From Magnetospirillum gryphiswaldense MSR-1 v2 (GTDB lineage: Bacteria > Pseudomonadota > Alphaproteobacteria > Rhodospirillales > Magnetospirillaceae), in NCBI RefSeq assembly GCF_000513295.1, contig NC_023065.1, positions 2,836,501 to 2,900,500 on the forward strand: DNA of 64,000 nucleotides. The letters are read 5' to 3'. The translations under genes were made by a program, and so were the position numbers. Under the pieces are notes generated by a model. It was given only the letters and a program-made list of their open reading frames with translations. It had not been told where the DNA came from and ran no database searches. Positions 1-64,000 of the stretch are shown piece after piece (position 1 is the stretch's first letter; each line of letters begins with the position of its first letter).

Positions 1-2147
1 TGCGCGGGTTGATGGCCGAGCATCTGCGCCTGGGCAACCTGGACCTGGACCGCATCGAAGCCCATCTGGATGGCCGCAAACTGGACGGCTTCACCAAGAT
101 CGGCGGCCACAATCTGACCTTCAGCGCTGCCCTCGACGGCAAGGACGGTCACGCCGCCAGCCTGCGTCTATCCGCCCCGGCCCTGGGGGCGGCACTGCAT
201 TTCGACGGCAACCTCGAGCGCGATGCCGAAGGACCGGTGCTGTCGGGTCGGCTGAGTTTGAACAGCGGCGAGTTGGCGGCTTGGGCGCCGCATCTCGATC
301 TGCCGGCGGGGGCGACACTGAAGGCCGAGGCCGATGTGGAAGCCGGCGCCGGTCAATTGGCCCTGGTCAACCTGACCATGACCAGCCTGGGCAGCCGCGC
401 CGCCGGATCGCTGCAGATCCTGGCAGGCAGCCCGGTGCTGGCCGAAGCCGACCTCGAGGTGGACAGCCTTGACCTGGACGCCTGGCGCCCGATCAAGAGC
501 AATGCCCTGACCAATCTGCTGCCCGCCGCCCTGACCCCGCCGGAAGCCGCCGCCAAACCGCCGGCCCCGCCCTTGCCGCCGCCGGCCAATGTGGCCGCCG
601 CCCCGATTCCGGTCCTGCCCGATCTGCTGGCCAATGTGACGCTGACCCTGCACAGCCTGCGCTGGCATGGCCAAACCCTGCGTGAGATGCACATCCGCGC
701 CGGCCTGGATCAGGGCCAAGTGGTGCTGCGCCATGCCCAGGCCGATCTGGGCGGTGATTGGCGGATCAATGCCGATGGCGTGCTGGCCGGCCAGGATTTC
801 AAGGGCAGGCTGCGCGTCAACGGCCCCAGCCTGTCGGGCCGTGCCGATGTGGCGGCGTTGTGGCCGCGCCTGGATTTGACCGATATCAACCTCAACCACG
901 ACGGCACCTTCGTTCGCGGCAAACTGTCGGCACAGTGGGCTGATGCGGTGGCGGCGCAATGGAACGGCCAGATCGGCAGTTGGAACGACACTGCCGCCAC
1001 CCTCCGCCTGATTCCGGTCAAGGCCGGCTTCGACGCGCCGGACCTGTCCGTGCGCATCGGCACGCTGGCGGTGCACGGCCAGATGCACGGCGATTTTTCC
1101 GACCCCCGCCCGCGCATCGACGCCGTCTTGCGTAGCGGCGACATCGATTTGAAGGCGCTGCCCACCTCGCCCCTGGCCACACCGCCGGTCCGCGCCCCCA
1201 AATTGCTCGGCCGTCAGAAGATTCCCGCCGGCCCGGCCCAACCCAAGCCGGTGGCCGCCCCGGCCAAGGGCGCCGCGCCGTTTTCCACCGCGCCGCTGGA
1301 CTGGTCGGCTCTCGAGCGGGTGGACGGCACCTGGAAGGTCCAGGCGCAATCGCTGTCCGGGGATTTCGGTCGCCTGGAACAGCCGGTACTGACCGCGCAG
1401 TTGAACAACGGCACCGCCCGGATCGAAAGCTTCAGCGCCGGCTACCTGGGCGGCACCGTCAATGCCAGCGGCGCCGCCAGCGGCGGCCCGGTTCCCACCT
1501 TGCGCCTGGACACCAAACTGAGCGGCCTGGACATGGCGCGGCTGAAGCCGGCCCTGGCCGGCCTGTCGGTGGAGAGCGGCAAGATCAGCGGCACGCTTCG
1601 CCTGCACAGTTTCGGCAAAAGCAGCCGCGACATGGCCGCCAACGCGCAAGGCGAAGGCCAGATCGAGGGCGGTCCCGGCAGCATCGGCGGCATCGATCTG
1701 GCCGCCATCGACAGCCAATTGGCACGCCTGGAAAATATCGGCAACGTGCTGTCCCTGGCCCAAGCCGGTCTGGGCGGCGGCACCACCGCCTATTCCCGCC
1801 TGTCCGGTCGACTGATCGTCAAGGATGGCGTGGTCCGCAGCCCCGACCTGCTGCTGGCGGCGACCGGCGGCAGCCTGGGGGCCGACGGCAGCATCGATCT
1901 GGCGCAATGGAGCACGGAAAGCACGGTCTCGCTGACCTTGGCCTCGTTGCCGGCAACCCCCATCGTGCTGCGGCTGTCCGGCCCGCTGGGCAATCCGCGC
2001 AAGGTGGTGGACGTCAATGCCCTGCAACGGGCCTTGGTGCAAAGCGGCCTGGGCCGCGCCCTGGGCAAGGCGACCGGGGGCGATGGTCAAAAAGGCAGCG
2101 GCAAGATCCTGAACAATCTGTTCCGCGCCTTCGGCGGCAAAAACTGA
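1..2147 (+). CDS. AsmA-family protein, 5' end outside the window
   Basis: The frame is open from the first base, so the N-terminus lies upstream. About 712 residues are visible from the first TTG/ATG pair at 9-14. The protein has long beta-rich repetitive stretches, an Ala/Pro-rich linker near residues 180-205, and a C-terminal region (about residues 470-690) typical of AsmA/AsmA_2, with a GPLGNPRKVVDV-type ending found in AsmA C-termini. AsmA-like proteins are large envelope proteins linked to outer-membrane assembly or phospholipid transport. The N-terminal signal or membrane anchor that would confirm location is not in view. Family assignment is good; exact role is unknown. Confidence 0.8.
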   Translation, partial: RGLMAEHLRLGNLDLDRIEAHLDGRKLDGFTKIGGHNLTFSAALDGKDGHAASLRLSAPALGAALHFDGNLERDAEGPVLSGRLSLNSGELAAWAPHLDLPAGATLKAEADVEAGAGQLALVNLTMTSLGSRAAGSLQILAGSPVLAEADLEVDSLDLDAWRPIKSNALTNLLPAALTPPEAAAKPPAPPLPPPANVAAAPIPVLPDLLANVTLTLHSLRWHGQTLREMHIRAGLDQGQVVLRHAQADLGGDWRINADGVLAGQDFKGRLRVNGPSLSGRADVAALWPRLDLTDINLNHDGTFVRGKLSAQWADAVAAQWNGQIGSWNDTAATLRLIPVKAGFDAPDLSVRIGTLAVHGQMHGDFSDPRPRIDAVLRSGDIDLKALPTSPLATPPVRAPKLLGRQKIPAGPAQPKPVAAPAKGAAPFSTAPLDWSALERVDGTWKVQAQSLSGDFGRLEQPVLTAQLNNGTARIESFSAGYLGGTVNASGAASGGPVPTLRLDTKLSGLDMARLKPALAGLSVESGKISGTLRLHSFGKSSRDMAANAQGEGQIEGGPGSIGGIDLAAIDSQLARLENIGNVLSLAQAGLGGGTTAYSRLSGRLIVKDGVVRSPDLLLAATGGSLGADGSIDLAQWSTESTVSLTLASLPATPIVLRLSGPLGNPRKVVDVNALQRALVQSGLGRALGKATGGDGQKGSGKILNNLFRAFGGKN

Positions 2148-2226
2148 TTAGCATTTTCACGCAAAGCGTGGACATGCGATAAGCCCAAGCGGCGCCTGAG
2201 CAGCCCGTCACGGGCCATTTGTAAGA

Positions 2227-2264
2227 GTTAGACCAGTTTCCGCTTTAGCTGAAACTGGTCTAAC
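2227..2264. repeat. Perfect 14-bp inverted repeat, 10-nt loop
   Basis: Arms GTTAGACCAGTTTC (2227-2240) and GAAACTGGTCTAAC (2251-2264) are exact reverse complements. The right arm contains the stop codon of the minus-strand chemoreceptor gene. There is no T-run on either side, so it is not a standard intrinsic terminator, though it could stop or protect transcripts converging here. The outer TAGACCAGTTTC resembles the right end of the IS630-type element at 38 kb read outward, so a short transposon-derived palindrome is possible. Confidence 0.6.
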
Positions 2265-3957
2265 CCGAGCGCACCGTCGCCAGGAAATTGCCGACCTCAT
2301 CCTTCAGCCGTCCGGTCTGCTGGCTGAGGCTGTCCGAGGATTGCGACACCTGGGTGGCGTGGCTGCCCACCTCTTCGGTGACGCCGACCAGCCGGGTGAT
2401 GAATTCCGACACGTCGCGGGCGCCCGAAGCCGCCTGATTGACGTTGCGGCTGATTTCCTTGGTCGCCGCCGATTGTTCCTCGACCGCCGCGGCGATGGCC
2501 GAAGCCACTTCCGACATGGAGCCGATGGTCTGGCCGATGGCGCGGATGGCATCCACCGCGTCATGGGTGGCGTTTTGCACGGCGACGATCTGGTCGGTGA
2601 TCTCGCTGGTGGCCTTGGCCGTCTGGGTGGCCAGGTTCTTGACCTCGCCGGCGACCACGGCGAAACCCTTGCCGGCTTCCCCCGCCCGCGCCGCCTCGAT
2701 GGTGGCATTGAGCGCCAACAGGTTGGTCTGACTGGCGATGGCCGAGATCAGCTTGACCACCTCGCCGATCTTGCTGGCTGCCTGCGACAGGCCGTGGATG
2801 CAGGTATCGGTCTCGGCCGCCTTGCCCACCGCTTCGTCGGCGATGCGGGTGGAATGCTGGACCTGACCGCTGATTTCCTGGATCGAGGCCGACAATTCCT
2901 CGGTGGCCGAGGCCACGGTCTGGATGTTGGCATTGACCTGTTCGGCGGCACTGGCGACGCTGGTGGCGTCACTGCGGGCACTGACGGCAATGTCGGCCAT
3001 GCCGCGGGCGGCACCGTCATTTTCGCCCACCGCCAAGCCCATGCCGTCGACCACCGCCTGCACGCTTTGCTCGAAGCGGTCGGCCAGGGCCATCATCGCC
3101 CGGTGCCGTTCGGCCTCGGCCCCGGCCTTCATCTGCTCCTGCTCGGCCCGCAGACGGGCGGCGCTGGCCGCTTCGTCACGCAGCACATGGATTGCCTTGG
3201 CCAGGACGCCGATTTCGTCGGCGCGCCCCGTCGCCGGTACCTCGACGGCGTAATCGCCCTGGCTGATGCGCCCGGTGACCTGGGCCAGTTGGCGCATGGG
3301 CCCCGCGATGGAGCGCGCCAAGGCGACGGCAATGGCCAGGACCACCAACAAAATGCCCAGACTGATCAGCGCCAGATCGCGCAAGGTGGTGCGGAAGGCG
3401 GCATCCACGTCATCCAGATAGATGCCGGTGCCGACCATCCAGCGCCACGGCTGATAGCCCACCACCGACGACACCTTGCGTTCGGCCTCGGTCTGGCCCG
3501 CCTTGGGGAACCAATAATAAACGTGGCCACCCTTGCCCTTGGCCTTGTCGATCATGGCGGCGACGAAGGTCTGGCCGGTGGCGTCCTTGGCATCAAGGAA
3601 GTTCTTGCCCTCGCGCTCGGGGCGCGGCCCCAGCACCAGGGTGTTGCCATCGAAATCATAGACGAAGAAATATTCGGCACCGTCATAGCGCATGCCGCGG
3701 ATGGCATCCTTGGCCAGTTTCTGCGCCGTGGCCTGATCGAACTCCCCCTTCTTGGCACGGGTGTCGAATTCAAGCGCGATGTCACGGGCGGCTTCCGACA
3801 GGTTGCGGGTTTTGGCGATGGCCGCATCCAGCTTTTCCTGTTTGACGAAATCGGCGGCGACATAGGTCAGCCCCAACAACCCCAAGGCACTGACCAAGAC
3901 CAAGCCGATCAGACGGATCATCACCGTCTTCGGCTGCATTGCCATACCATGCACCAT
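2260..3957 (-). CDS. Methyl-accepting chemotaxis protein (Cache-HAMP-MCP)
   Basis: A 565-residue chemoreceptor. It has an N-terminal membrane segment (about 14-35), a periplasmic single-Cache domain (about 36-185, with [12 protein letters not shown] and [13 protein letters not shown]), a second membrane segment (about 195-220), a HAMP domain and a cytoplasmic signalling domain. The signalling tip is conserved ([18 protein letters not shown]). The reading frame is open to an ATG at 4005. The ATG at 3957 has GGAG nine bases before it and gives a length matching the neighbouring paralogue, so it is preferred. It lies head to tail with a close paralogue at 4101-5798. Ligand unknown. Confidence 0.93.
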
Positions 3958-4100
3958 GATTCCCCACTCCATGGGTAGGATAAGAAAAGGAGTATTCGCC
4001 GCCAATCAATGAACGGCAAGGGTGCATAGATTTGATTGTCTCGAGAAACAAGTCATGGGGCTGCGGCCAAACCGCAACCCCATGATGTAGATCCCGCCGC

Positions 4101-5798
4101 TTACGCTGCGCGGACGGTGGACAGGAAATTCTCGACTTCGCCCTTCAGGTGCCCGGTCTGCTGGCTGAGAGTATCGGAAGAACGCGAGACCAGGGCCGCA
4201 TTGTCGCCCACCTGTTCGGTGATGCCGACCAGACGATTGATGAATTCCGACACTTCCTGCGCCCCCGAGGCCGCCTGATTGACGTTGCGGCTGATTTCCT
4301 TGGTCGCCGCCGATTGCTCCTCGACGGCGGCGGCGATGGCCGAGGCCACTTCCGACATGTCGCCGATGGTGTGGCTGATGGCGCGGATGGCATCGACGGC
4401 GCTATGGGTGGCCGATTGCACCGCCAGGATCTGGTCGGTGATCTCGCTGGTGGCCTTGGCCGTTTGAGTAGCCAGACCCTTGACCTCGCCGGCGACCACG
4501 GCGAACCCCTTGCCGGCCTCACCGGCACGCGCCGCCTCGATGGTGGCATTGAGCGCCAACAGGTTGGTCTGACTGGCGATGGCCGAGATCAGCTTAACCA
4601 CCTCGCCGATCTTCACCGCTGCCGTCGATAGGCCTTCGATGCACTGGTTGGTTTCGGCGGCCTTGTCCACCGCCTCGCCGGCGATGCGGGTGGAATGCTG
4701 CACCTGACCGCTGATTTCATGGATCGAGGCCGACAATTCCTCGGTGGCGGCGGCCACGGTCTGGATATTGGCGTTCACTTCCTCGGCGGCACTGGCCACA
4801 TTGCTGGCATCGTCACGAGCACTGGCGGCGATGCCGGCCATACCGCGAGCGGCACCGTCATTGTCGCCCACCGCCCGCCCCATGCCGTCGACCACGCCCT
4901 TGACGCTGCCCTCGAAACTGTCGGCCAGTTTCAGCATGTCGCGGTGCCGTTCGGCCTCGGCCTGGGCTTTCATCTGTTCCTGCTCGGCCCGCAGACGGGC
5001 GGCACTGCCCGCCTCGTCGCGCAAGACGGCGATGGAGCGGGCCAAGATGCCGATTTCGTCGGCCCGTACCGTCGCCGGCACCTCGACCGCATAATCGCCC
5101 TGGCTGATGCGACCGGTGACCTTGGCCAGCAGGTGCATGGGGCTGGCGATGGAGCGGGCCAAGACGACGGCGATTCCCAGCACCAGCGTCAGGATGCCCA
5201 GGCTGATCAGGGCGAGATCGCGCAGGGTCTCGCGGAAGGCGGCGTCCACGTCATCGAGATAAAGACCGGTGCCGACGAACCATTGCCACGGCTGATAGCC
5301 GACCACCGACGACACCTTGCGCTCGGCCACGCTTTGGCCCGCCTTGGGGAAGTAATAGAAGACGTGCCCACCCTGGCCCTTGGCCAGCTCGATCATCTTG
5401 GGGATATAGACGAAGCCGTTGGCATCCTTGGACTCGATAAACGGCTTGCCTTCGCGCTCGGGGCGAACACCATGGACGATGTTGATGCCGGCGTAGTCGT
5501 AGACGAAGAAGTACTCATCGCCCTGGTAGCGCATGGCCCGGATGGCGTCCTTGGCCAGTTTCTGCGCCGTCGCCTGGTCGTATTCCCCCCTCTTGGCGCG
5601 GGCGTCGAACTCGGCCATGACCGTCACCGCCGCTTCCGACAGGTTGCGGGTCTTGTTGATGGCCGCGTCCAACTTTTCCTGCTTGACGAAGTCGGCGGCA
5701 ACGAAGGTCAGCCCCAGCAAGCCGAGGGCGCTGATCGCGACCAGACCAAGCAGACGGACCATGATGGATTTGATCTGGAATGCTTTTCCCATGGCCAT
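4101..5798 (-). CDS. Methyl-accepting chemotaxis protein, tandem paralogue
   Basis: A 565-residue receptor with the same order of parts as its neighbour: membrane segment, single-Cache sensor ([25 protein letters not shown]), second membrane segment, HAMP, MCP signalling domain. The two proteins are nearly identical in the signalling hairpin. They differ mostly in the middle of the Cache domain ([17 protein letters not shown] here; [17 protein letters not shown] in the other). That fits duplication followed by change in the ligand pocket. GAGGAG precedes two in-frame ATGs six bases apart, so the start could be 5798 or 5792. A 143-bp gap separates the pair. Confidence 0.93.
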
Positions 5799-5986
5799 GG
5801 CTCCTCCCCCTCTTCGTCTCCGAAACAGAGTGGTCGACCGACCGTATCGGGGACAGGGATAATACTAACAACCACATAAGCCTAGACTAATACAATGGGA
5901 ACATCCATCGTGCTTAGGGTGGAAAATATCTAATGATTCAGGAGGAAGAAGAGGAATTAATTGCGAATCAGTCGTAACTGAAGACC

Positions 5987-6487
5987 TTACTCGTGCTCGG
6001 CGTCCGGGCCGGCATCGACGTCAATGGGAACGCCGGGCTGATGCTTGGAATTGCGGATCGCCAACGAGCTTTTGACATGGCTGATATTGGGCGCCGCCGT
6101 CAGCCGGGTGGTCAGGAAGCGTTGATAATCGTCCCAGTCATGGGCAACGATCTTCAGCAGAAAATCGGTTTCGCCCGCCAGCATGTGGCATTCGCGCACT
6201 TCCGGCCAGCCCAGGACCAGATCCTCGAAGGCGCGCAAATCGGCCTCGGCCTGGCTGTTCAGCCCCACATGGGCGAAAACGGTGACGTTGAAACCCAAGG
6301 CATGGGGTTCTATCTCGGCATGATAGCCCTTGATATAGCCGGCCTCTTCCAAGGCGCGCACCCGCCGCAGACAAGGTGGAGCGGAAATGCCGGCACGACG
6401 GGCCAATTCCACATTCGTCATCCGTCCATCGGCTTGCAAATCCGCCAAAATCCGACGGTCGATGCGGTCCAGCTTGACCCGCTGCAT
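5987..6487 (-). CDS. Lrp/AsnC-family transcriptional regulator
   Basis: A 166-residue protein. The N-terminal winged HTH (about residues 5-60; DRIDRRILADLQADGRMTN, then ELARRAGIS) is followed by an AsnC ligand-binding/oligomerisation domain (about 70-150; WPEVRECHMLAGETDFLLKI). Length is usual for the family plus a short acidic tail. GGAG lies seven bases before the ATG. It is transcribed away from the peroxiredoxin gene, so it could control that gene or a target elsewhere. No effector can be read from the sequence. Confidence 0.93.
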   Translation of the reverse strand: MQRVKLDRIDRRILADLQADGRMTNVELARRAGISAPPCLRRVRALEEAGYIKGYHAEIEPHALGFNVTVFAHVGLNSQAEADLRAFEDLVLGWPEVRECHMLAGETDFLLKIVAHDWDDYQRFLTTRLTAAPNISHVKSSLAIRNSKHQPGVPIDVDAGPDAEHE

Positions 6488-6752
6488 TAGGGAACTCCAA
6501 AAGCAAGGCTATTTACGAAATTATATTACCCCGACAATCTTCATCCGCCAAGCACCACGTTGCAGCGCCACAAGACTTTCGGTACTTTCCTTGCGCATGA
6601 AGAGTGTATGGCGCAACTGTTGATACGAATTTTCACTCAGCTGCGACACCGAACCAACAATGCTTTAAAATCATTCCATTTTGCGCCCCACCCCCCCAGC
6701 CACTAGATTGCCTGCCATATGGGCCTCAACTTTTGATTCAAGGAGCTTTCGG

Positions 6753-7373
6753 ATGTCCGATGCCGTCAATCCCCTGAGCCTGGTGACCACCGCCGCCCCT
6801 GACTTCACCGCCCCGGCGGTGATGCCCGACAATTCCATCAACGAATCCTTCAACCTGAAGTCCTATCTGGCCGGTTCCTACGGCTTGGTGTTCTTCTATC
6901 CGCTGGATTTCACCTTCGTCTGCCCGTCGGAAATCCTGGCCCATGACCACCGCGTCAAGGCCCTGGCGGAAAAGAACTGCAAGGTCGTCGCCGTGTCGGT
7001 GGATTCGCACTTCACCCACCTGGCCTGGAAGAATACCGCCATCGACAAGGGCGGCCTGGGCAATGTCCAGTTCCCCATGGTCGCCGATTTGACCAAGTCC
7101 ATCGCCAAGTCCTACGGCGTGCTGATCAACGACGCCGTCGCCCTGCGCGGTTCGTTCCTGATCGACAAGGCCGGCAACGTCCAGGTCGCCCATGTCAACA
7201 ACCTGCCCCTGGGCCGCAATGTCGACGAAATGCTGCGTCTGGTCGACGCCCTGCAGTTCCACGAGGAACATGGCGAGGTCTGCCCCGCCGGTTGGCAGAA
7301 GGGCAAGGCCGGCATGACCGCCAGCCCGGATGGCGTCGCCAAGTACCTGGCCGCCCACGCCACCGAGCTGTAA
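6753..7373 (+). CDS. ahpC: Peroxiredoxin, typical 2-Cys (AhpC/Prx1)
   Basis: A 206-residue thiol peroxidase that reduces hydrogen peroxide and organic hydroperoxides. The peroxidatic cysteine is in FYPLDFTFVCPSE (Cys57) and the resolving cysteine in EVCPAGWQ (Cys177), the typical 2-Cys arrangement. An earlier in-frame start at 6681 is rejected because AGGAG at 6741-6745 sits just before the ATG at 6753 and homologues begin near here. An intrinsic terminator follows at 7398-7429. The trxB gene 2.2 kb downstream may supply the reducing route. Confidence 0.93.
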   Translation: MSDAVNPLSLVTTAAPDFTAPAVMPDNSINESFNLKSYLAGSYGLVFFYPLDFTFVCPSEILAHDHRVKALAEKNCKVVAVSVDSHFTHLAWKNTAIDKGGLGNVQFPMVADLTKSIAKSYGVLINDAVALRGSFLIDKAGNVQVAHVNNLPLGRNVDEMLRLVDALQFHEEHGEVCPAGWQKGKAGMTASPDGVAKYLAAHATEL

Positions 7374-7397
7374 TCGACAGTTCGCATTGCTTGAAGG

Positions 7398-7429
7398 ACG
7401 GGCGCGGGGCTTTTCCCGCGCCCGTTTTC
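7398..7429 (+). terminator. Intrinsic terminator after the peroxiredoxin gene
   Basis: An 11-bp GC-rich stem (ACGGGCGCGGG / CCCGCGCCCGT) with a 6-nt loop, followed by TTTC. It lies 25 bp past the stop codon. Confidence 0.75.
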
Positions 7430-7510
7430 ATATGCCATCATATTGAGCATGGATTTTGTCCGGCCACATGCCCTATACCGATGGTATGAGCTCCGAGGGG
7501 CCGAGCATCG

Positions 7511-10550
<3,040 letters not shown>

Positions 10551-10576
10551 CTTGCGGCAACATTAGGGTTGAACGA

Positions 10577-10606
10577 GAAACGCGGCCATGGGGGGCCGCA
10601 TTTCTT
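10577..10606 (+). terminator. Probable intrinsic terminator after trxB
   Basis: Core stem GCGGCC / GGCCGC extended by GAAA / TTTC across one mismatch, followed by TT. It lies 26 bp after the trxB stop. Confidence 0.5.
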
Positions 10607-10636
10607 ATGTTCCCGGAAAGGAGCCGGTTCTAGACG

Positions 10637-11530
10637 ATGGATTGGGACAAACTCAGGGTCTTCCATGCGGTGGCGGAAGCGGGCAGCTTCACCCATGCGG
10701 GCGAGGTCCTGAACCTCAGCCAGTCGGCGGTCAGCCGCCAGATCAGCGCGCTGGAGGAAAGCCTGAATCTGCCCCTGTTCCACCGTCACGCCCGCGGCTT
10801 GATTCTGACCGAACAGGGCGAGTTGCTGTACAAGACGGCGCGCGACATCTTTTCCAAACTGGCGATGACCGAAGCGTTGCTGACCGAAAGTCGGGAGCGA
10901 CCACAAGGCCCGCTGAAAATAACCACCACCGTCGCCTTCGGGTCACTGTGGCTGACCCCGCGCATCAAGGAATTCCTGGACCTCTATCCGGACATCGCGG
11001 TGACCATGGTCTTGTACGATGGTGAACTGGACCTGGCCATGCGTGAAGCCGACGTGGCCATCCGCATGATGCCGCCACGCCAGCCCGACCTGATTCAGCG
11101 CCACCTGCTGACCATGCATTACAATGTCTACGCCGCGCCGGAATATTTGAAGAAATACGGCATGCCCAAATCGGCCGAGGATTTGGACAACCACCACATC
11201 GTCATTTATGGCGACGATGCCCGGGTATCGCCGCCGGTGGCCAACGTCAACTGGCTGCTGGAAACCGGCGCGCAGCCTTCGGTCCAGCGCAAGCCGGTGC
11301 TTGAGGTCAACAATATCTATGGCATCTATCGGGCGGTGAAGTCCGGGCTGGGTGTCGCCGCCCTGCCCGATTACATGACCACCGAGGCCGACAATCTGGT
11401 CCACATCCTGCCCGAACTGAAAGGGCCGAAGCTGGACGCCTATTTCGTCTATCCGGAAGAACTGCGCCATTCCAAGCGCATCACCGTCTTCCGCGACTTT
11501 CTGCTGTCGAAAATCCAGGAAGCCCTGTAG
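10637..11530 (+). CDS. LysR-family transcriptional regulator
   Basis: A 297-residue regulator. The N-terminal winged HTH covers about residues 1-60 (KLRVFHAVAEAGSFTHAGEVL, SQSAVSRQISALEE). The LysR substrate-binding domain covers about 90-295. GGAG lies upstream of the ATG. The HTH has the dimension and motifs of VtlR/LsrB-type regulators of alphaproteobacteria, but I cannot fix the subfamily. Alone in its unit; the next feature is a non-coding RNA candidate. Confidence 0.92.
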   Translation: MDWDKLRVFHAVAEAGSFTHAGEVLNLSQSAVSRQISALEESLNLPLFHRHARGLILTEQGELLYKTARDIFSKLAMTEALLTESRERPQGPLKITTTVAFGSLWLTPRIKEFLDLYPDIAVTMVLYDGELDLAMREADVAIRMMPPRQPDLIQRHLLTMHYNVYAAPEYLKKYGMPKSAEDLDNHHIVIYGDDARVSPPVANVNWLLETGAQPSVQRKPVLEVNNIYGIYRAVKSGLGVAALPDYMTTEADNLVHILPELKGPKLDAYFVYPEELRHSKRITVFRDFLLSKIQEAL

Positions 11531-11631
11531 CCACCGGCCACAATCGGGCGCTGTCACTGATTTTCGTCAATCCATCGGCGCCATGCCTCTGTCCATATGC
11601 CCAAAGCCCAGGCAATCCCTGGCTTTGCCGC

Positions 11632-11668
11632 TGGTATGCGCACTTTGCATGCCCCGGCTGCCTTTTTT
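11632..11668 (+). terminator. Possible terminator between the LysR gene and the sRNA
   Basis: A weak hairpin (GGTATGC / GCATGCC, with one G-T pair) is followed by CCGGCTGCC and then six Ts at 11663-11668. A second hairpin just upstream (CAAAGCC / GGCTTTG, about 11600-11626) may belong to the same structure. Placement is tentative. Confidence 0.35.
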
Positions 11669-11806
11669 CCCATGGTTGCGCAGTGCAACATCCCGTACAA
11701 ACTGGCCATCGGTTGTTGCGACGCAGCAGCCAGCGTGTTTCGGCAAGGTCTCCTTGCCGTTTCCTGGGGTCTCCCCAGGAACCAGGGTCCGAGTTGGATC
11801 CTACGT

Positions 11807-11870
11807 CTCCTAGACGTGAAGCCTCCCTGTTTGACTTAGGCCCCGGTGCATAACCGGGGCCTCTCTTTTT
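11807..11870 (+). repeat. Attachment repeat, left copy (attL-like), 64 bp
   Basis: Identical over 64 bp to 25110-25173, in direct orientation. It runs from inside the last small hairpin of the sRNA to the end of its T-run. The two copies bound a segment containing an integrase, an excisionase-like protein and foreign-looking cargo. This fits site-specific integration that restores the 3' end of the target RNA gene. Confidence 0.88.
11838..11870 (+). terminator. Intrinsic terminator of the candidate sRNA
   Basis: A 10-bp stem AGGCCCCGGT / ACCGGGGCCT with a 5-nt loop, followed by CTCTTTTT. The same terminator is present in the right attachment copy (25141-25173). Confidence 0.9.
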
Positions 11871-11989
11871 CAAGGGGTTAGCTACATCAAGCAAGGGTGA
11901 TTGTAGAACCCCTTACAAGCCAAGTCTGCTGTGGGGCTTCACGGGGGCTTCGTTTTGCCTTGCCTTCCCGAACATGGGGGGGGACAGCA

Positions 11990-12310
11990 ATTAACGCACA
12001 GCCAGCTCACCTCGGGTGACTTCTTCGGCCCGGTGGCCGCCGACCGCATCGTGATCAGTACGGACGCAAGGGACCGCAGCGCAACAACGTCGTCGTCGAA
12101 CGCCTGTGGCGCTGCGAGGAGGCGTACCTCAGGGCACAAGCGTGACCGAGACCCACGTCTCGCTCGACCACTATTTAGCCGCATTCGAGCTTTCCAGCAG
12201 GCCGATCAGACATATTTTGACAACCTGCCCCAGCCGGTGACAGCATGATCTTCGCTGCCGAACGGGGCGGCAGCCGACAGGCGATCCACTTGAATTCCCC
12301 AGGAACCTGT
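11990..12310 (+). pseudogene. IS3-family transposase relic (OrfB 3' end)
   Basis: Fragments in shifted frames match the C-terminal part of IS3-family OrfB integrases: SQLTSGDFFGPVAADRI (about 12000-12051), then GRKGPQRNNVVVERLWR, then after a stop and another shift DQTYFDNLPQPVTA up to the stop at 12248. Bases 12249-12310 resemble the non-coding tail of such elements. The catalytic core and left end are missing, so it is inactive. It shows the left end of the island has collected older insertions. Confidence 0.65.
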
Positions 12311-12364
12311 CCAAACAAACCAGGCAAGCCCTGCCGGCGCCGACCAAATCATAAAGAGGACACT

Positions 12365-12733
12365 ATGGTTATAAAAAATGCAGTTAGAGTATCATTGGCA
12401 TTATTAATAATAAGCGGATGCACAAGAATAGGTCTTCCAGAAGTATGGGGAAGTACACAAGATGTTAAAATAGATAAAATTATGCATTTTGAAGAAATGT
12501 ACAAAATACACTATCGGATCGAAAGTGATGCGGAGATACAGGTCAGAGCAATGCCAGAGTTAATACCATTTTCATGGAATCCCGTGGAGCAAAGAGTAAA
12601 AAATAAAAATGCAGCCATTAACTGGTGCTCTAAAAGCAAAAACTGTCACAATTATGATATCACTTCAGAAATGGATGGCGGCTCTGCCGATACAAACTTT
12701 ATATTTAAGCCCAGGAATAGGCAGATCAATTAG
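12365..12733 (+). CDS. AT-rich small lipoprotein of unknown function
   Basis: A 122-residue protein with a lipoprotein signal (hydrophobic stretch ending LIISG-Cys19). It should therefore be lipid-modified and exported. The rest has no family I recognise; two further cysteines lie in WCSKSKNCHNYD. AGAGGA precedes the ATG, so the in-frame extension to 12245, which runs through the IS3 relic, is rejected. Codon use (many ATA, AGA and TTA codons) is strikingly unlike the GC-rich neighbours and points to recent transfer from an AT-rich donor. Transcription signals are not evident. Confidence 0.6.
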   Translation: MVIKNAVRVSLALLIISGCTRIGLPEVWGSTQDVKIDKIMHFEEMYKIHYRIESDAEIQVRAMPELIPFSWNPVEQRVKNKNAAINWCSKSKNCHNYDITSEMDGGSADTNFIFKPRNRQIN

Positions 12734-13222
12734 TGTTGAACAGATTATCCCTAGGATAGGGTGGGCTTTAACAGCCATTGCCAATTCCGAGAATTCAGTC
12801 ACGCCTTTATACGACACCAGAAAGGTGTGGATGCTTTTCTAATCATTCAGCCAGCCAGTCGACGTGATTGCGGCACTCACGATGCCGGGTAATTTCTTAA
12901 AACCCAAGTGCTAGCACAGTCTTTGACGACTGCGCAGAATTCTCTGACTTGCGCTTTATGCTCAATTTACAATTATTAGCACTCCGCGACGACATCATAG
13001 TGAAGGTTTGGGATTCCGACGGGGCTATCGGCAGTCTGAAAATCAATCAGCAGGATGGTGGATTGTCCGCTGCAGGCGTCGTCAGCGATTTGCTGCACCT
13101 TTTTGCGAGCCTCGTCCCTTGAGTGTGTAAAAAAGGCCACCCCCTCTATACCCAGCCGTTCGCTCGAAGTGTGGAGGGCCTTGGGTTTCAGGGCTCTCTA
13201 AAAACGGCGGAATTCCGCGAAA
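12734..13222. other. Intergenic stretch with an undecided short frame
   Basis: No convincing gene. On the minus strand an uninterrupted frame of 73 codons runs from 13197 to a stop at 12978-12976 and reads like protein (ARKKVQQIADDACSGQ, then STILLIDFQTADSPV), but no ATG or well-placed RBS starts it. It may be a gene remnant cut at its 5' end. On the plus strand a 54-codon ATG frame (12958-13122) overlaps it. Only one, at most, is likely to be real. Confidence 0.3.
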
Positions 13223-13256
13223 AAATAGGCCGGCAGCGTTGGCTGCCGGCCTATTT
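13223..13256 (-). terminator. Intrinsic terminator after the 95-residue gene
   Basis: Stem AATAGGCCGGCAGC / GCTGCCGGCCTATT with a 4-nt loop. Read on the minus strand it ends in a run of Ts, about 50 bp past the stop of the minus-strand gene at 13305. Confidence 0.85.
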
Positions 13257-13304
13257 TATGGGAAATTCGCGGGGGAAATACCTGAACAGCGGTCGCCGTT
13301 GTCT

Positions 13305-13592
13305 CTATTTTTTACCAAGATCCCCGATCGCAGAAAGGATTTGCGCGGAGCTCTCCGACTGCTCCTTGCGGACTTCATCTGTGCTTTCCTTAATGAGCTT
13401 CCGAACGTCTCGCCACATATCATCAACACGCTTCTCAGCCAGCTCCTGCCTCCTAATAACTTCAAGGTGGTTATCGTTATGGACATCGCCAAAGTCCTTA
13501 ACTTCGCGACGAAGTTTGTCCATTTCAGAACTGAGGGCGGAGATTCCGAGAAAATTCCGAACCCACCGGCCAATACCGCCAGTCTTACTCAT
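13305..13592 (-). CDS. Hypothetical coiled-coil protein, 95 residues
   Basis: Starts at an ATG with GGAGGAGGAA directly upstream, a very strong ribosome site. The in-frame extension to 13868 is not needed. The protein is polar and helical from about residue 20 on (SSEMDKLRREVKDFGDVH, then EVIRRQELAEKRVDDMW), which suggests a coiled coil. There is no signal peptide and no cysteine. No family recognised. It has its own terminator and points away from the thioredoxin-led operon, so it need not be part of that system. Island cargo. Confidence 0.65.
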   Translation of the reverse strand: MSKTGGIGRWVRNFLGISALSSEMDKLRREVKDFGDVHNDNHLEVIRRQELAEKRVDDMWRDVRKLIKESTDEVRKEQSESSAQILSAIGDLGKK

Positions 13593-13857
13593 TTCCTCCT
13601 CCTTCCCCGCTTTATGGGTGCCATCTGATTGTTGTGTTCTGCGAGCATCGACTACCGCCGACATCGGGCTTCCTCCGCTCATCCCTTCCTGCGTACAAGC
13701 AATATGGACCTGGTATCCTCTTGGGGAAGTTGTGCGTGCGATGTAAAATTCCCATGAAAAGGAGGCCAAAGGCGTGGCTCGTTCCATCGCGACATATCGC
13801 GGAGTATCCGCGCTGGGCTGAATTGACCTAACGAAGCCTCTATGGTTCGATGCTGTT

Positions 13858-14391
13858 ATGACGACCAACCGACGTATTCACGCCCTGGTGGCGGCCATTT
13901 TGGTGATCGTGAGTGGTCAGCCTTTGGCCGCCGAGCCGCTGCCGGCCGGCTTCCAATCCATGCCGGCGAAGACTCAGGCACCGCCGATCCCTTTCACCGA
14001 GCCGAATGGGAAGGCCATCAGCTTCTCCGACTGGCGCGGAAAGGTGGTCGTCCTGAACGTGTGGGCGACGTGGTGCGGGCCGTGCGTCCAGGAAATGCCG
14101 TCGCTCGACCGCTTGGCGGCGCAACTGCCGGCCGAGCGGTTCGCAGTACTCGCCGTCAGCCAGGATAAGGGCGGCAGCGCCGTCGCCAAGCCGTTCTTGG
14201 ATAAGCTTGGCATCAAGAATTTACGGGCGCTGGGCGATCCGGCTGGTCGCCTAAGCCGCGATCTCGGTGTGCGGGGGCTGCCGACAACCTTCATTCTCGA
14301 CCAGCAAGGCAACATCGTTAGCAGACTCGAAGGCCCAGCCGCGTGGGATTCCGTACAGGTTGTCTCCTATCTGCGGCGGCTTGCCCAATAG
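13858..14391 (+). CDS. TlpA/ResA-type periplasmic thioredoxin
   Basis: A 177-residue exported thiol-disulfide protein. Signal peptide at residues 1-24 (cleavage expected after LAA), then a thioredoxin fold with active site WATWCGPC and the cis-proline loop GLPTTFIL. The usual TlpA/ResA insert is present. Proteins of this class reduce or oxidise specific cysteine pairs outside the cytoplasm, classically in cytochrome c assembly. Here no cytochrome genes are nearby. Instead, 71 bp downstream lies a secreted protein with eight cysteines, the obvious candidate client (inference). No clear RBS precedes the ATG. Confidence 0.88.
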   Translation: MTTNRRIHALVAAILVIVSGQPLAAEPLPAGFQSMPAKTQAPPIPFTEPNGKAISFSDWRGKVVVLNVWATWCGPCVQEMPSLDRLAAQLPAERFAVLAVSQDKGGSAVAKPFLDKLGIKNLRALGDPAGRLSRDLGVRGLPTTFILDQQGNIVSRLEGPAAWDSVQVVSYLRRLAQ

Positions 14392-14462
14392 GCTATAAAG
14401 CTTGCTGACATCGAGAGCCGCTACTGGCATGATGCGCGCTATGGTTTTATGGAGGGGTCATC

Positions 14463-14819
14463 ATGTCGCTGCTGCGTCATTTTCTCTTTGCTGCCATCGC
14501 CCTGGTGATGGTGAGCATTTCCTATTCCCCGGCTAATGCCGCCGATCGCGATCTGTCGGCCATTTCCGCCTCACAGACGGTCGTTGAAGTGAATGGCCTG
14601 GGCTCTCCCGATGCCAAGTTCATGCTGTCCGACAAGGTCGCTGCCAAGGGCGCTGTTGCTCAGCTGGCCAAGCTGTCCGACTTCGGCGACCAGGGCAGCA
14701 GCCAGATCGTCGAACGCAGCGAGGGTTGTTCGACCGGTTGCTCAAACGGTTGTTCTGTCGGCTGCTCGTCGGGCTGTTCCTCGGGTTGCTCGTCTGGCTG
14801 TTCTATGGGCTGTCGATGA
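14463..14819 (+). CDS. Secreted protein with C-terminal GCSx octad (8 Cys, period 4)
   Basis: 118 residues. Signal peptide 1-27 (cleavage near SPANA-A), a 60-residue cysteine-free middle, then a tail of GCSx units with cysteines at 89, 93, 97, 101, 105, 109, 113 and 117, ending GCR. Every cysteine is preceded by Gly and the first seven are followed by Ser; only the fourth position varies (T, N, V, S, S, S, M). Codons differ between units (TGT/TGC, GGT/GGC, all kinds of Ser codon), so the protein repeat is conserved rather than freshly duplicated. GGAGGGG gives a strong ribosome site. The stop overlaps the next start (ATGA). No known family recognised. Possible roles: metal-binding peptide, modified peptide precursor, or disulfide/lipid-linked surface protein. 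Confidence 0.85.
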   Translation: MSLLRHFLFAAIALVMVSISYSPANAADRDLSAISASQTVVEVNGLGSPDAKFMLSDKVAAKGAVAQLAKLSDFGDQGSSQIVERSEGCSTGCSNGCSVGCSSGCSSGCSSGCSMGCR

Positions 14820-17464
14820 CAGCTGAGCCGATTATCCGGCTTCAAGGCGCGGCCCGATCAAACGATCGGGCCGTTTCCTTGTGGGCCGTGCTGTTAATTG
14901 CAGTAGCGGGCTTTGCGCTGGCCGAGGCCAATGACCTGGCAACCGTCGTTGGTGCCAGTCTGGTCGTGCTAGCGCCCACGCGCTTGCGCTTCCGCGTAGG
15001 TTTGCTGGCGCTCGCGCTTTCGACCTACTGGCTCGGGCCGGCGACGCTGTTGCTGGCAACACCTGCGGCATTGGTAGCCGCCGGGCGCGGATTACCGGCC
15101 ATATCTGCCGCTTTGGCGCTGGCTGGCATCGGCCTGACCGCCCAGCATTTTCAATCGGTTCCGTCTCTGGCAGATCTTCCCATTCACCTCGGCTCGCTGG
15201 TTGCGTTGGCGATTCCGAGTCTGGCCGTCGGCGTCGCTGCCGGCCGCTGGCTGGGCATTCGCGGGACGCTAAGCCTGATGGCTGGCACCGCCTTCCTGCT
15301 CGGTGGTTTCACCATGGCAGCGGGCGTGTGGTTTGGTGCCAGCACCATCACCGACCAGACCGTTCGCCTTCTACTTGCTTGTGTCCCGGCGGCATGGGCG
15401 GGATGGAACGCCAACGGCCGGGATAATGCGGCCGCGGACTGGTCGGCCTTGGCCGGTGCCGCTGTCGGCATGGTGGTGGCGCTGCTGTTGGCCGCCAACC
15501 CGATCTCCATGGTGGTGTTCGACGAATCGCACGGCAAGTGGGAAACCATTCGGGCCTCCTTCGGTCCCGACGACTTCGGCCGAGGCGTTAATTACACCTA
15601 CTCGCTGCTGTCCGGCCACGCCGAGCGCGTCGCTGGTAAGGTAGCAGCGTTCGACGACGAGGCGGCACCGCTTCCCGAGCGGGATGCGCTCTTCGTTATC
15701 AAGATGCCGACACAGCCGCTGTCCAAAGCATTTGTCGAGCGCCTTACGGAATGGGTGCGCGCTGGCGGGCGGCTACTGGTCGTTGCCGACCACACCGATC
15801 TCTACGACAGCACTCAGAACCTCACTCCGCTTCTTGCTCGCTTCGGCTACGAGGTGACGGCGTCGGCTGTCTATAACCCCATTGGCGGGCCGAATGTGCC
15901 CACGACAGCTCCAGGCATGGCGCTGCTGGGACGCATCGACGCCCACGGCCATCAACAGTCTTGGCAAACCGGCACGTCGTTCGGCGCGCTGCCCGCCAAT
16001 GCCCTGCGCCTGATGACCTTCGGCATGGGATTTGAAGAACCGGGCGATTACTCGCGACCCAACCGCTTCGGCCCGTTCTTGCCGCGCATCGCGCTGCGCT
16101 ATGGCGACCATAGCGCTGTCGCCGGCAGTGCCTTTGGCAAGGGCGCTGTCGCCGTGCTGCTCGACAGCACGCCGTGGTCGAACTTCTCTATGTTCAAAGC
16201 GCCCTATACCCACATGCTGCGCGGCGTCCTCCACGCTCTCGCGCATCCGTTGGCGCTAGCGGTCGCCGGCTGGGGCGGCATGGCGATGTTCGGCCTGGCG
16301 CTGCTGTGGCTGTGGCGGTCGCACCGGGTTCTATCCATCGCTAGTGGGCTCGCCATTGGCCTTAGCCTGGGTGCAGCGGCGCAGATTGGCTGGGCTTCAT
16401 TTGCCCAACCGGTTGAAGGCCGCGACTTCGGTTTGCGGGTCGCCGCCGGCTCGACGGCCAAGTTCGAATTCCTGAAACAGCTCGTTGCGCCGGGCGAGCG
16501 CAATTATTCACGCATCGTCTCGGCCATGGCGAAATACGATCTGATGCCGGCGGCGTCTGCACCGGGCGCCGAAATTCCGCGCCTGACCGATGCCCGGCGC
16601 TGGCTTCTGATCGATCCGGATGACCGCCAGCTTCCATCCCCATCCGATGTGCTGGCGCACTTGCAGCGCGGCGGCGATCTGACGGTGCTGTTCGCGCCAG
16701 AGGCGGTAATTCGTCCGCCCGTCCGCGCCTGGCTCAATGGCCTCTTGCTGATGCCGCAAAGGGCAACCGGACTGGCGATGGTCGAAGACGCCCGCCCCGG
16801 TGGCCTGATGGGACGCCGCGGTGCAGCCATCCTCCGGGACGTTCGCACGACGGTGGCTCCCTTGCCGCAATCGCTGTTGAAAGACCGAGAAGCGGACGCC
16901 CTGCTGCAATCCTTCACCGTTCGGCCCACCACGTTTCCCCGTATCAGCGGCCTGCTCAATATCAGCTTTTCGGCTGAGCAGTTTTCAGACGATGCCGTCG
17001 GCGAGGTGTGGGATGGCGTGCGGCCGGGTGTGCTGGGCCGCCACCGCGAGCGCCAACTGGCTGCCGCCCTCCTTGGCAACGAACTGCCGCCGCCGGCACC
17101 GGAGGAGGCCGTTCGACCAGACGCCAACCCTAAATTGGCCGCACACTTGCGCGGCTACCTCATGCTGGAAAACGGCAAGAAAGTCCTCGAAGGCGAGTTT
17201 GATGACAACGAGAGTGGCCCGCTTCGATTGGCCGAAGCGCCGCTCGCCTACCTGGCCGACCTGCGCAATCGCGCGGCCGCCTTCGTCGCGAGCTGCCCCG
17301 AACCGGGCACGCCCTGTCGAGACCGCCTGATTGGACCGGACATGACCGAGTGGGTCGTGTCTTGGGCGGCGGCGCGTGATGGACACCTGGCCGCGGTCGA
17401 ACTCGTCCATGAGCGCCGCTTCTCCGGCGCAGGGAGCACCTGGAATGTGGTCTTTGGCGAGTAA
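14816..17464 (+). CDS. Large polytopic membrane protein with DUF4350-like domains
   Basis: 882 residues. About seven membrane segments in the first 230 residues, then a soluble domain beginning DESHGKW (236-242) and containing WVRAGGRLLVVADH, which resembles the DUF4350/GATase-like domain of gliding- and ABC-associated proteins. Two more membrane segments follow (about 478-525), then a second soluble half (RRWLLIDPDDRQLPSPSD and onward). The start overlaps the Cys-repeat gene stop as ATGA, which implies translational coupling. An upstream TTG (14726) in the same frame is less likely. No ATPase motif. Function unknown; context suggests handling, export or sensing of the Cys-repeat protein. Confidence 0.78.
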   Translation: MTAEPIIRLQGAARSNDRAVSLWAVLLIAVAGFALAEANDLATVVGASLVVLAPTRLRFRVGLLALALSTYWLGPATLLLATPAALVAAGRGLPAISAALALAGIGLTAQHFQSVPSLADLPIHLGSLVALAIPSLAVGVAAGRWLGIRGTLSLMAGTAFLLGGFTMAAGVWFGASTITDQTVRLLLACVPAAWAGWNANGRDNAAADWSALAGAAVGMVVALLLAANPISMVVFDESHGKWETIRASFGPDDFGRGVNYTYSLLSGHAERVAGKVAAFDDEAAPLPERDALFVIKMPTQPLSKAFVERLTEWVRAGGRLLVVADHTDLYDSTQNLTPLLARFGYEVTASAVYNPIGGPNVPTTAPGMALLGRIDAHGHQQSWQTGTSFGALPANALRLMTFGMGFEEPGDYSRPNRFGPFLPRIALRYGDHSAVAGSAFGKGAVAVLLDSTPWSNFSMFKAPYTHMLRGVLHALAHPLALAVAGWGGMAMFGLALLWLWRSHRVLSIASGLAIGLSLGAAAQIGWASFAQPVEGRDFGLRVAAGSTAKFEFLKQLVAPGERNYSRIVSAMAKYDLMPAASAPGAEIPRLTDARRWLLIDPDDRQLPSPSDVLAHLQRGGDLTVLFAPEAVIRPPVRAWLNGLLLMPQRATGLAMVEDARPGGLMGRRGAAILRDVRTTVAPLPQSLLKDREADALLQSFTVRPTTFPRISGLLNISFSAEQFSDDAVGEVWDGVRPGVLGRHRERQLAAALLGNELPPPAPEEAVRPDANPKLAAHLRGYLMLENGKKVLEGEFDDNESGPLRLAEAPLAYLADLRNRAAAFVASCPEPGTPCRDRLIGPDMTEWVVSWAAARDGHLAAVELVHERRFSGAGSTWNVVFGE

Positions 17465-19355
17465 GCGCCTGGGCGCAGCCCTCGCGGCCGCGGCCGGCAT
17501 TGCCACCACGGCCATGCCGCTCACCTATCAGGCCGGGCCGGCGGTGCTTGCCCTGGCGCTCGCAGGCGGCTGGGCCATGGCCGGCAGCCGGACCGGCCGC
17601 CTTGCCTGGACGGTGCTCAGCGCCGTCCTTCTTGGATTGGTGTTGGCCGGACATGCCAATGCGACGCTTACTGCGGCCCTGGCAGCGGTGGCAGCATTGA
17701 CCCAGGCGGCTCCGCTCGTCCCCATCGCACTGGCCATCTTGCTGGCGCAGACGGCGGCTGCCAGCTCGGGGACCGCGCTCCTTGGCGGCGCGCTGCATCC
17801 AATCGGCCTGGAAGCGACGGCTCCCGCTTTGGTGTGCCTGCTGACGCTGGGACTGGTCTATCCCCGCCAGGCCGTGGTTATCCTGCTGGCCGCCATGGCA
17901 GTCGTCGGTGCGGCCGCTGGCGTGAGCCATTGGGCTTCTGTGCCTGAGGCTTCCATCGCTGCGGCCGGTGCGGTGGCCACCATCGTCGCCGTTACCTTGG
18001 CTCTGAGGCCATCGCCACCGCAGTCGTTGCGTAACGTCCTGGTGCTGACTGCCCTGGTCGGTGCGATGGTGACGTGGGCATGGACGCTCCCGCGAGCACA
18101 CGACCTCCTCTACGTCCTGCTGCCCGCCGCGCCGACCGCCTATGCGGCGAAGTTCTTCCAACACTACGGCGAGGCCCTGGGCTTTGCCGGCATCACCACG
18201 ACCGTGGTCGCGACCCCGGCTGATATTCCCGAACGTGCGATGGTTTTGCTCCCTTGGCTGACAGATCCCCTTCCGGGTGGCGATGAACAAGACTGGGAAA
18301 TTGGGCGCCTAGCCCGCGAACGCAGCTGGACAGTCGTGCTCGGCGGCGAACACACCAACATGGGTGGCGCAGCCAATCGAGTAGGCAGGATAACCGGGCG
18401 CGAGCTGCTGCGCCGCGACCTCTCGGTTCCGCCCCGAAATACCGACGACAACGGCCCGATGCGCGCGGCCGATCTGCGGGAATGGCGCCACGACGCCATT
18501 CTCAACCGCGGTGCCAGCGTTCCCGTTCTCTCGCTGACGAACCGCGTTCTGCTAGCCGGCGACGGCTGGTGGGCCGAGCCCGACATTGGGGAATGGCTGT
18601 GGGTGGGCGACTACCTATGGCGCCCAGGCGACCGAGCGGGGCGGCTGACCATGGCCGCCGCCTTCGATGATGGCCGTGCTCGCTGGGTGGTGGTGGGCGA
18701 CAACAGCCTGCTGGTCAATCGCCAGGTCATCGCGGACCCGCGCCCAGTCCTCCAATTACTGGAAGCCTCAACGCTCTGGCCGGCGTTCCTGCGCGACCTG
18801 GCCCTGCTCGCTGTTGCCGCGCTGGTACTCTGGCGGCGCCGGCCAGTGATCGTGCTGGTCTTGGCCGCCGCCCTGCCGGTGGCCAGTTACGCCTTCGCCG
18901 GCAAGCCAAGCGACGCTTGGCGCGGCGTCTATCGCGGCGAAAGCGGCTTCGACGAGCGGAACTTCAACGAGGCGCTGGCCCAGGAGCCCAAGCTGCTCGG
19001 CACCGATTGGCGCCTACTGCGCGTCCCGACTCTGCGAGGGCTGGTGGATGTGCCCATTGGGAAGACGGTGCTGTTCGGCTTGGTCGATGGCTCCGCGGAA
19101 ATCGGCGGCGTCCGCCTCAGTAACTGCCGGCGGCTCGGTAGCATGCCGACGGGCGACATCATGTTGATGGACGCCCAAGCCTGCCGGGTTGAAGGCCCTG
19201 CCGAGGTGCTGGTCGGCACCGCACAGTCTGCTGCAGCCATCCATGTGAAGACCCGTGACGACAGCTCTGTTCTAGTGGTGCTTGATGCCGCTTTCTTGTC
19301 TCAGAAGGCATCGGCTAAGAATCGGCAGTGGTTGGTCGGCAAAGCCGTTCGCTAA
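17445..19355 (+). CDS. Second large membrane protein, same architecture
   Basis: 636 residues starting at an ATG with GGGAG upstream, overlapping the previous gene by 20 bp. About eight membrane segments lie in the first 240 residues, then a soluble domain (about 250-470; VVLGGEHTNMGG, then ARWVVVGDNSLLVN), two more membrane segments (about 470-515) and a C-terminal soluble domain with two cysteines. The layout mirrors the preceding protein (membrane block, soluble, membrane pair, soluble), so the two may be distant paralogues forming a heteromeric complex (inference). No catalytic motif and no named family recognised. Confidence 0.75.
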   Translation: MWSLASKRLGAALAAAAGIATTAMPLTYQAGPAVLALALAGGWAMAGSRTGRLAWTVLSAVLLGLVLAGHANATLTAALAAVAALTQAAPLVPIALAILLAQTAAASSGTALLGGALHPIGLEATAPALVCLLTLGLVYPRQAVVILLAAMAVVGAAAGVSHWASVPEASIAAAGAVATIVAVTLALRPSPPQSLRNVLVLTALVGAMVTWAWTLPRAHDLLYVLLPAAPTAYAAKFFQHYGEALGFAGITTTVVATPADIPERAMVLLPWLTDPLPGGDEQDWEIGRLARERSWTVVLGGEHTNMGGAANRVGRITGRELLRRDLSVPPRNTDDNGPMRAADLREWRHDAILNRGASVPVLSLTNRVLLAGDGWWAEPDIGEWLWVGDYLWRPGDRAGRLTMAAAFDDGRARWVVVGDNSLLVNRQVIADPRPVLQLLEASTLWPAFLRDLALLAVAALVLWRRRPVIVLVLAAALPVASYAFAGKPSDAWRGVYRGESGFDERNFNEALAQEPKLLGTDWRLLRVPTLRGLVDVPIGKTVLFGLVDGSAEIGGVRLSNCRRLGSMPTGDIMLMDAQACRVEGPAEVLVGTAQSAAAIHVKTRDDSSVLVVLDAAFLSQKASAKNRQWLVGKAVR

Positions 19356-19560
19356 CCGACAATGAAGCCCCCAGAGCGGAGGCCAAAGACAAGTTATCAT
19401 CGGTATTTTTTATTGAGAAGCCGCCTGTCAATAGGGTTTCTCTGGTTGAACTTTCAGCGACAAGGCATGTCATAGACAAAAATTCATAAAGGTTGCGAAG
19501 TCTTCTTTGCAGTGGGGTTTATCTCTCTAAATCCCCTCTACTGGCACTGCATGGAGGCGG
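19356..19560. other. Intergenic, no feature seen
   Basis: About 205 bp of lower GC between the membrane-protein operon and the methyltransferase relic. GGAGGCGG at the end is the ribosome site of the next frame. I see no terminator with a clear stem. Confidence 0.4.
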
Positions 19561-20165
19561 ATGATGACTACTCAGCTTGCAACACTGGAAGTCGTCTCTT
19601 CCGCCACTGCAGTTCGACACCAAGCGCTGATCGACGATGTTGCTGCTGCCGAGGCTTGCCCCACCAGCATCCGGCCCACCCTCCCTAATGTCCGTAATCT
19701 CATGAACGGTCTGCACATGCTCGCTTCTTTGAAGAGCGAAGTGGTGGCAACTGCTTTCTTTGATCCGCAATACAGAGGTGTCTTGGACAAGCTCGGCTAC
19801 GGCAATGAGGGGGCACGTCAGCAAGGACGAGCGGCACTGGCTCAGATGGATGTGGATACAATTTCGCGCTTCATCGAGCAGATTAGTAGAGTTCTCCGGC
19901 CGAGCGGACACCTCTTCCTGTGGATCGATAAATTTCATTTATGTGAAGGGGTGCAGCCTTGGCTGGCGGGCACTGACCTAGAAATCGTCGATCTTATCAC
20001 TTGGAACAAAGGTAAGTTCGGGATGGGGTAACCCAATGACGTTTCATGATCTGCCTCCAAAAGCTCACGAAATGCTAGTACAAACCCTGCTGGCAATCTA
20101 CAGCGCAGATGGGCGCGAACGTTGTGGGTTCCGCTTCTGAATACCTATTGGCTGCCTCACGCAAA
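19561..20165 (+). pseudogene. Truncated phage-type DNA methyltransferase
   Basis: The first 156 codons (19561-20031) are intact and carry a good RBS. FFDPQYRG fits the catalytic DPPY-type motif of N6/N4 aminomethyltransferases, followed by FLWIDKF and IVDLITWNKGKFGMG, as in phage adenine methylases. A stop interrupts right after this. Downstream in another frame the usual continuation SEYLLAASRK is still readable (about 20127-20165). The gene is therefore frameshifted or partly deleted and probably inactive. Confidence 0.65.
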
Positions 20166-20402
20166 CATGCGCCTGTATTTCCCATTGCTGCACTTCACTC
20201 GCCGACGGGCAGGCTCTGCAATTTCCTCCAACACGCGGCGGTATTCGGCGGGGCCAATATGGCCGTGCGCTTGATACCAGTCATGCTGGATCATTCGCGC
20301 AACCATAGCGGACATCGTCAACCCTTCCGAACGAGCCCGAAGCTCCAACATGTCGCGCTCTGAAGTGGTAAGAAGCGCTTGAATAGGTGTGCGCCGAGCC
20401 AT
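20157..20402 (-). CDS. Small ribbon-helix-helix-like DNA-binding protein
   Basis: 81 residues from an ATG at 20402. The N-terminal part (RRTPIQALLTTSERDMLE, then GLTMSAMVARMIQHDW) has the strand-helix-helix pattern of CopG/MobC-type proteins, followed by a charged tail. A longer in-frame start at 20465 would add a hydrophobic stretch encoded by AT-rich intergenic DNA and is not favoured. An inverted repeat upstream (20441-20478) would suit an autoregulatory operator. A role in control of the island's replication or transfer is inferred. Confidence 0.5.
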   Translation of the reverse strand: MARRTPIQALLTTSERDMLELRARSEGLTMSAMVARMIQHDWYQAHGHIGPAEYRRVLEEIAEPARRRVKCSNGKYRRMFA

Positions 20403-20440
20403 GTAAACCCCATCTATATATGCTAAAACAACACAAATCA

Positions 20441-20478
20441 TGATTGAAACAGCAAGTAGTATCAATTGATTTCAATCA
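20441..20478. promoter_or_regulatory. Inverted repeat upstream of the RHH-like gene
   Basis: TGATTGAAA (20441-20449) and TTTCAATCA (20470-20478) are exact reverse complements separated by 20 bp in AT-rich DNA, about 40 bp before the start of the minus-strand gene. Candidate operator. Confidence 0.4.
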
Positions 20479-20587
20479 CAATGAATGCGTTGTGGCTCGA
20501 TCAAACTAATTGCGGATCATTACCGACGAGAATTAAGTGGTGGGATGGTGGGTTCTTGGAGATATTTTCAGCCGCTAACCTATAGAC

Positions 20588-20616
20588 TGTCAATTAATAG
20601 TGATTATTAACTGACA
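20588..20616. repeat. AT-rich 12-bp inverted repeat near the prim-pol gene
   Basis: TGTCAATTAATA and TATTAACTGACA match as an inverted repeat in 11 of 12 positions with a 5-nt spacer. It lies between the 3' end of the prim-pol gene and the RHH-like gene in an AT-rich pocket. It could be a terminator-like hairpin without a T-run, an operator, or part of a replication origin. Confidence 0.35.
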
Positions 20617-20670
20617 ACTCCATGATCTAGGGTATTAAACACCCCCCTAAAGCCCCCATCCCCCCCCTTT

Positions 20671-23199
20671 TCAGATGCGATTGAGGCACCAGCGTGCGCT
20701 TCCTGCCACTGCCTTGGCCTGGGTGAGGCGAAACCCACCACGATAACGGTCCTTCTGGGAACTCAACCACTTTCCGAACCTGACGGAACTGACGGCCCCG
20801 GAGGTGCCGCCTACGTTAAGAAGAGCTTCCCGGAATTCGGGGTCTTTAAACTCGTAGCCGTTGACCGCAGGGCGCGGTTCGATTGCGCGCTTAATGACCT
20901 CAGCTACACCCACGGTGTTGTCCGCGAAGTGCTCCCACCATTGCTCGAAGACAGCCGTGGCGGCAAGCGTTTCCGGGTCTTCCGCACGGTTGGTTTCCTG
21001 GGTGGTAACCACGTCGGGCAGGCCCAACCACACCAACGCGTCGCGGACCCGTTCCGACCAGTCTTTGAAGGACTGCAACGGAACAATGGCTGACCTCCAA
21101 CCAGACAACGCGAAGGCCCGAAGAATCGTCAAGCCGGCAACGACGAACTCGACACGATGCTTCTGAACTTCTTCATAAGGATCGAAATTGTAGGGGCGGA
21201 TTTCCGGGCGTTCCGTTCGGGGATCCAACCTGGAAATAATCGCCCTACGGTTGGTGTCGCCGTCGATCTTCAGGTTATTGCCCGTGAACACCAGCGTCAT
21301 GGCCGTAGGCCGCTCGGGAGCTTCAGATTTCCCCAAAACCCTGGTGGCGGTCTCTTGTGCAGTCAGGACCGCGTTGAGGAAATCACCGCCGATGGGGGCC
21401 GTGCAATTGTCGAACAACGTGAAACTCGAACCGGCCAGCAACCTGGACGACAGTCGCTTTTCCAGCTCTTCGGCATCCTTACCTTGACCAAGGACCGGAG
21501 CCCCACGGCCAAAAGCAACCCATGCCGCCAGATCGGCAAGGAAGGTTTTTCCTGTTCCGGGGCAAGGCGCAGAAAACCCGAACAACGGTGCTGTCCGCAG
21601 CGTCGGACGAATGAGCGCCGTCAAAACCAGCGCGACCCACACCGCCCGATCAACAGGACTGACGAAATCGGGTTCAAAAGTCTGGATCAGCCCTACTAGG
21701 CGGGCCAATGCTATTTCTGCCTCCTCCTTGGTCGGGTTCTCCGGGATCGGGGTGAAGTCGGCATTGGGCGCGTACAACAACCCGGTGCCTGCGTCATAAC
21801 CGGGCGTGGACAGGATCCTTCCATCCGCCAGGATCGTCGGGGCTTGAAGGAAACCGCTGATAGGGCGAAATTTCCAAGAGCCAGTCCGAGCCACAAGCAT
21901 TTCTACTGCGTCTTTAGGGCAGTCACAGGGCACGAAACCTCCCCCGCCAGATTTCCGGCTGTCCCATTTTTCAAAGTCAGCAACCCGCATCGCCCGTTCG
22001 CGAAGATGAACCGCGTTTGCGACGACAAGTTGGGCATCCTTGGTGGGAACGCCATGCCGTCCGGGAACTTCGTTCTCCACCAGCCGAAGCAGCCTGTTGT
22101 TCTGCTGGAAAAGATCAGGGTCGCCTTCCATCAATGCGGCTTCGATAAGATCAACCGTGCGAACCAATTCCCCGCCCCTGACTTGAACCAAAGGGCGCTC
22201 GCGGGTATCGATTTCGACCACCTGTGTGGCGATCTCCTCGGGGAGATCGTCGTTCCATCCCGGAGGAAGGCCTCCACGCTGTTCCGCGTCTTGTTTGACG
22301 AACCGGAGAACCTTCTCCGTCATGTCCGCTTCGGTGAACTCGTCACCAGGGCGTTGTTCGACGTTGTGAAGAACCCAGCCGCAAGCTGCGCGAAGCGCTT
22401 CCACAAGCGTCATTTGTCCAACGCTGACGACATGGGCGAAATGACCGGCAACGTTGGTGGCTTGATCGTCGCGCCCGCCGCAACCCGCAACGGCGGTAAG
22501 GTCCACATGGGCGCTGTTGCCGCTCTTGTTCAGCTTGACGCCCGCAGCTTCCAGCGCGTCCCGCAGGTTCTTTTCGAAGTCCATCGGCAGCGTGGGCAGC
22601 AGCCCAATCACGTCCAGCAATTCGCAATTGGCGGTGTAAGGCAAGCCGGTATCGGGGTGGATCGACGGCGGCAACACGACTTGGGTGCCTGCGGAAAGCA
22701 GTTCGCAGACGGTCTTGCCGTCCTTGTCCTTCACTCGGAAGGTCTTCTCACCGCTGAAGCGGAAGACTGCGACGTAGCCTTTCTTGCCGACGCGCTTCCA
22801 CTGACTTTGAACAGGAATTGCGCTTTCAATGGCCGCGATAACGACGGCGTCGGTGGTGTCGATGTCCAAGGCCACGACCCCGGAAGCGCCCCCCAACGGC
22901 AAACCGATGTTTCCGTTACTGTGGGCGGTCAACCAAGTGCTTTGCTCGTCTTCCCTCGGCATCCGCGACCGGAATAGCGACCAATTCGCCACGGCGGGCC
23001 GTTTCTCACGCGGCACCAACGGGATGACGGGAACCCCAGCGGTCCAATACTTCTGGGCCAGCGAACCAAAAATGCCCGCAACGGCTTGAACCTGTGCGAC
23101 AGTTTGGCTAAAATCCTGGGATTCCTGAAAGCTTTGGTTTTGGTCCTCGTCGGCGTTGGTCGCGCCGACGGGGCCGCGTTCGTTGCGATCAAGCGACAT
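20671..23199 (-). CDS. Prim-pol/ATPase replication protein of the island
   Basis: 842 residues. The N-terminal bifunctional primase-polymerase domain (about 50-220) has GNIGLPLG, the catalytic DID (Asp112, Asp114) and VVLPPSIHP (His181). A P-loop PCPGTGKT (545-552) marks an ATPase/helicase-like second half. Such fusions initiate replication of phages, plasmids and integrative elements. GGGGGAG lies before the ATG, and the start overlaps the end of the excisionase-like gene by 11 bp, so the two are probably co-translated. This suggests the island replicates after excision. Confidence 0.88.
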   Translation of the reverse strand: MSLDRNERGPVGATNADEDQNQSFQESQDFSQTVAQVQAVAGIFGSLAQKYWTAGVPVIPLVPREKRPAVANWSLFRSRMPREDEQSTWLTAHSNGNIGLPLGGASGVVALDIDTTDAVVIAAIESAIPVQSQWKRVGKKGYVAVFRFSGEKTFRVKDKDGKTVCELLSAGTQVVLPPSIHPDTGLPYTANCELLDVIGLLPTLPMDFEKNLRDALEAAGVKLNKSGNSAHVDLTAVAGCGGRDDQATNVAGHFAHVVSVGQMTLVEALRAACGWVLHNVEQRPGDEFTEADMTEKVLRFVKQDAEQRGGLPPGWNDDLPEEIATQVVEIDTRERPLVQVRGGELVRTVDLIEAALMEGDPDLFQQNNRLLRLVENEVPGRHGVPTKDAQLVVANAVHLRERAMRVADFEKWDSRKSGGGGFVPCDCPKDAVEMLVARTGSWKFRPISGFLQAPTILADGRILSTPGYDAGTGLLYAPNADFTPIPENPTKEEAEIALARLVGLIQTFEPDFVSPVDRAVWVALVLTALIRPTLRTAPLFGFSAPCPGTGKTFLADLAAWVAFGRGAPVLGQGKDAEELEKRLSSRLLAGSSFTLFDNCTAPIGGDFLNAVLTAQETATRVLGKSEAPERPTAMTLVFTGNNLKIDGDTNRRAIISRLDPRTERPEIRPYNFDPYEEVQKHRVEFVVAGLTILRAFALSGWRSAIVPLQSFKDWSERVRDALVWLGLPDVVTTQETNRAEDPETLAATAVFEQWWEHFADNTVGVAEVIKRAIEPRPAVNGYEFKDPEFREALLNVGGTSGAVSSVRFGKWLSSQKDRYRGGFRLTQAKAVAGSARWCLNRI

Positions 23200-23386
23200 G
23201 GCGCGCTCCCCCCTTGATCGTCAGGGAGTCAATCAGCGTCCGAATATCGTCCGAGCGGACCCGGACCCCACGACCAACCTTTACGGGACGAAGGTCCCCC
23301 CGGTTGATCATCCGCTTGACGGTGGAGAGTGAAACACCCAGGCACACGCAGGCGCCTTTGAGCGAAAGCAGCGTAACAGCTGACAT
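23189..23386 (-). CDS. Excisionase-like HTH protein
   Basis: 65 residues with a MerR-like HTH_17 fold: LSLKGACVCLGVSLSTVKRM followed by GDLRPVKVGRGVRVRSDDI. Proteins of this size and pattern act as excisionases or AlpA-type activators for the neighbouring integrase. Co-transcribed with the prim-pol gene (11-bp overlap). AGGGGA precedes the ATG. Confidence 0.75.
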   Translation of the reverse strand: MSAVTLLSLKGACVCLGVSLSTVKRMINRGDLRPVKVGRGVRVRSDDIRTLIDSLTIKGGARHVA

Positions 23387-23688
23387 AGATGTCCCCTAAA
23401 CTGAGGGACCCTCTATGCTGGACTTGGGTCGGGTTCGGCGATATTGCCAGTCTGACGCTTCCCGAACAGCACGGGCTTAGCATTTGGAACCAGGGTGGCT
23501 ACGCTTAGCACCACTTTCCTGGCTGGGCTCAACCGAAACGCCGACATGTCGGACGCACCAGAACTCCCAGATCACCAACTAAACGTCAATGTGCCGAGCT
23601 TCCCACCCGGTCCACCCGATGCCCACCATGTCATAGGCCAGCGTCGGATATTGCGTACACAAGAGTCTGCCAGACCCCATATGGGCCG
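23387..23688. other. Intergenic, 302 bp, no gene seen
   Basis: It lies between the integrase stop and the excisionase-like start, both on the minus strand. Short plus-strand frames here run antisense into the integrase and look like chance. It presumably holds the promoter of the excisionase/prim-pol unit; I could not pick clear -35/-10 boxes. Confidence 0.4.
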
Positions 23689-24933
23689 TCAAGCACCTCG
23701 AAGCACCACCACATTGTGCTCCCGATCAACGCCGACCGTCTTCAACACATATCGGGTCCAAGTTTGGAGCGCCGCCTTCTTTTCCTCCAAATAGGAGTGT
23801 TTGTTGTAGTGCTTGGCACCAACGCCCGATGTCGCGTGGTTCATCACCCGGTCGCGAAGTTCCTGACCGATGCCCAGAGAAGCCAGGCCCGTTTCGACGG
23901 TGCGGCGAATATCATGGAACTCCCACGGTTCCCATTCCGCCGCTTTTGCCTCACGGTCCAAAATTTCTTTCAGGCGCTTCATGCCGTTGTAGGCAACCGT
24001 CCCCTTGGCGGTGAACACCCACCGATTGCCAAGGCGGGGCAGCTCTTCAAGAATAGCCTTCACCTCGGGAGCCAGGGGGACGACGTGTTCACGCTTGCCC
24101 TTGTTGCGGAGCATTGGAAGTGTCCAGACCGCCCTTTCAAGATCAACTTCGGACCATTCCATTTCGCGGACCTCATCACGGCGTTGCCCCGTCAAGATCA
24201 TCACCTTGATGAGGGATCGGCTGGGGTCGGTCAGTCCTTCGGCAGCCGTCCAAATCGCCTTCAACTCGTCGCCAGACAGCACCCGGTCCCGGCTGTCGGA
24301 CCTGAACCGCTTCTTGATGGGCTGGGCGACATTGACCTCGATCCATTCGCGTTCCACCGACCAATTCAACAGGTGTTTGAGGCTGGTCAGAACCCGGTCG
24401 CACTGATCCGTTAGCCCCTTTTTGTGTTGAAGATCATCCATCAATTCGACCACATCGGCACGCCGCAACTCGACCAACAGCTTCTTGCCGATCTTTGGAA
24501 CGACGTGATTTCGCAACATGGCCTCGGTCTGCTTCCATTGTCGCTGGTTCGGCCGGCAGTAACCGGCCACGTAATCCTCAACCGTCGCGGCCACCGTCCG
24601 TGACCGTGCTAGGTCTTCGGCAGCCTTGGCTATGGCGGCAGCCGCAGCGGCAGCCTCTTCGGCCATGAGGTCACGACCGACAGCGGCAGCGGCTGTTAAG
24701 GCCTTCGCACGAGCCCTGGCATCCTTGAGGCTCACCTCGGGATAGGTTCCGTAAGTGGCTTTCCGCTGCGCCTGCCCCTTCGGTCGATATTGGATCGACC
24801 AAGACTTCACCCCGTTGGGCGTGACCCTGATCATCAAGCCGGGGCAAGAGAGGTCGGTCTTGCTGTATCGGGTTGCGGTGGACTTCAAGCCCTTTAGGTA
24901 TCGGTCGGTGAATTCGATGCGGTCTGACGTCAC
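23689..24933 (-). CDS. int: Tyrosine recombinase/integrase, P4 type
   Basis: 414 residues. N-terminal arm-DNA-binding domain (DUF4102 type, about 1-85: LKSTATRYSKTDLSCPGLMI), an Ala-rich helix, a core-binding domain (about 115-200), and the catalytic domain with Arg251 in LTGQRRDEV, HDIRR (His340, Arg343), His366 and nucleophile Tyr376 in AKHYNKHSY. It catalyses integration and, with the excisionase, excision at the 64-bp repeats. It lies 176 bp from the right repeat, as expected for this class. Confidence 0.94.
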   Translation of the reverse strand: MTSDRIEFTDRYLKGLKSTATRYSKTDLSCPGLMIRVTPNGVKSWSIQYRPKGQAQRKATYGTYPEVSLKDARARAKALTAAAAVGRDLMAEEAAAAAAAIAKAAEDLARSRTVAATVEDYVAGYCRPNQRQWKQTEAMLRNHVVPKIGKKLLVELRRADVVELMDDLQHKKGLTDQCDRVLTSLKHLLNWSVEREWIEVNVAQPIKKRFRSDSRDRVLSGDELKAIWTAAEGLTDPSRSLIKVMILTGQRRDEVREMEWSEVDLERAVWTLPMLRNKGKREHVVPLAPEVKAILEELPRLGNRWVFTAKGTVAYNGMKRLKEILDREAKAAEWEPWEFHDIRRTVETGLASLGIGQELRDRVMNHATSGVGAKHYNKHSYLEEKKAALQTWTRYVLKTVGVDREHNVVVLRGA

Positions 24934-24998
24934 GGCATTCGCCTTTGGGGCTTCATTGGGGCTTCACTTTATAACCGCAAGTCAGGTTGGACCTGAAA

Positions 24999-25085
24999 GG
25001 GTCTGATTGGGTCATAATAACAAAATATGGCTGAAACACAACGTGTTGTCTCCATACGCATTCACCGCCAGACCCGACCAGACCC
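24999..25085. promoter_or_regulatory. Imperfect inverted repeats beside attR
   Basis: GGGTCTGATTGGGTC (24999-25013) and GACCCGACCAGACCC (25071-25085) are inverted copies agreeing at 13 of 15 positions, between the integrase start and the right attachment repeat. Positions suit integrase arm-type or excisionase binding sites; unproven. Confidence 0.4.
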
Positions 25086-25109
25086 ATCGTGACCCCATAG
25101 ACTTCATTA

Positions 25110-25173
25110 CTCCTAGACGTGAAGCCTCCCTGTTTGACTTAGGCCCCGGTGCATAACCGGGGCCTCTCTTTTT
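25110..25173 (+). repeat. Attachment repeat, right copy (attR-like), 64 bp
   Basis: Exact direct copy of 11807-11870. Here the upstream half of the sRNA is absent, so this copy is only the 3' fragment: part of the last hairpin plus the terminator. Confidence 0.88.
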
Positions 25174-25188
25174 GTCCGCATGGATCGT

Positions 25189-25216
25189 AAAAAGGCTGGG
25201 TTTCCCCGGCCTTTTT
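25189..25216 (-). terminator. Intrinsic terminator after ychF
   Basis: AAAAAGGC / GCCTTTTT stem extended inward by C/G pairs. Read on the minus strand it ends in a T-run just after the ychF stop codon at 25225. Confidence 0.75.
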
Positions 25217-25224
25217 ACTGCGCC

Positions 25225-26328
25225 TCAGACGTTGAAGCGGAAGTGGAAGATATCGCCGTCCTGGACGACGTATTCCTTGCCTTCCAGCCGCATCTTGCCG
25301 GCTTCCTTGGCCCCGCCTTCGCCGCCCAACGCGATGAAATCGTCATAGGCGATGGTTTCGGCGCGGATGAAGCCCTTTTCGAAATCCGTATGAATGACAC
25401 CGGCGGCCTGCGGCGCCTTGGCGCCCTTTTGCACGGTCCAGGCGCGCGCCTCTTTCGGACCGACGGTGAAAAAGGTGATCAGGTGCAGCAATTCATAGCC
25501 GGCACGGATGACCCGGGCCAGGCCGGTTTCTTCCAGGCCCAGGGTTTCCAGGAACTCGGCCCGCTCCTCGTCGCTGCCCAATTGCGCCACTTCCGCCTCG
25601 ATCGCCGCCGAGATCACCACCGCTGAATTGCCCTGGGCGGCGGCCATCTCGAACACCTTCTGCGAAAGCGCGTTGCCGGAAGCCGCCGACGCTTCCTCGA
25701 CATTGCAGGCATAGACCACCGGCTTGATGGTCAACAGGCCCAATTGCTTGGCCATGCGGATTTCGTCTTCGCTGTCGAATTTGACGGTGCGGGCCGGCTT
25801 GCCGTCGCGCAAAGCCGCCAGCAGCGGCAGCATCACCTCGACCTGGGCCTTGGCTTCCTTGTCGCCGCCCTTGGCCTTCTTTTCCAACGGCACGATGCGC
25901 CGTTCCAGGCTGTCGAGATCGGCCAGCATCAGCTCGGTCTCGATGATGTCGGCGTCGCGCACCGGATCGACCGAATCCTCCACGTGCTTGATGTCGTCAT
26001 CGACGAAGCAGCGCAGCACGTGGACGATGGCGTCGACCTCGCGGATATTGGCCAAAAACTGGTTACCCAGCCCCTCACCCTTGGAAGCGCCGCGCACCAG
26101 ACCGGCGATGTCGACGAATTCAAGCTGGGTCGGGATTTCCTTCTGGCTCTTGCCGATGACCACCAGCTTGTCCAGGCGCGGATCGGGCACGGCGACGCGG
26201 CCCACATTGGGTTCGATGGTGCAGAACGGATAATTGGCCGCCTGGGCCGCCGCCGTCTGGGTCAGCGCATTGAAAAGCGTGCTCTTGCCCACGTTGGGCA
26301 GCCCGACGATGCCGCAATTGAAACCCAT
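25225..26328 (-). CDS. ychF: Ribosome-associated GTPase/ATPase YchF (OLA1 family)
   Basis: 367 residues. P-loop GLPNVGKST at residues 8-16, [15 protein letters not shown] switch II region, the N-x-x-E nucleotide motif variant (CNVEE) that gives this family its preference for ATP, and a C-terminal TGS domain. It binds ribosomes and is linked to stress responses. Last gene of the rplY-pth-ychF run; the pth gene lies five bases upstream. Confidence 0.96.
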
Positions 26329-26333
26329 GACGT

Positions 26334-27032
26334 CTAATCCTTCTTGCGTTCGAGTGCCGCCTTCAACGCCTCGGCAAGGGATCCTTGCGGCGAGACCGGG
26401 GCGGGCGGAGAAATCATCGAAGGCACAATCGGCGCCTGAGGTGCCGGCTTGTCCTTTTTCGGCTTGGGTGGCGCGGTCAGCACCGCCACCTTGTTCATGA
26501 AACCGGCTTCGTCGCCGGCCAGCAATTTGGGCAAGGCCTCGGCCACCGCGTCGATCAGCGGCGTCACCCAGGTTTCCGCCTTGGCGAAATCGGCCAGCAC
26601 ATAGCCCGATACCCGGTCCTTGTCACCGGGGTGGCCGATGCCCAGACGCACCCGACGATAATTCTGGCCCAAATGCGCATCGATGCTTTTCAGGCCGTTA
26701 TGGCCGCCGGCACCACCGCCGCGCTTGACCTTGACCCGACCGGGGGCGACATCCAGTTCGTCATGGACGACGACGACATCTTCCACCGGGATTTTCAGAA
26801 ATCTCGCTGCCGCCGCCACCGATTGGCCCGACAGGTTCATATAGGTCATGGGCTTCAAGGCCAGGACCTTGACGCCGTCGATATTACCCTCGGCCAGCAT
26901 GCCCTGAAACTTGGCGCGCCAGGGGCCAAAGGAATGGCGGCGGACGAGTTCGTCCGCCGCCATGAAGCCGATATTGTGGCGGTTCTGGGAATATTCGGAA
27001 CCGGGATTCCCCAGTCCTACGACCAGAATCAT
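26334..27032 (-). CDS. pth: Peptidyl-tRNA hydrolase, with a C-terminal tail
   Basis: 232 residues; it recycles peptidyl-tRNA released by stalled ribosomes. The N-terminal catalytic region reads [18 protein letters not shown] with Asn9 and His19 as key residues, and [27 protein letters not shown] follows in two conserved blocks. The enzyme domain ends near residue 185; a Pro/Lys-rich tail of about 45 residues ([15 protein letters not shown]) follows, longer than in many bacteria. It sits between rplY and ychF. Confidence 0.95.
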
Positions 27033-27047
27033 GCCGCCACCAGATCT

Positions 27048-27650
27048 TTACGCTTCGGTCGATTCGGCATCGCCACCCTTGACCGTCGGCGGGACGATGG
27101 TCAACACGCCGGCCTTGGCGCCGACATGATAGGGGGTGACGCCAGCCGGCAGGCCCAGGTCGTTCACATGCACCGAGTAACCGACGTCCTTGCCGGCCAG
27201 ATCGATGACGATCTCGGACGGAATCAGGTCGGGGGCGCAGGTGACTTCCACTTCGTGCAGTTCCAGCGAGACAACGCCGCCGGCCTTGACGCCCGGGGAC
27301 TTGTCGGCGTTGATCACATGCACCGGCACCTTGACGTGCACGACCGCATCGGCGGACACGCGCATCAGGTCGATGTGCACCGGCTGATCGGTGACCGGAT
27401 GGAACTGAACGTCGCGGCACAGGCAGCGGTGCTTGCCGCCGGCAGCCAGATCCACGTCGAACAGACGGGTCTTGAAGCCCGGCTTGTGCAGCTCGGCCCA
27501 AATGACGCGGGGATCGATGGCAATGCAGATGGGGTCCTGCTTGCCGCCGTAAATCACACCCGGAACCTTACCTTCACGGCGAGTGGCTCGGGCGGCCCCC
27601 TTTCCGGCCCGATCGCGCAGCTCGGCGACGATGGCGCTGATCTCAGTCAT
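27048..27650 (-). CDS. rplY: 50S ribosomal protein L25, CTC type
   Basis: 200 residues: N-terminal L25 5S-rRNA-binding domain (about 1-95; GKGAARATRREGKVPGVIYG) and C-terminal TL5/CTC beta domain. This is the long form usual in alphaproteobacteria. First gene of the minus-strand unit with pth and ychF. Confidence 0.95.
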   Translation of the reverse strand: MTEISAIVAELRDRAGKGAARATRREGKVPGVIYGGKQDPICIAIDPRVIWAELHKPGFKTRLFDVDLAAGGKHRCLCRDVQFHPVTDQPVHIDLMRVSADAVVHVKVPVHVINADKSPGVKAGGVVSLELHEVEVTCAPDLIPSEIVIDLAGKDVGYSVHVNDLGLPAGVTPYHVGAKAGVLTIVPPTVKGGDAESTEA

Positions 27651-27964
27651 ATCGATTCTCCAATAACACGTAAAGGCGCGGCCTCCAGGGGTGCCGCGCC
27701 GAAGGGGGCTGTTTACACCTTTGGTCGCCCGTCTTCAAGCTGGATTCGCAGGCATCCGCCCAGCTCTGCCGGCGCCCAGAGCCGAACTATAATTCGTTCG
27801 CCATATTACGCCAGTACAAAGCCGCGATAACTTGTCACAATCATAAAATTGACCTCAACATGGGTGGATGCGCATAGTATCGTGGTTGACGGCGCATCGC
27901 TGACGTCTGATTTATTTAGCCGGTCCTTATTTTACCTTTACAAGGCATAAGGTTTTTACCTGAG
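27651..27964. other. Divergent intergenic region, 314 bp
   Basis: It separates rplY (minus) from the peptide-binding protein gene (plus), so it should carry both promoters. A GC-rich hairpin GGCGCGGC / GCCGCGCC (27675-27700) lies in the rplY leader. The half nearer the plus-strand gene is AT-rich. I could not pick unambiguous promoter boxes. Confidence 0.45.
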
Positions 27965-29644
27965 ATGCACCCGTGGGCACATTTTCGCAACCTATTGGTT
28001 GCCCTGGCGTTTTTGACCCCCCTGGCCGCCCAGGCCAATCCGTCACGCCCCGAATTGGTCATCGGCCTGTCGCAATTTCCCACCATCTTGCACCCCAGCA
28101 TCGAATCGATGATCGTCAAGGCCTATGCCTTGGGCTTCGTCCACCGACCGATCACCGCCTATGATGCCGATTGGAAGCTGGCCTGCCTGATGTGCACCAC
28201 CGTGCCGACGGTAGAAAACGGTCTGGCCAAGACCAAGCCCGATGGCGGCATGACCGTCACCTTCACCCTGCCCGCCGACGCCCGCTGGGCCGACGGCCAG
28301 CCGGTGACCACCGACGACGTCTTGTTCAGTTGGAACGTGGGCAAGCATCCGCAAAGCGGCGTCGCCAATGCCGGCATCTACCGGTCGATCACCGCCATCG
28401 ACACCAGCGCCGACAAAAAGACCTTCACCCTGCATCTGGCCAAGGCCACCGGCACCTATAACGTGCTGACCGATTTCCGCGTCCTGCCCGCCCACGTGGA
28501 AAAGGCCGCCTTCGCCGAACCGGGGGAATACCGCAAACGCAGCCAGTACATGGCCGCGCCCACCAATCCCGGCCTCTATAACGGCCCCTACCGGGTGACC
28601 GAAATGGTCACCGGCAGCCATGTGACGCTGGAACCCAACCCCCATTGGGCCGGCAAAGCCCCGGCCTTTTCCCGCATCGTGCTGCGCACCATCGAGAACA
28701 CCAGCGCCTTGCAAGCGGCGCTGTTGGCCGGACAGGTGCACATGATCGCCGGTGAAATGGGGCTGCCCTTGGATCAGGCGGTATCGCTGGCCAACCGGCT
28801 GCCGCCGGGATACTCGGCCCAGTTCAAGCCCGGTCTGGTCTATGAGCACCTGGACGTCAACCCGGCCCATCCGGCCCTGACCGATCCCAGGGTGCGCCGG
28901 GCGCTTTTGCACGGCATCGACCGCCACGCCATCAGCCGCGAAATGTTCGGCGGCAAGCTGGCCCTGGCCGACAGCGGCATTTCGTCGTTGGAACCCATCT
29001 ACAGCGGTGCGGCCAAGCGTTATGGCTATGACCCGCGCCGCGCCGCCGCCCTGTTGGACGAGGCCGGCTGGAAACAGATGGGGCCGGGCCCGCGTCGTAA
29101 TGCCGCCGGCCAGCCGCTGGTGCTGGAATTGGGGACCACCGCCGGCAACCACTCGCGCGAATTGGTGCAGCAGGTGATCCAGGCGCAATTGCGTCAGATC
29201 GGGGTGGAGATTCGCCCGTTCACCGAAATTTCCCGCACCTTCTTCGCCGACAAGGTGACCAAGCGCGCCTTCACCGGCATGGTGCTGTATTCGTGGTTCG
29301 GCACCCCCGGTCAGGTGCCGCGCAGCACCTTGCATTCCGGTTTCATTCCCAAGGCCGAGAACAATTTCTCGGGCCAGAACTTCACCGGCTACGCCAATCC
29401 CAAGATGGATGCGCTGATCGACGCCCTTGACGCTGAATTGGACCCGGCCAAGCGCCAGCAATTATGGGCCGATCTCCAGGCGCTTTATGCCGAGGATTTA
29501 CCGGCCTTGCCGCTGTTCTTCACCACGGCGGGCTTCATCACCCCGGACTGGCTGAAGGGATTGCGCCCCACCGGTCACGACGCCCCCACCTCACTGTGGG
29601 TCACCGAGTGGAGCGCCGAAGGCAAAGTCGCCGCTCAACGGTGA
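27965..29644 (+). CDS. Solute-binding protein family 5 (peptide/opine type)
   Basis: 559 residues with a signal peptide (cleavage near AAQA, residue 24), then the SBP_bac_5 fold (LVIGLSQFPTILHPSI; RWADGQPVTTDDVLFSW; VRRALLHGIDRHAI). It should bind an oligopeptide or a similar solute in the periplasm and pass it to an ABC permease. No permease or ATPase genes accompany it, so it is an orphan binding protein. Its stop overlaps the end of the convergent small membrane-protein gene by 10 bp. Confidence 0.9.
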   Translation: MHPWAHFRNLLVALAFLTPLAAQANPSRPELVIGLSQFPTILHPSIESMIVKAYALGFVHRPITAYDADWKLACLMCTTVPTVENGLAKTKPDGGMTVTFTLPADARWADGQPVTTDDVLFSWNVGKHPQSGVANAGIYRSITAIDTSADKKTFTLHLAKATGTYNVLTDFRVLPAHVEKAAFAEPGEYRKRSQYMAAPTNPGLYNGPYRVTEMVTGSHVTLEPNPHWAGKAPAFSRIVLRTIENTSALQAALLAGQVHMIAGEMGLPLDQAVSLANRLPPGYSAQFKPGLVYEHLDVNPAHPALTDPRVRRALLHGIDRHAISREMFGGKLALADSGISSLEPIYSGAAKRYGYDPRRAAALLDEAGWKQMGPGPRRNAAGQPLVLELGTTAGNHSRELVQQVIQAQLRQIGVEIRPFTEISRTFFADKVTKRAFTGMVLYSWFGTPGQVPRSTLHSGFIPKAENNFSGQNFTGYANPKMDALIDALDAELDPAKRQQLWADLQALYAEDLPALPLFFTTAGFITPDWLKGLRPTGHDAPTSLWVTEWSAEGKVAAQR

Positions 29645-29865
29645 TTGCGCATCCAACCGCCGAACCAGATCAAGGCCCAGCCGACGGCAATGATCGGCAC
29701 GCCCAGGAACAAGCCGCCGACCACCAGGCTTTGCGGCGGTAGCAGTGGCGAAAACGATGCCGCCAGCCCCAGCCATTGGGCGGTGCCGGCGATGATGGCG
29801 GACAAGGCGGCCAGACCCGACAGGGTCATGACGGCGATGCCGCTGGCGATCAGAATCTTGCTCAT
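29635..29865 (-). CDS. Small two-helix membrane protein, unknown function
   Basis: 76 residues from the ATG at 29865, with two membrane segments (about 4-30 and 43-68) and the sequence LVVGGLFLGVPIIAVGWALI. A TTG at 29913 that overlaps the preceding stop (TTGA) would give 92 residues; the ATG is preferred but not proven. Probably transcribed with the upstream TetR and GNAT genes. No family recognised. Confidence 0.6.
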   Translation of the reverse strand: MSKILIASGIAVMTLSGLAALSAIIAGTAQWLGLAASFSPLLPPQSLVVGGLFLGVPIIAVGWALIWFGGWMRNHR

Positions 29866-29909
29866 GCCGCCATGGTGACGGTCAGCGTCCGAGCCGGCCT
29901 TGGCTTCGG

Positions 29910-30410
29910 TCAAGCGGTGAGGTCCAGCACCAGACGCTGTTCGGTCATCGCCTTACCCCAGGTGGCGGCGTGCATCTGCTCGACCAGGACAAAGCCCTGA
30001 GCGTCATATTGCCGTCGTGCCGCCGGCAAATCCGCCACCGTCCACAGATAGATTTGCCGATCACCGCAGGCGCGGGCGAAATCCACCGCCTGTTTCAGCA
30101 GAGCCCGACCGAGCCCCTGACCACGCAAGGCCGGATCGACGACGAACCAGCGCAGATGGGCCAGACCCAGGGCCGGATCGTGCTCGCCCCGGTCCAGGGT
30201 GATGCCGCCCGCCACCCGATCCCCGACCAGGGCGGTCAGCAGCAGATCGCGCACAGAATCGTAGCGGCTCAGAAATTCGGCCATGTCGGCGCCCACCTTG
30301 GCCTCGAAGGCGCGGCCAAAGCCCAGGGCGGGGGCATAGGTTTCGATCTGCAAGGCCAACAGCCGCCCCATGGCGCCGGGCACATAGGTGCGTTCATAAC
30401 GCGGTTTCAT
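29910..30410 (-). CDS. GNAT-family N-acetyltransferase
   Basis: 166 residues with the acetyl-CoA-binding motif A in RWFVVDPALRGQGLGRALL and motif B near YDAQGFVLVE. Substrate unknown. The start overlaps the stop of the TetR-family gene (ATGA), so the pair is translationally coupled and probably autoregulated by the TetR protein. Confidence 0.88.
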   Translation of the reverse strand: MKPRYERTYVPGAMGRLLALQIETYAPALGFGRAFEAKVGADMAEFLSRYDSVRDLLLTALVGDRVAGGITLDRGEHDPALGLAHLRWFVVDPALRGQGLGRALLKQAVDFARACGDRQIYLWTVADLPAARRQYDAQGFVLVEQMHAATWGKAMTEQRLVLDLTA

Positions 30411-30973
30411 GGCGCCACCTTGGCGAAGACGCTGGCGATGATGCGTTCGGCAAAGGCATCGTCGAGGACGCCGCCCGACAGCACCCGCTTCCAGATCAGC
30501 GCCACCACCATTTCCGCCGCCCAGTCCACGTCGAAATCCGCCGGCAGCCGCCCCTGGTCACGGGCGGCGGCCAAGGGCTGAAGGAGCACCGGGCCGCGTC
30601 CGCCGATCAGGCCATGGACCAGGGCATGGCGGGCGGCATCGTCGTGTTGGGCATCGGCGATCAACCCGGCCAGGATGGCCGCCGCCGGCGTCGTCGCATA
30701 AAGGCCGAAGACCTGACGCAGGATGGCGCGCACCTGCCGCGGCGCCGACACATCCGGGTCGGGGGGCTGCACCGCCACCAATTGGTCATAGACGTCGATG
30801 AACAAGGCGGGTTTGGACGGCCACCAGCGATAGATGGTCTGCTTGCCCACCCCGGCGGCGGCGGCCACCGCCTCGATGGTCACCGCCCGATAGCCGTTTG
30901 TGGCAACCAAGCTGACGGCGGCGGCAACAATGGCGGCGTGCTTGCGGGATGAACGGCGGGAAGGATCGGCCAT
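30407..30973 (-). CDS. TetR/AcrR-family transcriptional regulator
   Basis: 188 residues. N-terminal HTH (about 10-60; VSLVATNGYRAVTIEAVAAAAGV, then KQTIYRWWPSKPALF in the next block) and a C-terminal TetR_C_11-like ligand domain. Head of a unit with a GNAT enzyme and a small membrane protein. An imperfect palindrome containing ACGAGACGAGACGTCTCG just upstream (about 30986-31004) is a possible operator. Confidence 0.9.
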   Translation of the reverse strand: MADPSRRSSRKHAAIVAAAVSLVATNGYRAVTIEAVAAAAGVGKQTIYRWWPSKPALFIDVYDQLVAVQPPDPDVSAPRQVRAILRQVFGLYATTPAAAILAGLIADAQHDDAARHALVHGLIGGRGPVLLQPLAAARDQGRLPADFDVDWAAEMVVALIWKRVLSGGVLDDAFAERIIASVFAKVAP

Positions 30974-31031
30974 GGCGCACCGGATAACGAGACGAGACGT
31001 CTCGTATTGTTACGCCGACATCGTCATCGGG

Positions 31032-31613
31032 TCAAGCCTTGCCGTCCACCTGCCGCAACAGGCGGTGCAGCGACGACCGGCGGATGCCCATTTCGGTCAG
31101 ATGGGTGACAGCGTTGGCCAGATAATCGCGGGCCGAACCGCCCCTGCCGTGACCCTGGCGCAAGAGCCGGATGGCGTCGTCATGCTCGCCGCGCCAATAT
31201 TGCCAATGGTCGCGATCGACCACATAGGCATAGGCGGGCACCATTTGACCATCCTCCAGCCGCACCGGCAGGAAGCGCGGCAGATAAACGCCGGTGGGCA
31301 ATTCCCGCTCGTCCAGCCGGGCCTTGATCGCCGCCCAGTCGACGCCCCGCACCCGCAAGGCCCGGCCCAGGCACGAGCCGCCGCGATCCAGCCCCAGCAC
31401 CAGACCGGGGCAGGAATCGGTGCCGCGATAGATGGTGGACAGCACGCACATGGACCGGCACCAGCCATGCAACCGGGCAGCAACATTGGCAGCGGGCACA
31501 AAACCGGGGTTCCACATCAATGAGCCATAGGCAAATACCCATACATCGCCTTGCACTGCAACAGGGGGCGGGTTAGACCTGTCTTGTGCCTTCCTTTCGC
31601 CGGATGAGTCCAT
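31032..31613 (-). CDS. Gamma-glutamylcyclotransferase (ChaC-like)
   Basis: 193 residues with the substrate-loop motif VFAYGSLMWNPGF near residue 27 and a later ELPTGVYLPRFLPV region, typical of ChaC-type enzymes that cleave gamma-glutamyl peptides such as glutathione to 5-oxoproline. The ATG shares two bases with the divergent DUF2125 gene start (CATG), so one of the two starts may lie further in. Family is secure; physiological role inferred. Confidence 0.85.
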   Translation of the reverse strand: MDSSGERKAQDRSNPPPVAVQGDVWVFAYGSLMWNPGFVPAANVAARLHGWCRSMCVLSTIYRGTDSCPGLVLGLDRGGSCLGRALRVRGVDWAAIKARLDERELPTGVYLPRFLPVRLEDGQMVPAYAYVVDRDHWQYWRGEHDDAIRLLRQGHGRGGSARDYLANAVTHLTEMGIRRSSLHRLLRQVDGKA

Positions 31614-32613
31614 GTCCGCTCGCCGCCTTGTCCTGATCGCTGTCGTCGGCCTTGTCGCCGTCCTACTGGCCTATAGCCTGTACTGGATGCACGCCGCCGG
31701 GCAAGCACGCAACCATGTTGAAGCCTGGGCCGAGGCGCGCCGGGCCGAAGGCTGGACTGTCGCCTGGGCCGAAGAGACGCCAGGCGGCTTTCCCTGGCGA
31801 CTGCGCCTGACCCTGACCGCGCCCGAATTGAGCCATCCATCGGGTCTGCGCTGGCGCGGGCCGTATCTGGAATTGTGGACAGCACCGCTGTGGCCGCGCG
31901 CCGTCCATGTGGAAACCGCCGGCGACCATCGCCTCACCTGGGCCGGGCGCGACTGGCCGCTCAGCCTGGAGCGGCTGGCGGCAACCATCGCCAGCGGCAC
32001 CTTGGACGCCCATCTGCATGGCCTGCAAACCGGGCAAACCAGCATCGCCGATCTGGGCCTTAGCCTCGCGGCACTGCCGCCCCGTCCCGATCCCAGCGGC
32101 CATCCGGCCTCGTGGCGCTTCGCCCTGTCGGGCCGCGACATCCGATTGCCGCCCAACACCTTGCCCGGCTTCGACGGCCAGATGGCGCTGGCGGAGATTT
32201 CCGGTCGGGTGATGGGGCCGATCCCCGCCGCCACCCCGGTGGCCGCCATCGCCGGCTGGAGCAAGCAAGGCGGCATCATCGAACTGGACCGCGTCGCCCT
32301 GGACTGGCCGCCCATGGGGCTGGAAGGCAGCGGCACCGCCGCCCTTGACCCCGGCGGCCAGCCGCTGGTCGCCTTGTCCACCCGCATCCACGGCTTCGAC
32401 GCACTGATGGACCGGCTGCATCAGGCCGGGCTGGTGGATCAGGCGACGGCGCGCACGTCCAAGACCCTGTTGGGGCTGATGGCCAAGCCCGACCCGCGCG
32501 GCCGCCCGGCCATTCCCGCCCCCATCACCATCCAAGACGGCAGCCTGTATCTGGGACCGGCGCGGATGGCGGCGGTGCCGGGCATTCCCTGGGCCAGCTT
32601 CAGCCCGCCCTGA
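31612..32613 (+). CDS. DUF2125 envelope protein
   Basis: 333 residues with an N-terminal membrane anchor (about 5-26), followed by a beta-rich region with GGFPWRLRLTLTAPEL, a hallmark of the alphaproteobacterial DUF2125 family. Function unknown; AsmA-like lipid-transport roles have been suggested by fold resemblance only. Lies just upstream of ribF on the same strand. The start codon overlaps that of the divergent ChaC-like gene. Confidence 0.85.
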   Translation: MSARRLVLIAVVGLVAVLLAYSLYWMHAAGQARNHVEAWAEARRAEGWTVAWAEETPGGFPWRLRLTLTAPELSHPSGLRWRGPYLELWTAPLWPRAVHVETAGDHRLTWAGRDWPLSLERLAATIASGTLDAHLHGLQTGQTSIADLGLSLAALPPRPDPSGHPASWRFALSGRDIRLPPNTLPGFDGQMALAEISGRVMGPIPAATPVAAIAGWSKQGGIIELDRVALDWPPMGLEGSGTAALDPGGQPLVALSTRIHGFDALMDRLHQAGLVDQATARTSKTLLGLMAKPDPRGRPAIPAPITIQDGSLYLGPARMAAVPGIPWASFSPP

Positions 32614-32695
32614 ACATCCAGCGGGGTTGCGCTGGCCGGCGCTTTCGACTACCCCTTACGTCCTTGGTATTTTCAGGAATTCCACCTTGGCCCCC

Positions 32696-33682
32696 ATGCG
32701 TCTGGTCCGACATTGCGGCGAACTGACACCCGACCTTCAAGGCTGCGTGGTGGCGCTTGGCAATTTCGACGGCGTCCATAAGGGCCATCAGGCGGTGATC
32801 CTGACCGCCAAGCGCATCGCCCAGGATTTGGGCGTCGCCTGCGGGGTGATGACCTTCGAGCCGCATCCGCGCGCCTTTTTCAACCCGGCGCAGCCGCCGT
32901 TCCGCCTGACTCCGTTCCGGGTCAAGGCGCGGCTGATCGAGGCGCTCGGCATCGATCTTCTGTTCATGCAGCATTTCGACCAGGCCTTCGCCGACATGAC
33001 GGCGCTGGAATTCGTCGGCGGCGTGCTGGCCACCTGCCTGGGCGCCCGTCATGTGGTGGTGGGCTATGATTATGTCTTCGGTAAGGGCCGCAAGGGCACC
33101 GGAGCGTTGTTGCAGAAGGCCGCCGATGAAGGTGCCTTCGGCTTTACCGCCGTGCCGCCGGAAATGGCCAAGGGCGGTGAAACCTATTCCTCGACCCGGG
33201 TGCGCGAGGCGCTGGTGGCCGGCCAGCCCAGTGTTGCCGCCCGCCTGCTCGGCCATTACTGGGAAATCGAGGGCCGGGTCGAACACGGCGACCAGCGCGG
33301 CCGCACCATCGGCTTTCCCACCGCCAACATCCATCTGGGCGAGTACCAGCACCCGGCGGCGGGCGTCTATGCCGTGCGCGCCGGCATCGATCTGGGCGGC
33401 GCCACCCAATGGCTGGACGGCGTCGCCAATTTCGGCAACCGCCCCACCTTCGACAAGCAAGACCAGATTCTGGAAGTGCATCTGCTCGACCACAACATCG
33501 ACCTTTATGGCCGCCATCTGCGCGTCGCCCTGGTCGATTTCATCCGCCCCGAACGCAAGTTCGCTGGCCTGGACGAGCTGAAAACCCAGATCGCGGCGGA
33601 TGCCCAGCAGGCCCGGGCCATCCTGGCCGCCCGTCACTTTCCCCAAAGCCCCGGCCCCATGGTGGCCGTGTCCGATTTTTAG
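32696..33682 (+). CDS. ribF: Bifunctional riboflavin kinase/FAD synthetase
   Basis: 328 residues. It phosphorylates riboflavin to FMN and adenylylates FMN to FAD. N-terminal FAD synthetase domain with ALGNFDGVHKGHQAV, and C-terminal flavokinase with GRTIGFPTANI and GVYAVRA. Start chosen at the ATG at 32696 because homologues begin with this RHCGEL-type strand; a TTG at 32627 is also in frame. No strong RBS. ileS follows after 12 bp. Confidence 0.95.
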   Translation: MRLVRHCGELTPDLQGCVVALGNFDGVHKGHQAVILTAKRIAQDLGVACGVMTFEPHPRAFFNPAQPPFRLTPFRVKARLIEALGIDLLFMQHFDQAFADMTALEFVGGVLATCLGARHVVVGYDYVFGKGRKGTGALLQKAADEGAFGFTAVPPEMAKGGETYSSTRVREALVAGQPSVAARLLGHYWEIEGRVEHGDQRGRTIGFPTANIHLGEYQHPAAGVYAVRAGIDLGGATQWLDGVANFGNRPTFDKQDQILEVHLLDHNIDLYGRHLRVALVDFIRPERKFAGLDELKTQIAADAQQARAILAARHFPQSPGPMVAVSDF

Positions 33683-33694
33683 AAGAGACCCGAC

Positions 33695-36544
33695 ATGAGC
33701 GCGGACTACAAGAACACCGTCTTCCTGCCCAAGACTGACTTTCCCATGAAGGCCGGTCTGCCTGACCTGGAACCCAAGCTGTTGGCCCGCTGGGCCGAGA
33801 TCGGCCTGTTCCAGCGCATGCGCGCGGTGGCCAAGGGCCGGGAAAAGTTCATGCTGCATGACGGCCCGCCCTATGCCAACGGCCATTTGCATATCGGTCA
33901 CGCGCTCAACAAGATTCTCAAGGACGTCATCAACCGCACCCAGTTCATGCTGGGCCACGACGTTCATTACATCCCCGGCTGGGATTGCCACGGCCTGCCC
34001 ATCGAATGGAAGATCGAGGAAAAGTACCGCGAAGCCGGCCAGGACAAGGACCAAGTGCCGGTGGTGCAGTTCCGCGAGGAATGCCGCCAGTTCGCCCGCC
34101 AATGGATCGACATCCAGCGGGCCGAGTTCAAGCGCCTGGGCGTGGAAGGCGACTGGGATCACCCCTACACCACCATGACCAACGCGGCGGAAGCCACCAT
34201 CGCCGCCGAGTTGGGCAAGTTCCTGCTGGACGGTTCGCTTTACAAGGGCGTCAAGCCGGTGATGTGGTCGGTGGTGGAAAAGACCGCCCTGGCCGAGGCC
34301 GAGATCGAGTATCACGACCACACCTCCGTCACCATCTGGATCAAGTTCCCCGTCGTCACCGCCAGCCATCCGGCGCTGGACGGCGCCAATGTGGTGATCT
34401 GGACCACCACGCCGTGGACCATGCCGGGCAACCGCGCCCTGGCCTATGGCCCCGAGTTCGACTACGTGGTGGTGGAGGTCACCGAAGTGGCCGAGGGGTC
34501 GCTGGCCCGCGTCGGCGACAAGCTGGTGCTGATCAAGGATCAGGCCGAGCAGGTGGCCAAGGATGCTAAGTGCACCTTCAAGGTGGTGGCGACCCTGAAA
34601 GGCGAGCAACTGGCTGGCACCATCTGCCATCACCCCTTGAAGCACCACCCCGAAGCCAAGGGCGGCTATGATTTCGCCGTCCCCGCCCTGGCCGGTGATT
34701 TCGTCACCACCGATACCGGCACCGGCTTTGTCCACATCGCGCCCGGTCATGGCGAGGACGACTTCCATCTCGGTCGTGCCAACGGCATCGCTGTGCCCGA
34801 CACCGTGCAGCCCGACGGCACCTATTATCCGTCGGTGGCCCTCTTCGCCGGCCTCAGCGTCTTGGAAAAGGGCAAGAACGGCAAGTATTACAGCCCCGTC
34901 GCCAAGCCGGTGATGGAGGCGATGAAGGCCTGCGGCAATCTGCTGGCCAACGGCAAGATCGAGCATTCCTACCCGCATTCGTGGCGGTCGAAGGCGCCGT
35001 TGATCTTCCGCACCACGCCGCAATGGTTCGTGTCCATGGAAACCAACGGCTTGCGCGCCAAGGCGCTGAAAGCCATCGACGACACCCGCTTCGTCCCCGC
35101 CCAGGGCAAGAACCGCATCGGCGCCATGATCGAGACCCGGCCCGATTGGTGCCTGTCGCGCCAGCGCGCCTGGGGCGTGCCGATCACCGTTTTCGTCGAC
35201 AAGCATACCGGCCAGCCCCTGCGCGATGCGGCGGTGATGGAGCGCATCGTCAGCGCCTTCAAGGAACAGGGCTCGGATGCCTGGTACACCACCGACCCGG
35301 CACTCTTCCTGGGCGAGGGCCGCGACCCCAAGGATTACGAGCAGATTTTCGACGTGCTCGACGTCTGGTTCGATTCGGGCTGCACCCACGCCTTCGTGCT
35401 GGAGGGCGAGGAATGGTCCGACACCAAGTGGCCGGCCAGCTTGTATCTGGAAGGATCGGACCAGCATCGCGGCTGGTTCCATTCGTCGTTGCTGGAAAGC
35501 TGCGGCACCCGTGGCCGCGCCCCCTATGACGCGGTGCTGACCCACGGCTTCGTCCTGGATGAAGACGGACGTAAGATGTCCAAGTCGCTGGGCAACGTGG
35601 TGTCGCCGCAAGAAGTGGTCGGCACCCAGGGCGCCGACATTCTGCGTTTGTGGGTGGTGGGCTCGGATTATTCCGACGATCTGCGCATCGGCCCGGAAAT
35701 CCTGAAAACCCAGGTCGACGTCTATCGCCGCCTGCGCAACACGCTGCGCTATCTGCTGGGCGCCGTCGACGGCATCAGCGACGGCGAAAAGCTGGCATTC
35801 GCCGACATGCCCGAGCTGGAACGCTGGGTGCTGCACCGCCTGACCGAGATCGATGCCGGCCTGCGCGGCGCCTGCCACAGCTTCGAGTTCCATTCCTGGT
35901 TCAACGAGCTGCACAATTTCTGCGCCATCGATCTGTCGGCGTTCTATTTCGACATCAGGAAGGACGCGCTTTACTGCGACCATCCCGACAGCCTGCGCCG
36001 CCGCGCGGCGCGCACGGTGATGGACATCCTGCTCGACGCGCTGTGCAAGTGGCTGGCGCCCTTCGCCTGCTTCACGGCGGAAGAAGCCTGGCTGGCCCGC
36101 CATCCGTCGGCAGATGATTCCGTCCACCTGCACACCTTCCCCGACATTGCCGCCCAGTGGCGCGACGACGCCCTGGCCGCCAAGTGGCAACAGGTGCGCG
36201 CCGTCCGCCGCGTCGTCACCGGCGCCTTGGAAGGCGAGCGGGTGGCCAAGCGCATCGGCTCCAGCCTGCAGGCCAATCCGGCGCTTTACGTCAGCGGTGA
36301 AGCCATGGCCGCCATCGCCGATCTGGACATGGCGGAAATCTGCATCACCTCGGGCCTGTTGGTGGTGGAAGGCCCCGCCCCCGACAGCGCCTTCACCCTG
36401 GCCGACGTGCCCGGCATCGGCGTGGTGCCGCGCGGGGCCGAGGGCGACAAGTGCCAACGCTGCTGGAAGGTGCTGCCGGAAGTGGGCCACCACGCCCACG
36501 ACGGCGTCTGTGGCCGGTGCTCGGATGCGGTGGCCAAGCTGTGA
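33695..36544 (+). CDS. ileS: Isoleucyl-tRNA synthetase
   Basis: 949 residues, class Ia synthetase that charges tRNA-Ile. HIGH motif at residues 66-69 (GHLHIGHAL), editing domain in the middle with TTPWTMPGN, KMSKS at 627-631, and a C-terminal zinc finger CQRCWKVL...CGRC. Length and domain order are normal. AGAAGAG precedes the ATG. The stop overlaps the lspA start by one base. Confidence 0.98.
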   Translation: MSADYKNTVFLPKTDFPMKAGLPDLEPKLLARWAEIGLFQRMRAVAKGREKFMLHDGPPYANGHLHIGHALNKILKDVINRTQFMLGHDVHYIPGWDCHGLPIEWKIEEKYREAGQDKDQVPVVQFREECRQFARQWIDIQRAEFKRLGVEGDWDHPYTTMTNAAEATIAAELGKFLLDGSLYKGVKPVMWSVVEKTALAEAEIEYHDHTSVTIWIKFPVVTASHPALDGANVVIWTTTPWTMPGNRALAYGPEFDYVVVEVTEVAEGSLARVGDKLVLIKDQAEQVAKDAKCTFKVVATLKGEQLAGTICHHPLKHHPEAKGGYDFAVPALAGDFVTTDTGTGFVHIAPGHGEDDFHLGRANGIAVPDTVQPDGTYYPSVALFAGLSVLEKGKNGKYYSPVAKPVMEAMKACGNLLANGKIEHSYPHSWRSKAPLIFRTTPQWFVSMETNGLRAKALKAIDDTRFVPAQGKNRIGAMIETRPDWCLSRQRAWGVPITVFVDKHTGQPLRDAAVMERIVSAFKEQGSDAWYTTDPALFLGEGRDPKDYEQIFDVLDVWFDSGCTHAFVLEGEEWSDTKWPASLYLEGSDQHRGWFHSSLLESCGTRGRAPYDAVLTHGFVLDEDGRKMSKSLGNVVSPQEVVGTQGADILRLWVVGSDYSDDLRIGPEILKTQVDVYRRLRNTLRYLLGAVDGISDGEKLAFADMPELERWVLHRLTEIDAGLRGACHSFEFHSWFNELHNFCAIDLSAFYFDIRKDALYCDHPDSLRRRAARTVMDILLDALCKWLAPFACFTAEEAWLARHPSADDSVHLHTFPDIAAQWRDDALAAKWQQVRAVRRVVTGALEGERVAKRIGSSLQANPALYVSGEAMAAIADLDMAEICITSGLLVVEGPAPDSAFTLADVPGIGVVPRGAEGDKCQRCWKVLPEVGHHAHDGVCGRCSDAVAKL

Positions 36545-37056
36545 TGAAGAATATGCGGCTTTATGGCCTGATCCTGGCCGTCATTCTGATCATCGCCGAC
36601 CAGATCAGCAAATGGTGGGTGGTGGAAAAGGTCATGCGCCCCGACGGCGTCACCGACACCCCGTTCTTTTCCCCCGTCTTCATCGAGGTGACGCCGTTCT
36701 TCAATCTGGTGATGACCTGGAATCGCGGTGTTTCCTTTGGTATCTTCAACAATGGCGGGCCGTGGAATGCCGTCGCCCTGTCGGTGCTGTCCATCGTCAT
36801 CGTCGCCGGCTTGTTGGTGTGGCTGAAGCGTGCCGATAACGGCTTGATGGCCTTGGCCCTGGGCTCCATCATCGGCGGTGCGCTGGGCAATGTCATCGAT
36901 CGGGCCCGCTGGGGGGCGGTGGCCGACTTTCTTGACGTCCATGCCTTCGGCTGGCACTGGCCCGCCTTTAATCTGGCGGATTCGGCCATTACCATCGGCG
37001 CTATCTTGTTGGTGTTGGATTCCTTGTTTACACGGCGGAACTCGGATAAGAATTAG
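36544..37056 (+). CDS. lspA: Prolipoprotein signal peptidase (SPase II)
   Basis: 170 residues, four membrane helices. It removes signal peptides from lipid-modified prolipoproteins. Conserved NVIDRARWGAVADFLD and FNLADSAI carry the two catalytic aspartates. Start set at the ATG that overlaps the ileS stop (TGATG). An earlier in-frame ATG inside ileS is rejected. ileS-lspA coupling is common. Confidence 0.96.
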   Translation: MKNMRLYGLILAVILIIADQISKWWVVEKVMRPDGVTDTPFFSPVFIEVTPFFNLVMTWNRGVSFGIFNNGGPWNAVALSVLSIVIVAGLLVWLKRADNGLMALALGSIIGGALGNVIDRARWGAVADFLDVHAFGWHWPAFNLADSAITIGAILLVLDSLFTRRNSDKN

Positions 37057-37060
37057 GGCC

Positions 37061-37648
37061 ATGAAGCGCATGATCACCACCCAAAAGTCTTCGTTGCGTG
37101 CCGCCGCCTTGATGGCCGTGGCCGCGCTCGCCTTGTCCGGCTGCGCCGAAACCAAGCGCGCCATGGGCTACGACAAGGCGCCGCCGGATGAATTCCAGGT
37201 GGTGTCACGCGCCCCCTTGACCATGCCGCCCGATTTCACCTTGCGGCCGCCGACCCCAGGCATGGAACGCCCGCAGGAAGGCAATGTGCGCGATCAGGCG
37301 CGGCGGGCCTTGACCGGCAATCCCCGCGCCAATACCCCCATCGCTACCCAGGGTCGCACCCAGGGCGACGTTGCCTTGCTGAAAAAGGCCGGGGCCGAGC
37401 AGATCAACCCGGAGATCCGCCTGCTGGTGAACAAGGAAACCCAGTCGCTGGCCGATGCCGACAAGTCGTTCACCGACAAGCTGGTATTCTGGCGCAAGCC
37501 CGAGGGTGTCGGCGCCGGCGAGCAGTTGAATGCCGGCCAGGAAGCCCAGCGCCTGCGTGAAAATCAGGCATTGGGCAATGCGTTGTCCACCGGCGACACC
37601 CCGCGCATCGAACGCCGCCGCAAGGGCATGCTGGAAGGTATCTGGTAA
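37061..37648 (+). CDS. DUF3035 lipoprotein
   Basis: 195 residues with a lipobox LALSGC near residue 28, so an exported lipoprotein. The remainder is polar with PPDEFQVVSRAPLTMPPDF, the hallmark of the alphaproteobacterial DUF3035 family, whose members have been connected with the outer-membrane assembly complex. It follows lspA by four bases. A terminator lies 30 bp downstream, then the repeat/IS region. In related genomes M16 peptidase genes usually follow directly (from memory); here the IS and repeat intervene. Confidence 0.88.
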   Translation: MKRMITTQKSSLRAAALMAVAALALSGCAETKRAMGYDKAPPDEFQVVSRAPLTMPPDFTLRPPTPGMERPQEGNVRDQARRALTGNPRANTPIATQGRTQGDVALLKKAGAEQINPEIRLLVNKETQSLADADKSFTDKLVFWRKPEGVGAGEQLNAGQEAQRLRENQALGNALSTGDTPRIERRRKGMLEGIW

Positions 37649-37677
37649 CCAAACCAACAGCTTCCGGTCCTGTTTGC

Positions 37678-37706
37678 ACCCCCGGGTCACCCCTGGGGGT
37701 TTTTCT
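37678..37706 (+). terminator. Intrinsic terminator after the DUF3035 gene
   Basis: ACCCCC / GGGGGT stem, with inner GGG/CCC pairs, followed by TTTTTC. Confidence 0.75.
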
Positions 37707-37773
37707 TTGCCCGCTTCCCCCATTATACCAAGTCCCGATGAGCTCGACTCATCGGGACTTGGTTAGAGCATTT

Positions 37774-38384
37774 TCACATCGAGCGTCCATATCCGTCGTG
37801 GGCGAAGAAATTGGCGCATTCCTCGGGCGGAAACAGGTCGATGAGTTTTCCGATCACGTCCCATAAGGTGTTGATGGTGCGGGCTTGCGCCTTTCGCAGC
37901 AGGCTCTTGAGCTTGGCGAAGGCGAGCTCGATGGGATTGAGGTCTGGGGAGTAGGGCGGCAGATACCGCAGGGTGGCCCCTCGGGCTTCGATGAGTTGCT
38001 TGACCCCTGCCACCTTGTGGGCGGGCAGATTGTCCATTACGACGATGTCGCCGGGCCGCAAGGTCGGAGCCAGGACCTGCTCGACATAGGCCAGGAAGAT
38101 CGCGCCATTCATCGCCTTGTCGATGACGAAGGGGGCGGAGATTCCGTCATGCCGGAGCGCCCCGACGAAGGTGGTCATTTTCCAATGACCGTGCGGCACC
38201 GCAGCCAGCAGCCGCTGACCGCGCGGCGCCCGTCCGTAGCGCCGGGTCATGTTGGTCGATGCCCCGGTTTCATCAAGGAAGACCAAGCGGGTTGGGTCCA
38301 GCGCCGGCTGCTCGGCTCGCCAGGCGATGCGTCCTTCGGCTACGTCGGGACGTTCCTGCTCGGCAGCATGCGCACTCTTTTTTT
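37774..38384 (-). CDS. IS630 transposase, catalytic part (OrfB)
   Basis: Carries the DDE domain: VFLDETG (first Asp), VMDNLPAHK (second Asp) and [18 protein letters not shown] (Glu). Its own first ATG is at 38286, but the frame is open back to the slippery A7 at 38384-38378, and the region upstream of that ATG ([20 protein letters not shown]) is conserved in IS630 proteins. It is therefore expected to be made as a fusion with OrfA by programmed -1 frameshifting. Confidence 0.88.
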
Positions 38385-38735
38385 CAGACTGAGGTCGAGC
38401 CGCTCAAGCGTGTTCCACAGGCCGCCGACGCTGATCGACACGCCCAATTCGGCCAGAACCCAGGCGCGCAACTCAGCCAGCGTGGCATCGGGCTCGACCT
38501 TGATCTGCGCCTGCAACGCCTCAAGGTGAGCCGCCAGCTTCTGTCCTGGCCGCCCAGGCCGTGGCTTCACCGTCGTCTCGCCGGTGGCCCGGCGGCGGCC
38601 TTGGGCCTTGTAGATGTACGAAACGCTCACCCGGAACAGCGGCGCCACCTCGTAGGCGCTCATGCCGCTGTCCACAGCCGCCAAAACTCTATCGCGCAAG
38701 TCCTGAGAATAGGACTGCCCTGAGCGCCACGTCAT
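38340..38735 (-). CDS. IS630 transposase, DNA-binding part (OrfA)
   Basis: 131 residues with HTH regions ([20 protein letters not shown], then [15 protein letters not shown]) and a basic [10 protein letters not shown] linker, as in IS630 N-termini. The frame ends shortly after ...SLKK, encoded by the A7 run, where a -1 shift leads into OrfB and gives a product of about 320 residues. Confidence 0.88.
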
Positions 38736-39035
38736 CGCATCATCCTCGGGAGCGTTGTTACCGAAGATGTTGAATCACAAAATGACCTCAGGGGGAATCC
38801 TCTACCGATTCCGCTCGGCGTGAAACCGCTCTAGGCGCAAAGCGCCGCGCGGCTCATGCCGCGTGAGGCAAGCATCCCGGAGGGATGCGCCCGCCGCATG
38901 AGGGCGTCGGTGATCGGTTCCGATCACCGGGATATGGCATTACATCTTGGTGACAGTGCGGCCCATGCCCATCTGTAGAAAAGCCGACATTCGACGAGGT
39001 TTCCCATAGCCCATTGCCCCGAAGGAGAATCCGCC

Positions 39036-39302
39036 ATGCCCATCACCGCCCTGGTCATCGCCTGCGTTGGCCCCATGTGCGCCTATAGCGCCCCCGCGAC
39101 CTCCTTCGACACCCTGGCCCAATGCGAAAGAGCGGCGCCGATGATCGCCGGCCTCAGCCGCGCCGGCATGGTCAACGCCCTGTGGCAACCCACGTCCGAC
39201 CGCCAGCGCACCGCCTTTCAGTGCATCGACGGCACCACCGGCGCCGTGCTGCTGAGTTTCGACAGCGACGAGCCGGGGCATTACAAATCGCTCACGGATT
39301 GA
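39036..39302 (+). CDS. Small hypothetical protein, 88 residues
   Basis: AAGGAG lies ten bases before the ATG, a good ribosome site. The protein has four cysteines (CVGPMC near the N-terminus, then two more) and a hydrophobic start too short and polar to call a signal peptide with certainty. No family recognised. It lies between the IS/repeat block and the M16 peptidase pair on the same strand. Confidence 0.65.
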   Translation: MPITALVIACVGPMCAYSAPATSFDTLAQCERAAPMIAGLSRAGMVNALWQPTSDRQRTAFQCIDGTTGAVLLSFDSDEPGHYKSLTD

Positions 39303-39372
39303 TCGTGGCCTTGCCGGTCATGGGGCATGGGCCTATATCCGGTGGACCATAACCACGACAGGCGGATTGACG

Positions 39373-40725
39373 ATGCGGATGTGGCGCGATTGGGCGGCCA
39401 TGGCCACCGTGGCGATCACGGTGAGTTTGCCGGCCCAGGCCCAGGTGTTCAACCCGGTGACCAAAACCTTGGACAACGGCCTGCAGGTGGTGGTGGTGGA
39501 AAACCATCGCGCCCCCATCGTCAGCCACATGGTCTGGTACCGGGTCGGGGCCGCCGACGAGAGTGCCGGCAAGTCGGGCATCGCCCATTTTCTTGAACAC
39601 CTGATGTTCAAGGGCACCCCCAGCGTGCCGCCCGGCGAGTTTTCCAAGATCGTCGCCCGGAATGGCGGGCGCGACAACGCCTTCACCTCATCCGATTACA
39701 CCGCCTATTTCCAGAACATCGCCACCGACCGGCTGGACATGGTGATGAAGATGGAAGCCGACCGCATGCGCAACCTGACCCTGGCCGAGGCGGATGTCGT
39801 CTCCGAGCTTGAGGTGGTCAAGGAAGAACGCCGCTCGCGCACCGACAACGACCCCGCCGCGCTGATGCAGGAACGGCTCGAGGCCCTGCTGTTCGTCAAC
39901 CACCCCTATCGCCGTCCGATCATCGGCTGGCCGGACGAATTGGCCGGGCTGACCCGCACCGATGCGCTCGACTATTACCAGCGCTGGTACGCCCCCAACA
40001 ACGCCATCCTGATCGTCGCCGGCGACGTCGACCCGGCCAAGGTCATCGCCATGGCCGAAACCCATTATGGGCCGCTGAAACCGGAGAAACTGCCGCCGCG
40101 CCTGCGCGCCGCCGAGCCGCCGCCGGTGGGGGCGCGCCAGATCACCTTGACCGATGCCCGCGTCAAACAGCCGTCATGGACCCGGCTTTACCTGGCCCCC
40201 AGCCAGCATTCCGCCACCGACAAGACCCAGATCCAGGCCTTGGAAGTGCTGGGCGAGATTCTGTCCGGCGGTGCCACCAGCCGGCTTTACAAGGCCCTGG
40301 TGGTCGATCAGGGCATCGCCGCCTCGGCCCAGGCCTGGTACGATGCCGGGGCGCTGGATCATTCCACCTTCGGCTTCCACGCCTCGCCCCGACCGGGCGT
40401 GGCCATGGACACGCTGGACACTGCCCTTAAGGCGGAAATCGCCCGCCTGCTCAAGGACGGGGTGACGGAGGATGAGGTGCGCCGGGCCAAGACCCGGCTG
40501 AAGGCGGAAGTGGTCTATGCCCGCGATTCCCTGCACACCGCCGCCCGCGTACTGGGCGAGGCGCTGACCACCGGCCAAACCGTCGCCGACGTGGAAGACT
40601 GGCCCAACCGCATCGCCCAAGTCACCGCCGCCCAGGTCAATGCCGCCGCCCGCGCCGTGCTGGTGGACAACGCCTCGGCCACCGGCCTGTTGCTGCCCGC
40701 CGTCAACCAGGAAGCCCGCCGATGA
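39373..40725 (+). CDS. M16-family zinc peptidase, catalytic subunit
   Basis: 450 residues with a signal peptide (cleavage near PAQA) and the inverted zinc motif HFLEH (HxxEH) followed by LMFKGT, with the distal Glu region in the usual place. It is a pitrilysin/processing-peptidase-like enzyme exported to the periplasm. A TTG six bases upstream is an alternative start. Its stop overlaps the start of a second M16 protein, with which it should form a heterodimer. Confidence 0.92.
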   Translation: MRMWRDWAAMATVAITVSLPAQAQVFNPVTKTLDNGLQVVVVENHRAPIVSHMVWYRVGAADESAGKSGIAHFLEHLMFKGTPSVPPGEFSKIVARNGGRDNAFTSSDYTAYFQNIATDRLDMVMKMEADRMRNLTLAEADVVSELEVVKEERRSRTDNDPAALMQERLEALLFVNHPYRRPIIGWPDELAGLTRTDALDYYQRWYAPNNAILIVAGDVDPAKVIAMAETHYGPLKPEKLPPRLRAAEPPPVGARQITLTDARVKQPSWTRLYLAPSQHSATDKTQIQALEVLGEILSGGATSRLYKALVVDQGIAASAQAWYDAGALDHSTFGFHASPRPGVAMDTLDTALKAEIARLLKDGVTEDEVRRAKTRLKAEVVYARDSLHTAARVLGEALTTGQTVADVEDWPNRIAQVTAAQVNAAARAVLVDNASATGLLLPAVNQEARR

Positions 40726-42023
40726 TCCGTCCTATCCTGTTCGCCCTCATGCTGGTCCTGCCGGTTCCGGCCCTGGCCGTCACCGTGGAAAAAGTCACCA
40801 GCCCCAGCGGCATCGAGGCGTGGCTGGTGCAGGACCACGCCAACCCGATCATCGCCTTGGAAGCGACCTTCGCCGGCGGCTCGTCGGTGGAGGTCAAACC
40901 CGGTCTGGCCCATATGATGGCCGGCCTGCTGGACGAAGGCGCCGGCCCTTACGATTCCCAGGCCTTCCAGGGCCGGCTGGAAGACCTGTCCATCGGCCTG
41001 TCGTTCAAGGCCGGCAAGGACGAACTGGCCGGCTCGCTGAAGACGTTGACGGAAAACCGCGACGCCGCCTTCGATATGTTCCGCCTCGCCCTGACCCAGC
41101 CGCGTTTCGACAAGGAGCCGGTGGAACGCATCCGCAGCCAGATCATCGCCGGTCTGACGCGGGAATTGCAGAATCCCAACGCCGTGGCCAGCCGCGCCTG
41201 GTACAAGGCGGCCTTCGGCGACCACGCCTATGCCCGTCCCGGTAACGGCACCCCCGACAGCATCAAGGCGATCAAGAGTACCGAGTTGAAGGCGCATGCC
41301 AAAACCTGGCTGTCGCGCCAGGGCCTGATCGTCGGCGTCGTCGGCGACATCACCCCGGAACAATTGGCGCCGCTGCTGGATCGTACCTTCGGCGCCCTGC
41401 CGGCCAGTCACCCCGCCATCACCGTGGCGGAAACCACCATCGCCACCGGGCGCATCATCGTCGAGCCGCGCGACATCCCGCAAAGCGTCGCCGTATTCGG
41501 CGCGCCCGGCATCAAGCGCAACGATCCCGACTGGTTCGCCGCTTACGTGATGAACTATATCCTGGGCGGCGGCGGCTTTTCCTCGCGCCTGACCGAGGAG
41601 GTGCGGGAAAAACGCGGCCTCGCCTATTCCGTCTACTCCTACCTGCTGCCCATGGATCATGCCGGCATCCTCATGGGCGGCGTCGCCACCCAGAACGCCC
41701 GGGTCAAGCAATCGCTGGACATCATCCGCCAGGAACTGGCGCGCATGGCCGAGCACGGGCCGGATGAAAGCGAACTGGCCGATGCCAAGACCTATTTGAC
41801 CGGCTCGTTCCCGCTGTCCTTGGATTCCACCGCCGCCATCGCCGGCCTGCTGGTGGCCATGCAAGCCGACAAACTGGGCATCGACTACCTGGACCGCCGC
41901 AACGCCCTGATCGAGGCGGTGGGCATGGATCAGGTCAAGGCGGTGGCCAAGCGCCTGCTTGATCCCGATAATCTGCTGATCGTGGTGGTCGGCAAGCCGG
42001 AAGGGGTCAACGGCACGCCCTAA
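40722..42023 (+). CDS. M16-family protein without the zinc motif
   Basis: 433 residues, exported (cleavage near ALA, residue 19). It has the M16 fold but HMMAGLLDEGAG stands where HxxEH should be, so it lacks zinc ligands and is the non-catalytic partner. ATGA overlap with the catalytic gene indicates coupling and equal amounts. Such active/inactive pairs are standard for bacterial M16B peptidases. Confidence 0.92.
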   Translation: MIRPILFALMLVLPVPALAVTVEKVTSPSGIEAWLVQDHANPIIALEATFAGGSSVEVKPGLAHMMAGLLDEGAGPYDSQAFQGRLEDLSIGLSFKAGKDELAGSLKTLTENRDAAFDMFRLALTQPRFDKEPVERIRSQIIAGLTRELQNPNAVASRAWYKAAFGDHAYARPGNGTPDSIKAIKSTELKAHAKTWLSRQGLIVGVVGDITPEQLAPLLDRTFGALPASHPAITVAETTIATGRIIVEPRDIPQSVAVFGAPGIKRNDPDWFAAYVMNYILGGGGFSSRLTEEVREKRGLAYSVYSYLLPMDHAGILMGGVATQNARVKQSLDIIRQELARMAEHGPDESELADAKTYLTGSFPLSLDSTAAIAGLLVAMQADKLGIDYLDRRNALIEAVGMDQVKAVAKRLLDPDNLLIVVVGKPEGVNGTP

Positions 42024-42062
42024 CCCGAAAAGACGGCGGCGGCAAAAATCAACGCCGCCCAG

Positions 42063-42092
42063 TGATCCGTTTCTCCCGTGACACCGTAGAAG
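42063..42092 (+). promoter_or_regulatory. ECF-type promoter before the peroxidase gene
   Basis: TGATCC (42063-42068), 18 bp, then TAGAAG (42087-42092), 20 bp before the glutathione peroxidase ATG. Same -35 and same spacing as two other sites (50721-50692 and 52281-52252). The TGATCC -35 is that of the RpoE/ChrR group of alphaproteobacteria. Confidence 0.65.
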
Positions 42093-42111
42093 GGTCATAA
42101 GGAGAAACGCG

Positions 42112-42678
42112 ATGCCTCGGATCATCAAGATTGTTGCCGGCGCTTTGGCCACCTGTCTGGCGGCGACGGCCCCGGCCAAGGCCAGTGGTGCTGTCTTGGA
42201 CTGGCGGGGCGTGCCGCTTCCCGCCATCGACGGCGGCAGCCATGCCGCCCAACAGTTTCTTGGCCATGTGGTGCTGGTGGTCAACACAGCGTCGCGCTGC
42301 GGCTTCACCGGACAGTATCAAGGCTTGCAAACCTTGTGGCGGGAAAACCGCGATCGCGGCCTGGTCGTCCTGGGGATACCGTCCAACGATTTCGGCGCCC
42401 AGGAACCGGGCAACAGCGCCCAGGTCCAGGAATTCTGCCAAATCAATTACGGCGTCGACTTCCCGCTGCTGGAAAAGCAGACGGTGGTCGGCAATGCGGC
42501 CCACCCGCTGTATCGCTGGGCCGCCGCCCAGACCGGTCCGCTCGGTGTGCCGCGATGGAACTTCCATAAGCTGCTGATCGGCCGCGATGGCCGGCTGGTG
42601 GATTGGTTCGCCAGCACGACGGCCCCCGATTCCGAGCGGCTACGCCACGCCATCGACAGCGCCCTGGCGGAGAAATAA
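42112..42678 (+). CDS. Glutathione peroxidase, exported
   Basis: 188 residues: signal peptide (cleavage near AKA, residue 24) and the peroxidase fold with NTASRCGFT (Cys63 as the peroxidatic residue in place of selenocysteine), and WNFHKLLI. It reduces peroxides, probably lipid hydroperoxides, in the periplasm. AAGGAG before the ATG. First gene after an ECF-type promoter and at the head of a run of plus-strand genes ending at 48946. Confidence 0.92.
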   Translation: MPRIIKIVAGALATCLAATAPAKASGAVLDWRGVPLPAIDGGSHAAQQFLGHVVLVVNTASRCGFTGQYQGLQTLWRENRDRGLVVLGIPSNDFGAQEPGNSAQVQEFCQINYGVDFPLLEKQTVVGNAAHPLYRWAAAQTGPLGVPRWNFHKLLIGRDGRLVDWFASTTAPDSERLRHAIDSALAEK

Positions 42679-42681
42679 ACC

Positions 42682-43137
42682 ATGCACGTCTTATCCTTGC
42701 GCCATGGCGACGGCACCGCCCGCGCCTTGTCCTATCTGGGCCTGATCCCCTTCATCGCCGGTATCCTGGTGGCCTGGGCCCCGTTCCCCGAATTGCGGGC
42801 GCAGGCATTGACCGCCGTCGCCATCTATGGCGCGGTGATCCTGTCCTTCATCGGCGCGGTGCATTGGGGGCGGGTCATCACCGCCCCCGCCGAAGACCCG
42901 CTGGGCAGCCTGTGGCTGATCTGGGCGGTCGCGCCGTCGCTGCTGGGCTGGTTCGCCACCTTGCTGCCATCGACCGGGACCATGCCGGTGCTGATCATCG
43001 GCTTCGTCCTGGCCTGGTTCGGCGACCGCCGTGCCGTCCAAGCCGGATTGCTGCCCCTCTGGTACGGCCATATGCGCGACCGCCTGACCGTGGTGGTCTG
43101 TACGACGCTGACCGCCAGCCTCCCCCTTGTCTTTTGA
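42682..43137 (+). CDS. DUF3429 membrane protein
   Basis: 151 residues, four to five membrane helices; GAVHWGRVI and [13 protein letters not shown] are typical of DUF3429. Function unknown. Three bases after the peroxidase gene, so in the same transcript. Confidence 0.85.
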
Positions 43138-43159
43138 ACAATCCCTTCGGAGAACGCCC

Positions 43160-43771
43160 ATGAACGCTACCCCCGGCCTTATCGTGCCCGCCCCTTGCCA
43201 GATTTCCGGCCGCCCCAGCCGCGCCGAAGCTGAATCCGCTGTCCGTACCCTGATCCAATGGGCCGGCGACGACCCGGACCGCGAAGGTCTGGTCGCCACC
43301 CCCGACCGGGTGGTGCGCTCTTACGAGGAGTTCTTCGCCGGCTACGACCAAGACCCGGTGGAAATGTTGCAGCGGACCTTCGAGGAAACCGACGGCTACG
43401 ACGAGATGGTGATCCTGCGCGACATCACCTTGGAAAGCCATTGCGAGCACCACATGGTGCCAATCGTCGGCAAGGCCCATGTGGCCTATCTGCCCGACCG
43501 CCGGGTGGTGGGCATCAGCAAGCTGGCCCGCGTCGTCGAGGTGTTTTCCAAGCGTCTGCAAATCCAGGAAAAGCTGACCGCCCAGATCGCCAACACCATC
43601 AACGATGTGTTGCAACCAAAAGGCGTTGCGGTGATCATCGAGGCGGCGCACCAATGCATGACCACACGGGGCGTCCACAAGCCGGGTGTGACCATGGTCA
43701 CCAGTCGCATGCTCGGCGTGTTCCGCGAGAACGCCGCCACCCGCAAGGAATTCATGTCGCTGATCCGCTGA
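43160..43771 (+). CDS. folE: GTP cyclohydrolase I
   Basis: 203 residues; it opens GTP to dihydroneopterin triphosphate, the entry to folate and pterins. Zinc/active-site motifs [10 protein letters not shown] and CMTTRGV, plus [15 protein letters not shown]. Start at the ATG with GGAGA upstream; a TTG at 43127 inside the DUF3429 gene is rejected. Its place among photo-oxidative stress genes is notable; pterin or folate supply for a photolyase elsewhere is one possible reason (inference). Confidence 0.95.
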
Positions 43772-43823
43772 CCCACGCCATTCCCGGCTCTTCCGCTCCC
43801 CTCTCTTATACCAGGAAAAACCC

Positions 43824-45122
43824 ATGACCCACATGACCCCCATGCCGCCCATCCGTCGTCGCATCGCCGTGATCGGCAGCGGCGCCGCGGCCCTGGGTGC
43901 GGCCTGGATGCTGAACCGTCACCACGACGTGACGATTTTCGAGAAGAACGCCCATGTGGGTGGACATGCCAACACCGTCGAGGTGATCAGGCAAGATGGT
44001 GGTGCGGTCGCGGTGGATACCGGGTTCATCGTCTACAATGAACGCAATTATCCCAACCTGATCAGCATGTTCGATCAATTGCAGGTGCCGACCCAGGCCA
44101 CCGACATGTCCTTCGCGGTATCGCTGGATGGCGGTGGCCTGGAATATTCCGGCGGCAGCCTGACCGGCCTGTTCGGGCAATGGAGAAATCTGGTCAGCCC
44201 GCGTTTTTGGGGTATGGTCGCCGACATCCTGCGCTTTTACCGCGAAGCGCCGGAGCTGCTGACAGACCCCGATCCGGGGCTGAGCCTGGGCGAGTATTTG
44301 CACCGTGGCGCCTATGGCCAAGCCTTCATCGACGACCACCTGCTGCCCATGGCGGCGGCCATCTGGTCGGCCCCCAGCGTCACCATGCTGCGCTTTCCCG
44401 CCTCAAGCTTCGTGCGCTTTTGCGCCAATCACGGCCTGCTGCAGCTGACCGACCGACCGCGCTGGCGGACGGTGACCGGCGGCAGTCGGCAATATGTGCG
44501 GCGCATCACCGCTGATTTGCTCGACCGCATCCGCCTGAACCGGCCCGTACTCGCCATCACCCGCCTGACCGATGGCGTGGTCGTCACCACCGCCGAGGGG
44601 TCCGAGACCTTCGACGACGTGGTCATCGGCGCCCATGCCGACGAGGCCCTGGCCTTGCTGAGCGACCCATCGCCCGACGAGCGCACGGTGCTCGGGGCTT
44701 TCGCCTACCAGGAAAATCTGGCGGTGCTGCATTCCGACCCTCTGCTGATGCCGACCCGCAAGCGTGTCTGGGCCGCCTGGAATTATCTGGCCCGGACCAG
44801 CACCGAAGGCGCCCGTCATCTGTGCGTCACCTACTGGATGAACCGGCTTCAGGATTTGCCCGACGATCTGCCGTTGTTCGTCACCTTGAATCCCGTCGTC
44901 GCCGCCAATCCCGATCTGGTTCATCGCAGCATCAGCTACCACCATCCGGTCTTCGACACCGCCGCCATGACGGCGCAAAAGCAGCTGCCGTCGCTGCAAG
45001 GCAGCAACCACACCTGGTATTGCGGATCCTATTTCGGTTACGGCTTCCACGAGGACGCCTTCAGTTCGGGTCTGGCGGTGGCCACTGCCTTGGGCTGCCC
45101 CAATCCCGTCGCGGCGGCGTGA
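43824..45122 (+). CDS. FAD-dependent oxidoreductase (amine-oxidase-like)
   Basis: 432 residues with an N-terminal Rossmann motif IGSGAAALGAAWML and the second FAD strand EKNAHVGGHANTVE. The family regularly accompanies DUF1365 and a CFA-type methyltransferase, and is thought to act on membrane fatty acids. In Rhodobacter sphaeroides a similar gene set belongs to the RpoE regulon and makes methylated furan fatty acids (from memory of that work). The exact reaction here is not proven. AGGAAAAA precedes the ATG. Confidence 0.87.
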   Translation: MTHMTPMPPIRRRIAVIGSGAAALGAAWMLNRHHDVTIFEKNAHVGGHANTVEVIRQDGGAVAVDTGFIVYNERNYPNLISMFDQLQVPTQATDMSFAVSLDGGGLEYSGGSLTGLFGQWRNLVSPRFWGMVADILRFYREAPELLTDPDPGLSLGEYLHRGAYGQAFIDDHLLPMAAAIWSAPSVTMLRFPASSFVRFCANHGLLQLTDRPRWRTVTGGSRQYVRRITADLLDRIRLNRPVLAITRLTDGVVVTTAEGSETFDDVVIGAHADEALALLSDPSPDERTVLGAFAYQENLAVLHSDPLLMPTRKRVWAAWNYLARTSTEGARHLCVTYWMNRLQDLPDDLPLFVTLNPVVAANPDLVHRSISYHHPVFDTAAMTAQKQLPSLQGSNHTWYCGSYFGYGFHEDAFSSGLAVATALGCPNPVAAA

Positions 45123-45127
45123 CGGCC

Positions 45128-45901
45128 ATGGGCGTCTCATGCCTCTATCGCGGTCAGGTCATGCACCATCGGCTTGATCCGGTCGGCCACCGCTTCGCCT
45201 ACAGCGTGGTATCGCTGCTGGTGGACCTGGACGAATTGCCGCATCTGGGTCTGCGCCTGCTGTCGCACAACCGGGCCAATCTGTTTTCGCTCCATGATCG
45301 CGATCTGGGCGACGGCGGCGATCCCAAGGCCTGGATTGCCCGCCAATTGGCCGCCCACGGGCTGAAAGCCGACGGACCTATCCGGGTTCACCTGTTCCCG
45401 CGGGTGCTGGGCATGGGCTTCACCCCACTGACCACATGGTTCTGCCACCATTCCGACGGCGCCTTGGCGGCGGTGGTTTACGAGGTTCACAACACCTTCG
45501 GCGAGCGTCACGCCTATCTGGTGCCGGTTCAGCCGAGCGATAGCGGGCGCACCCTGACCCACCGGGCCGAGAAGTGCTTTCATGTCTCGCCGTTCATGGA
45601 CCTGGGCGGAACCTATCGCTTCGCCCTGAAGCCGCCGGGCGACACCTATGCCCAGACCATCCGCGAAACCGCCGCCGGCGATGACCACACCATCATGGTG
45701 GCGAGCCATATGGGGCGGCGGCAGGAATTGACCGATTCCGCCCTGTTCCGCGCCGCTCTGGCGTATCCATTGCTGCCGGTGAAAATCGTCGGCGGCATCC
45801 ATTTCGAGGCGCTGCGGCTGTGGCTGAAAGGGGTGCCGTTCTTCCGCAAGCCGGCCCCGCCCGTGGCCTCGGTGTCCATCTGCCAACAAGGGGATGCGTG
45901 A
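45128..45901 (+). CDS. DUF1365 protein
   Basis: 257 residues. YRGQVMHHRLDP, FPRVLGMGFTPLT and KCFHVSPFMDL are signature blocks of DUF1365. Function unknown, but the family is almost always found between the FAD oxidoreductase and the CFA-type enzyme, as here. It begins five bases after the preceding stop; longer in-frame starts are inside the upstream gene. Confidence 0.9.
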   Translation: MGVSCLYRGQVMHHRLDPVGHRFAYSVVSLLVDLDELPHLGLRLLSHNRANLFSLHDRDLGDGGDPKAWIARQLAAHGLKADGPIRVHLFPRVLGMGFTPLTTWFCHHSDGALAAVVYEVHNTFGERHAYLVPVQPSDSGRTLTHRAEKCFHVSPFMDLGGTYRFALKPPGDTYAQTIRETAAGDDHTIMVASHMGRRQELTDSALFRAALAYPLLPVKIVGGIHFEALRLWLKGVPFFRKPAPPVASVSICQQGDA

Positions 45902-47118
45902 TGAGTGCTCAAACCTTGCTCTTGCCGGTGCTGGCCGGCTCTGCCCACCTTTCCGAATCGGTGATTCTCGGCCTGCTTCGGCAACGCCTGCGCCAGGGGC
46001 GGCTGACCCTGACCCTGCCCTCGGGGCGGACGCATGTGCTTGAAGGCCCTGCCGCCGGTCCGCAGGCCGCCATGCACGTCCGCCGCCCGCGCATGGTGCG
46101 CCGGCTGCTGACCGGTGGGGCGGTCGGGCTGGGGGAATCCTACATGGATGGCGATTGGGACAGCCCCGACCTGACCGCCTTGCTGGAATTGGCCGACCTC
46201 AACGACCGCGCCCACGGCCAGACGCTGGACGGTCACCCGCTGGCCCGCCTGCTGCTGCGACTGTGGCATCACCGCCGCGACAACAGCCGGCGCGGCAGCC
46301 GCCGCAACATCGCCGCCCATTACGACCTGGGCAACGCCTTTTACGCCCCCTGGCTGGATGCCGGCATGACCTATTCGGCCGCCTTGTTCGCCACCCCGGA
46401 TGACAGTCTGGAAGCGGCCCAGACCCGGAAATACCGGGCCCTGGCCGACGACATCGGCTTAAGGCCGGGCATGAGCGTGCTGGAGATCGGCTGCGGCTGG
46501 GGCGGTTTCGCCGAGATCGCCGCCCGTGACTATGGGGCCCGGGTGGTCGGACTGACCTTGTCGCGCGAACAGCACGACTGGGCCAATCGCCGCCTGAAGC
46601 AGGCCGGGCTGGCCGAGACGGTGGACATCCGCCTACAGGATTACCGCGACGTCCAGGGGCAATTCGACCGCATCGTCTCCATCGAGATGATCGAGGCGGT
46701 GGGGGAACGCTGGTGGCCCACCTACTTCTCGACCCTGCGCGAACGACTGAAAAGCGGCGGTAAGGCCGGCTTGCAGGCCATCACCATCGCCGACGACCGC
46801 TTCGACGATTATCGCGCTGGCTGCGACTTTATCCAGCGCCACGTCTTCCCCGGCGGCATGTTGCCCAGCCCGGCGGCGCTGCGACGCCAGGCCGAGATGG
46901 CCGGACTGGGCCTGACCACCACACGCTGCTTCGGCGCCGATTACGACCGCACCCTGGCACTGTGGCACCAGGCGTTCCAGGAGGCCTGGCCCGGCTTGCA
47001 GCCCTTGGGCTTCGACACCCGCTTCAAGCGTCTGTGGGAATTCTACATGGCCTATTGCCGGGCCGGCTTTCGCACCGACGCCATCGATGTGCGCCATCTG
47101 GTGCTGGACCGGCCATGA
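45901..47118 (+). CDS. Cyclopropane-fatty-acid synthase-type methyltransferase
   Basis: 405 residues. SAM-binding motif LEIGCGWGGFAEIAARDYG, then SREQHDWAN, FDRIVSIEMIEAVGERWW and FIQRHVFPGG, all typical of the CFA/UfaM class, which add a methylene or methyl group to unsaturated acyl chains of membrane phospholipids. Start overlaps the DUF1365 stop (TGATG). Whether it makes a cyclopropane or a methyl-branched acid for furan fatty acids cannot be settled from sequence by eye. Confidence 0.92.
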   Translation: MSAQTLLLPVLAGSAHLSESVILGLLRQRLRQGRLTLTLPSGRTHVLEGPAAGPQAAMHVRRPRMVRRLLTGGAVGLGESYMDGDWDSPDLTALLELADLNDRAHGQTLDGHPLARLLLRLWHHRRDNSRRGSRRNIAAHYDLGNAFYAPWLDAGMTYSAALFATPDDSLEAAQTRKYRALADDIGLRPGMSVLEIGCGWGGFAEIAARDYGARVVGLTLSREQHDWANRRLKQAGLAETVDIRLQDYRDVQGQFDRIVSIEMIEAVGERWWPTYFSTLRERLKSGGKAGLQAITIADDRFDDYRAGCDFIQRHVFPGGMLPSPAALRRQAEMAGLGLTTTRCFGADYDRTLALWHQAFQEAWPGLQPLGFDTRFKRLWEFYMAYCRAGFRTDAIDVRHLVLDRP

Positions 47119-48401
47119 GCCCAGCCCGGCGCCACCTGCTCATCTATGGCCTGCCGGCGCTGCCGCTGGCGGCGCTGGGCATTCCGGTACACGTGCATCT
47201 GCCGACCTTTTATGCCGAACAGGTGGGGCTGGGACTGGCGGCCACCGGCTTGGCGTTGCTGGCGGCCCGGTTGTTCGACGCCGTCGCCGATCCGCTGGTC
47301 GGGTTGCTCAGCGACCACGGACGCCACCGCCGCAAGCTGTGGCTGGCCGCCAGCCTGCCCTTGCTGGCGGTGGCCGGCTGGCATCTGTTCCGGCCCGACG
47401 AGGGCGTCGGCTTCGGCTATCTGGCCCTGTGGTCGGGCCTGTTCCACCTGGGCCTGACCATGGCCCTGGTCGCCTATCAGGCTTGGGGCACCGAATTGTC
47501 GGACGATTATCATCAGCGCAGCGTGGTCGCCGGCTGGCGCGAGGCCTTCGCCCTGATCGGGGTGGTGACCGCCATCGCCTTGCCGGCCTTGCTGGCGTGG
47601 AGCAACGCCGACATTCTGGCCAAGCTGTTCCCGCCCGCCATGATCGTGTTGGTGCTGGCGGTGGCCGCCGCCGCGCTGTGGCTGCCGGAACAGCCGCCGC
47701 GTCCCGGTATCGGGTTCGGCGCCCTGGTGCCGCTGCTGGCCAACCGTCCGTTCCGCCGACTGATCGCGGCACAGACCATCAACGCCTTGGCCAACGCCCT
47801 GCCGGCCACCTTGTTCCTGCTTTTTGTCGGCGACCGCCTGGGCCGCGCCGACTTGGCCGGAGGACTGTTGATGGGCTATCTGCTGGCGGCGATCATCTCG
47901 GTGGCGCCGTGGCTGGCGGCGGCGCGGCGCTGGGGAAAACACCGGGCCTGGGCCGCGTCCCTGGCCTTGACCGCCCTGGCCTTCCTGCCCGCCCTGGCGC
48001 TGGGTTCGGGGGACTGGATGGTATTTGCCGTGATCTGCCTGTTGACCGGTTTCGGCCTGGGGGCGGATCTAGCCCTGCCGGCGTCCATGCTGGCCGACGT
48101 CATCGACGAACACGCGGCGGTCAGCGGCCAAGGCCATGCCGGCCTTTACGTGGCGCTGTGGAGTCTGGCCGCCAAACTGGCCCTGGCCGTCGCCGTGGGC
48201 CTGGCCTTTCCGCTGCTGCAATTGTCCGCTTTCGTCCCCGGATCGGGACAGGCCCCCTTTGCCCTGGCCCTGCTTTACGCCGGTGTGCCGGTCGCCTTGA
48301 AGCTGGCCGCCGCCGCCATGATCCATCGCTTTCCCCTCGATCGAGCCCGCCAGATCGAGTTGCGCCGGCGAATCACCCTGCTGCCGGAGGCCGCGCCATG
48401 A
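47115..48401 (+). CDS. MFS transporter, GPH sugar:cation symporter type
   Basis: 428 residues, about 12 membrane segments. LFDAVADPLVGLLSDHGRHRRKLW is the hallmark loop of the glycoside-pentoside-hexuronide family. ATGA-type overlap with the upstream gene. Substrate unknown; in this setting a lipid or pigment-related substrate is more likely than a sugar (inference). Confidence 0.9.
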   Translation: MSPARRHLLIYGLPALPLAALGIPVHVHLPTFYAEQVGLGLAATGLALLAARLFDAVADPLVGLLSDHGRHRRKLWLAASLPLLAVAGWHLFRPDEGVGFGYLALWSGLFHLGLTMALVAYQAWGTELSDDYHQRSVVAGWREAFALIGVVTAIALPALLAWSNADILAKLFPPAMIVLVLAVAAAALWLPEQPPRPGIGFGALVPLLANRPFRRLIAAQTINALANALPATLFLLFVGDRLGRADLAGGLLMGYLLAAIISVAPWLAAARRWGKHRAWAASLALTALAFLPALALGSGDWMVFAVICLLTGFGLGADLALPASMLADVIDEHAAVSGQGHAGLYVALWSLAAKLALAVAVGLAFPLLQLSAFVPGSGQAPFALALLYAGVPVALKLAAAAMIHRFPLDRARQIELRRRITLLPEAAP

Positions 48402-48946
48402 CCAGATTTTTCGCCGTCACCTTGTCCGCCCTGTTGTTCCTGACCGGATGCTCGACCATGAAACCAGCCGACTTCGCGCAACGACAGCCGCCTTTGGTGC
48501 TGGAACAGTATTTCGCCGGCACCACCAAGGCATGGGGCCTGTTCGAGGATCGCTTCGGCACCGTCCGCCGCCAGTTCAGCGTCGATATCACCGGCGAATG
48601 GAACGGGCAGACGCTGGTTCTGGACGAGTTCTTCCGCTACGACGACGGCGAAACCGACCGCCGGATCTGGACCATCGACAAGCGGGCCGACGGAACCTAT
48701 GCCGGACGGGCCGGGGACGTGGTCGGCACCGCCGACGGTCAAGCCGCCGGCAATGCCCTGAATTGGCGCTATGTCATGGATCTGAAGGTGGGCGACGGCA
48801 CCTGGCGGGTGGCGTTCGACGATTGGATGTTCCTGCAAGGCGACGGGGTGATGATCAACCGTGCCCGCGTCAACAAATGGGGGGTGGAACTGGGGCAGGT
48901 GACGCTGTTCTTCGTCAAACCGGGGGTAACGCCAGGCGTGCCTTGA
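48398..48946 (+). CDS. DUF3833 lipoprotein
   Basis: 182 residues with a lipobox LFLTGC. The rest (QYFAGTTKAWGLFEDRFGT and VMINRARVNKWG) is typical of DUF3833. It is thought to be lipocalin-like, but function is unknown. Overlaps the transporter stop by four bases; last gene of the plus-strand run. Its 3' end overlaps the convergent NTF2-like gene by 32 bp. Confidence 0.88.
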   Translation: MTRFFAVTLSALLFLTGCSTMKPADFAQRQPPLVLEQYFAGTTKAWGLFEDRFGTVRRQFSVDITGEWNGQTLVLDEFFRYDDGETDRRIWTIDKRADGTYAGRAGDVVGTADGQAAGNALNWRYVMDLKVGDGTWRVAFDDWMFLQGDGVMINRARVNKWGVELGQVTLFFVKPGVTPGVP

Positions 48947-49331
48947 CCAGCCGCAGCGCCGCACCCAGAACCGGCACCTGACCATAGACCTGGGCGCCGG
49001 CATCCCAATGGTCGCGATGCAGGGCAACGCGGCCATCGGCGGCGAAAGCCACCTCGCTCATCCCGGTCAGGTGGACGGCGCGGCCTCGGATCAGGGCGCT
49101 GAAATCCCAGCGCAAATAGCCGGCATGGCGGCCCAGGGCGCGGTCGGTGACGATGAAGCGAGGATTGCCGGTGGTGGCGAACATATGGGCCAACAACCGC
49201 TCCAACGCCTCCACCCCGATCAAGTCATTGAAGGGGTCGACGAAGCGGATGGTGGGAACGCACAAATCCCGCACCCGGTTGATACCGTCGGGGGTCAGTT
49301 CCTGCCAGAAATCGGCCCAGGCGTTCAGCAT
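48915..49331 (-). CDS. NTF2/SnoaL-like protein
   Basis: 138 residues. TIRFVDPFNDLIGVEALERL and RFIVTDRALGRHAGYLRWDF give the cone-like SnoaL/NTF2 pattern. Family members include isomerases and cyclases and non-enzymatic binders. The start overlaps the SDR stop by seven bases; a much longer frame upstream of it is antisense noise. Third gene of the DUF6134-SDR-NTF2 unit. Confidence 0.82.
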   Translation of the reverse strand: MLNAWADFWQELTPDGINRVRDLCVPTIRFVDPFNDLIGVEALERLLAHMFATTGNPRFIVTDRALGRHAGYLRWDFSALIRGRAVHLTGMSEVAFAADGRVALHRDHWDAGAQVYGQVPVLGAALRLVKARLALPPV

Positions 49332-50059
49332 CCGGTCACCTTGCGCATCAAGGGAAAATACACCCGATCGGGCAGAATCCTTAACAGCTTCATGGCCAAG
49401 GCGAAGCGGCGGGGAAAGGCGATCTCGAAGCCGTTGCCGTCCAAGCCCCGCAAGACGTGATCGGCGGCGGTAGCGGGCGAGATGATGTCGGGCATGGCGA
49501 AGCTGTTGCGCCGTGTCAGCGGCGTGTCGACGAAGCCGGGATTGACCAGAGTGACCCGCACACCGCTGCCGGCGAGGTCCAATCGCAGCGATTCGGCCAG
49601 GGCGATGACCGCTGCCTTGCTTGCCGAATAGCCGGCGGCGGTGGGCAGGCCGCGATATCCGGCGACCGAGGCGACCAGGACCAGATGCCCGCGCCGGCGC
49701 TCCAGCATGGCTGGCAGCAAGGCCTCGAGGCAATGCACCGTTCCCATCAGGTTCACCTCCAGCAAGTGGCGGACGGTTTCTGCGTCGAAGGCCTGGGCCG
49801 GTGTCGGGCGGTGATCGCCGGCGCACAACACCGCCATGTCCACCGCCCCCATGGCCTTTACCGTCCTGGCCACCGCGTCGCGATCGGTCACGTCCACCGG
49901 CATGGGGCGGATGCGCCCCGGATACGACGCCGCCAAAGCAGCCAAGGGTTGCGGGCGGCGCCCGCTGGCCACCACGTCATTGCCCGTGGCGGCAAGCCGC
50001 TGCGCCAGGGCAGCGCCGATGCCTGATCCGGCGCCGGTGATCCATACACGCGCGGTCAT
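49325..50059 (-). CDS. Short-chain dehydrogenase/reductase
   Basis: 244 residues. Cofactor motif TGAGSGIGAAL, NNAG-equivalent LCAGD, and catalytic Ser/Tyr/Lys in VASVAG ... YSASKAA. NAD(P)-dependent oxidoreductase of unknown substrate; SDRs are regular members of ChrR-sigma gene sets. Start set at the ATG that overlaps the DUF6134 gene stop. Confidence 0.92.
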   Translation of the reverse strand: MTARVWITGAGSGIGAALAQRLAATGNDVVASGRRPQPLAALAASYPGRIRPMPVDVTDRDAVARTVKAMGAVDMAVLCAGDHRPTPAQAFDAETVRHLLEVNLMGTVHCLEALLPAMLERRRGHLVLVASVAGYRGLPTAAGYSASKAAVIALAESLRLDLAGSGVRVTLVNPGFVDTPLTRRNSFAMPDIISPATAADHVLRGLDGNGFEIAFPRRFALAMKLLRILPDRVYFPLMRKVTGC

Positions 50060-50664
50060 GGCTTGCCCCCGATGACGGGACTGGGTTGGTAGGCGAAATT
50101 CGATCCCTTGTGGCGGAACCAAAGACCCGACCAGCGACCGCCGGCATCATAGTCGATGTCCAAATTCAGTTCCCCGGCCAGTCGCCACCGACCAAGGGCC
50201 AGCTTCTGGCGGTCGATGTCGAGCAGACGGCCGTACTGGCTATCCAAGAGCGGCCGGTCGGCGACCAGGGCGGGGTTCCAATAGCTGGTGGGCACCGTGT
50301 CCGGCGGCAGCAGGTGGCGGCCATCGGGGCCGTCCACCATCAGCCCGTCGGCGGTGGCACGGACGGTCACCGCCATGGCCTCACCGTCGTCATCGGTGCG
50401 ACTGTCGAGCGCGATCAGCCGGTCGCCGCGCCAAACCTCGTTGGCATGATGGCGATAGGAATAAAGCGGGACGAAACCGAACGAGACATCCAGGGCAATG
50501 GATACGGTCACCGTGGTGTCCTCGCCCTGGCGCTGCACCTGGACGCGATGATGACCAATGGGCGTGCCGTCCCGCAACACGGTGAAAGACACGTCCTGGC
50601 TCGCCCACGCGGGTGGGGTCAGCGCCAGGATCAGAAACAGGACAGACATCGCCAATCTGGGCAT
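50056..50664 (-). CDS. DUF6134 exported protein
   Basis: 202 residues with a signal peptide (cleavage near AWA, residue 21). Blocks TVLRDGTPIGHHRV, YSYRHHANEVWRGDRLI and PTSYWNP match the DUF6134 family. Function unknown. Preceded by an ECF-type promoter (50721-50692), and head of a three-gene unit. Confidence 0.8.
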   Translation of the reverse strand: MPRLAMSVLFLILALTPPAWASQDVSFTVLRDGTPIGHHRVQVQRQGEDTTVTVSIALDVSFGFVPLYSYRHHANEVWRGDRLIALDSRTDDDGEAMAVTVRATADGLMVDGPDGRHLLPPDTVPTSYWNPALVADRPLLDSQYGRLLDIDRQKLALGRWRLAGELNLDIDYDAGGRWSGLWFRHKGSNFAYQPSPVIGGKP

Positions 50665-50691
50665 GGGGGGTTCCTTCGCCGTTACACCCCC

Positions 50692-50721
50692 TGTTTACGT
50701 GGCACGCCCCGCTTTGGATCA
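50692..50721 (-). promoter_or_regulatory. ECF-type promoter before the DUF6134-SDR-NTF2 unit
   Basis: On the minus strand TGATCC (50721-50716), 18 bp, TAAACA (50697-50692), about 28 bp before the ATG at 50664. Same form as the sites before gpx and before the sigma-factor unit. Confidence 0.7.
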
Positions 50722-50722
50722 C

Positions 50723-51373
50723 CTAAAGGTTCAAGAATGGTGAGACCAGCCGCCCCACCAACCCGGTCAGCCGCAACGGCGCGTCGGTGACCGCCAGGCA
50801 GAGGCAATATCCGTCCCGGTCGGCGGTGGGGCGATGCACCACGCCATCGTCGGCACAGGCGATGTCGCCGGCCAGATAGTGACCGTTAAGGTCGCTGAAC
50901 CCCCCTTGCAGCACCAAGGTCAGTTCGGTGCCGTCGTGGCCGTGTTCGGGTATGCGCAAACCGGGGGCGATGCGGTACAGCCGCGCCCGCGATCGCCCGC
51001 TTTGCAACACCAGCGCCTGTTCCAGCCCCTGGCCCAGCCGCTTCCACCGGACCCGGTCCAGGTCGCCACCCAGGCTTTGGCGCAAGGGCTGCGGCAGGAT
51101 CGACCCCGGCGCGGGCGGCGGCAGGCTGACCGGAACGGCGGGTGCGGGCTCGTCAAGCCGGGCCAGCACCGCGTCAAGCAGGCCGAGGGCAGTGTCCGTG
51201 GGCGGCAAGTCGTCGAGCAAGACGCCGCCCACCGCCTCGGCCCGCGCCACCTCGTCGCGGCAGCGGGGGCACAGGGTCAGATGGCTGGCCACCAGCAATG
51301 CCATGGCCTGATCCAGCGAGCCCGCGGCATAAGCCAGCAACACGTCGTCGATGGGGTGGAAACTGGCACTCAT
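50723..51373 (-). CDS. chrR: ChrR-type cupin anti-sigma factor
   Basis: 216 residues. N-terminal zinc anti-sigma domain with H-x3-C-x2-C (His31, Cys35, Cys38) that holds the sigma factor, and a C-terminal cupin with a second metal site (His144, His146, Glu150, His180). These match the ligand set of Rhodobacter ChrR with a constant offset of three (known from that protein). Singlet oxygen is the expected signal that ends inhibition. Overlaps the sigma-factor stop by four bases, ensuring balanced synthesis. Confidence 0.92.
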   Translation of the reverse strand: MSASFHPIDDVLLAYAAGSLDQAMALLVASHLTLCPRCRDEVARAEAVGGVLLDDLPPTDTALGLLDAVLARLDEPAPAVPVSLPPPAPGSILPQPLRQSLGGDLDRVRWKRLGQGLEQALVLQSGRSRARLYRIAPGLRIPEHGHDGTELTLVLQGGFSDLNGHYLAGDIACADDGVVHRPTADRDGYCLCLAVTDAPLRLTGLVGRLVSPFLNL

Positions 51374-51945
51374 CTGACATCGTCTCCCAATGCCGCGCGC
51401 AGGCGGCTCATGGCCAAACGCAGACGCGACTTCACGGTCCCAAGCGGAATGCCCAGCCGGTCGGCGATCTCGACATGGGGGCATTCTTCATAAAAAGACA
51501 ATTCCACCACCTTTGCCTGATCCCCCGGCAGGGTATGCAAGGCCTGGCGCAGTCGCTCCCCCGATTGGCGGGTCGCCAAAGCGTCATCGGCGCCGGCGCG
51601 ATCATCCACCACCAAAAGCGGGTCGGCGGGATCGACTTCAGGCCGCCCCTCGCGCCGAAAGCGGTCGATGCGCAGGTTGCGGGCGATGGTGAAAATCCAT
51701 GTTCCCGCCGACGCCTTGGCCGGATCGAAAACCTCGGCCTTGCGCCACACCGTCAGCATGGCTTCCTGCACCAGATCGTCAGCCACGGCACCGTCGCTGC
51801 CCAGCTTGCGCATATAGGTCTTCAGCCTGGGGGCGTAATACTGGAACAGTTTGGCGAAGGCCTGACGGTCGCGGTCACGCCCGACGCAGAGCAGCCAATG
51901 GGACAGGACGTGGTTTTCGGGCGTTATCGCTTCGTCCTGCACCAT
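51370..51945 (-). CDS. rpoE: ECF sigma factor, RpoE/ECF11 group
   Basis: 191 residues with sigma-70 region 2 (DDLVQEAMLTVWRKAEVFDP) and region 4 (YEECPHVEIADRLGIPLGTV). Adjacent to ChrR, so it belongs to the group that controls photo-oxidative stress genes. AGGAGGA sits only one base before the ATG; the next codon GTG has better spacing, so translation may start one codon later. Target sites of the expected form lie in front of three units in this window. Confidence 0.92.
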   Translation of the reverse strand: MVQDEAITPENHVLSHWLLCVGRDRDRQAFAKLFQYYAPRLKTYMRKLGSDGAVADDLVQEAMLTVWRKAEVFDPAKASAGTWIFTIARNLRIDRFRREGRPEVDPADPLLVVDDRAGADDALATRQSGERLRQALHTLPGDQAKVVELSFYEECPHVEIADRLGIPLGTVKSRLRLAMSRLRAALGDDVR

Positions 51946-52032
51946 TCCTCCTGCCCACTTCCCCGCAATGCCCGCCCGATCCCAAGCAGTGGGCCAATCA
52001 TCAGCGGGATGGGGCCGGAAATCCAGCGCCGA

Positions 52033-52221
52033 TTACCCTCGGGCGTCTCGATGCCAGCGATCGGCCAGCACGCTGCCGGTGGCGGCGATTTCATAATCTT
52101 CGGCCATGCGGCGAAGCGCCGAGGCCGCCCCTTTGCGATCGTGGGCAATGGCCCGCAGGATGGCCGACAATTCACTGAGTTGGCGGGGAGAATCCGAGAA
52201 CGAATGGGTCGCGGTAGCCAT
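52033..52221 (-). CDS. Small protein upstream of the sigma factor, 62 residues
   Basis: Starts at an ATG with GGAG about eight bases upstream. The sequence is helical with RQLSELSAILRAIAHDRKGA and SALRRMAEDYEIAATG, giving a likely helical hairpin; no cysteine, no signal peptide, no family recognised. It is the first gene after an ECF-type promoter and lies 87 bp before the sigma gene, so it is probably made with the sigma factor in one autoregulated transcript. Confidence 0.65.
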   Translation of the reverse strand: MATATHSFSDSPRQLSELSAILRAIAHDRKGAASALRRMAEDYEIAATGSVLADRWHRDARG

Positions 52222-52251
52222 AAAATGTCTCCATTGCACGAGTATCTGAAT

Positions 52252-52281
52252 GCAATACGCGTCCATCCCCGCCTTGGATCA
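52252..52281 (-). promoter_or_regulatory. ECF-type promoter before the small gene-rpoE-chrR unit
   Basis: On the minus strand TGATCC (52281-52276), 18 bp, TATTGC (52257-52252), about 30 bp before the ATG at 52221. Implies autoregulation of the sigma factor. Confidence 0.68.
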
Positions 52282-52296
52282 CCACAAAAGCAGATT

Positions 52297-52884
52297 TTAA
52301 AAAAAAGACACCCCCAGCCCCCAACCCAGCCCCGCCAGGACCGCCACGGACACCAGGGCCAGGGCGTGACCCAGGGCCGCGCCAACACCGTCGTGGCGGA
52401 TCAGGGCCACCGACAAGACGATCACCGCCACGCCCGGCAACACGTTGCCGAAGGGGATGGGCAAGGCCATGATCACGCCCTGGACGATGATGGTCAACCA
52501 GGCGGCCAGGGGGACGGTCAGCACCGCCAGACGGGGCCGCGCCAGCTTTTCAAGCTTGCGCAAGAGGGGCAGAACCAGACGCAGGCCGACCCGCAACACT
52601 TTCGGCGGAATGCGACGGTGCGCCAACCCTTTGGGCAACGGGCGCAACGGGCGATCGAACACGCAATCCACGGCCAGCCAGACGATCAGTCCGCCACACA
52701 CCGCACCCAGGGGTAGGCCGGGCGACGGTGCCATGCCCAGCACCGCCAGCAACGGAAACACCGCCAGCCTGCCGGTGTGGTGCAGGCGGGCGGCGGCTTC
52801 GGCGATGGTGGGGCCGTCCTGGCCGCCCATGCGGCGCAGGGCGGCCAGAGCCAAAGCCAAAGAGGCGGGCCGGGACGAAATCAT
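52297..52884 (-). CDS. ExoD-family membrane protein
   Basis: 195 residues with about five membrane helices; PLPFGN-type motif ALPIPFGNVLPGVAVIVLSV is the ExoD hallmark. ExoD was first seen in rhizobial exopolysaccharide mutants; biochemical role unknown. Start overlaps the TerC stop (ATGA), so the two are coupled. A GTG at 52911 is a less likely start. Confidence 0.88.
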   Translation of the reverse strand: MISSRPASLALALAALRRMGGQDGPTIAEAAARLHHTGRLAVFPLLAVLGMAPSPGLPLGAVCGGLIVWLAVDCVFDRPLRPLPKGLAHRRIPPKVLRVGLRLVLPLLRKLEKLARPRLAVLTVPLAAWLTIIVQGVIMALPIPFGNVLPGVAVIVLSVALIRHDGVGAALGHALALVSVAVLAGLGWGLGVSFF

Positions 52885-53837
52885 GCCCCCGCCTTGGCCC
52901 GCGTCTTCCACAAGGACAAGGCGATGCCGGTGGCGATCAGGCTGAAGGTGACGCCCAAGGTGATGGCCGGGTCGGGCTTGCCCACCAACTGGGTCCAGAA
53001 AATCTTGCCGCCGATGAACACCAGGATCAGCGACAGGGCCAGCTTCAGATAGGCGAAGCGATGCACCATGGCGGCCAAGGCGAAGTAAAGCGCCCGCAGA
53101 CCGAGAACGGCGAAGATGTTCGAGGTGTAAACCAGATAGGGATCGGTGGTGATGGCGAAGATGGCCGGCACGCTATCGACGGCGAACACCAGATCGGCCA
53201 TTTCCACCAGAACCAGGGCCAGAAACAAGGGCGTCGCCCGCCATTCGTCCTGGTCGCGGGTAAAAAAGCGGTTGCCGGCCAAGGCGGGGCTGACATTCAG
53301 GCGGCGACGCAGCCAGCCCATCACCGGGCCGTGGGTGGGGTCGGCGTGGCCGTCGCTCTTGACCACCAGCATCTTGAGGCCGGTGAACACCAGGAACGCG
53401 CCGAACAGGTACAAAACCCAGGCGAAATTGGACACCAAGGCGGTGCCGAAGCCGATCATGATGCCGCGCAGCACGATGACGCCCAAGATACCCCAGAACA
53501 GCACGCGGTGCTGATAGGCGCGCGGAATGGCCAGACTGGCGAAGATCAGGGAAATGACGAAGACGTTGTCCAGCGACAAGGTCTTTTCCACCATGTACCC
53601 GGTCATCCAGGCCAGGCCGGACTCACGCCCCTGGGACTGCCATATCCAGGTGCCGAAAGCCAAGGCGACGGCGATATAGCCGGCGGACAGGGCCAGGCTT
53701 TCGGCGATGCCGATCTCGCGTTCCTTGCGGTGCAACACCCCCAGGTCCAAGGCCAGCAACACCACGACGATGCCAAGAAACAAAAGCCACAGCCAGGCAT
53801 CAACGCCCAGCAACGGGGTGAACAGCAGAGCGTCCAT
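52881..53837 (-). CDS. TerC-family membrane protein
   Basis: 318 residues, eight to nine membrane helices. Metal-binding acidic motifs in SLDNVFVISLIF and ADLVFAVDSVPAIFAIT define the TerC/Alx group, linked to tellurite resistance and more recently to manganese export during secretion. Short GAGGCC upstream of the ATG. First gene of the TerC-ExoD pair. Confidence 0.93.
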   Translation of the reverse strand: MDALLFTPLLGVDAWLWLLFLGIVVVLLALDLGVLHRKEREIGIAESLALSAGYIAVALAFGTWIWQSQGRESGLAWMTGYMVEKTLSLDNVFVISLIFASLAIPRAYQHRVLFWGILGVIVLRGIMIGFGTALVSNFAWVLYLFGAFLVFTGLKMLVVKSDGHADPTHGPVMGWLRRRLNVSPALAGNRFFTRDQDEWRATPLFLALVLVEMADLVFAVDSVPAIFAITTDPYLVYTSNIFAVLGLRALYFALAAMVHRFAYLKLALSLILVFIGGKIFWTQLVGKPDPAITLGVTFSLIATGIALSLWKTRAKAGA

Positions 53838-53852
53838 GGGCTTGGCCTCCGC

Positions 53853-54146
53853 TTACTGGACCGAGGCCTGCTCGACGCAGGCGATCAGACGGTCGACCAG
53901 TTCGGCCCGGCCGATCCCCAGCGGCTCCAAGTCCGCCAGCAGCTTGCGCAGGATATCCTCGTCGCCCGCTTCCTCGAAATCGATGGTGACCAGGGCGCGG
54001 GCATAGGTGTCGGCGGCCTCGGCTTCAAGCCCCAGCTTGGTCGCGGCCCACAGGCCCAGCAGCTTGACGCCCTTGGTGCGGATCTTGAAGGCGCGTTCGT
54101 GGTCAAAAGCGATCCTGTCTTCACTGATCTTGCCAATGCAGTTCAT
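53853..54146 (-). CDS. DUF1476 protein (ATP-synthase zeta-type inhibitor family)
   Basis: 97 residues. KLLGLWAATKLGLEAEAADT and DFEEAGDEDILRKLLAD match the alphaproteobacterial DUF1476 family, whose Paracoccus member (zeta subunit) blocks F1-ATPase rotation. The N-terminal inhibitory segment here (MNCIGKISEDRIAFDHERAF) differs from the usual start, so activity as an inhibitor is uncertain; this may be a paralogue. AGGAG precedes the ATG. Confidence 0.85.
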   Translation of the reverse strand: MNCIGKISEDRIAFDHERAFKIRTKGVKLLGLWAATKLGLEAEAADTYARALVTIDFEEAGDEDILRKLLADLEPLGIGRAELVDRLIACVEQASVQ

Positions 54147-54287
54147 GGTCCACTCCTGTTGCCTGGCCACAATGGCCGCTGAGCAGGAAATGGGGCGGAA
54201 ACCGACCAGGAAAAGACGGATCAATATGATCGTATTGATAATTTATTTTTATCAATACCTGTGAAGGATCGGACAGCCGGCCCCCCT

Positions 54288-54515
54288 CTACCGTCGGCGA
54301 TACAATCCCACACCGAACAGGCCCAGCCCGAGAACAAGAGCCACCCCGCTGACCATGGTCGGGATGGTGTAAGACGTGCTTTCCTGGGCCTGGACCGTTA
54401 AGCCGCCGATCTGGGCGACGTCGTGGGTCTGCTGGGTGGAAAACCTGGGAATCACCAGGAAAATTGCGCCGAGTACCGCCAGAAACAGCCCGAAAAGCGA
54501 CAGCTTGTTCATCAT
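54288..54515 (-). CDS. Small two-helix membrane protein
   Basis: 75 residues with membrane segments at about 5-24 and 50-70, separated by a polar loop (QQTHDVAQIGGLTVQAQEST). GGGAGA precedes two adjacent ATGs. Layout resembles DUF3185-type proteins but I am not sure of the family. Confidence 0.6.
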   Translation of the reverse strand: MMNKLSLFGLFLAVLGAIFLVIPRFSTQQTHDVAQIGGLTVQAQESTSYTIPTMVSGVALVLGLGLFGVGLYRRR

Positions 54516-54555
54516 CGGAGTCTCCCTCCCCCGCCGACGGATCGGGTGGGGTTTT

Positions 54556-54741
54556 TCAAGATGTGGCTGGCTGGGTTCCATCCCGATCGACTGCCGCCAG
54601 ACGGGCAGCGTCCTGGTCATAATCGACGGCGAGCCGCTCCAGTTCGGTGGCGATCCCGTGGGAGGCCGACTCGCGGGCGAATTGGCGGCATTTCTCGGCC
54701 CGCTCTCGCAGGCGGGCGGCGCTCGCTCTGATCTGACTCAT
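54556..54741 (-). CDS. Small helical protein, 61 residues
   Basis: Sequence RASAARLRERAEKCRQFARE followed by IATELERLAVDYDQDAARLA fits a widespread class of short alphaproteobacterial proteins of unknown function with paired helices rich in Arg and Glu. Start at 54741; the longer frame upstream has no support. Confidence 0.55.
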   Translation of the reverse strand: MSQIRASAARLRERAEKCRQFARESASHGIATELERLAVDYDQDAARLAAVDRDGTQPATS

Positions 54742-54832
54742 AGCCCCCCCTCGCGCCTTCCATGTCGGGCAACAGTACCGCCCCCGCCCGGTGCGGCGGC
54801 AGCATCGGAAACTACCTGTCTCGGCCACTCCG

Positions 54833-55702
54833 TTACTGGAGCAGCCGCGCCCGGATGCCCTGTAATTGCCGCCGGCGTTCGGCATCGGATTGCGGGTAGC
54901 TCATCTTCAGCCCCTTCAGGGTCTCGACGATGATCTTCGACACGATCAGCCGACTGGTCTGCTTGTCGTCGGCGGGGACCACGTACCACGGCGCCTCACG
55001 CGTGCTGGTCGCCTCCAGGCAGGCCTCGTAAGCGTTCATATAGGCGGGCCAGAACTTGCGTTCCTCGATATCGGCGACATTGAATTTCCAATGCTTGCGC
55101 GGATCATCAATGCGCTCGAGAAAGCGCTTGCGTTGTTCGTCCTGAGAAAGATGCAGGAATATCTTGATGATCTTGGTCCGGTTCAGGCCCAGATGCTTTT
55201 CCAGGTTCACGATCGAATGGTAACGGTCCCGCCAGACCGCCGCCTCGTCCTGTTTTCGACGGGGTGTGCCTTCGCCGTGCAGGATTTCCGGGTGAACCCG
55301 GGCAATCAGGACTTCCTCGTAATAGGAGCGGTTGAATATGCCGATCCGGCCCCGTTCCGGCAGGTCGCGCGTAGTCCGCCACAAAAAGTCGTGCTGTAAT
55401 TCGGCCGGACTGGGATGCTTGAAGCTGAACACTTGGCAGCCCTGCGGATTGACGCCGGACATCACATGCTTGATGGCGCCGTCCTTGCCCGCTGCATCCA
55501 TGGCCTGGAAGATCACCAGCAGGGCATGCTGATTGGCGGCGAACAGAAGCTGCTGCAACGCGCTTAGATGCGTCACGTGCTTTTCCAGGCGGGCCTGGTA
55601 ATCGTCGGTGGAACCGCAGACCGGGTCGATACGGGTCGGCCATTGGTTCAGGTCGACACGGGTGCCGCCGGCCACGCGAAAGTCCTTGGGACTGATCTTC
55701 AT
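54833..55702 (-). CDS. ppk2: Polyphosphate kinase 2 family protein
   Basis: 289 residues. Walker [16 protein letters not shown], lid module with [20 protein letters not shown], and [15 protein letters not shown] are PPK2 signatures. These enzymes move phosphate between polyphosphate and nucleotides; the one-domain form suggests nucleoside mono- or diphosphate as acceptor, class not determined. Start at the ATG after GGGGTGGCG; an ATG eight codons upstream is possible. Downstream of the intact 148-bp repeat. Confidence 0.92.
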
Positions 55703-55753
55703 CGCCACCCCTGAAAAAGGGCGCACGGAGCATACCGCGCCCCGTGCGCCTGT

Positions 55754-55901
55754 ATACCATATTCCGGTGATCGGAACCGATCACCGACGCCCTCATGCGG
55801 CGGGCGCATCCCTCCGGGATGCTTGCCTCACGCGGCATAAGCCGCGCGGCGCTTTGCGCCTAACCAAGTCCCGATGAGTCGAGCTCATCGGGACTTGGTA
55901 T
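55754..55901. repeat. 148-bp palindrome-rich repeat, copy 2, intact
   Basis: Reverse complement of the copy split by the IS at 37.7-38.9 kb; 145 of 148 bases agree and the first 41 are identical. It lies between two minus-strand genes (PPK2 and the PAS protein). Its ends, ATACCA and TGGTAT, are inverted, and the interior folds into several hairpins. Confidence 0.85.
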
Positions 55902-55908
55902 TACCGGT

Positions 55909-56667
55909 TCATTTGCGGTCGTAACGACCGCGATATTCGCCGTCCTGGTGCTTGGTCAGCAATTGATCGGCCTGCTTTTTCTGCTCGGGGGTGAGGACGG
56001 CGTAAAGCGCCTCGACCTGCGGGATCAGTTGCTTCAAGCCGCTGGAATGCTGGTCGACCATGCATTGCATGAACTTCAGGTTTTCCACCACGTTCATGGT
56101 CTTGCCGCGCGCCATCATGTCGGCGCGGCTGACGCGCTCGGCCTGGGAGCCGGTGCGCAGATAGTCGAGACCGGCATCGAAGGTGGTGCCATCGTCAAGA
56201 ATCAGCGTCAGTTCGCAACTGTGCTTGCCGCCATGCTTGAAGGCGTGATGAAGCTGCATCTGCCACCTGACCTGGTCCTTGGGCGCGACGAAGCGGGCGA
56301 ATTGCGCCAACAGCAAATCCCGGCGCTCGGTCTTCAGCAAGGTGGCGGTGGTCAGGCTCAGTTCTTCGATCACCCCTGACTTGGCCAAGGTGACGTAGCC
56401 GACCGGAGCGAAATCGTAAAGGTCCAGATAACGGTCGCGGGACTGCACCAAGGCGGCCTGGGTCTGCCGCAGGGCGTCGTTCTGCATTTCCAGTTCGACC
56501 TGATGCACCTGGAGTTCATGCAGCAACTGCTCGGGCGACAAGGCGGGGGGCTTGGCCGATGCCCGGGCCAACGCCGTTTCCGCCTCGGCCCTCAGCCTCG
56601 GCATTGGGCCACCGGTTGCGGATGATTTCGGACGGGAGCTGGGGGCGGACGAAATCGATTTGTGCAT
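55909..56667 (-). CDS. PAS-domain protein with an LTXXQ-like C-terminus
   Basis: 252 residues. A helical LLHELQVHQVELEMQNDALR linker leads into a PAS domain (about 75-195; YDFAPVGYVTLAKSGVIEEL). The C-terminus (about 195-252) reads LYAVLTPEQKKQADQLL, like the LTxxQ motif of Spy/CpxP chaperones. No signal peptide, so a cytoplasmic place is expected, whereas LTxxQ proteins are usually periplasmic. No output domain. The start is uncertain; an in-frame GTG lies at 56757. Confidence 0.7.
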   Translation of the reverse strand: MHKSISSAPSSRPKSSATGGPMPRLRAEAETALARASAKPPALSPEQLLHELQVHQVELEMQNDALRQTQAALVQSRDRYLDLYDFAPVGYVTLAKSGVIEELSLTTATLLKTERRDLLLAQFARFVAPKDQVRWQMQLHHAFKHGGKHSCELTLILDDGTTFDAGLDYLRTGSQAERVSRADMMARGKTMNVVENLKFMQCMVDQHSSGLKQLIPQVEALYAVLTPEQKKQADQLLTKHQDGEYRGRYDRK

Positions 56668-56828
56668 GGTGCGCTGCTTTCCGGAAAGTTCACCCGATCC
56701 GCGACCAGGGCACGGATACAGCTCCTTATGCACAGAGCGCGCCGAACTCATAACCACTTGAAAGTAATTGATTTACCCGAGGCGCATCCATGAGGCTGTC
56801 AAATTTTCCGACAGTGCCGCCGGAACGG

Positions 56829-57200
56829 CTAACGGACGCGGAAGCGTGCCAGTTCAGCCCTCAGCCATTGGCTGCTGGTGACCAGCGGAGCATCGGTACA
56901 GCGCACTTGGTATGGTTGGCCGCTATCGGCGCTTTCGCTGGCGACAGTGCGGATGAAGTCCTCGGCGCTGCTGATCAGGACTTCCGCCTGCATCTGCTGG
57001 TACTTGTCGCTCAAATGGAAATGCGCCATGCCCGAGCTGTACCATGTGCCATCGCTGTTGAACTCGCATGAGGATTGGGCGATCCGGTCAAGCAGATGAC
57101 TGATTTCCAACTGGGTTGTTGTCGTCATTCCGGCCCGGCCCACATGGCTCAGGCAAGGCAGCGCCAACAGCGTAGCGACCACAAGCGATAGTGTTTTCAT
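56829..57200 (-). CDS. DUF5329 exported protein
   Basis: 123 residues with a signal peptide (cleavage near GRA, residue 23). EISHLLDRIAQSSCEFNSDG, HLSDKYQQM, SAEDFIRTVASES and the YQVRC motif match DUF5329; the two cysteines may form a disulfide. Function unknown. Single gene. Confidence 0.82.
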   Translation of the reverse strand: MKTLSLVVATLLALPCLSHVGRAGMTTTTQLEISHLLDRIAQSSCEFNSDGTWYSSGMAHFHLSDKYQQMQAEVLISSAEDFIRTVASESADSGQPYQVRCTDAPLVTSSQWLRAELARFRVR

Positions 57201-57433
57201 GGCGGATCATCCGGCGACCGGTATGGCGTTCGGCGGCCGTGGCACCAGCTTGGGGGGAGTGCCATGGCCGCCGAACCGACGAAGCCGTAAACAGAGGTAG
57301 GGCGGGACTTCAGTTCACGGTCGACGTCTTAGTCTTCAGTCTCCGGTCTTGATCGCGTGCGTACGGGTGACCGGGGAGACGACTAATGCTTGAAGGATAA
57401 AAGCTTTCACCGGTGCCGAGACAGCATCGGAAA
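57201..57433. other. Intergenic, no feature recognised
   Basis: 233 bp between the DUF5329 gene and the end of the PLP-enzyme gene, both minus strand. No clear stem with T-run was found. Confidence 0.4.
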
Positions 57434-58582
57434 CTACTCACCATCAACGGCCTGCGTGAGATCGTCGAACAGGTCGTCGACCGCCTCGACCCCCACCGAC
57501 AACCGCAGCAGGTCGTCGGGAACCGGCGAGGATGGGCCTTCGATGCTGGCGCGGTGCTCGACCAAGCTTTCCACCCCGCCCAGCGACGTGGCCCGCTTCC
57601 ACACCTTCAGCCGCCCAGTCACGGCCAGGGCGGCATCGCGACCACCAGCGATGCGGATCGACAGCATACCGCCGAAGCCGCCGCGCATCTGCCGCCGCGC
57701 CAGATCGTGGCCGGGGAAAGTGGGCAGGCCGGGATACAGCACATCGGTGATTTGGGGCAAGGCTTGCAGCCGCTCGGCCAGACTTTGGGCGCTGGCGCAT
57801 TGCCAGCGGACACGGGGGAACAAGGTGCGCAGGCCGCGTTGCAGCAACCACGCCTCGAAGGTGCCAAGGATGCCGCCATTCTGCCCCAGCACCGTCTTGA
57901 CGCGGGTCCAGTATTCATCGACCTGGGCCGTGGTCAGGGTTCCGGCGACCACGTCGGAATGGCCGTTCAGGTATTTGGTCGCCGAATGCATGACCAGATC
58001 GGCCCCCAATTCCAGCGGACGGGTCAGCACCGGGGTGGCGATGGTGGAATCCACCGCCAGCCGGGCGCCGGCGGCATGGGCCAGTTCGGCCATGGCGGCG
58101 ATGTCGGTCACCGACCACAGCGGGTTGGCCGGACTTTCCACCCACACCAATTTGGTCTTGCCGGGGCGCAGGGCGGTGGCGACGGCCCCCAGATCGGTGG
58201 TGTCGACCAGTTCCACCACCAGCCCCCAATCGCTGGCGAAGCCCAACAACCACGACCGCAGCGCCCAGTACATCACCTTGGGCGCCAGCACGTGATCACC
58301 AGGCTGCAAGGCCAGGAAAGCAGCGGTGGCGGCGGCCATGCCGGAGGCGAACAGCAAGGTGGCGGCGCCGCCTTCCAGCGCGTTCAGGGTGTGGGCGGCG
58401 CTGTCGTAGGTGGGGTTGTCGGCGCGGGCATAGACGCGGCCACGGGGATAGCCGCCGTCGGCCTCGCGTTCATAGGTGGTGGAGGGATGGAGCGGCGGGA
58501 TCAACGCCCCCGTCGCCGCATCCACCACGCCCAAGGCTTGGGCGGCCAGGGTTTCCGGCCGCCCGTGTTTGACCTCAGCCAT
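57434..58582 (-). CDS. PLP-dependent transsulfuration-type enzyme
   Basis: 382 residues of the Cys/Met metabolism family (cystathionine gamma-synthase/lyase type). NPTYDSAAHTLNALEGGAAT, substrate-cofactor motif SATKYLNGHSD with the PLP lysine, and the GGMLSI region. Which member (MetB, MetC, MetZ or a lyase) cannot be told by eye. Its start overlaps the OsmC stop by eight bases, which ties it to thiol chemistry. Confidence 0.88.
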   Translation of the reverse strand: MAEVKHGRPETLAAQALGVVDAATGALIPPLHPSTTYEREADGGYPRGRVYARADNPTYDSAAHTLNALEGGAATLLFASGMAAATAAFLALQPGDHVLAPKVMYWALRSWLLGFASDWGLVVELVDTTDLGAVATALRPGKTKLVWVESPANPLWSVTDIAAMAELAHAAGARLAVDSTIATPVLTRPLELGADLVMHSATKYLNGHSDVVAGTLTTAQVDEYWTRVKTVLGQNGGILGTFEAWLLQRGLRTLFPRVRWQCASAQSLAERLQALPQITDVLYPGLPTFPGHDLARRQMRGGFGGMLSIRIAGGRDAALAVTGRLKVWKRATSLGGVESLVEHRASIEGPSSPVPDDLLRLSVGVEAVDDLFDDLTQAVDGE

Positions 58583-59087
58583 TGGTCTTGACCGTCAGCT
58601 CCAGCTTGGGCGGTTTGGCCAGGGTCTGGAACACCACGCAATAGCGTTCGGTCAGCTTGGTCAGGCTGTCGATGCGGTCCTGCGGCTCGCTGGTTTCCAG
58701 GGCGAAGGTCAGGCGGATATCGCGAAAGCCGACGGGGGCGTCCTTGGCCACCCCCAAGGTGCCGCGGAAATCCAGATCGCCCTCGGCCGAGACGGTGCCG
58801 CCCTTGAGCTCGAAACCGATGGCGGTGGCCACCGCCTTCAAGGTGACGCCGGCACAGGCCACCAGGGCTTCCAGCAGCATGTCGCCGGAACAGGCCTGCA
58901 TGCCGTTGCCGCCGGTGGCCGGGTGCAGACCGGCCTCGACCAGGGCGCGACCGGTGTCGACCTTGCAGGCGATACCTTCGCCGTCCAGTTCGCCCTTGGC
59001 CTTCAAGGTGATCACCGCGGTTTCCGGATCGACCTTGTAGCGGTCCTTGATGGGGGTTTGCAGGGCGCGCAATTCGTCGGCGTTCAT
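58575..59087 (-). CDS. OsmC-family protein
   Basis: 170 residues; OsmC/Ohr fold with DMLLEALVACAGVTLKAVA carrying one conserved cysteine and CKVDTGRALVEAGLHPATGG before it. Family members reduce organic hydroperoxides, though not all are active. Located between the acetyl-CoA synthetase and the PLP enzyme on the minus strand, 22 bp after acs. Confidence 0.87.
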   Translation of the reverse strand: MNADELRALQTPIKDRYKVDPETAVITLKAKGELDGEGIACKVDTGRALVEAGLHPATGGNGMQACSGDMLLEALVACAGVTLKAVATAIGFELKGGTVSAEGDLDFRGTLGVAKDAPVGFRDIRLTFALETSEPQDRIDSLTKLTERYCVVFQTLAKPPKLELTVKTNG

Positions 59088-59109
59088 GGATTAGGACCTC
59101 CAGTTGGGT

Positions 59110-61047
59110 TCAGCTGTTGTCGCGGCGACGTTGGACGATGTCGTCCACCACTTGTGGATCGGCCAGGGTGGATGTGTCACCGAAATTATCATAATCCCCC
59201 GCCGCCACCTTGGTCAGGATACGGCGCAGGATTTTGCCGGCCCGGTTCTTGGGCAGGGCCGGCGCCCATTGAATGGCGTCCGGGGTGGCGATGGGACCGA
59301 TGCGGGTGCGCACCGCTTCGATGATTTCCCGGCGCAGTGCGTCGCTTTCGGCGAAACCTTCCTTCAAGGTGACATAGGCGAACACGCCCTGGCCCTTGAT
59401 GTCGTGCGGATAGCCGACCACCGCCGATTCGGCCACCGCCGGATGGGACGAGATGGCGCTTTCCAGTTCCACCGTGCCCAGGCGATGGCCCGAGACGTTG
59501 ATGACGTCGTCGACGCGGCCCATGATGCGGTAATAGCCGTCCTCGTCGCGACTGCCGCCGTCGCCGGTAAAATAGCGACCGGGATAGGGGGCGAAATAGG
59601 TCCGCACGAAGCGGTCGTGATCATGCAAGATGGTGCGCGCCTGCCCCGGCCACGACCCGGCGAAGCACATATTGCCTTGGCCCGGCCCATCCAGCGTGTT
59701 GCCGTGGGCATCGACCAACTCGGGCCGAATGCCGAAATAGGGCTTGGCGGCATGGCCGGGTTTGTTGGGTGTGGCGCCGGGGATGGGCACCAGCAGCACG
59801 GCCCCGGTCTCGGTCTGCCAATAGGTATCGACGATGGGGCAGCGTCCGCCGCCGATGACCCGGTGGAACCACAGCCAGGCTTCCGGGTTGATGGGTTCGC
59901 CCACCGAGCCCAGCACCCGCAGGGACGACAGATCATGGCGGGAAACCGGGGCCTCGCCCTCGCGCATCAGCGAGCGGATGGCGGTGGGGGCGGTATAGAA
60001 GATGTTGACCTTATGCTTGGCGATGATCGACCACCAGCGCGACACGTCGGGCCAGGTGGGCACCCCCTCGAACAGCACGCTGGTGGCGCCGTTGAGCAGC
60101 GGACCATAGACCTTGTAGGTGTGGGCGGTGACCCAACCCACATCGGCGGTGCACCAGAAGACATCGTTTTCGTGCCAGTCGAAGATCGTCCGCCACGACG
60201 TGCCGGCATGGACCAGATAGCCGCCGGTGGTGTGCACCAAACCCTTGGGCTTGCCGGTGGAGCCCGAGGTGTAAAGGATGAACAGCGGGTCTTCGGCCCC
60301 CACCTCCACCGGCTCGCACCAGGGGGCGGCGGCGTCCAGCACCGCGTCGTACCAATGGTCGCGACCGGGGGTGAAGGGAACATCGGCGCCGCTGCGCCGC
60401 ACCACCACCACCGAATGCACCTGTTTCTGACTGTTCAAGGCCCGATCGGCATTGACCTTCAACGGCACGGCGCGCCCGCCGCGCTTGCCCTCGTCGGCGG
60501 TGATCAGCACCTTGGCCCCGGCATCATGGATGCGATCGGCCAGAGCCTCGGCGGAAAAGCCGCTGAACACCACCGAATGCACCGCCCCCAGACGCACGCA
60601 GGCCAGCATGGCGACGAAGGCCTCGGGGATCACCGGCAGATAGATGGTAACCACGTCGCCCTTGGCCACCCCCAGCCCCTTCAGCACGTTGGCCAACCGG
60701 TTGACGCGGTCGGACAACTCGCCCCAGGTCACTACCCGGCTTTCTTCGACGCCGTCGCCTTCCCACAAGAGAGCCGGCTGGTCGGCCTTGGCCGGCAGAT
60801 GGCGATCCAGGGCGTTGACCGAGGCGTTCAAGCTGCCGTCGGCGAACCAGCGGATGCGCAGGTCGTCAGGGTCGAACTTGGTGTCGCTGACTTGGCTGAA
60901 CGGACGCATCCAATCGAGGAAGCCGGCCTGATCACGCCAGAATTCGTCAGGATTCTCGATGGAGCGGGCGTAGACGCGGGCATAGGTGTCGGCGTCCACA
61001 TGGGCGTGTTCGGCAAAACCGGCGGGAACGGGAAAGACCTGGGACAT
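59110..61047 (-). CDS. acs: Acetyl-CoA synthetase
   Basis: 645 residues. Adenylate-forming motifs YTSGSTGKPKGLVHT, TYWQTETGAVL and YFTGDGGSRDEDGYY, and the C-terminal acetylation-type lysine in LPKNRAGKILRRIL. It converts acetate, ATP and CoA to acetyl-CoA. Start at the ATG at 61047; an in-frame start at 61080 is unlikely since homologues begin near MSQVFP. A propionyl-CoA synthetase role is possible but less likely from the acyl-pocket region. Confidence 0.92.
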   Translation of the reverse strand: MSQVFPVPAGFAEHAHVDADTYARVYARSIENPDEFWRDQAGFLDWMRPFSQVSDTKFDPDDLRIRWFADGSLNASVNALDRHLPAKADQPALLWEGDGVEESRVVTWGELSDRVNRLANVLKGLGVAKGDVVTIYLPVIPEAFVAMLACVRLGAVHSVVFSGFSAEALADRIHDAGAKVLITADEGKRGGRAVPLKVNADRALNSQKQVHSVVVVRRSGADVPFTPGRDHWYDAVLDAAAPWCEPVEVGAEDPLFILYTSGSTGKPKGLVHTTGGYLVHAGTSWRTIFDWHENDVFWCTADVGWVTAHTYKVYGPLLNGATSVLFEGVPTWPDVSRWWSIIAKHKVNIFYTAPTAIRSLMREGEAPVSRHDLSSLRVLGSVGEPINPEAWLWFHRVIGGGRCPIVDTYWQTETGAVLLVPIPGATPNKPGHAAKPYFGIRPELVDAHGNTLDGPGQGNMCFAGSWPGQARTILHDHDRFVRTYFAPYPGRYFTGDGGSRDEDGYYRIMGRVDDVINVSGHRLGTVELESAISSHPAVAESAVVGYPHDIKGQGVFAYVTLKEGFAESDALRREIIEAVRTRIGPIATPDAIQWAPALPKNRAGKILRRILTKVAAGDYDNFGDTSTLADPQVVDDIVQRRRDNS

Positions 61048-61159
61048 GGGGAACTCGGGTGAAAATGTACGGTCCAACAAGTGTATCCCGCCGCCAATTT
61101 AACACAACAGCAGCAGACATGCGCTGAATGCAGGCGCTTATTCACGCACAATATGTGTT

Positions 61160-61930
61160 CTATATGGCAGCGGCGGGGAAGGTCTCGTCGCCGGTGGGCT
61201 TACGGCTGGCATGGTCCAGTTCGGCCAACAGCTTGTATTTCCACGCCAGGAACTCGGGGTCCAGGCGGTCGCGCGGGCGGGCCAGGGGCGGCGTCACCTC
61301 GGCCCGGATACGTCCCGGATTAGGTTGCATGACGACGATGCGGTCGGCCAGGAACAGCGCTTCCTCGATGTCGTGGGTCACCAGGATCATGGTCGGGCGG
61401 TCATAGGCCCACAAATCCAGCAGGTGTTCCTGCAAATCGCCGCGAGTCAGGGCGTCCAGGGCCGAGAACGGCTCATCCAGCAGCAGCACCTTGGGCCGAC
61501 CGACCAAGGCGCGGGCCAGGGCGACGCGCTGGGCTTGGCCGCCCGACAACTCGCGCGGCCAATGCCCGGCATGGGAGGCCAGACCGACCCGGGCCAAAGC
61601 CTCGGACACCCGAACCTTGCGTTCGGCGACGGGCAGATGGCGGATGCCGAAGGAAACGTTGTCATCGATGGACAGCCACGGCATCAGCCTGGGTTCCTGG
61701 AACACCATGCCGATTTCTTCCCGCGGCGCGGCGATGGCGGTGCCGTCCAAAGAGATCGTGCCCGAACTGGGACTGTCCAGGCCCGAGATCAGCCGCAAGG
61801 CCGTGCTTTTGCCACAGCCCGAACCGCCGACGATGGCCAGGATCTCGCCCTGGGCCACGTGCAGATCCAGGCCGGCCAGGGCCAGCAGGCCGTTGGGATA
61901 GCGCTTGGAGGCGCCGGAAATATCGAGCAT
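61160..61930 (-). CDS. ABC transporter ATPase, SsuB/TauB type
   Basis: 256 residues. Walker A GGSGCGKST, Q-loop VFQEPRLMPW, signature LSGGQAQRVALARAL, Walker B LLLDEPFSALD, H-loop THD. Powers uptake of aliphatic sulfonates, taurine or a similar sulfur source with the permease and binding protein upstream. Confidence 0.93.
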   Translation of the reverse strand: MLDISGASKRYPNGLLALAGLDLHVAQGEILAIVGGSGCGKSTALRLISGLDSPSSGTISLDGTAIAAPREEIGMVFQEPRLMPWLSIDDNVSFGIRHLPVAERKVRVSEALARVGLASHAGHWPRELSGGQAQRVALARALVGRPKVLLLDEPFSALDALTRGDLQEHLLDLWAYDRPTMILVTHDIEEALFLADRIVVMQPNPGRIRAEVTPPLARPRDRLDPEFLAWKYKLLAELDHASRKPTGDETFPAAAI

Positions 61931-61936
61931 AGGGGG

Positions 61937-62749
61937 CTACTCCGCCGGCTTGAAGCCGTCTTGCCAGGTCAGGAAACGCGCCGACACCGAAGCCAGCAGC
62001 CAGTCGGTCAGCTTGCCCAGGATGGCGAAGGCGGTGATGGAGGCCAAGATGGTGGCCGGGCGACCGGTCTGTTGACCATCGACCAGCAAGAAGCCCAAGC
62101 CCTGCTCGGCCCCCATGAACTCGGCGGCGACCACGAACATCCAGCCCAGACCAAGGCCCGAGCGCAGGGCGATGACATAGGTGGGCAGAGTGGCCGGCAG
62201 CAGGATGCGGGTGATCATCTCTTGGTGGCTGAAACGGAAGATGCGCCCGACCTCGACCAGCTTGCGATCGACCCCCAGGATGGCCCCGGACAGCGCCAGA
62301 TAAATGGGAAAGAACACCCCCACCGCGATCAGGATCACTTTGGAAGTCTCGAAGATGCCGAACCACAGGATGAACATGGGCACCCAGGCGATGGACGGAA
62401 TGTTGCGCAACGCCTGCAACGACGGGTCGATCAGCCGGCGGACGCTGGTCCAATAACCGCTGACCGCGCCCAACAAGGTGCCGGCGGCAACGCCGAAGAC
62501 AAAGCCCAGGCCGACCCGTTGCAAGGTGGCGAGGATGTGGCCGGTCAATTCGCCCGATTTGGCCAGATCGGCCAGGGTCAGGAAAATCCTGGACGGCGTC
62601 GGCAGCAGCCGACCGTCCGACCACTTCAGCGCCACCGCCACTTCCCAGGCCAAAGCCAGGGTCAGCGGCAGGATGAAGCCGATCAGCCACTTGCCGCCCG
62701 AACCGGTGGAGGTTCGGGCGGCGTTTTCGACGGTTTGCTCTGTGCTCAC
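61937..62749 (-). CDS. ABC transporter permease, SsuC type
   Basis: 270 residues, six membrane helices, with the cytoplasmic coupling loop VGRIFRFSHQEMITRILLPATLPT. Overlaps the binding-protein stop (ATGA) and is followed by the ATPase gene after six bases. Confidence 0.92.
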   Translation of the reverse strand: MSTEQTVENAARTSTGSGGKWLIGFILPLTLALAWEVAVALKWSDGRLLPTPSRIFLTLADLAKSGELTGHILATLQRVGLGFVFGVAAGTLLGAVSGYWTSVRRLIDPSLQALRNIPSIAWVPMFILWFGIFETSKVILIAVGVFFPIYLALSGAILGVDRKLVEVGRIFRFSHQEMITRILLPATLPTYVIALRSGLGLGWMFVVAAEFMGAEQGLGFLLVDGQQTGRPATILASITAFAILGKLTDWLLASVSARFLTWQDGFKPAE

Positions 62750-63726
62750 TTGATCCCCAACTTGGTGACGAAAGAAGAATCCACCAGACCAGCGGCGACG
62801 GCGGCGACGTTGACATCGGCGGCGATCACCCCAGCCTGCTGCAAGGCGATACCGGCGCCCTCGATGGTCTTCTTCTGCGTGTCGCCGATGGCGGCGGTGG
62901 ACAGGTCGGTCCGCTCCAACTGGCGGGCGGCAACGGCGTCGGTCAGCTTGGCCTGGGTGGCGATGATCTGCTTCAACTCGCCCGGATTGTTGATGGCGAA
63001 GGCGCGGGCCTTCTCATACACCTGCAACACCTTGGACACCAGTTCCGGATGATCGGCGGCGAAATCCTCGCGGGTATTGAGCACACCCCAGGTGTTGATG
63101 TCGGCATTGCGGTAGAACAGCTTGGCGCCGTCATCCAACTCGGCTTGCGCCATCAGCGGATCCAGACCGGCCCAGGCATCGACGTCACCCTTGGACAGGG
63201 CCAGACGACCGTCCTGATGCTGCAACAGCACCACCTTGACGTCCTTTTCGGTCAGGCCGTTTTCCGCCAGGGTGCGGATCAGGAAGATGTGCGGGTCGGT
63301 GCCACGGGTGGCGGCGATGCGCTTGCCCTTGAGGTCGGCGACCTTGCTGATGGCGGACGAGCCCTGGGTCACCAGCGCCGTCCATTCCGGCTTGGAATAG
63401 ACATAGACCGACTTCACCGGGTTGCCGTTGATGCGGGCCAGCAAGGCGGCGGCACCGGCGGACGAACCGAAATCCAAGCCCTTGGCATTCAAGAATTCCA
63501 ACGCCTTATTGGAGCCCAGCGACTGCACCCAGCGGACCTTGATGCCGTCCTTCTTCAACTCTTCTTCCAGCCAGCCCTTTTCCTTCAGCACCAGGCTGAC
63601 CGGGTTGTAATAGGCGAAATCGATCTTCAACTCGTCGATCTTGTCGGCGGCATGGGCCTGGGCCGACAAGCCCAACAAGATGGCGGCGGCGGTACCGGCA
63701 CGGCGCAGGAAGGAAGTCAGGGCCAT
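62746..63726 (-). CDS. ABC sulfonate-type substrate-binding protein, SsuA-like
   Basis: 326 residues with a signal peptide (cleavage near AHA, residue 26). KIDFAYYNPVSLVLKEKGWL and LDFGSSAGAAALLARINGNP are typical of SsuA/TauA/NrtA-type proteins. AGGAGA five bases before the ATG. First gene of the three-gene unit; the actual substrate is not certain. Confidence 0.92.
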   Translation of the reverse strand: MALTSFLRRAGTAAAILLGLSAQAHAADKIDELKIDFAYYNPVSLVLKEKGWLEEELKKDGIKVRWVQSLGSNKALEFLNAKGLDFGSSAGAAALLARINGNPVKSVYVYSKPEWTALVTQGSSAISKVADLKGKRIAATRGTDPHIFLIRTLAENGLTEKDVKVVLLQHQDGRLALSKGDVDAWAGLDPLMAQAELDDGAKLFYRNADINTWGVLNTREDFAADHPELVSKVLQVYEKARAFAINNPGELKQIIATQAKLTDAVAARQLERTDLSTAAIGDTQKKTIEGAGIALQQAGVIAADVNVAAVAAGLVDSSFVTKLGIK

Positions 63727-63952
63727 CGGGCTCTCCTATATAACATATATTAATGGTTAATTTCTCTGAATTCACACTGACACTGCGTGTTTGCGTTGTC
63801 AATAGTATACAGAGCGAGTGGTTTTATGTGCTGATGGTCTGGAGCGACGGACCACCGACGGCACCCTTCCACCCTGCCCTGGTCGAGGGCCATCGCCACG
63901 CGCTATCATCGCGTTCTCGGCTGGCGCCACAGCGCCGTCATGGAAAGACACG
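63727..63952. other. Divergent region between the sulfonate operon and a cobK-like gene
   Basis: 226 bp. AT-rich next to the binding-protein start, GC-rich towards the plus-strand gene. It must hold both promoters. I see no cobalamin riboswitch core before the cobK-like start. Confidence 0.4.
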
Positions 63953-64000
63953 ATGGCCCGTAATATCCTCATCCTCGGCGGCAGCACCGAAGCCTATGCC
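63953..64000 (+). CDS. cobK: Start of a precorrin-6A reductase-like gene (partial)
   Basis: Only 16 codons are visible: ATG then ARNILILGGSTEAYA, the Rossmann start typical of CobK/CbiJ precorrin-6A reductases of cobalamin synthesis. The gene runs off the window end. GAAAGA lies just upstream. The call rests on this short motif. Confidence 0.5.
   Translation, partial: MARNILILGGSTEAYA

Follow-up and report, generated by a model that had tools for sequence, protein, structure and literature searches.

Regular-cysteine proteins beside paired GIFT/DUF4350 membrane proteins: a four-gene operon on an integrative element of Magnetospirillum gryphiswaldense and its relatives in distant bacteria

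Results

The window (the whole stretch of 64,000 nucleotides of M. gryphiswaldense MSR-1 v2 that was analysed) carries an operon of four genes (Table 1), encoding a TlpA-like thioredoxin, a short peptide with regularly repeated cysteines, and two large membrane proteins, here called mem1 and mem2. As an earlier note on this DNA had described, all four reading frames lie on the forward strand with gaps of 71, -4 and -20 bp, with gene starts taken from the ORF calls (for mem2 the frame also allows a longer version from a GTG at 17376), and the strong ribosome binding site that it placed before the peptide gene is there. The same note considered all parts to be exported or membrane-bound, which fits the predictions for all four proteins by hydropathy and inspection: the thioredoxin and the peptide each have an N-terminal hydrophobic stretch, and mem1 and mem2 both show the membrane-soluble-membrane-soluble layout that it claimed, i.e., a bundle of transmembrane (TM) stretches, a soluble domain, two further TM stretches and a second soluble domain. 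An ATPase was found neither in the four genes nor in those proteins of the element that were scanned, again in line with the note. The first gene product has a Redoxin/AhpC-TSA domain (75 bits), the WCGPC motif and a hydrophobic N-terminus; it shares the fold, the WCxxC site and the N-terminal anchor-like stretch with the TlpA/ResA thiol-disulfide oxidoreductases, but against the NCBIfam TlpA equivalog it reaches 126 bits where the cut is 230, and its next gene is that of the cysteine-repeat peptide.

Table 1. Features of the operon and of the surrounding element (positions in the window).
Feature	Position	Strand	Remarks
Left direct repeat, 64 bp	11807..11870	.	Perfect pair; attachment-site duplication; terminator-like hairpin and T-run inside
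TlpA-like thioredoxin, 177 aa	13858..14391	+	WATWCGPC active site; N-terminal hydrophobic stretch; Redoxin 75 bits
Ribosome binding site of peptide gene	14451..14457	+	GGAGGGG, 5 nt before peptide ATG
Cys-repeat peptide, 118 aa, exported-looking	14463..14819	+	Ends in (GCSx)7-GCR after invariant RS
Eight-cysteine array	14727..14816	+	Spacing 4; seven GCS units all different in DNA
mem1 (A-type), 882 aa	14816..17464	+	ATGA overlap with peptide gene; DUF4350/GIFT domain at residues 279-457
mem2, 636 aa	17445..19355	+	TM-soluble-TM-soluble like mem1; no Pfam match; weakly B-type-like
Prim-pol domain protein of element	20671..23199	-	Domain match
Tyrosine integrase with arm-binding domain	23689..24933	-	Inside repeats
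Right direct repeat, 64 bp	25110..25173	.	Perfect pair with 11807..11870

The eight regularly spaced cysteines reported by the note are confirmed, and such an array was reached by none of 200,000 shuffles of the whole peptide; the same number of shuffles of the 31-residue tail alone also gave no eight-cysteine run of period 4. Since the seven GCS units all differ in their DNA, the repeat is old and kept by selection at the protein level, and not a fresh duplication, unlike in some relatives, where the repeat units are nearly identical in DNA.

The operon lies on an island of about 13.3 kb, and the claim that it is carried by an integrative element is borne out by the perfect 64-bp repeats (13,303 bp apart), the tyrosine integrase and the prim-pol protein. 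The chromosomal genes outside the island include that of YchF and one whose product we take, from its sequence, to be thioredoxin reductase-like. The search for mem1 homologues found none in the remaining 54 genomes of the family to which the host belongs, and the plasmid collection gave zero matches for mem1, mem2 and the Methylophilus orthologs of both.

All four genes recur together and in the same order on a contig of a Methylophilus metagenome-assembled genome (MAG; L245/L260), with identities to the window of 42% (TlpA), 44% (peptide), 48% (mem1) and 46% (mem2); the overlap of the peptide and mem1 genes is TTGA there and ATGA in the window, and a TraG_N conjugation gene adjoins this copy. 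Among 385 genomes of the host class, one further genome, from another family (G238), has the set in the order of the window, with TlpA at 53%, the peptide at 50% and mem1, shortened to 265 aa, at 36% identity; no mem2 was seen at this decayed copy. On a Candidatus Brocadiaceae MAG contig (L188/L259), the peptide is followed by membrane proteins of 589 aa and 762 aa, the latter being mem1-like, and in two genomes of the Verrucomicrobia phylum draw (phylum labels of the draws are those in the titles of the seed contigs), both reached by the search with the membrane protein, two membrane genes are immediately preceded by a (GCSx)n peptide, of 105 aa in one and 141 aa in the other. In these three loci the first membrane proteins are mutually related and have no detectable relation to the mem2 of the window, and we take them as mem2 counterparts by place and layout only. 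Several of the loci are MAG contigs, for which misbinning is possible. When the six (GCSx)n peptides were aligned, the invariant columns were one F, the array and the RS that immediately precedes it.

In the pattern scan of genomes, 21 ORFs matched the six-peptide profile at E 1e-4 among the 120 stretches listed, where the Brocadiaceae and Methylophilus peptides stand out (140 and 127 bits, the next being at 62 bits) and the others look repeat-only; among the same 120 stretches, a mem1 match lies inside the stretch for Methylophilus only, the one of the Brocadiaceae contig being outside its stretch. Weak matches to the peptide profile were present in G437 and G442. Viral contigs contained no relative by profile, and two viral pattern scans gave no convincing member among the matches listed: one of 2283 and none of 1513 ORFs in the stretches retrieved matched the six-peptide profile (E 1e-4), the single one (36 bits) being a 45-aa repeat-only ORF.

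The membrane proteins themselves are spread more widely. A mem1 profile found a match in 6/75 Brocadiia-class genomes, two of which are G511 and G512; in these two, giant exported-looking proteins, containing 137 and 119 cysteines at intervals of about 11 residues, are followed by tandem GIFT/DUF4350 membrane proteins. The profile of the latter membrane proteins matched in 14/343 Planctomycetota genomes, one of which is the Brocadiaceae MAG, and 14 loci from the other 13 genomes were read. For the family profile there was a match in 7/318 genomes of the Verrucomicrobia draw and in 29/311 of the Myxococcales phylum draw, in the latter to single, shorter and often lipoprotein-looking proteins; a borderline cysteine ORF, on the opposite strand, was found at one of 11 fetched loci of this draw, and a regular-cysteine ORF (as defined below) at 0/25 of its small loci. 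The Methylophilus class draw gave domain-only DUF4350 matches in 18/369 genomes besides G509, and none of these 18 loci has a regular-cysteine ORF. A search for relatives in a further set of 16 genomes found no match.

We defined a regular-cysteine ORF as one of at least 40 codons in which six or more successive cysteine spacings lie no further than 2 from a common value between 4 and 14. Such an ORF is present at 14 of the 24 membrane-pair loci that were found via the membrane protein alone (G238 1/1; G511 and G512 2/2; Planctomycetota 7/14; Verrucomicrobia draw 4/7 genomes). The 24 exclude the window, which was given, the Methylophilus and Brocadiaceae loci, because these were first found by their cysteine pattern, and five domain-only places (weak matches in G517, G520 and G571; second places in G511 and G512), because these are not pairs; the five have no regular-cysteine ORF either (0/5). 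Control stretches of the same genomes (1.1 Mb) gave 0/60, made up of 0/40 for 20-kb stretches taken on the Planctomycetota and Brocadiia contigs of the loci and 0/20 for stretches (295 kb) from genomes of the Verrucomicrobia draw. The difference is significant (Fisher 6e-10, the loci being partly dependent by descent), the association of cysteine-repeat proteins with the membrane pair is well supported, and their neighbourhood is no accident, as the note had supposed. A looser cysteine criterion was dropped, as it picked up 22 ORFs in the controls and none (0) at the seven Planctomycetota loci failing the strict one.

In 12 of the 14 loci, the cysteine ORF lies upstream of the pair in the same orientation, at times separated from it by one gene; the exceptions are L333 (downstream) and L326 (opposite strand). 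The cysteine periods are about 4, 5-7 and 11-14, with up to 137 cysteines, and the repeat types across the loci include GCSx, TCNGxx, TKCPxxx, TxDPNDPRC and CSV about every 12 residues. Three of the ten pair loci without such an ORF are on truncated contigs (L327, L334, L417). Five of the ten have a repeat protein of another kind upstream, namely RHS proteins of 2075-2160 aa (Pfam RHS; L325, L328, L331, L332) or a TPR protein (L322), and in L415 and L418 neither a cysteine ORF nor RHS/TPR cargo was seen. Both kinds meet in L420, where a single 1959-aa ORF contains RHS repeats and a regular-cysteine stretch. CarboxypepD_reg proteins are also upstream in L323, L324, L330, L333 and L335, all five of which have a cysteine ORF too. 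Pair homologues regularly lacking a cysteine-repeat neighbour would, according to the earlier note, refute its reading, and here the outcome is divided, as 14/24 have such a neighbour and 10/24 do not, four of them with RHS instead.

TlpA is present at the three proteobacterial loci and, by tblastn, at no others among the 20 loci searched (no match in L259, L272, L273 and L322-L336; some contigs end near the peptide), and there is none in nine loci of the Verrucomicrobia draw. The recurrence of cysteine peptide and TlpA together beside the pair, which the note had proposed to look for, is therefore true of the proteobacterial set and not universal. Because of this distribution, TlpA may be an accessory that suits that envelope.

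The picture given by the note changes for mem1, which has relatives (DUF4350/GIFT). It passes the gathering cut-off of DUF4350 (PF14258; 36.5 vs 30.4 bits), while mem2 has no DUF4350 match and the Methylophilus mem1 ortholog, at 23.8 bits, is below the 30.4; several mem1 relatives match ABC_transp_aux and IFT52_GIFT above cut-off. A profile of the mem1 family (15 sequences) matches the solved IFT52 GIFT domain (5fmr) at 3.5e-9 over the first soluble domain, and over the second one (in mem1, after residue 530) it is weakly IFT52 GIFT-like (1e-4). The AlphaFold2 model of mem1 has a mean pLDDT of 56, with good quality confined to the surroundings of the first soluble domain (blocks reaching 94); its best Foldseek match in the PDB is IFT52 (5fms; TMt 0.60, E 9e-5), with GH42 galactosidases also among the nine matches below E 0.001. 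The mem2 model is poor (mean pLDDT 36) and unusable. The profile match to IFT52 places mem1 in a family made up of tandem GIFT/DUF4350 membrane proteins, and the residues that are invariant in mem1-type proteins (W242, Y260, D290, H326, D450, T452) suggest a binding or active site.

Against the profiles of the two Planctomycetota protein types, mem1 scores 127 bits with the A-type, and mem2 and its Methylophilus ortholog score 10 and 18 bits with the B-type (E-values scaled to 1000 sequences, filters off; L329, a B-type protein, not counted as A-type, and the poor B rows L331 and L327 left out). Profile comparisons gave no significant match between mem1 and mem2, nor between mem2 and the 589-aa protein of L259. 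The order is cargo-B-A in the readable Planctomycetota pairs and cargo-A-B in the window and in Methylophilus.

Discussion

The GIFT domain is named for GldG and IFT52, is also present in Wbp1 of the oligosaccharyltransferase, and is a proposed sugar binder, according to PMC7226087. In PMC5898192 (2015), DUF4350 is likened to the trimerisation domain of galactosidases, and DUF4350 proteins are proposed as parts of secretion complexes together with vWA, AAA+, Ig-like and S-layer-like proteins. A near described relative is the arCOG01314/DUF4350 complex, which the same paper predicts to act in secretion or membrane remodelling, with exported Ig-like and S-layer-like proteins as neighbours. It shares DUF4350 and membrane anchoring with the operon of the window; however, as given there, arCOG01314 proteins have a signal peptide and one C-terminal TM stretch, whereas mem1 and mem2 have several, and they are mostly beside vWA and AAA+ (COG0714) genes, of which the four operon genes and the scanned proteins of the element include none. 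The window has two polytopic twin proteins and a cysteine-repeat cargo instead. With GldG, IFT52 and Wbp1, mem1 shares the GIFT fold by profile and Foldseek, but it has no match to GldG itself (TIGR03521, cut-off 389.85) at E 1, the relative L272 matching weakly (40 bits), and the operon has no ABC gene and no IFT or OST context.

On the side of the cysteine proteins, TIGR04117 (Cys-Xaa-Xaa-Xaa repeat radical SAM target protein) also has a cysteine at every fourth residue of the C-terminal part, but the window peptide scores 20.3 bits where the cut-off is 50, the other five (GCSx)n peptides have no match at E 0.01, and there is no radical SAM-like motif nearby. Maturation by a radical SAM enzyme was rejected, since the longest non-overlapping ORFs of at least 200 aa contain no CxxxCxxC motif in the window and 23 loci (a motif test without profile, which in the loci passed over ORFs with at least 20 cysteines). 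Cysteine-rich wall proteins (YTV) are known in Planctomycetales (PMC8567305) and are, like the cargo discussed here, cysteine-rich envelope proteins and partly from the same phylum; the repeats differ and the cysteine-repeat cargo occurs in three phyla by record titles. The YTV family (Pfam) was not found in the window peptide or in the cysteine proteins of L272, L324 (241 aa), L329, L330, L416 and L420. In the literature covered (titles and openings of abstracts, with few subscription papers), no description was found of a cysteine-repeat protein with a GIFT/DUF4350 pair. Taken as a whole, the system matches none of the tested families, and its parts have known relatives, so the statement of the note that no named system has this make-up stands for the whole and not for the parts.

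We consider that mem1 and mem2 would form a twin-GIFT complex in the inner membrane, serving a single exported repetitive protein, often a cysteine-repeat one, to whose export, assembly or anchoring it is dedicated. In the window the cargo would be the Sec-exported peptide, whose C-terminal (GCSx)7GCR array may be cross-linked, by disulfides or another cysteine modification, into an extracytoplasmic structure, and in the proteobacterial version the TlpA-like thioredoxin would keep or reshuffle the cysteines. We give this reading, with the cysteine array cross-linked or modified, a probability of about 0.45. Gene order, conservation, co-occurrence, the membrane layout and the GIFT relationship of mem1 are observed, and the cargo role, the cross-linking, the location and a contact between TlpA and the peptide are what we infer beyond them. 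In favour of the reading, besides the recurrence of the gene set, the count of 14/24 vs 0/60 and the published roles of GIFT and DUF4350 proteins, pair loci without a cysteine ORF often have other repeat proteins upstream (5/10), and L420 encodes a hybrid cargo; also, because the cysteine is constant while the period and the neighbouring residues vary, a chemical role of each single cysteine is probably to be favoured. Against it stand the 10/24 pair loci without a regular-cysteine ORF, the lack of TlpA matches outside the proteobacterial loci, the weak B-type likeness of mem2, the poor structure models, and the fact that export is a prediction from hydropathy and inspection. The reading given in the note, with the two membrane proteins as dedicated partners for assembly, display or sensing, is supported in part.

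Other explanations were weighed against the same evidence. The peptide could be a RiPP-like precursor, whose leader terminates in RS ahead of a cysteine core, and the pair could help to modify each cysteine (e.g., with S-linked groups) towards a small product or display peptide. The kept RS and GCS array behind a varying leader, the weak TIGR04117 match, the invariant polar residues of mem1-type proteins and the proposed sugar binding of GIFT domains would agree with this, but the peptide starts with a Sec-like hydrophobic stretch, relatives with over 100 cysteines are too large for a RiPP, and the motif test for radical SAM was negative, which makes it unlikely. Somewhat less probable still is an exported metal-thiolate protein whose cysteine array is an envelope site for Cu(I), Zn or a similar metal, held or loaded by the pair and kept reduced by TlpA. 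Eight regular cysteines beside a TlpA-like reductase, as cargo of an integrative element, are what such a protein might look like; no metal transporter, metal sensor or metallochaperone is present among the element proteins scanned, however, and the RHS and TPR partners of the sister loci are unfit for a metal role.

A mobile island with patchy presence (mem1 in 1/55 host-family genomes, namely the host itself), and with a conjugation gene beside the Methylophilus copy, could also carry an antagonism or immunity cargo, with the peptide acting as a secreted inhibitor and the pair as its export or immunity partners. This we regard as improbable, as the PADLOC anti-phage models matched none of the four operon proteins (0 families at E 0.01), no toxin or immunity family was found by Pfam or NCBIfam, and the relatives are giant structural-looking repeat proteins. 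Least credible of all is a chance neighbourhood of unrelated genes on the island: pair homologues do occur with other upstream genes, but three genomes have the genes in the same order and on the same strand, each being 42-53% identical to its counterpart in the window (the truncated mem1: 36%), and the recurrence, at 14/24 vs 0/60, already refutes it.

Returning to the twin-GIFT reading, the pairing of cysteine-repeat proteins with twin membrane proteins in distant bacteria points to an undescribed machine for cysteine-rich surface proteins. In its broader form, which we put forward tentatively and with slightly less confidence than the mechanism above, the twin-GIFT proteins would be a new kind of machinery that both exports and assembles extracytoplasmic repeat proteins; one cysteine of each repeat would be chemically joined or modified to give cysteine-linked surface structures in at least three phyla (by record titles), the window holding its smallest, mobile form with its own thioredoxin. 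The system ties the GIFT fold, which is familiar from complexes of gliding, ciliary transport and glycosylation, to proteins in which as many as 137 cysteines stand at regular spacing, and it raises the testable question of what becomes of one cysteine per repeat outside the cytoplasm and if the twin GIFT proteins are responsible. The mobile version, at 5.5 kb, is small enough to be rebuilt in a laboratory strain.

By eye and with a simple pattern, a short segment SP[LI]xxxxxLxxxxxxF/W was seen near the N-terminus both of the L272 and L273 cysteine proteins and of the L322 and L326 TPR proteins, as would be expected if the two kinds of protein were recognised by a single apparatus; the segment also occurs, without the S, in the second half of the cysteine ORF of L323.

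Results and Discussion

The Cys-repeat proteins of three planctomycete loci (L323, L330, L333) and of the two Brocadiia-class loci (L272, L273) are collected in the table below together with the other features located here, and the 1448-aa protein of L272 carried no family in a Pfam scan. The L323 frame apparently consists of two units, each closed by a hydrophobic stretch and then arginines, and, as sequence features, these unit ends resemble a C-terminal sorting signal.

Coordinates of the features discussed
Locus	Feature	Coordinates	Description
L272	Cys-repeat protein	13398-17744	1448 aa, 119 cysteines, about 1 per 11-residue TxDPNDPRC repeat
L273	Cys-repeat protein	12304-17274	1656 aa, 137 cysteines, about 1 per 11-residue TxDPNDPRC repeat
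L323	Cys ORF	10123-12567	814 codons, 88 Cys in TCNGxx hexads
L333	CSV-repeat proteins	15796-17677	tandem pair; Cys spacing about 12 residues
L330	CSV-repeat protein	10142-12541	Cys spacing about 12 residues; Ig-like domains fused
L420	RHS/regular-Cys ORF	3997-9876	1959 aa
L012	mem1 copy	9446-10243	
Window	ORF within element	12245-12733	162 aa
Window	ORF between mem2 and prim-pol gene	19561-20031	156 aa
Window	peroxiredoxin gene	6681-7373	1-Cys C-terminal domain

By eye and with a simple pattern, a segment SP[LI]xxxxxLxxxxxxF/W was seen near the N-terminus of proteins encoded upstream of the membrane pairs, its carriers being both TPR proteins (L322, L326) and Cys-repeat proteins (L272, L273 and, without the S, L323); it is a possible recognition signal.

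In four Planctomycetota loci (L325, L328, L331, L332), giant RHS-repeat proteins immediately precede the tandem GIFT membrane proteins, and we infer that this apparatus handles them as another class of cargo beside the Cys-repeat proteins. The single ORF of locus L420, from the Verrucomicrobia phylum draw, with a membrane pair downstream, contains a regular-Cys stretch (period about 4) and RHS repeats, and would combine both cargo classes in one protein.

In G238, a genome from another family of the host's class, the TlpA and peptide frames are open; however, the mem1 copy ends past the DESHGRWETTQASFGP motif, and no mem2 was seen at the locus (L012), so we read this as a decaying operon.

In the Myxococcales phylum draw (29 of 311 genomes; loci L423-L433), DUF4350/GIFT proteins occur singly; they are about 570 aa long, and several are lipoprotein-like. 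Where genes were listed (L425, L427, L433), they adjoin genes whose sequences look like those of a cyclic-nucleotide-binding protein and of an exported protease.

Within the element, the 162-aa ORF gave zero Pfam and NCBIfam matches at E 1, and the 156-aa ORF gave methyltransferase matches, all weak. The peroxiredoxin gene lies on the chromosome side, upstream of the island.
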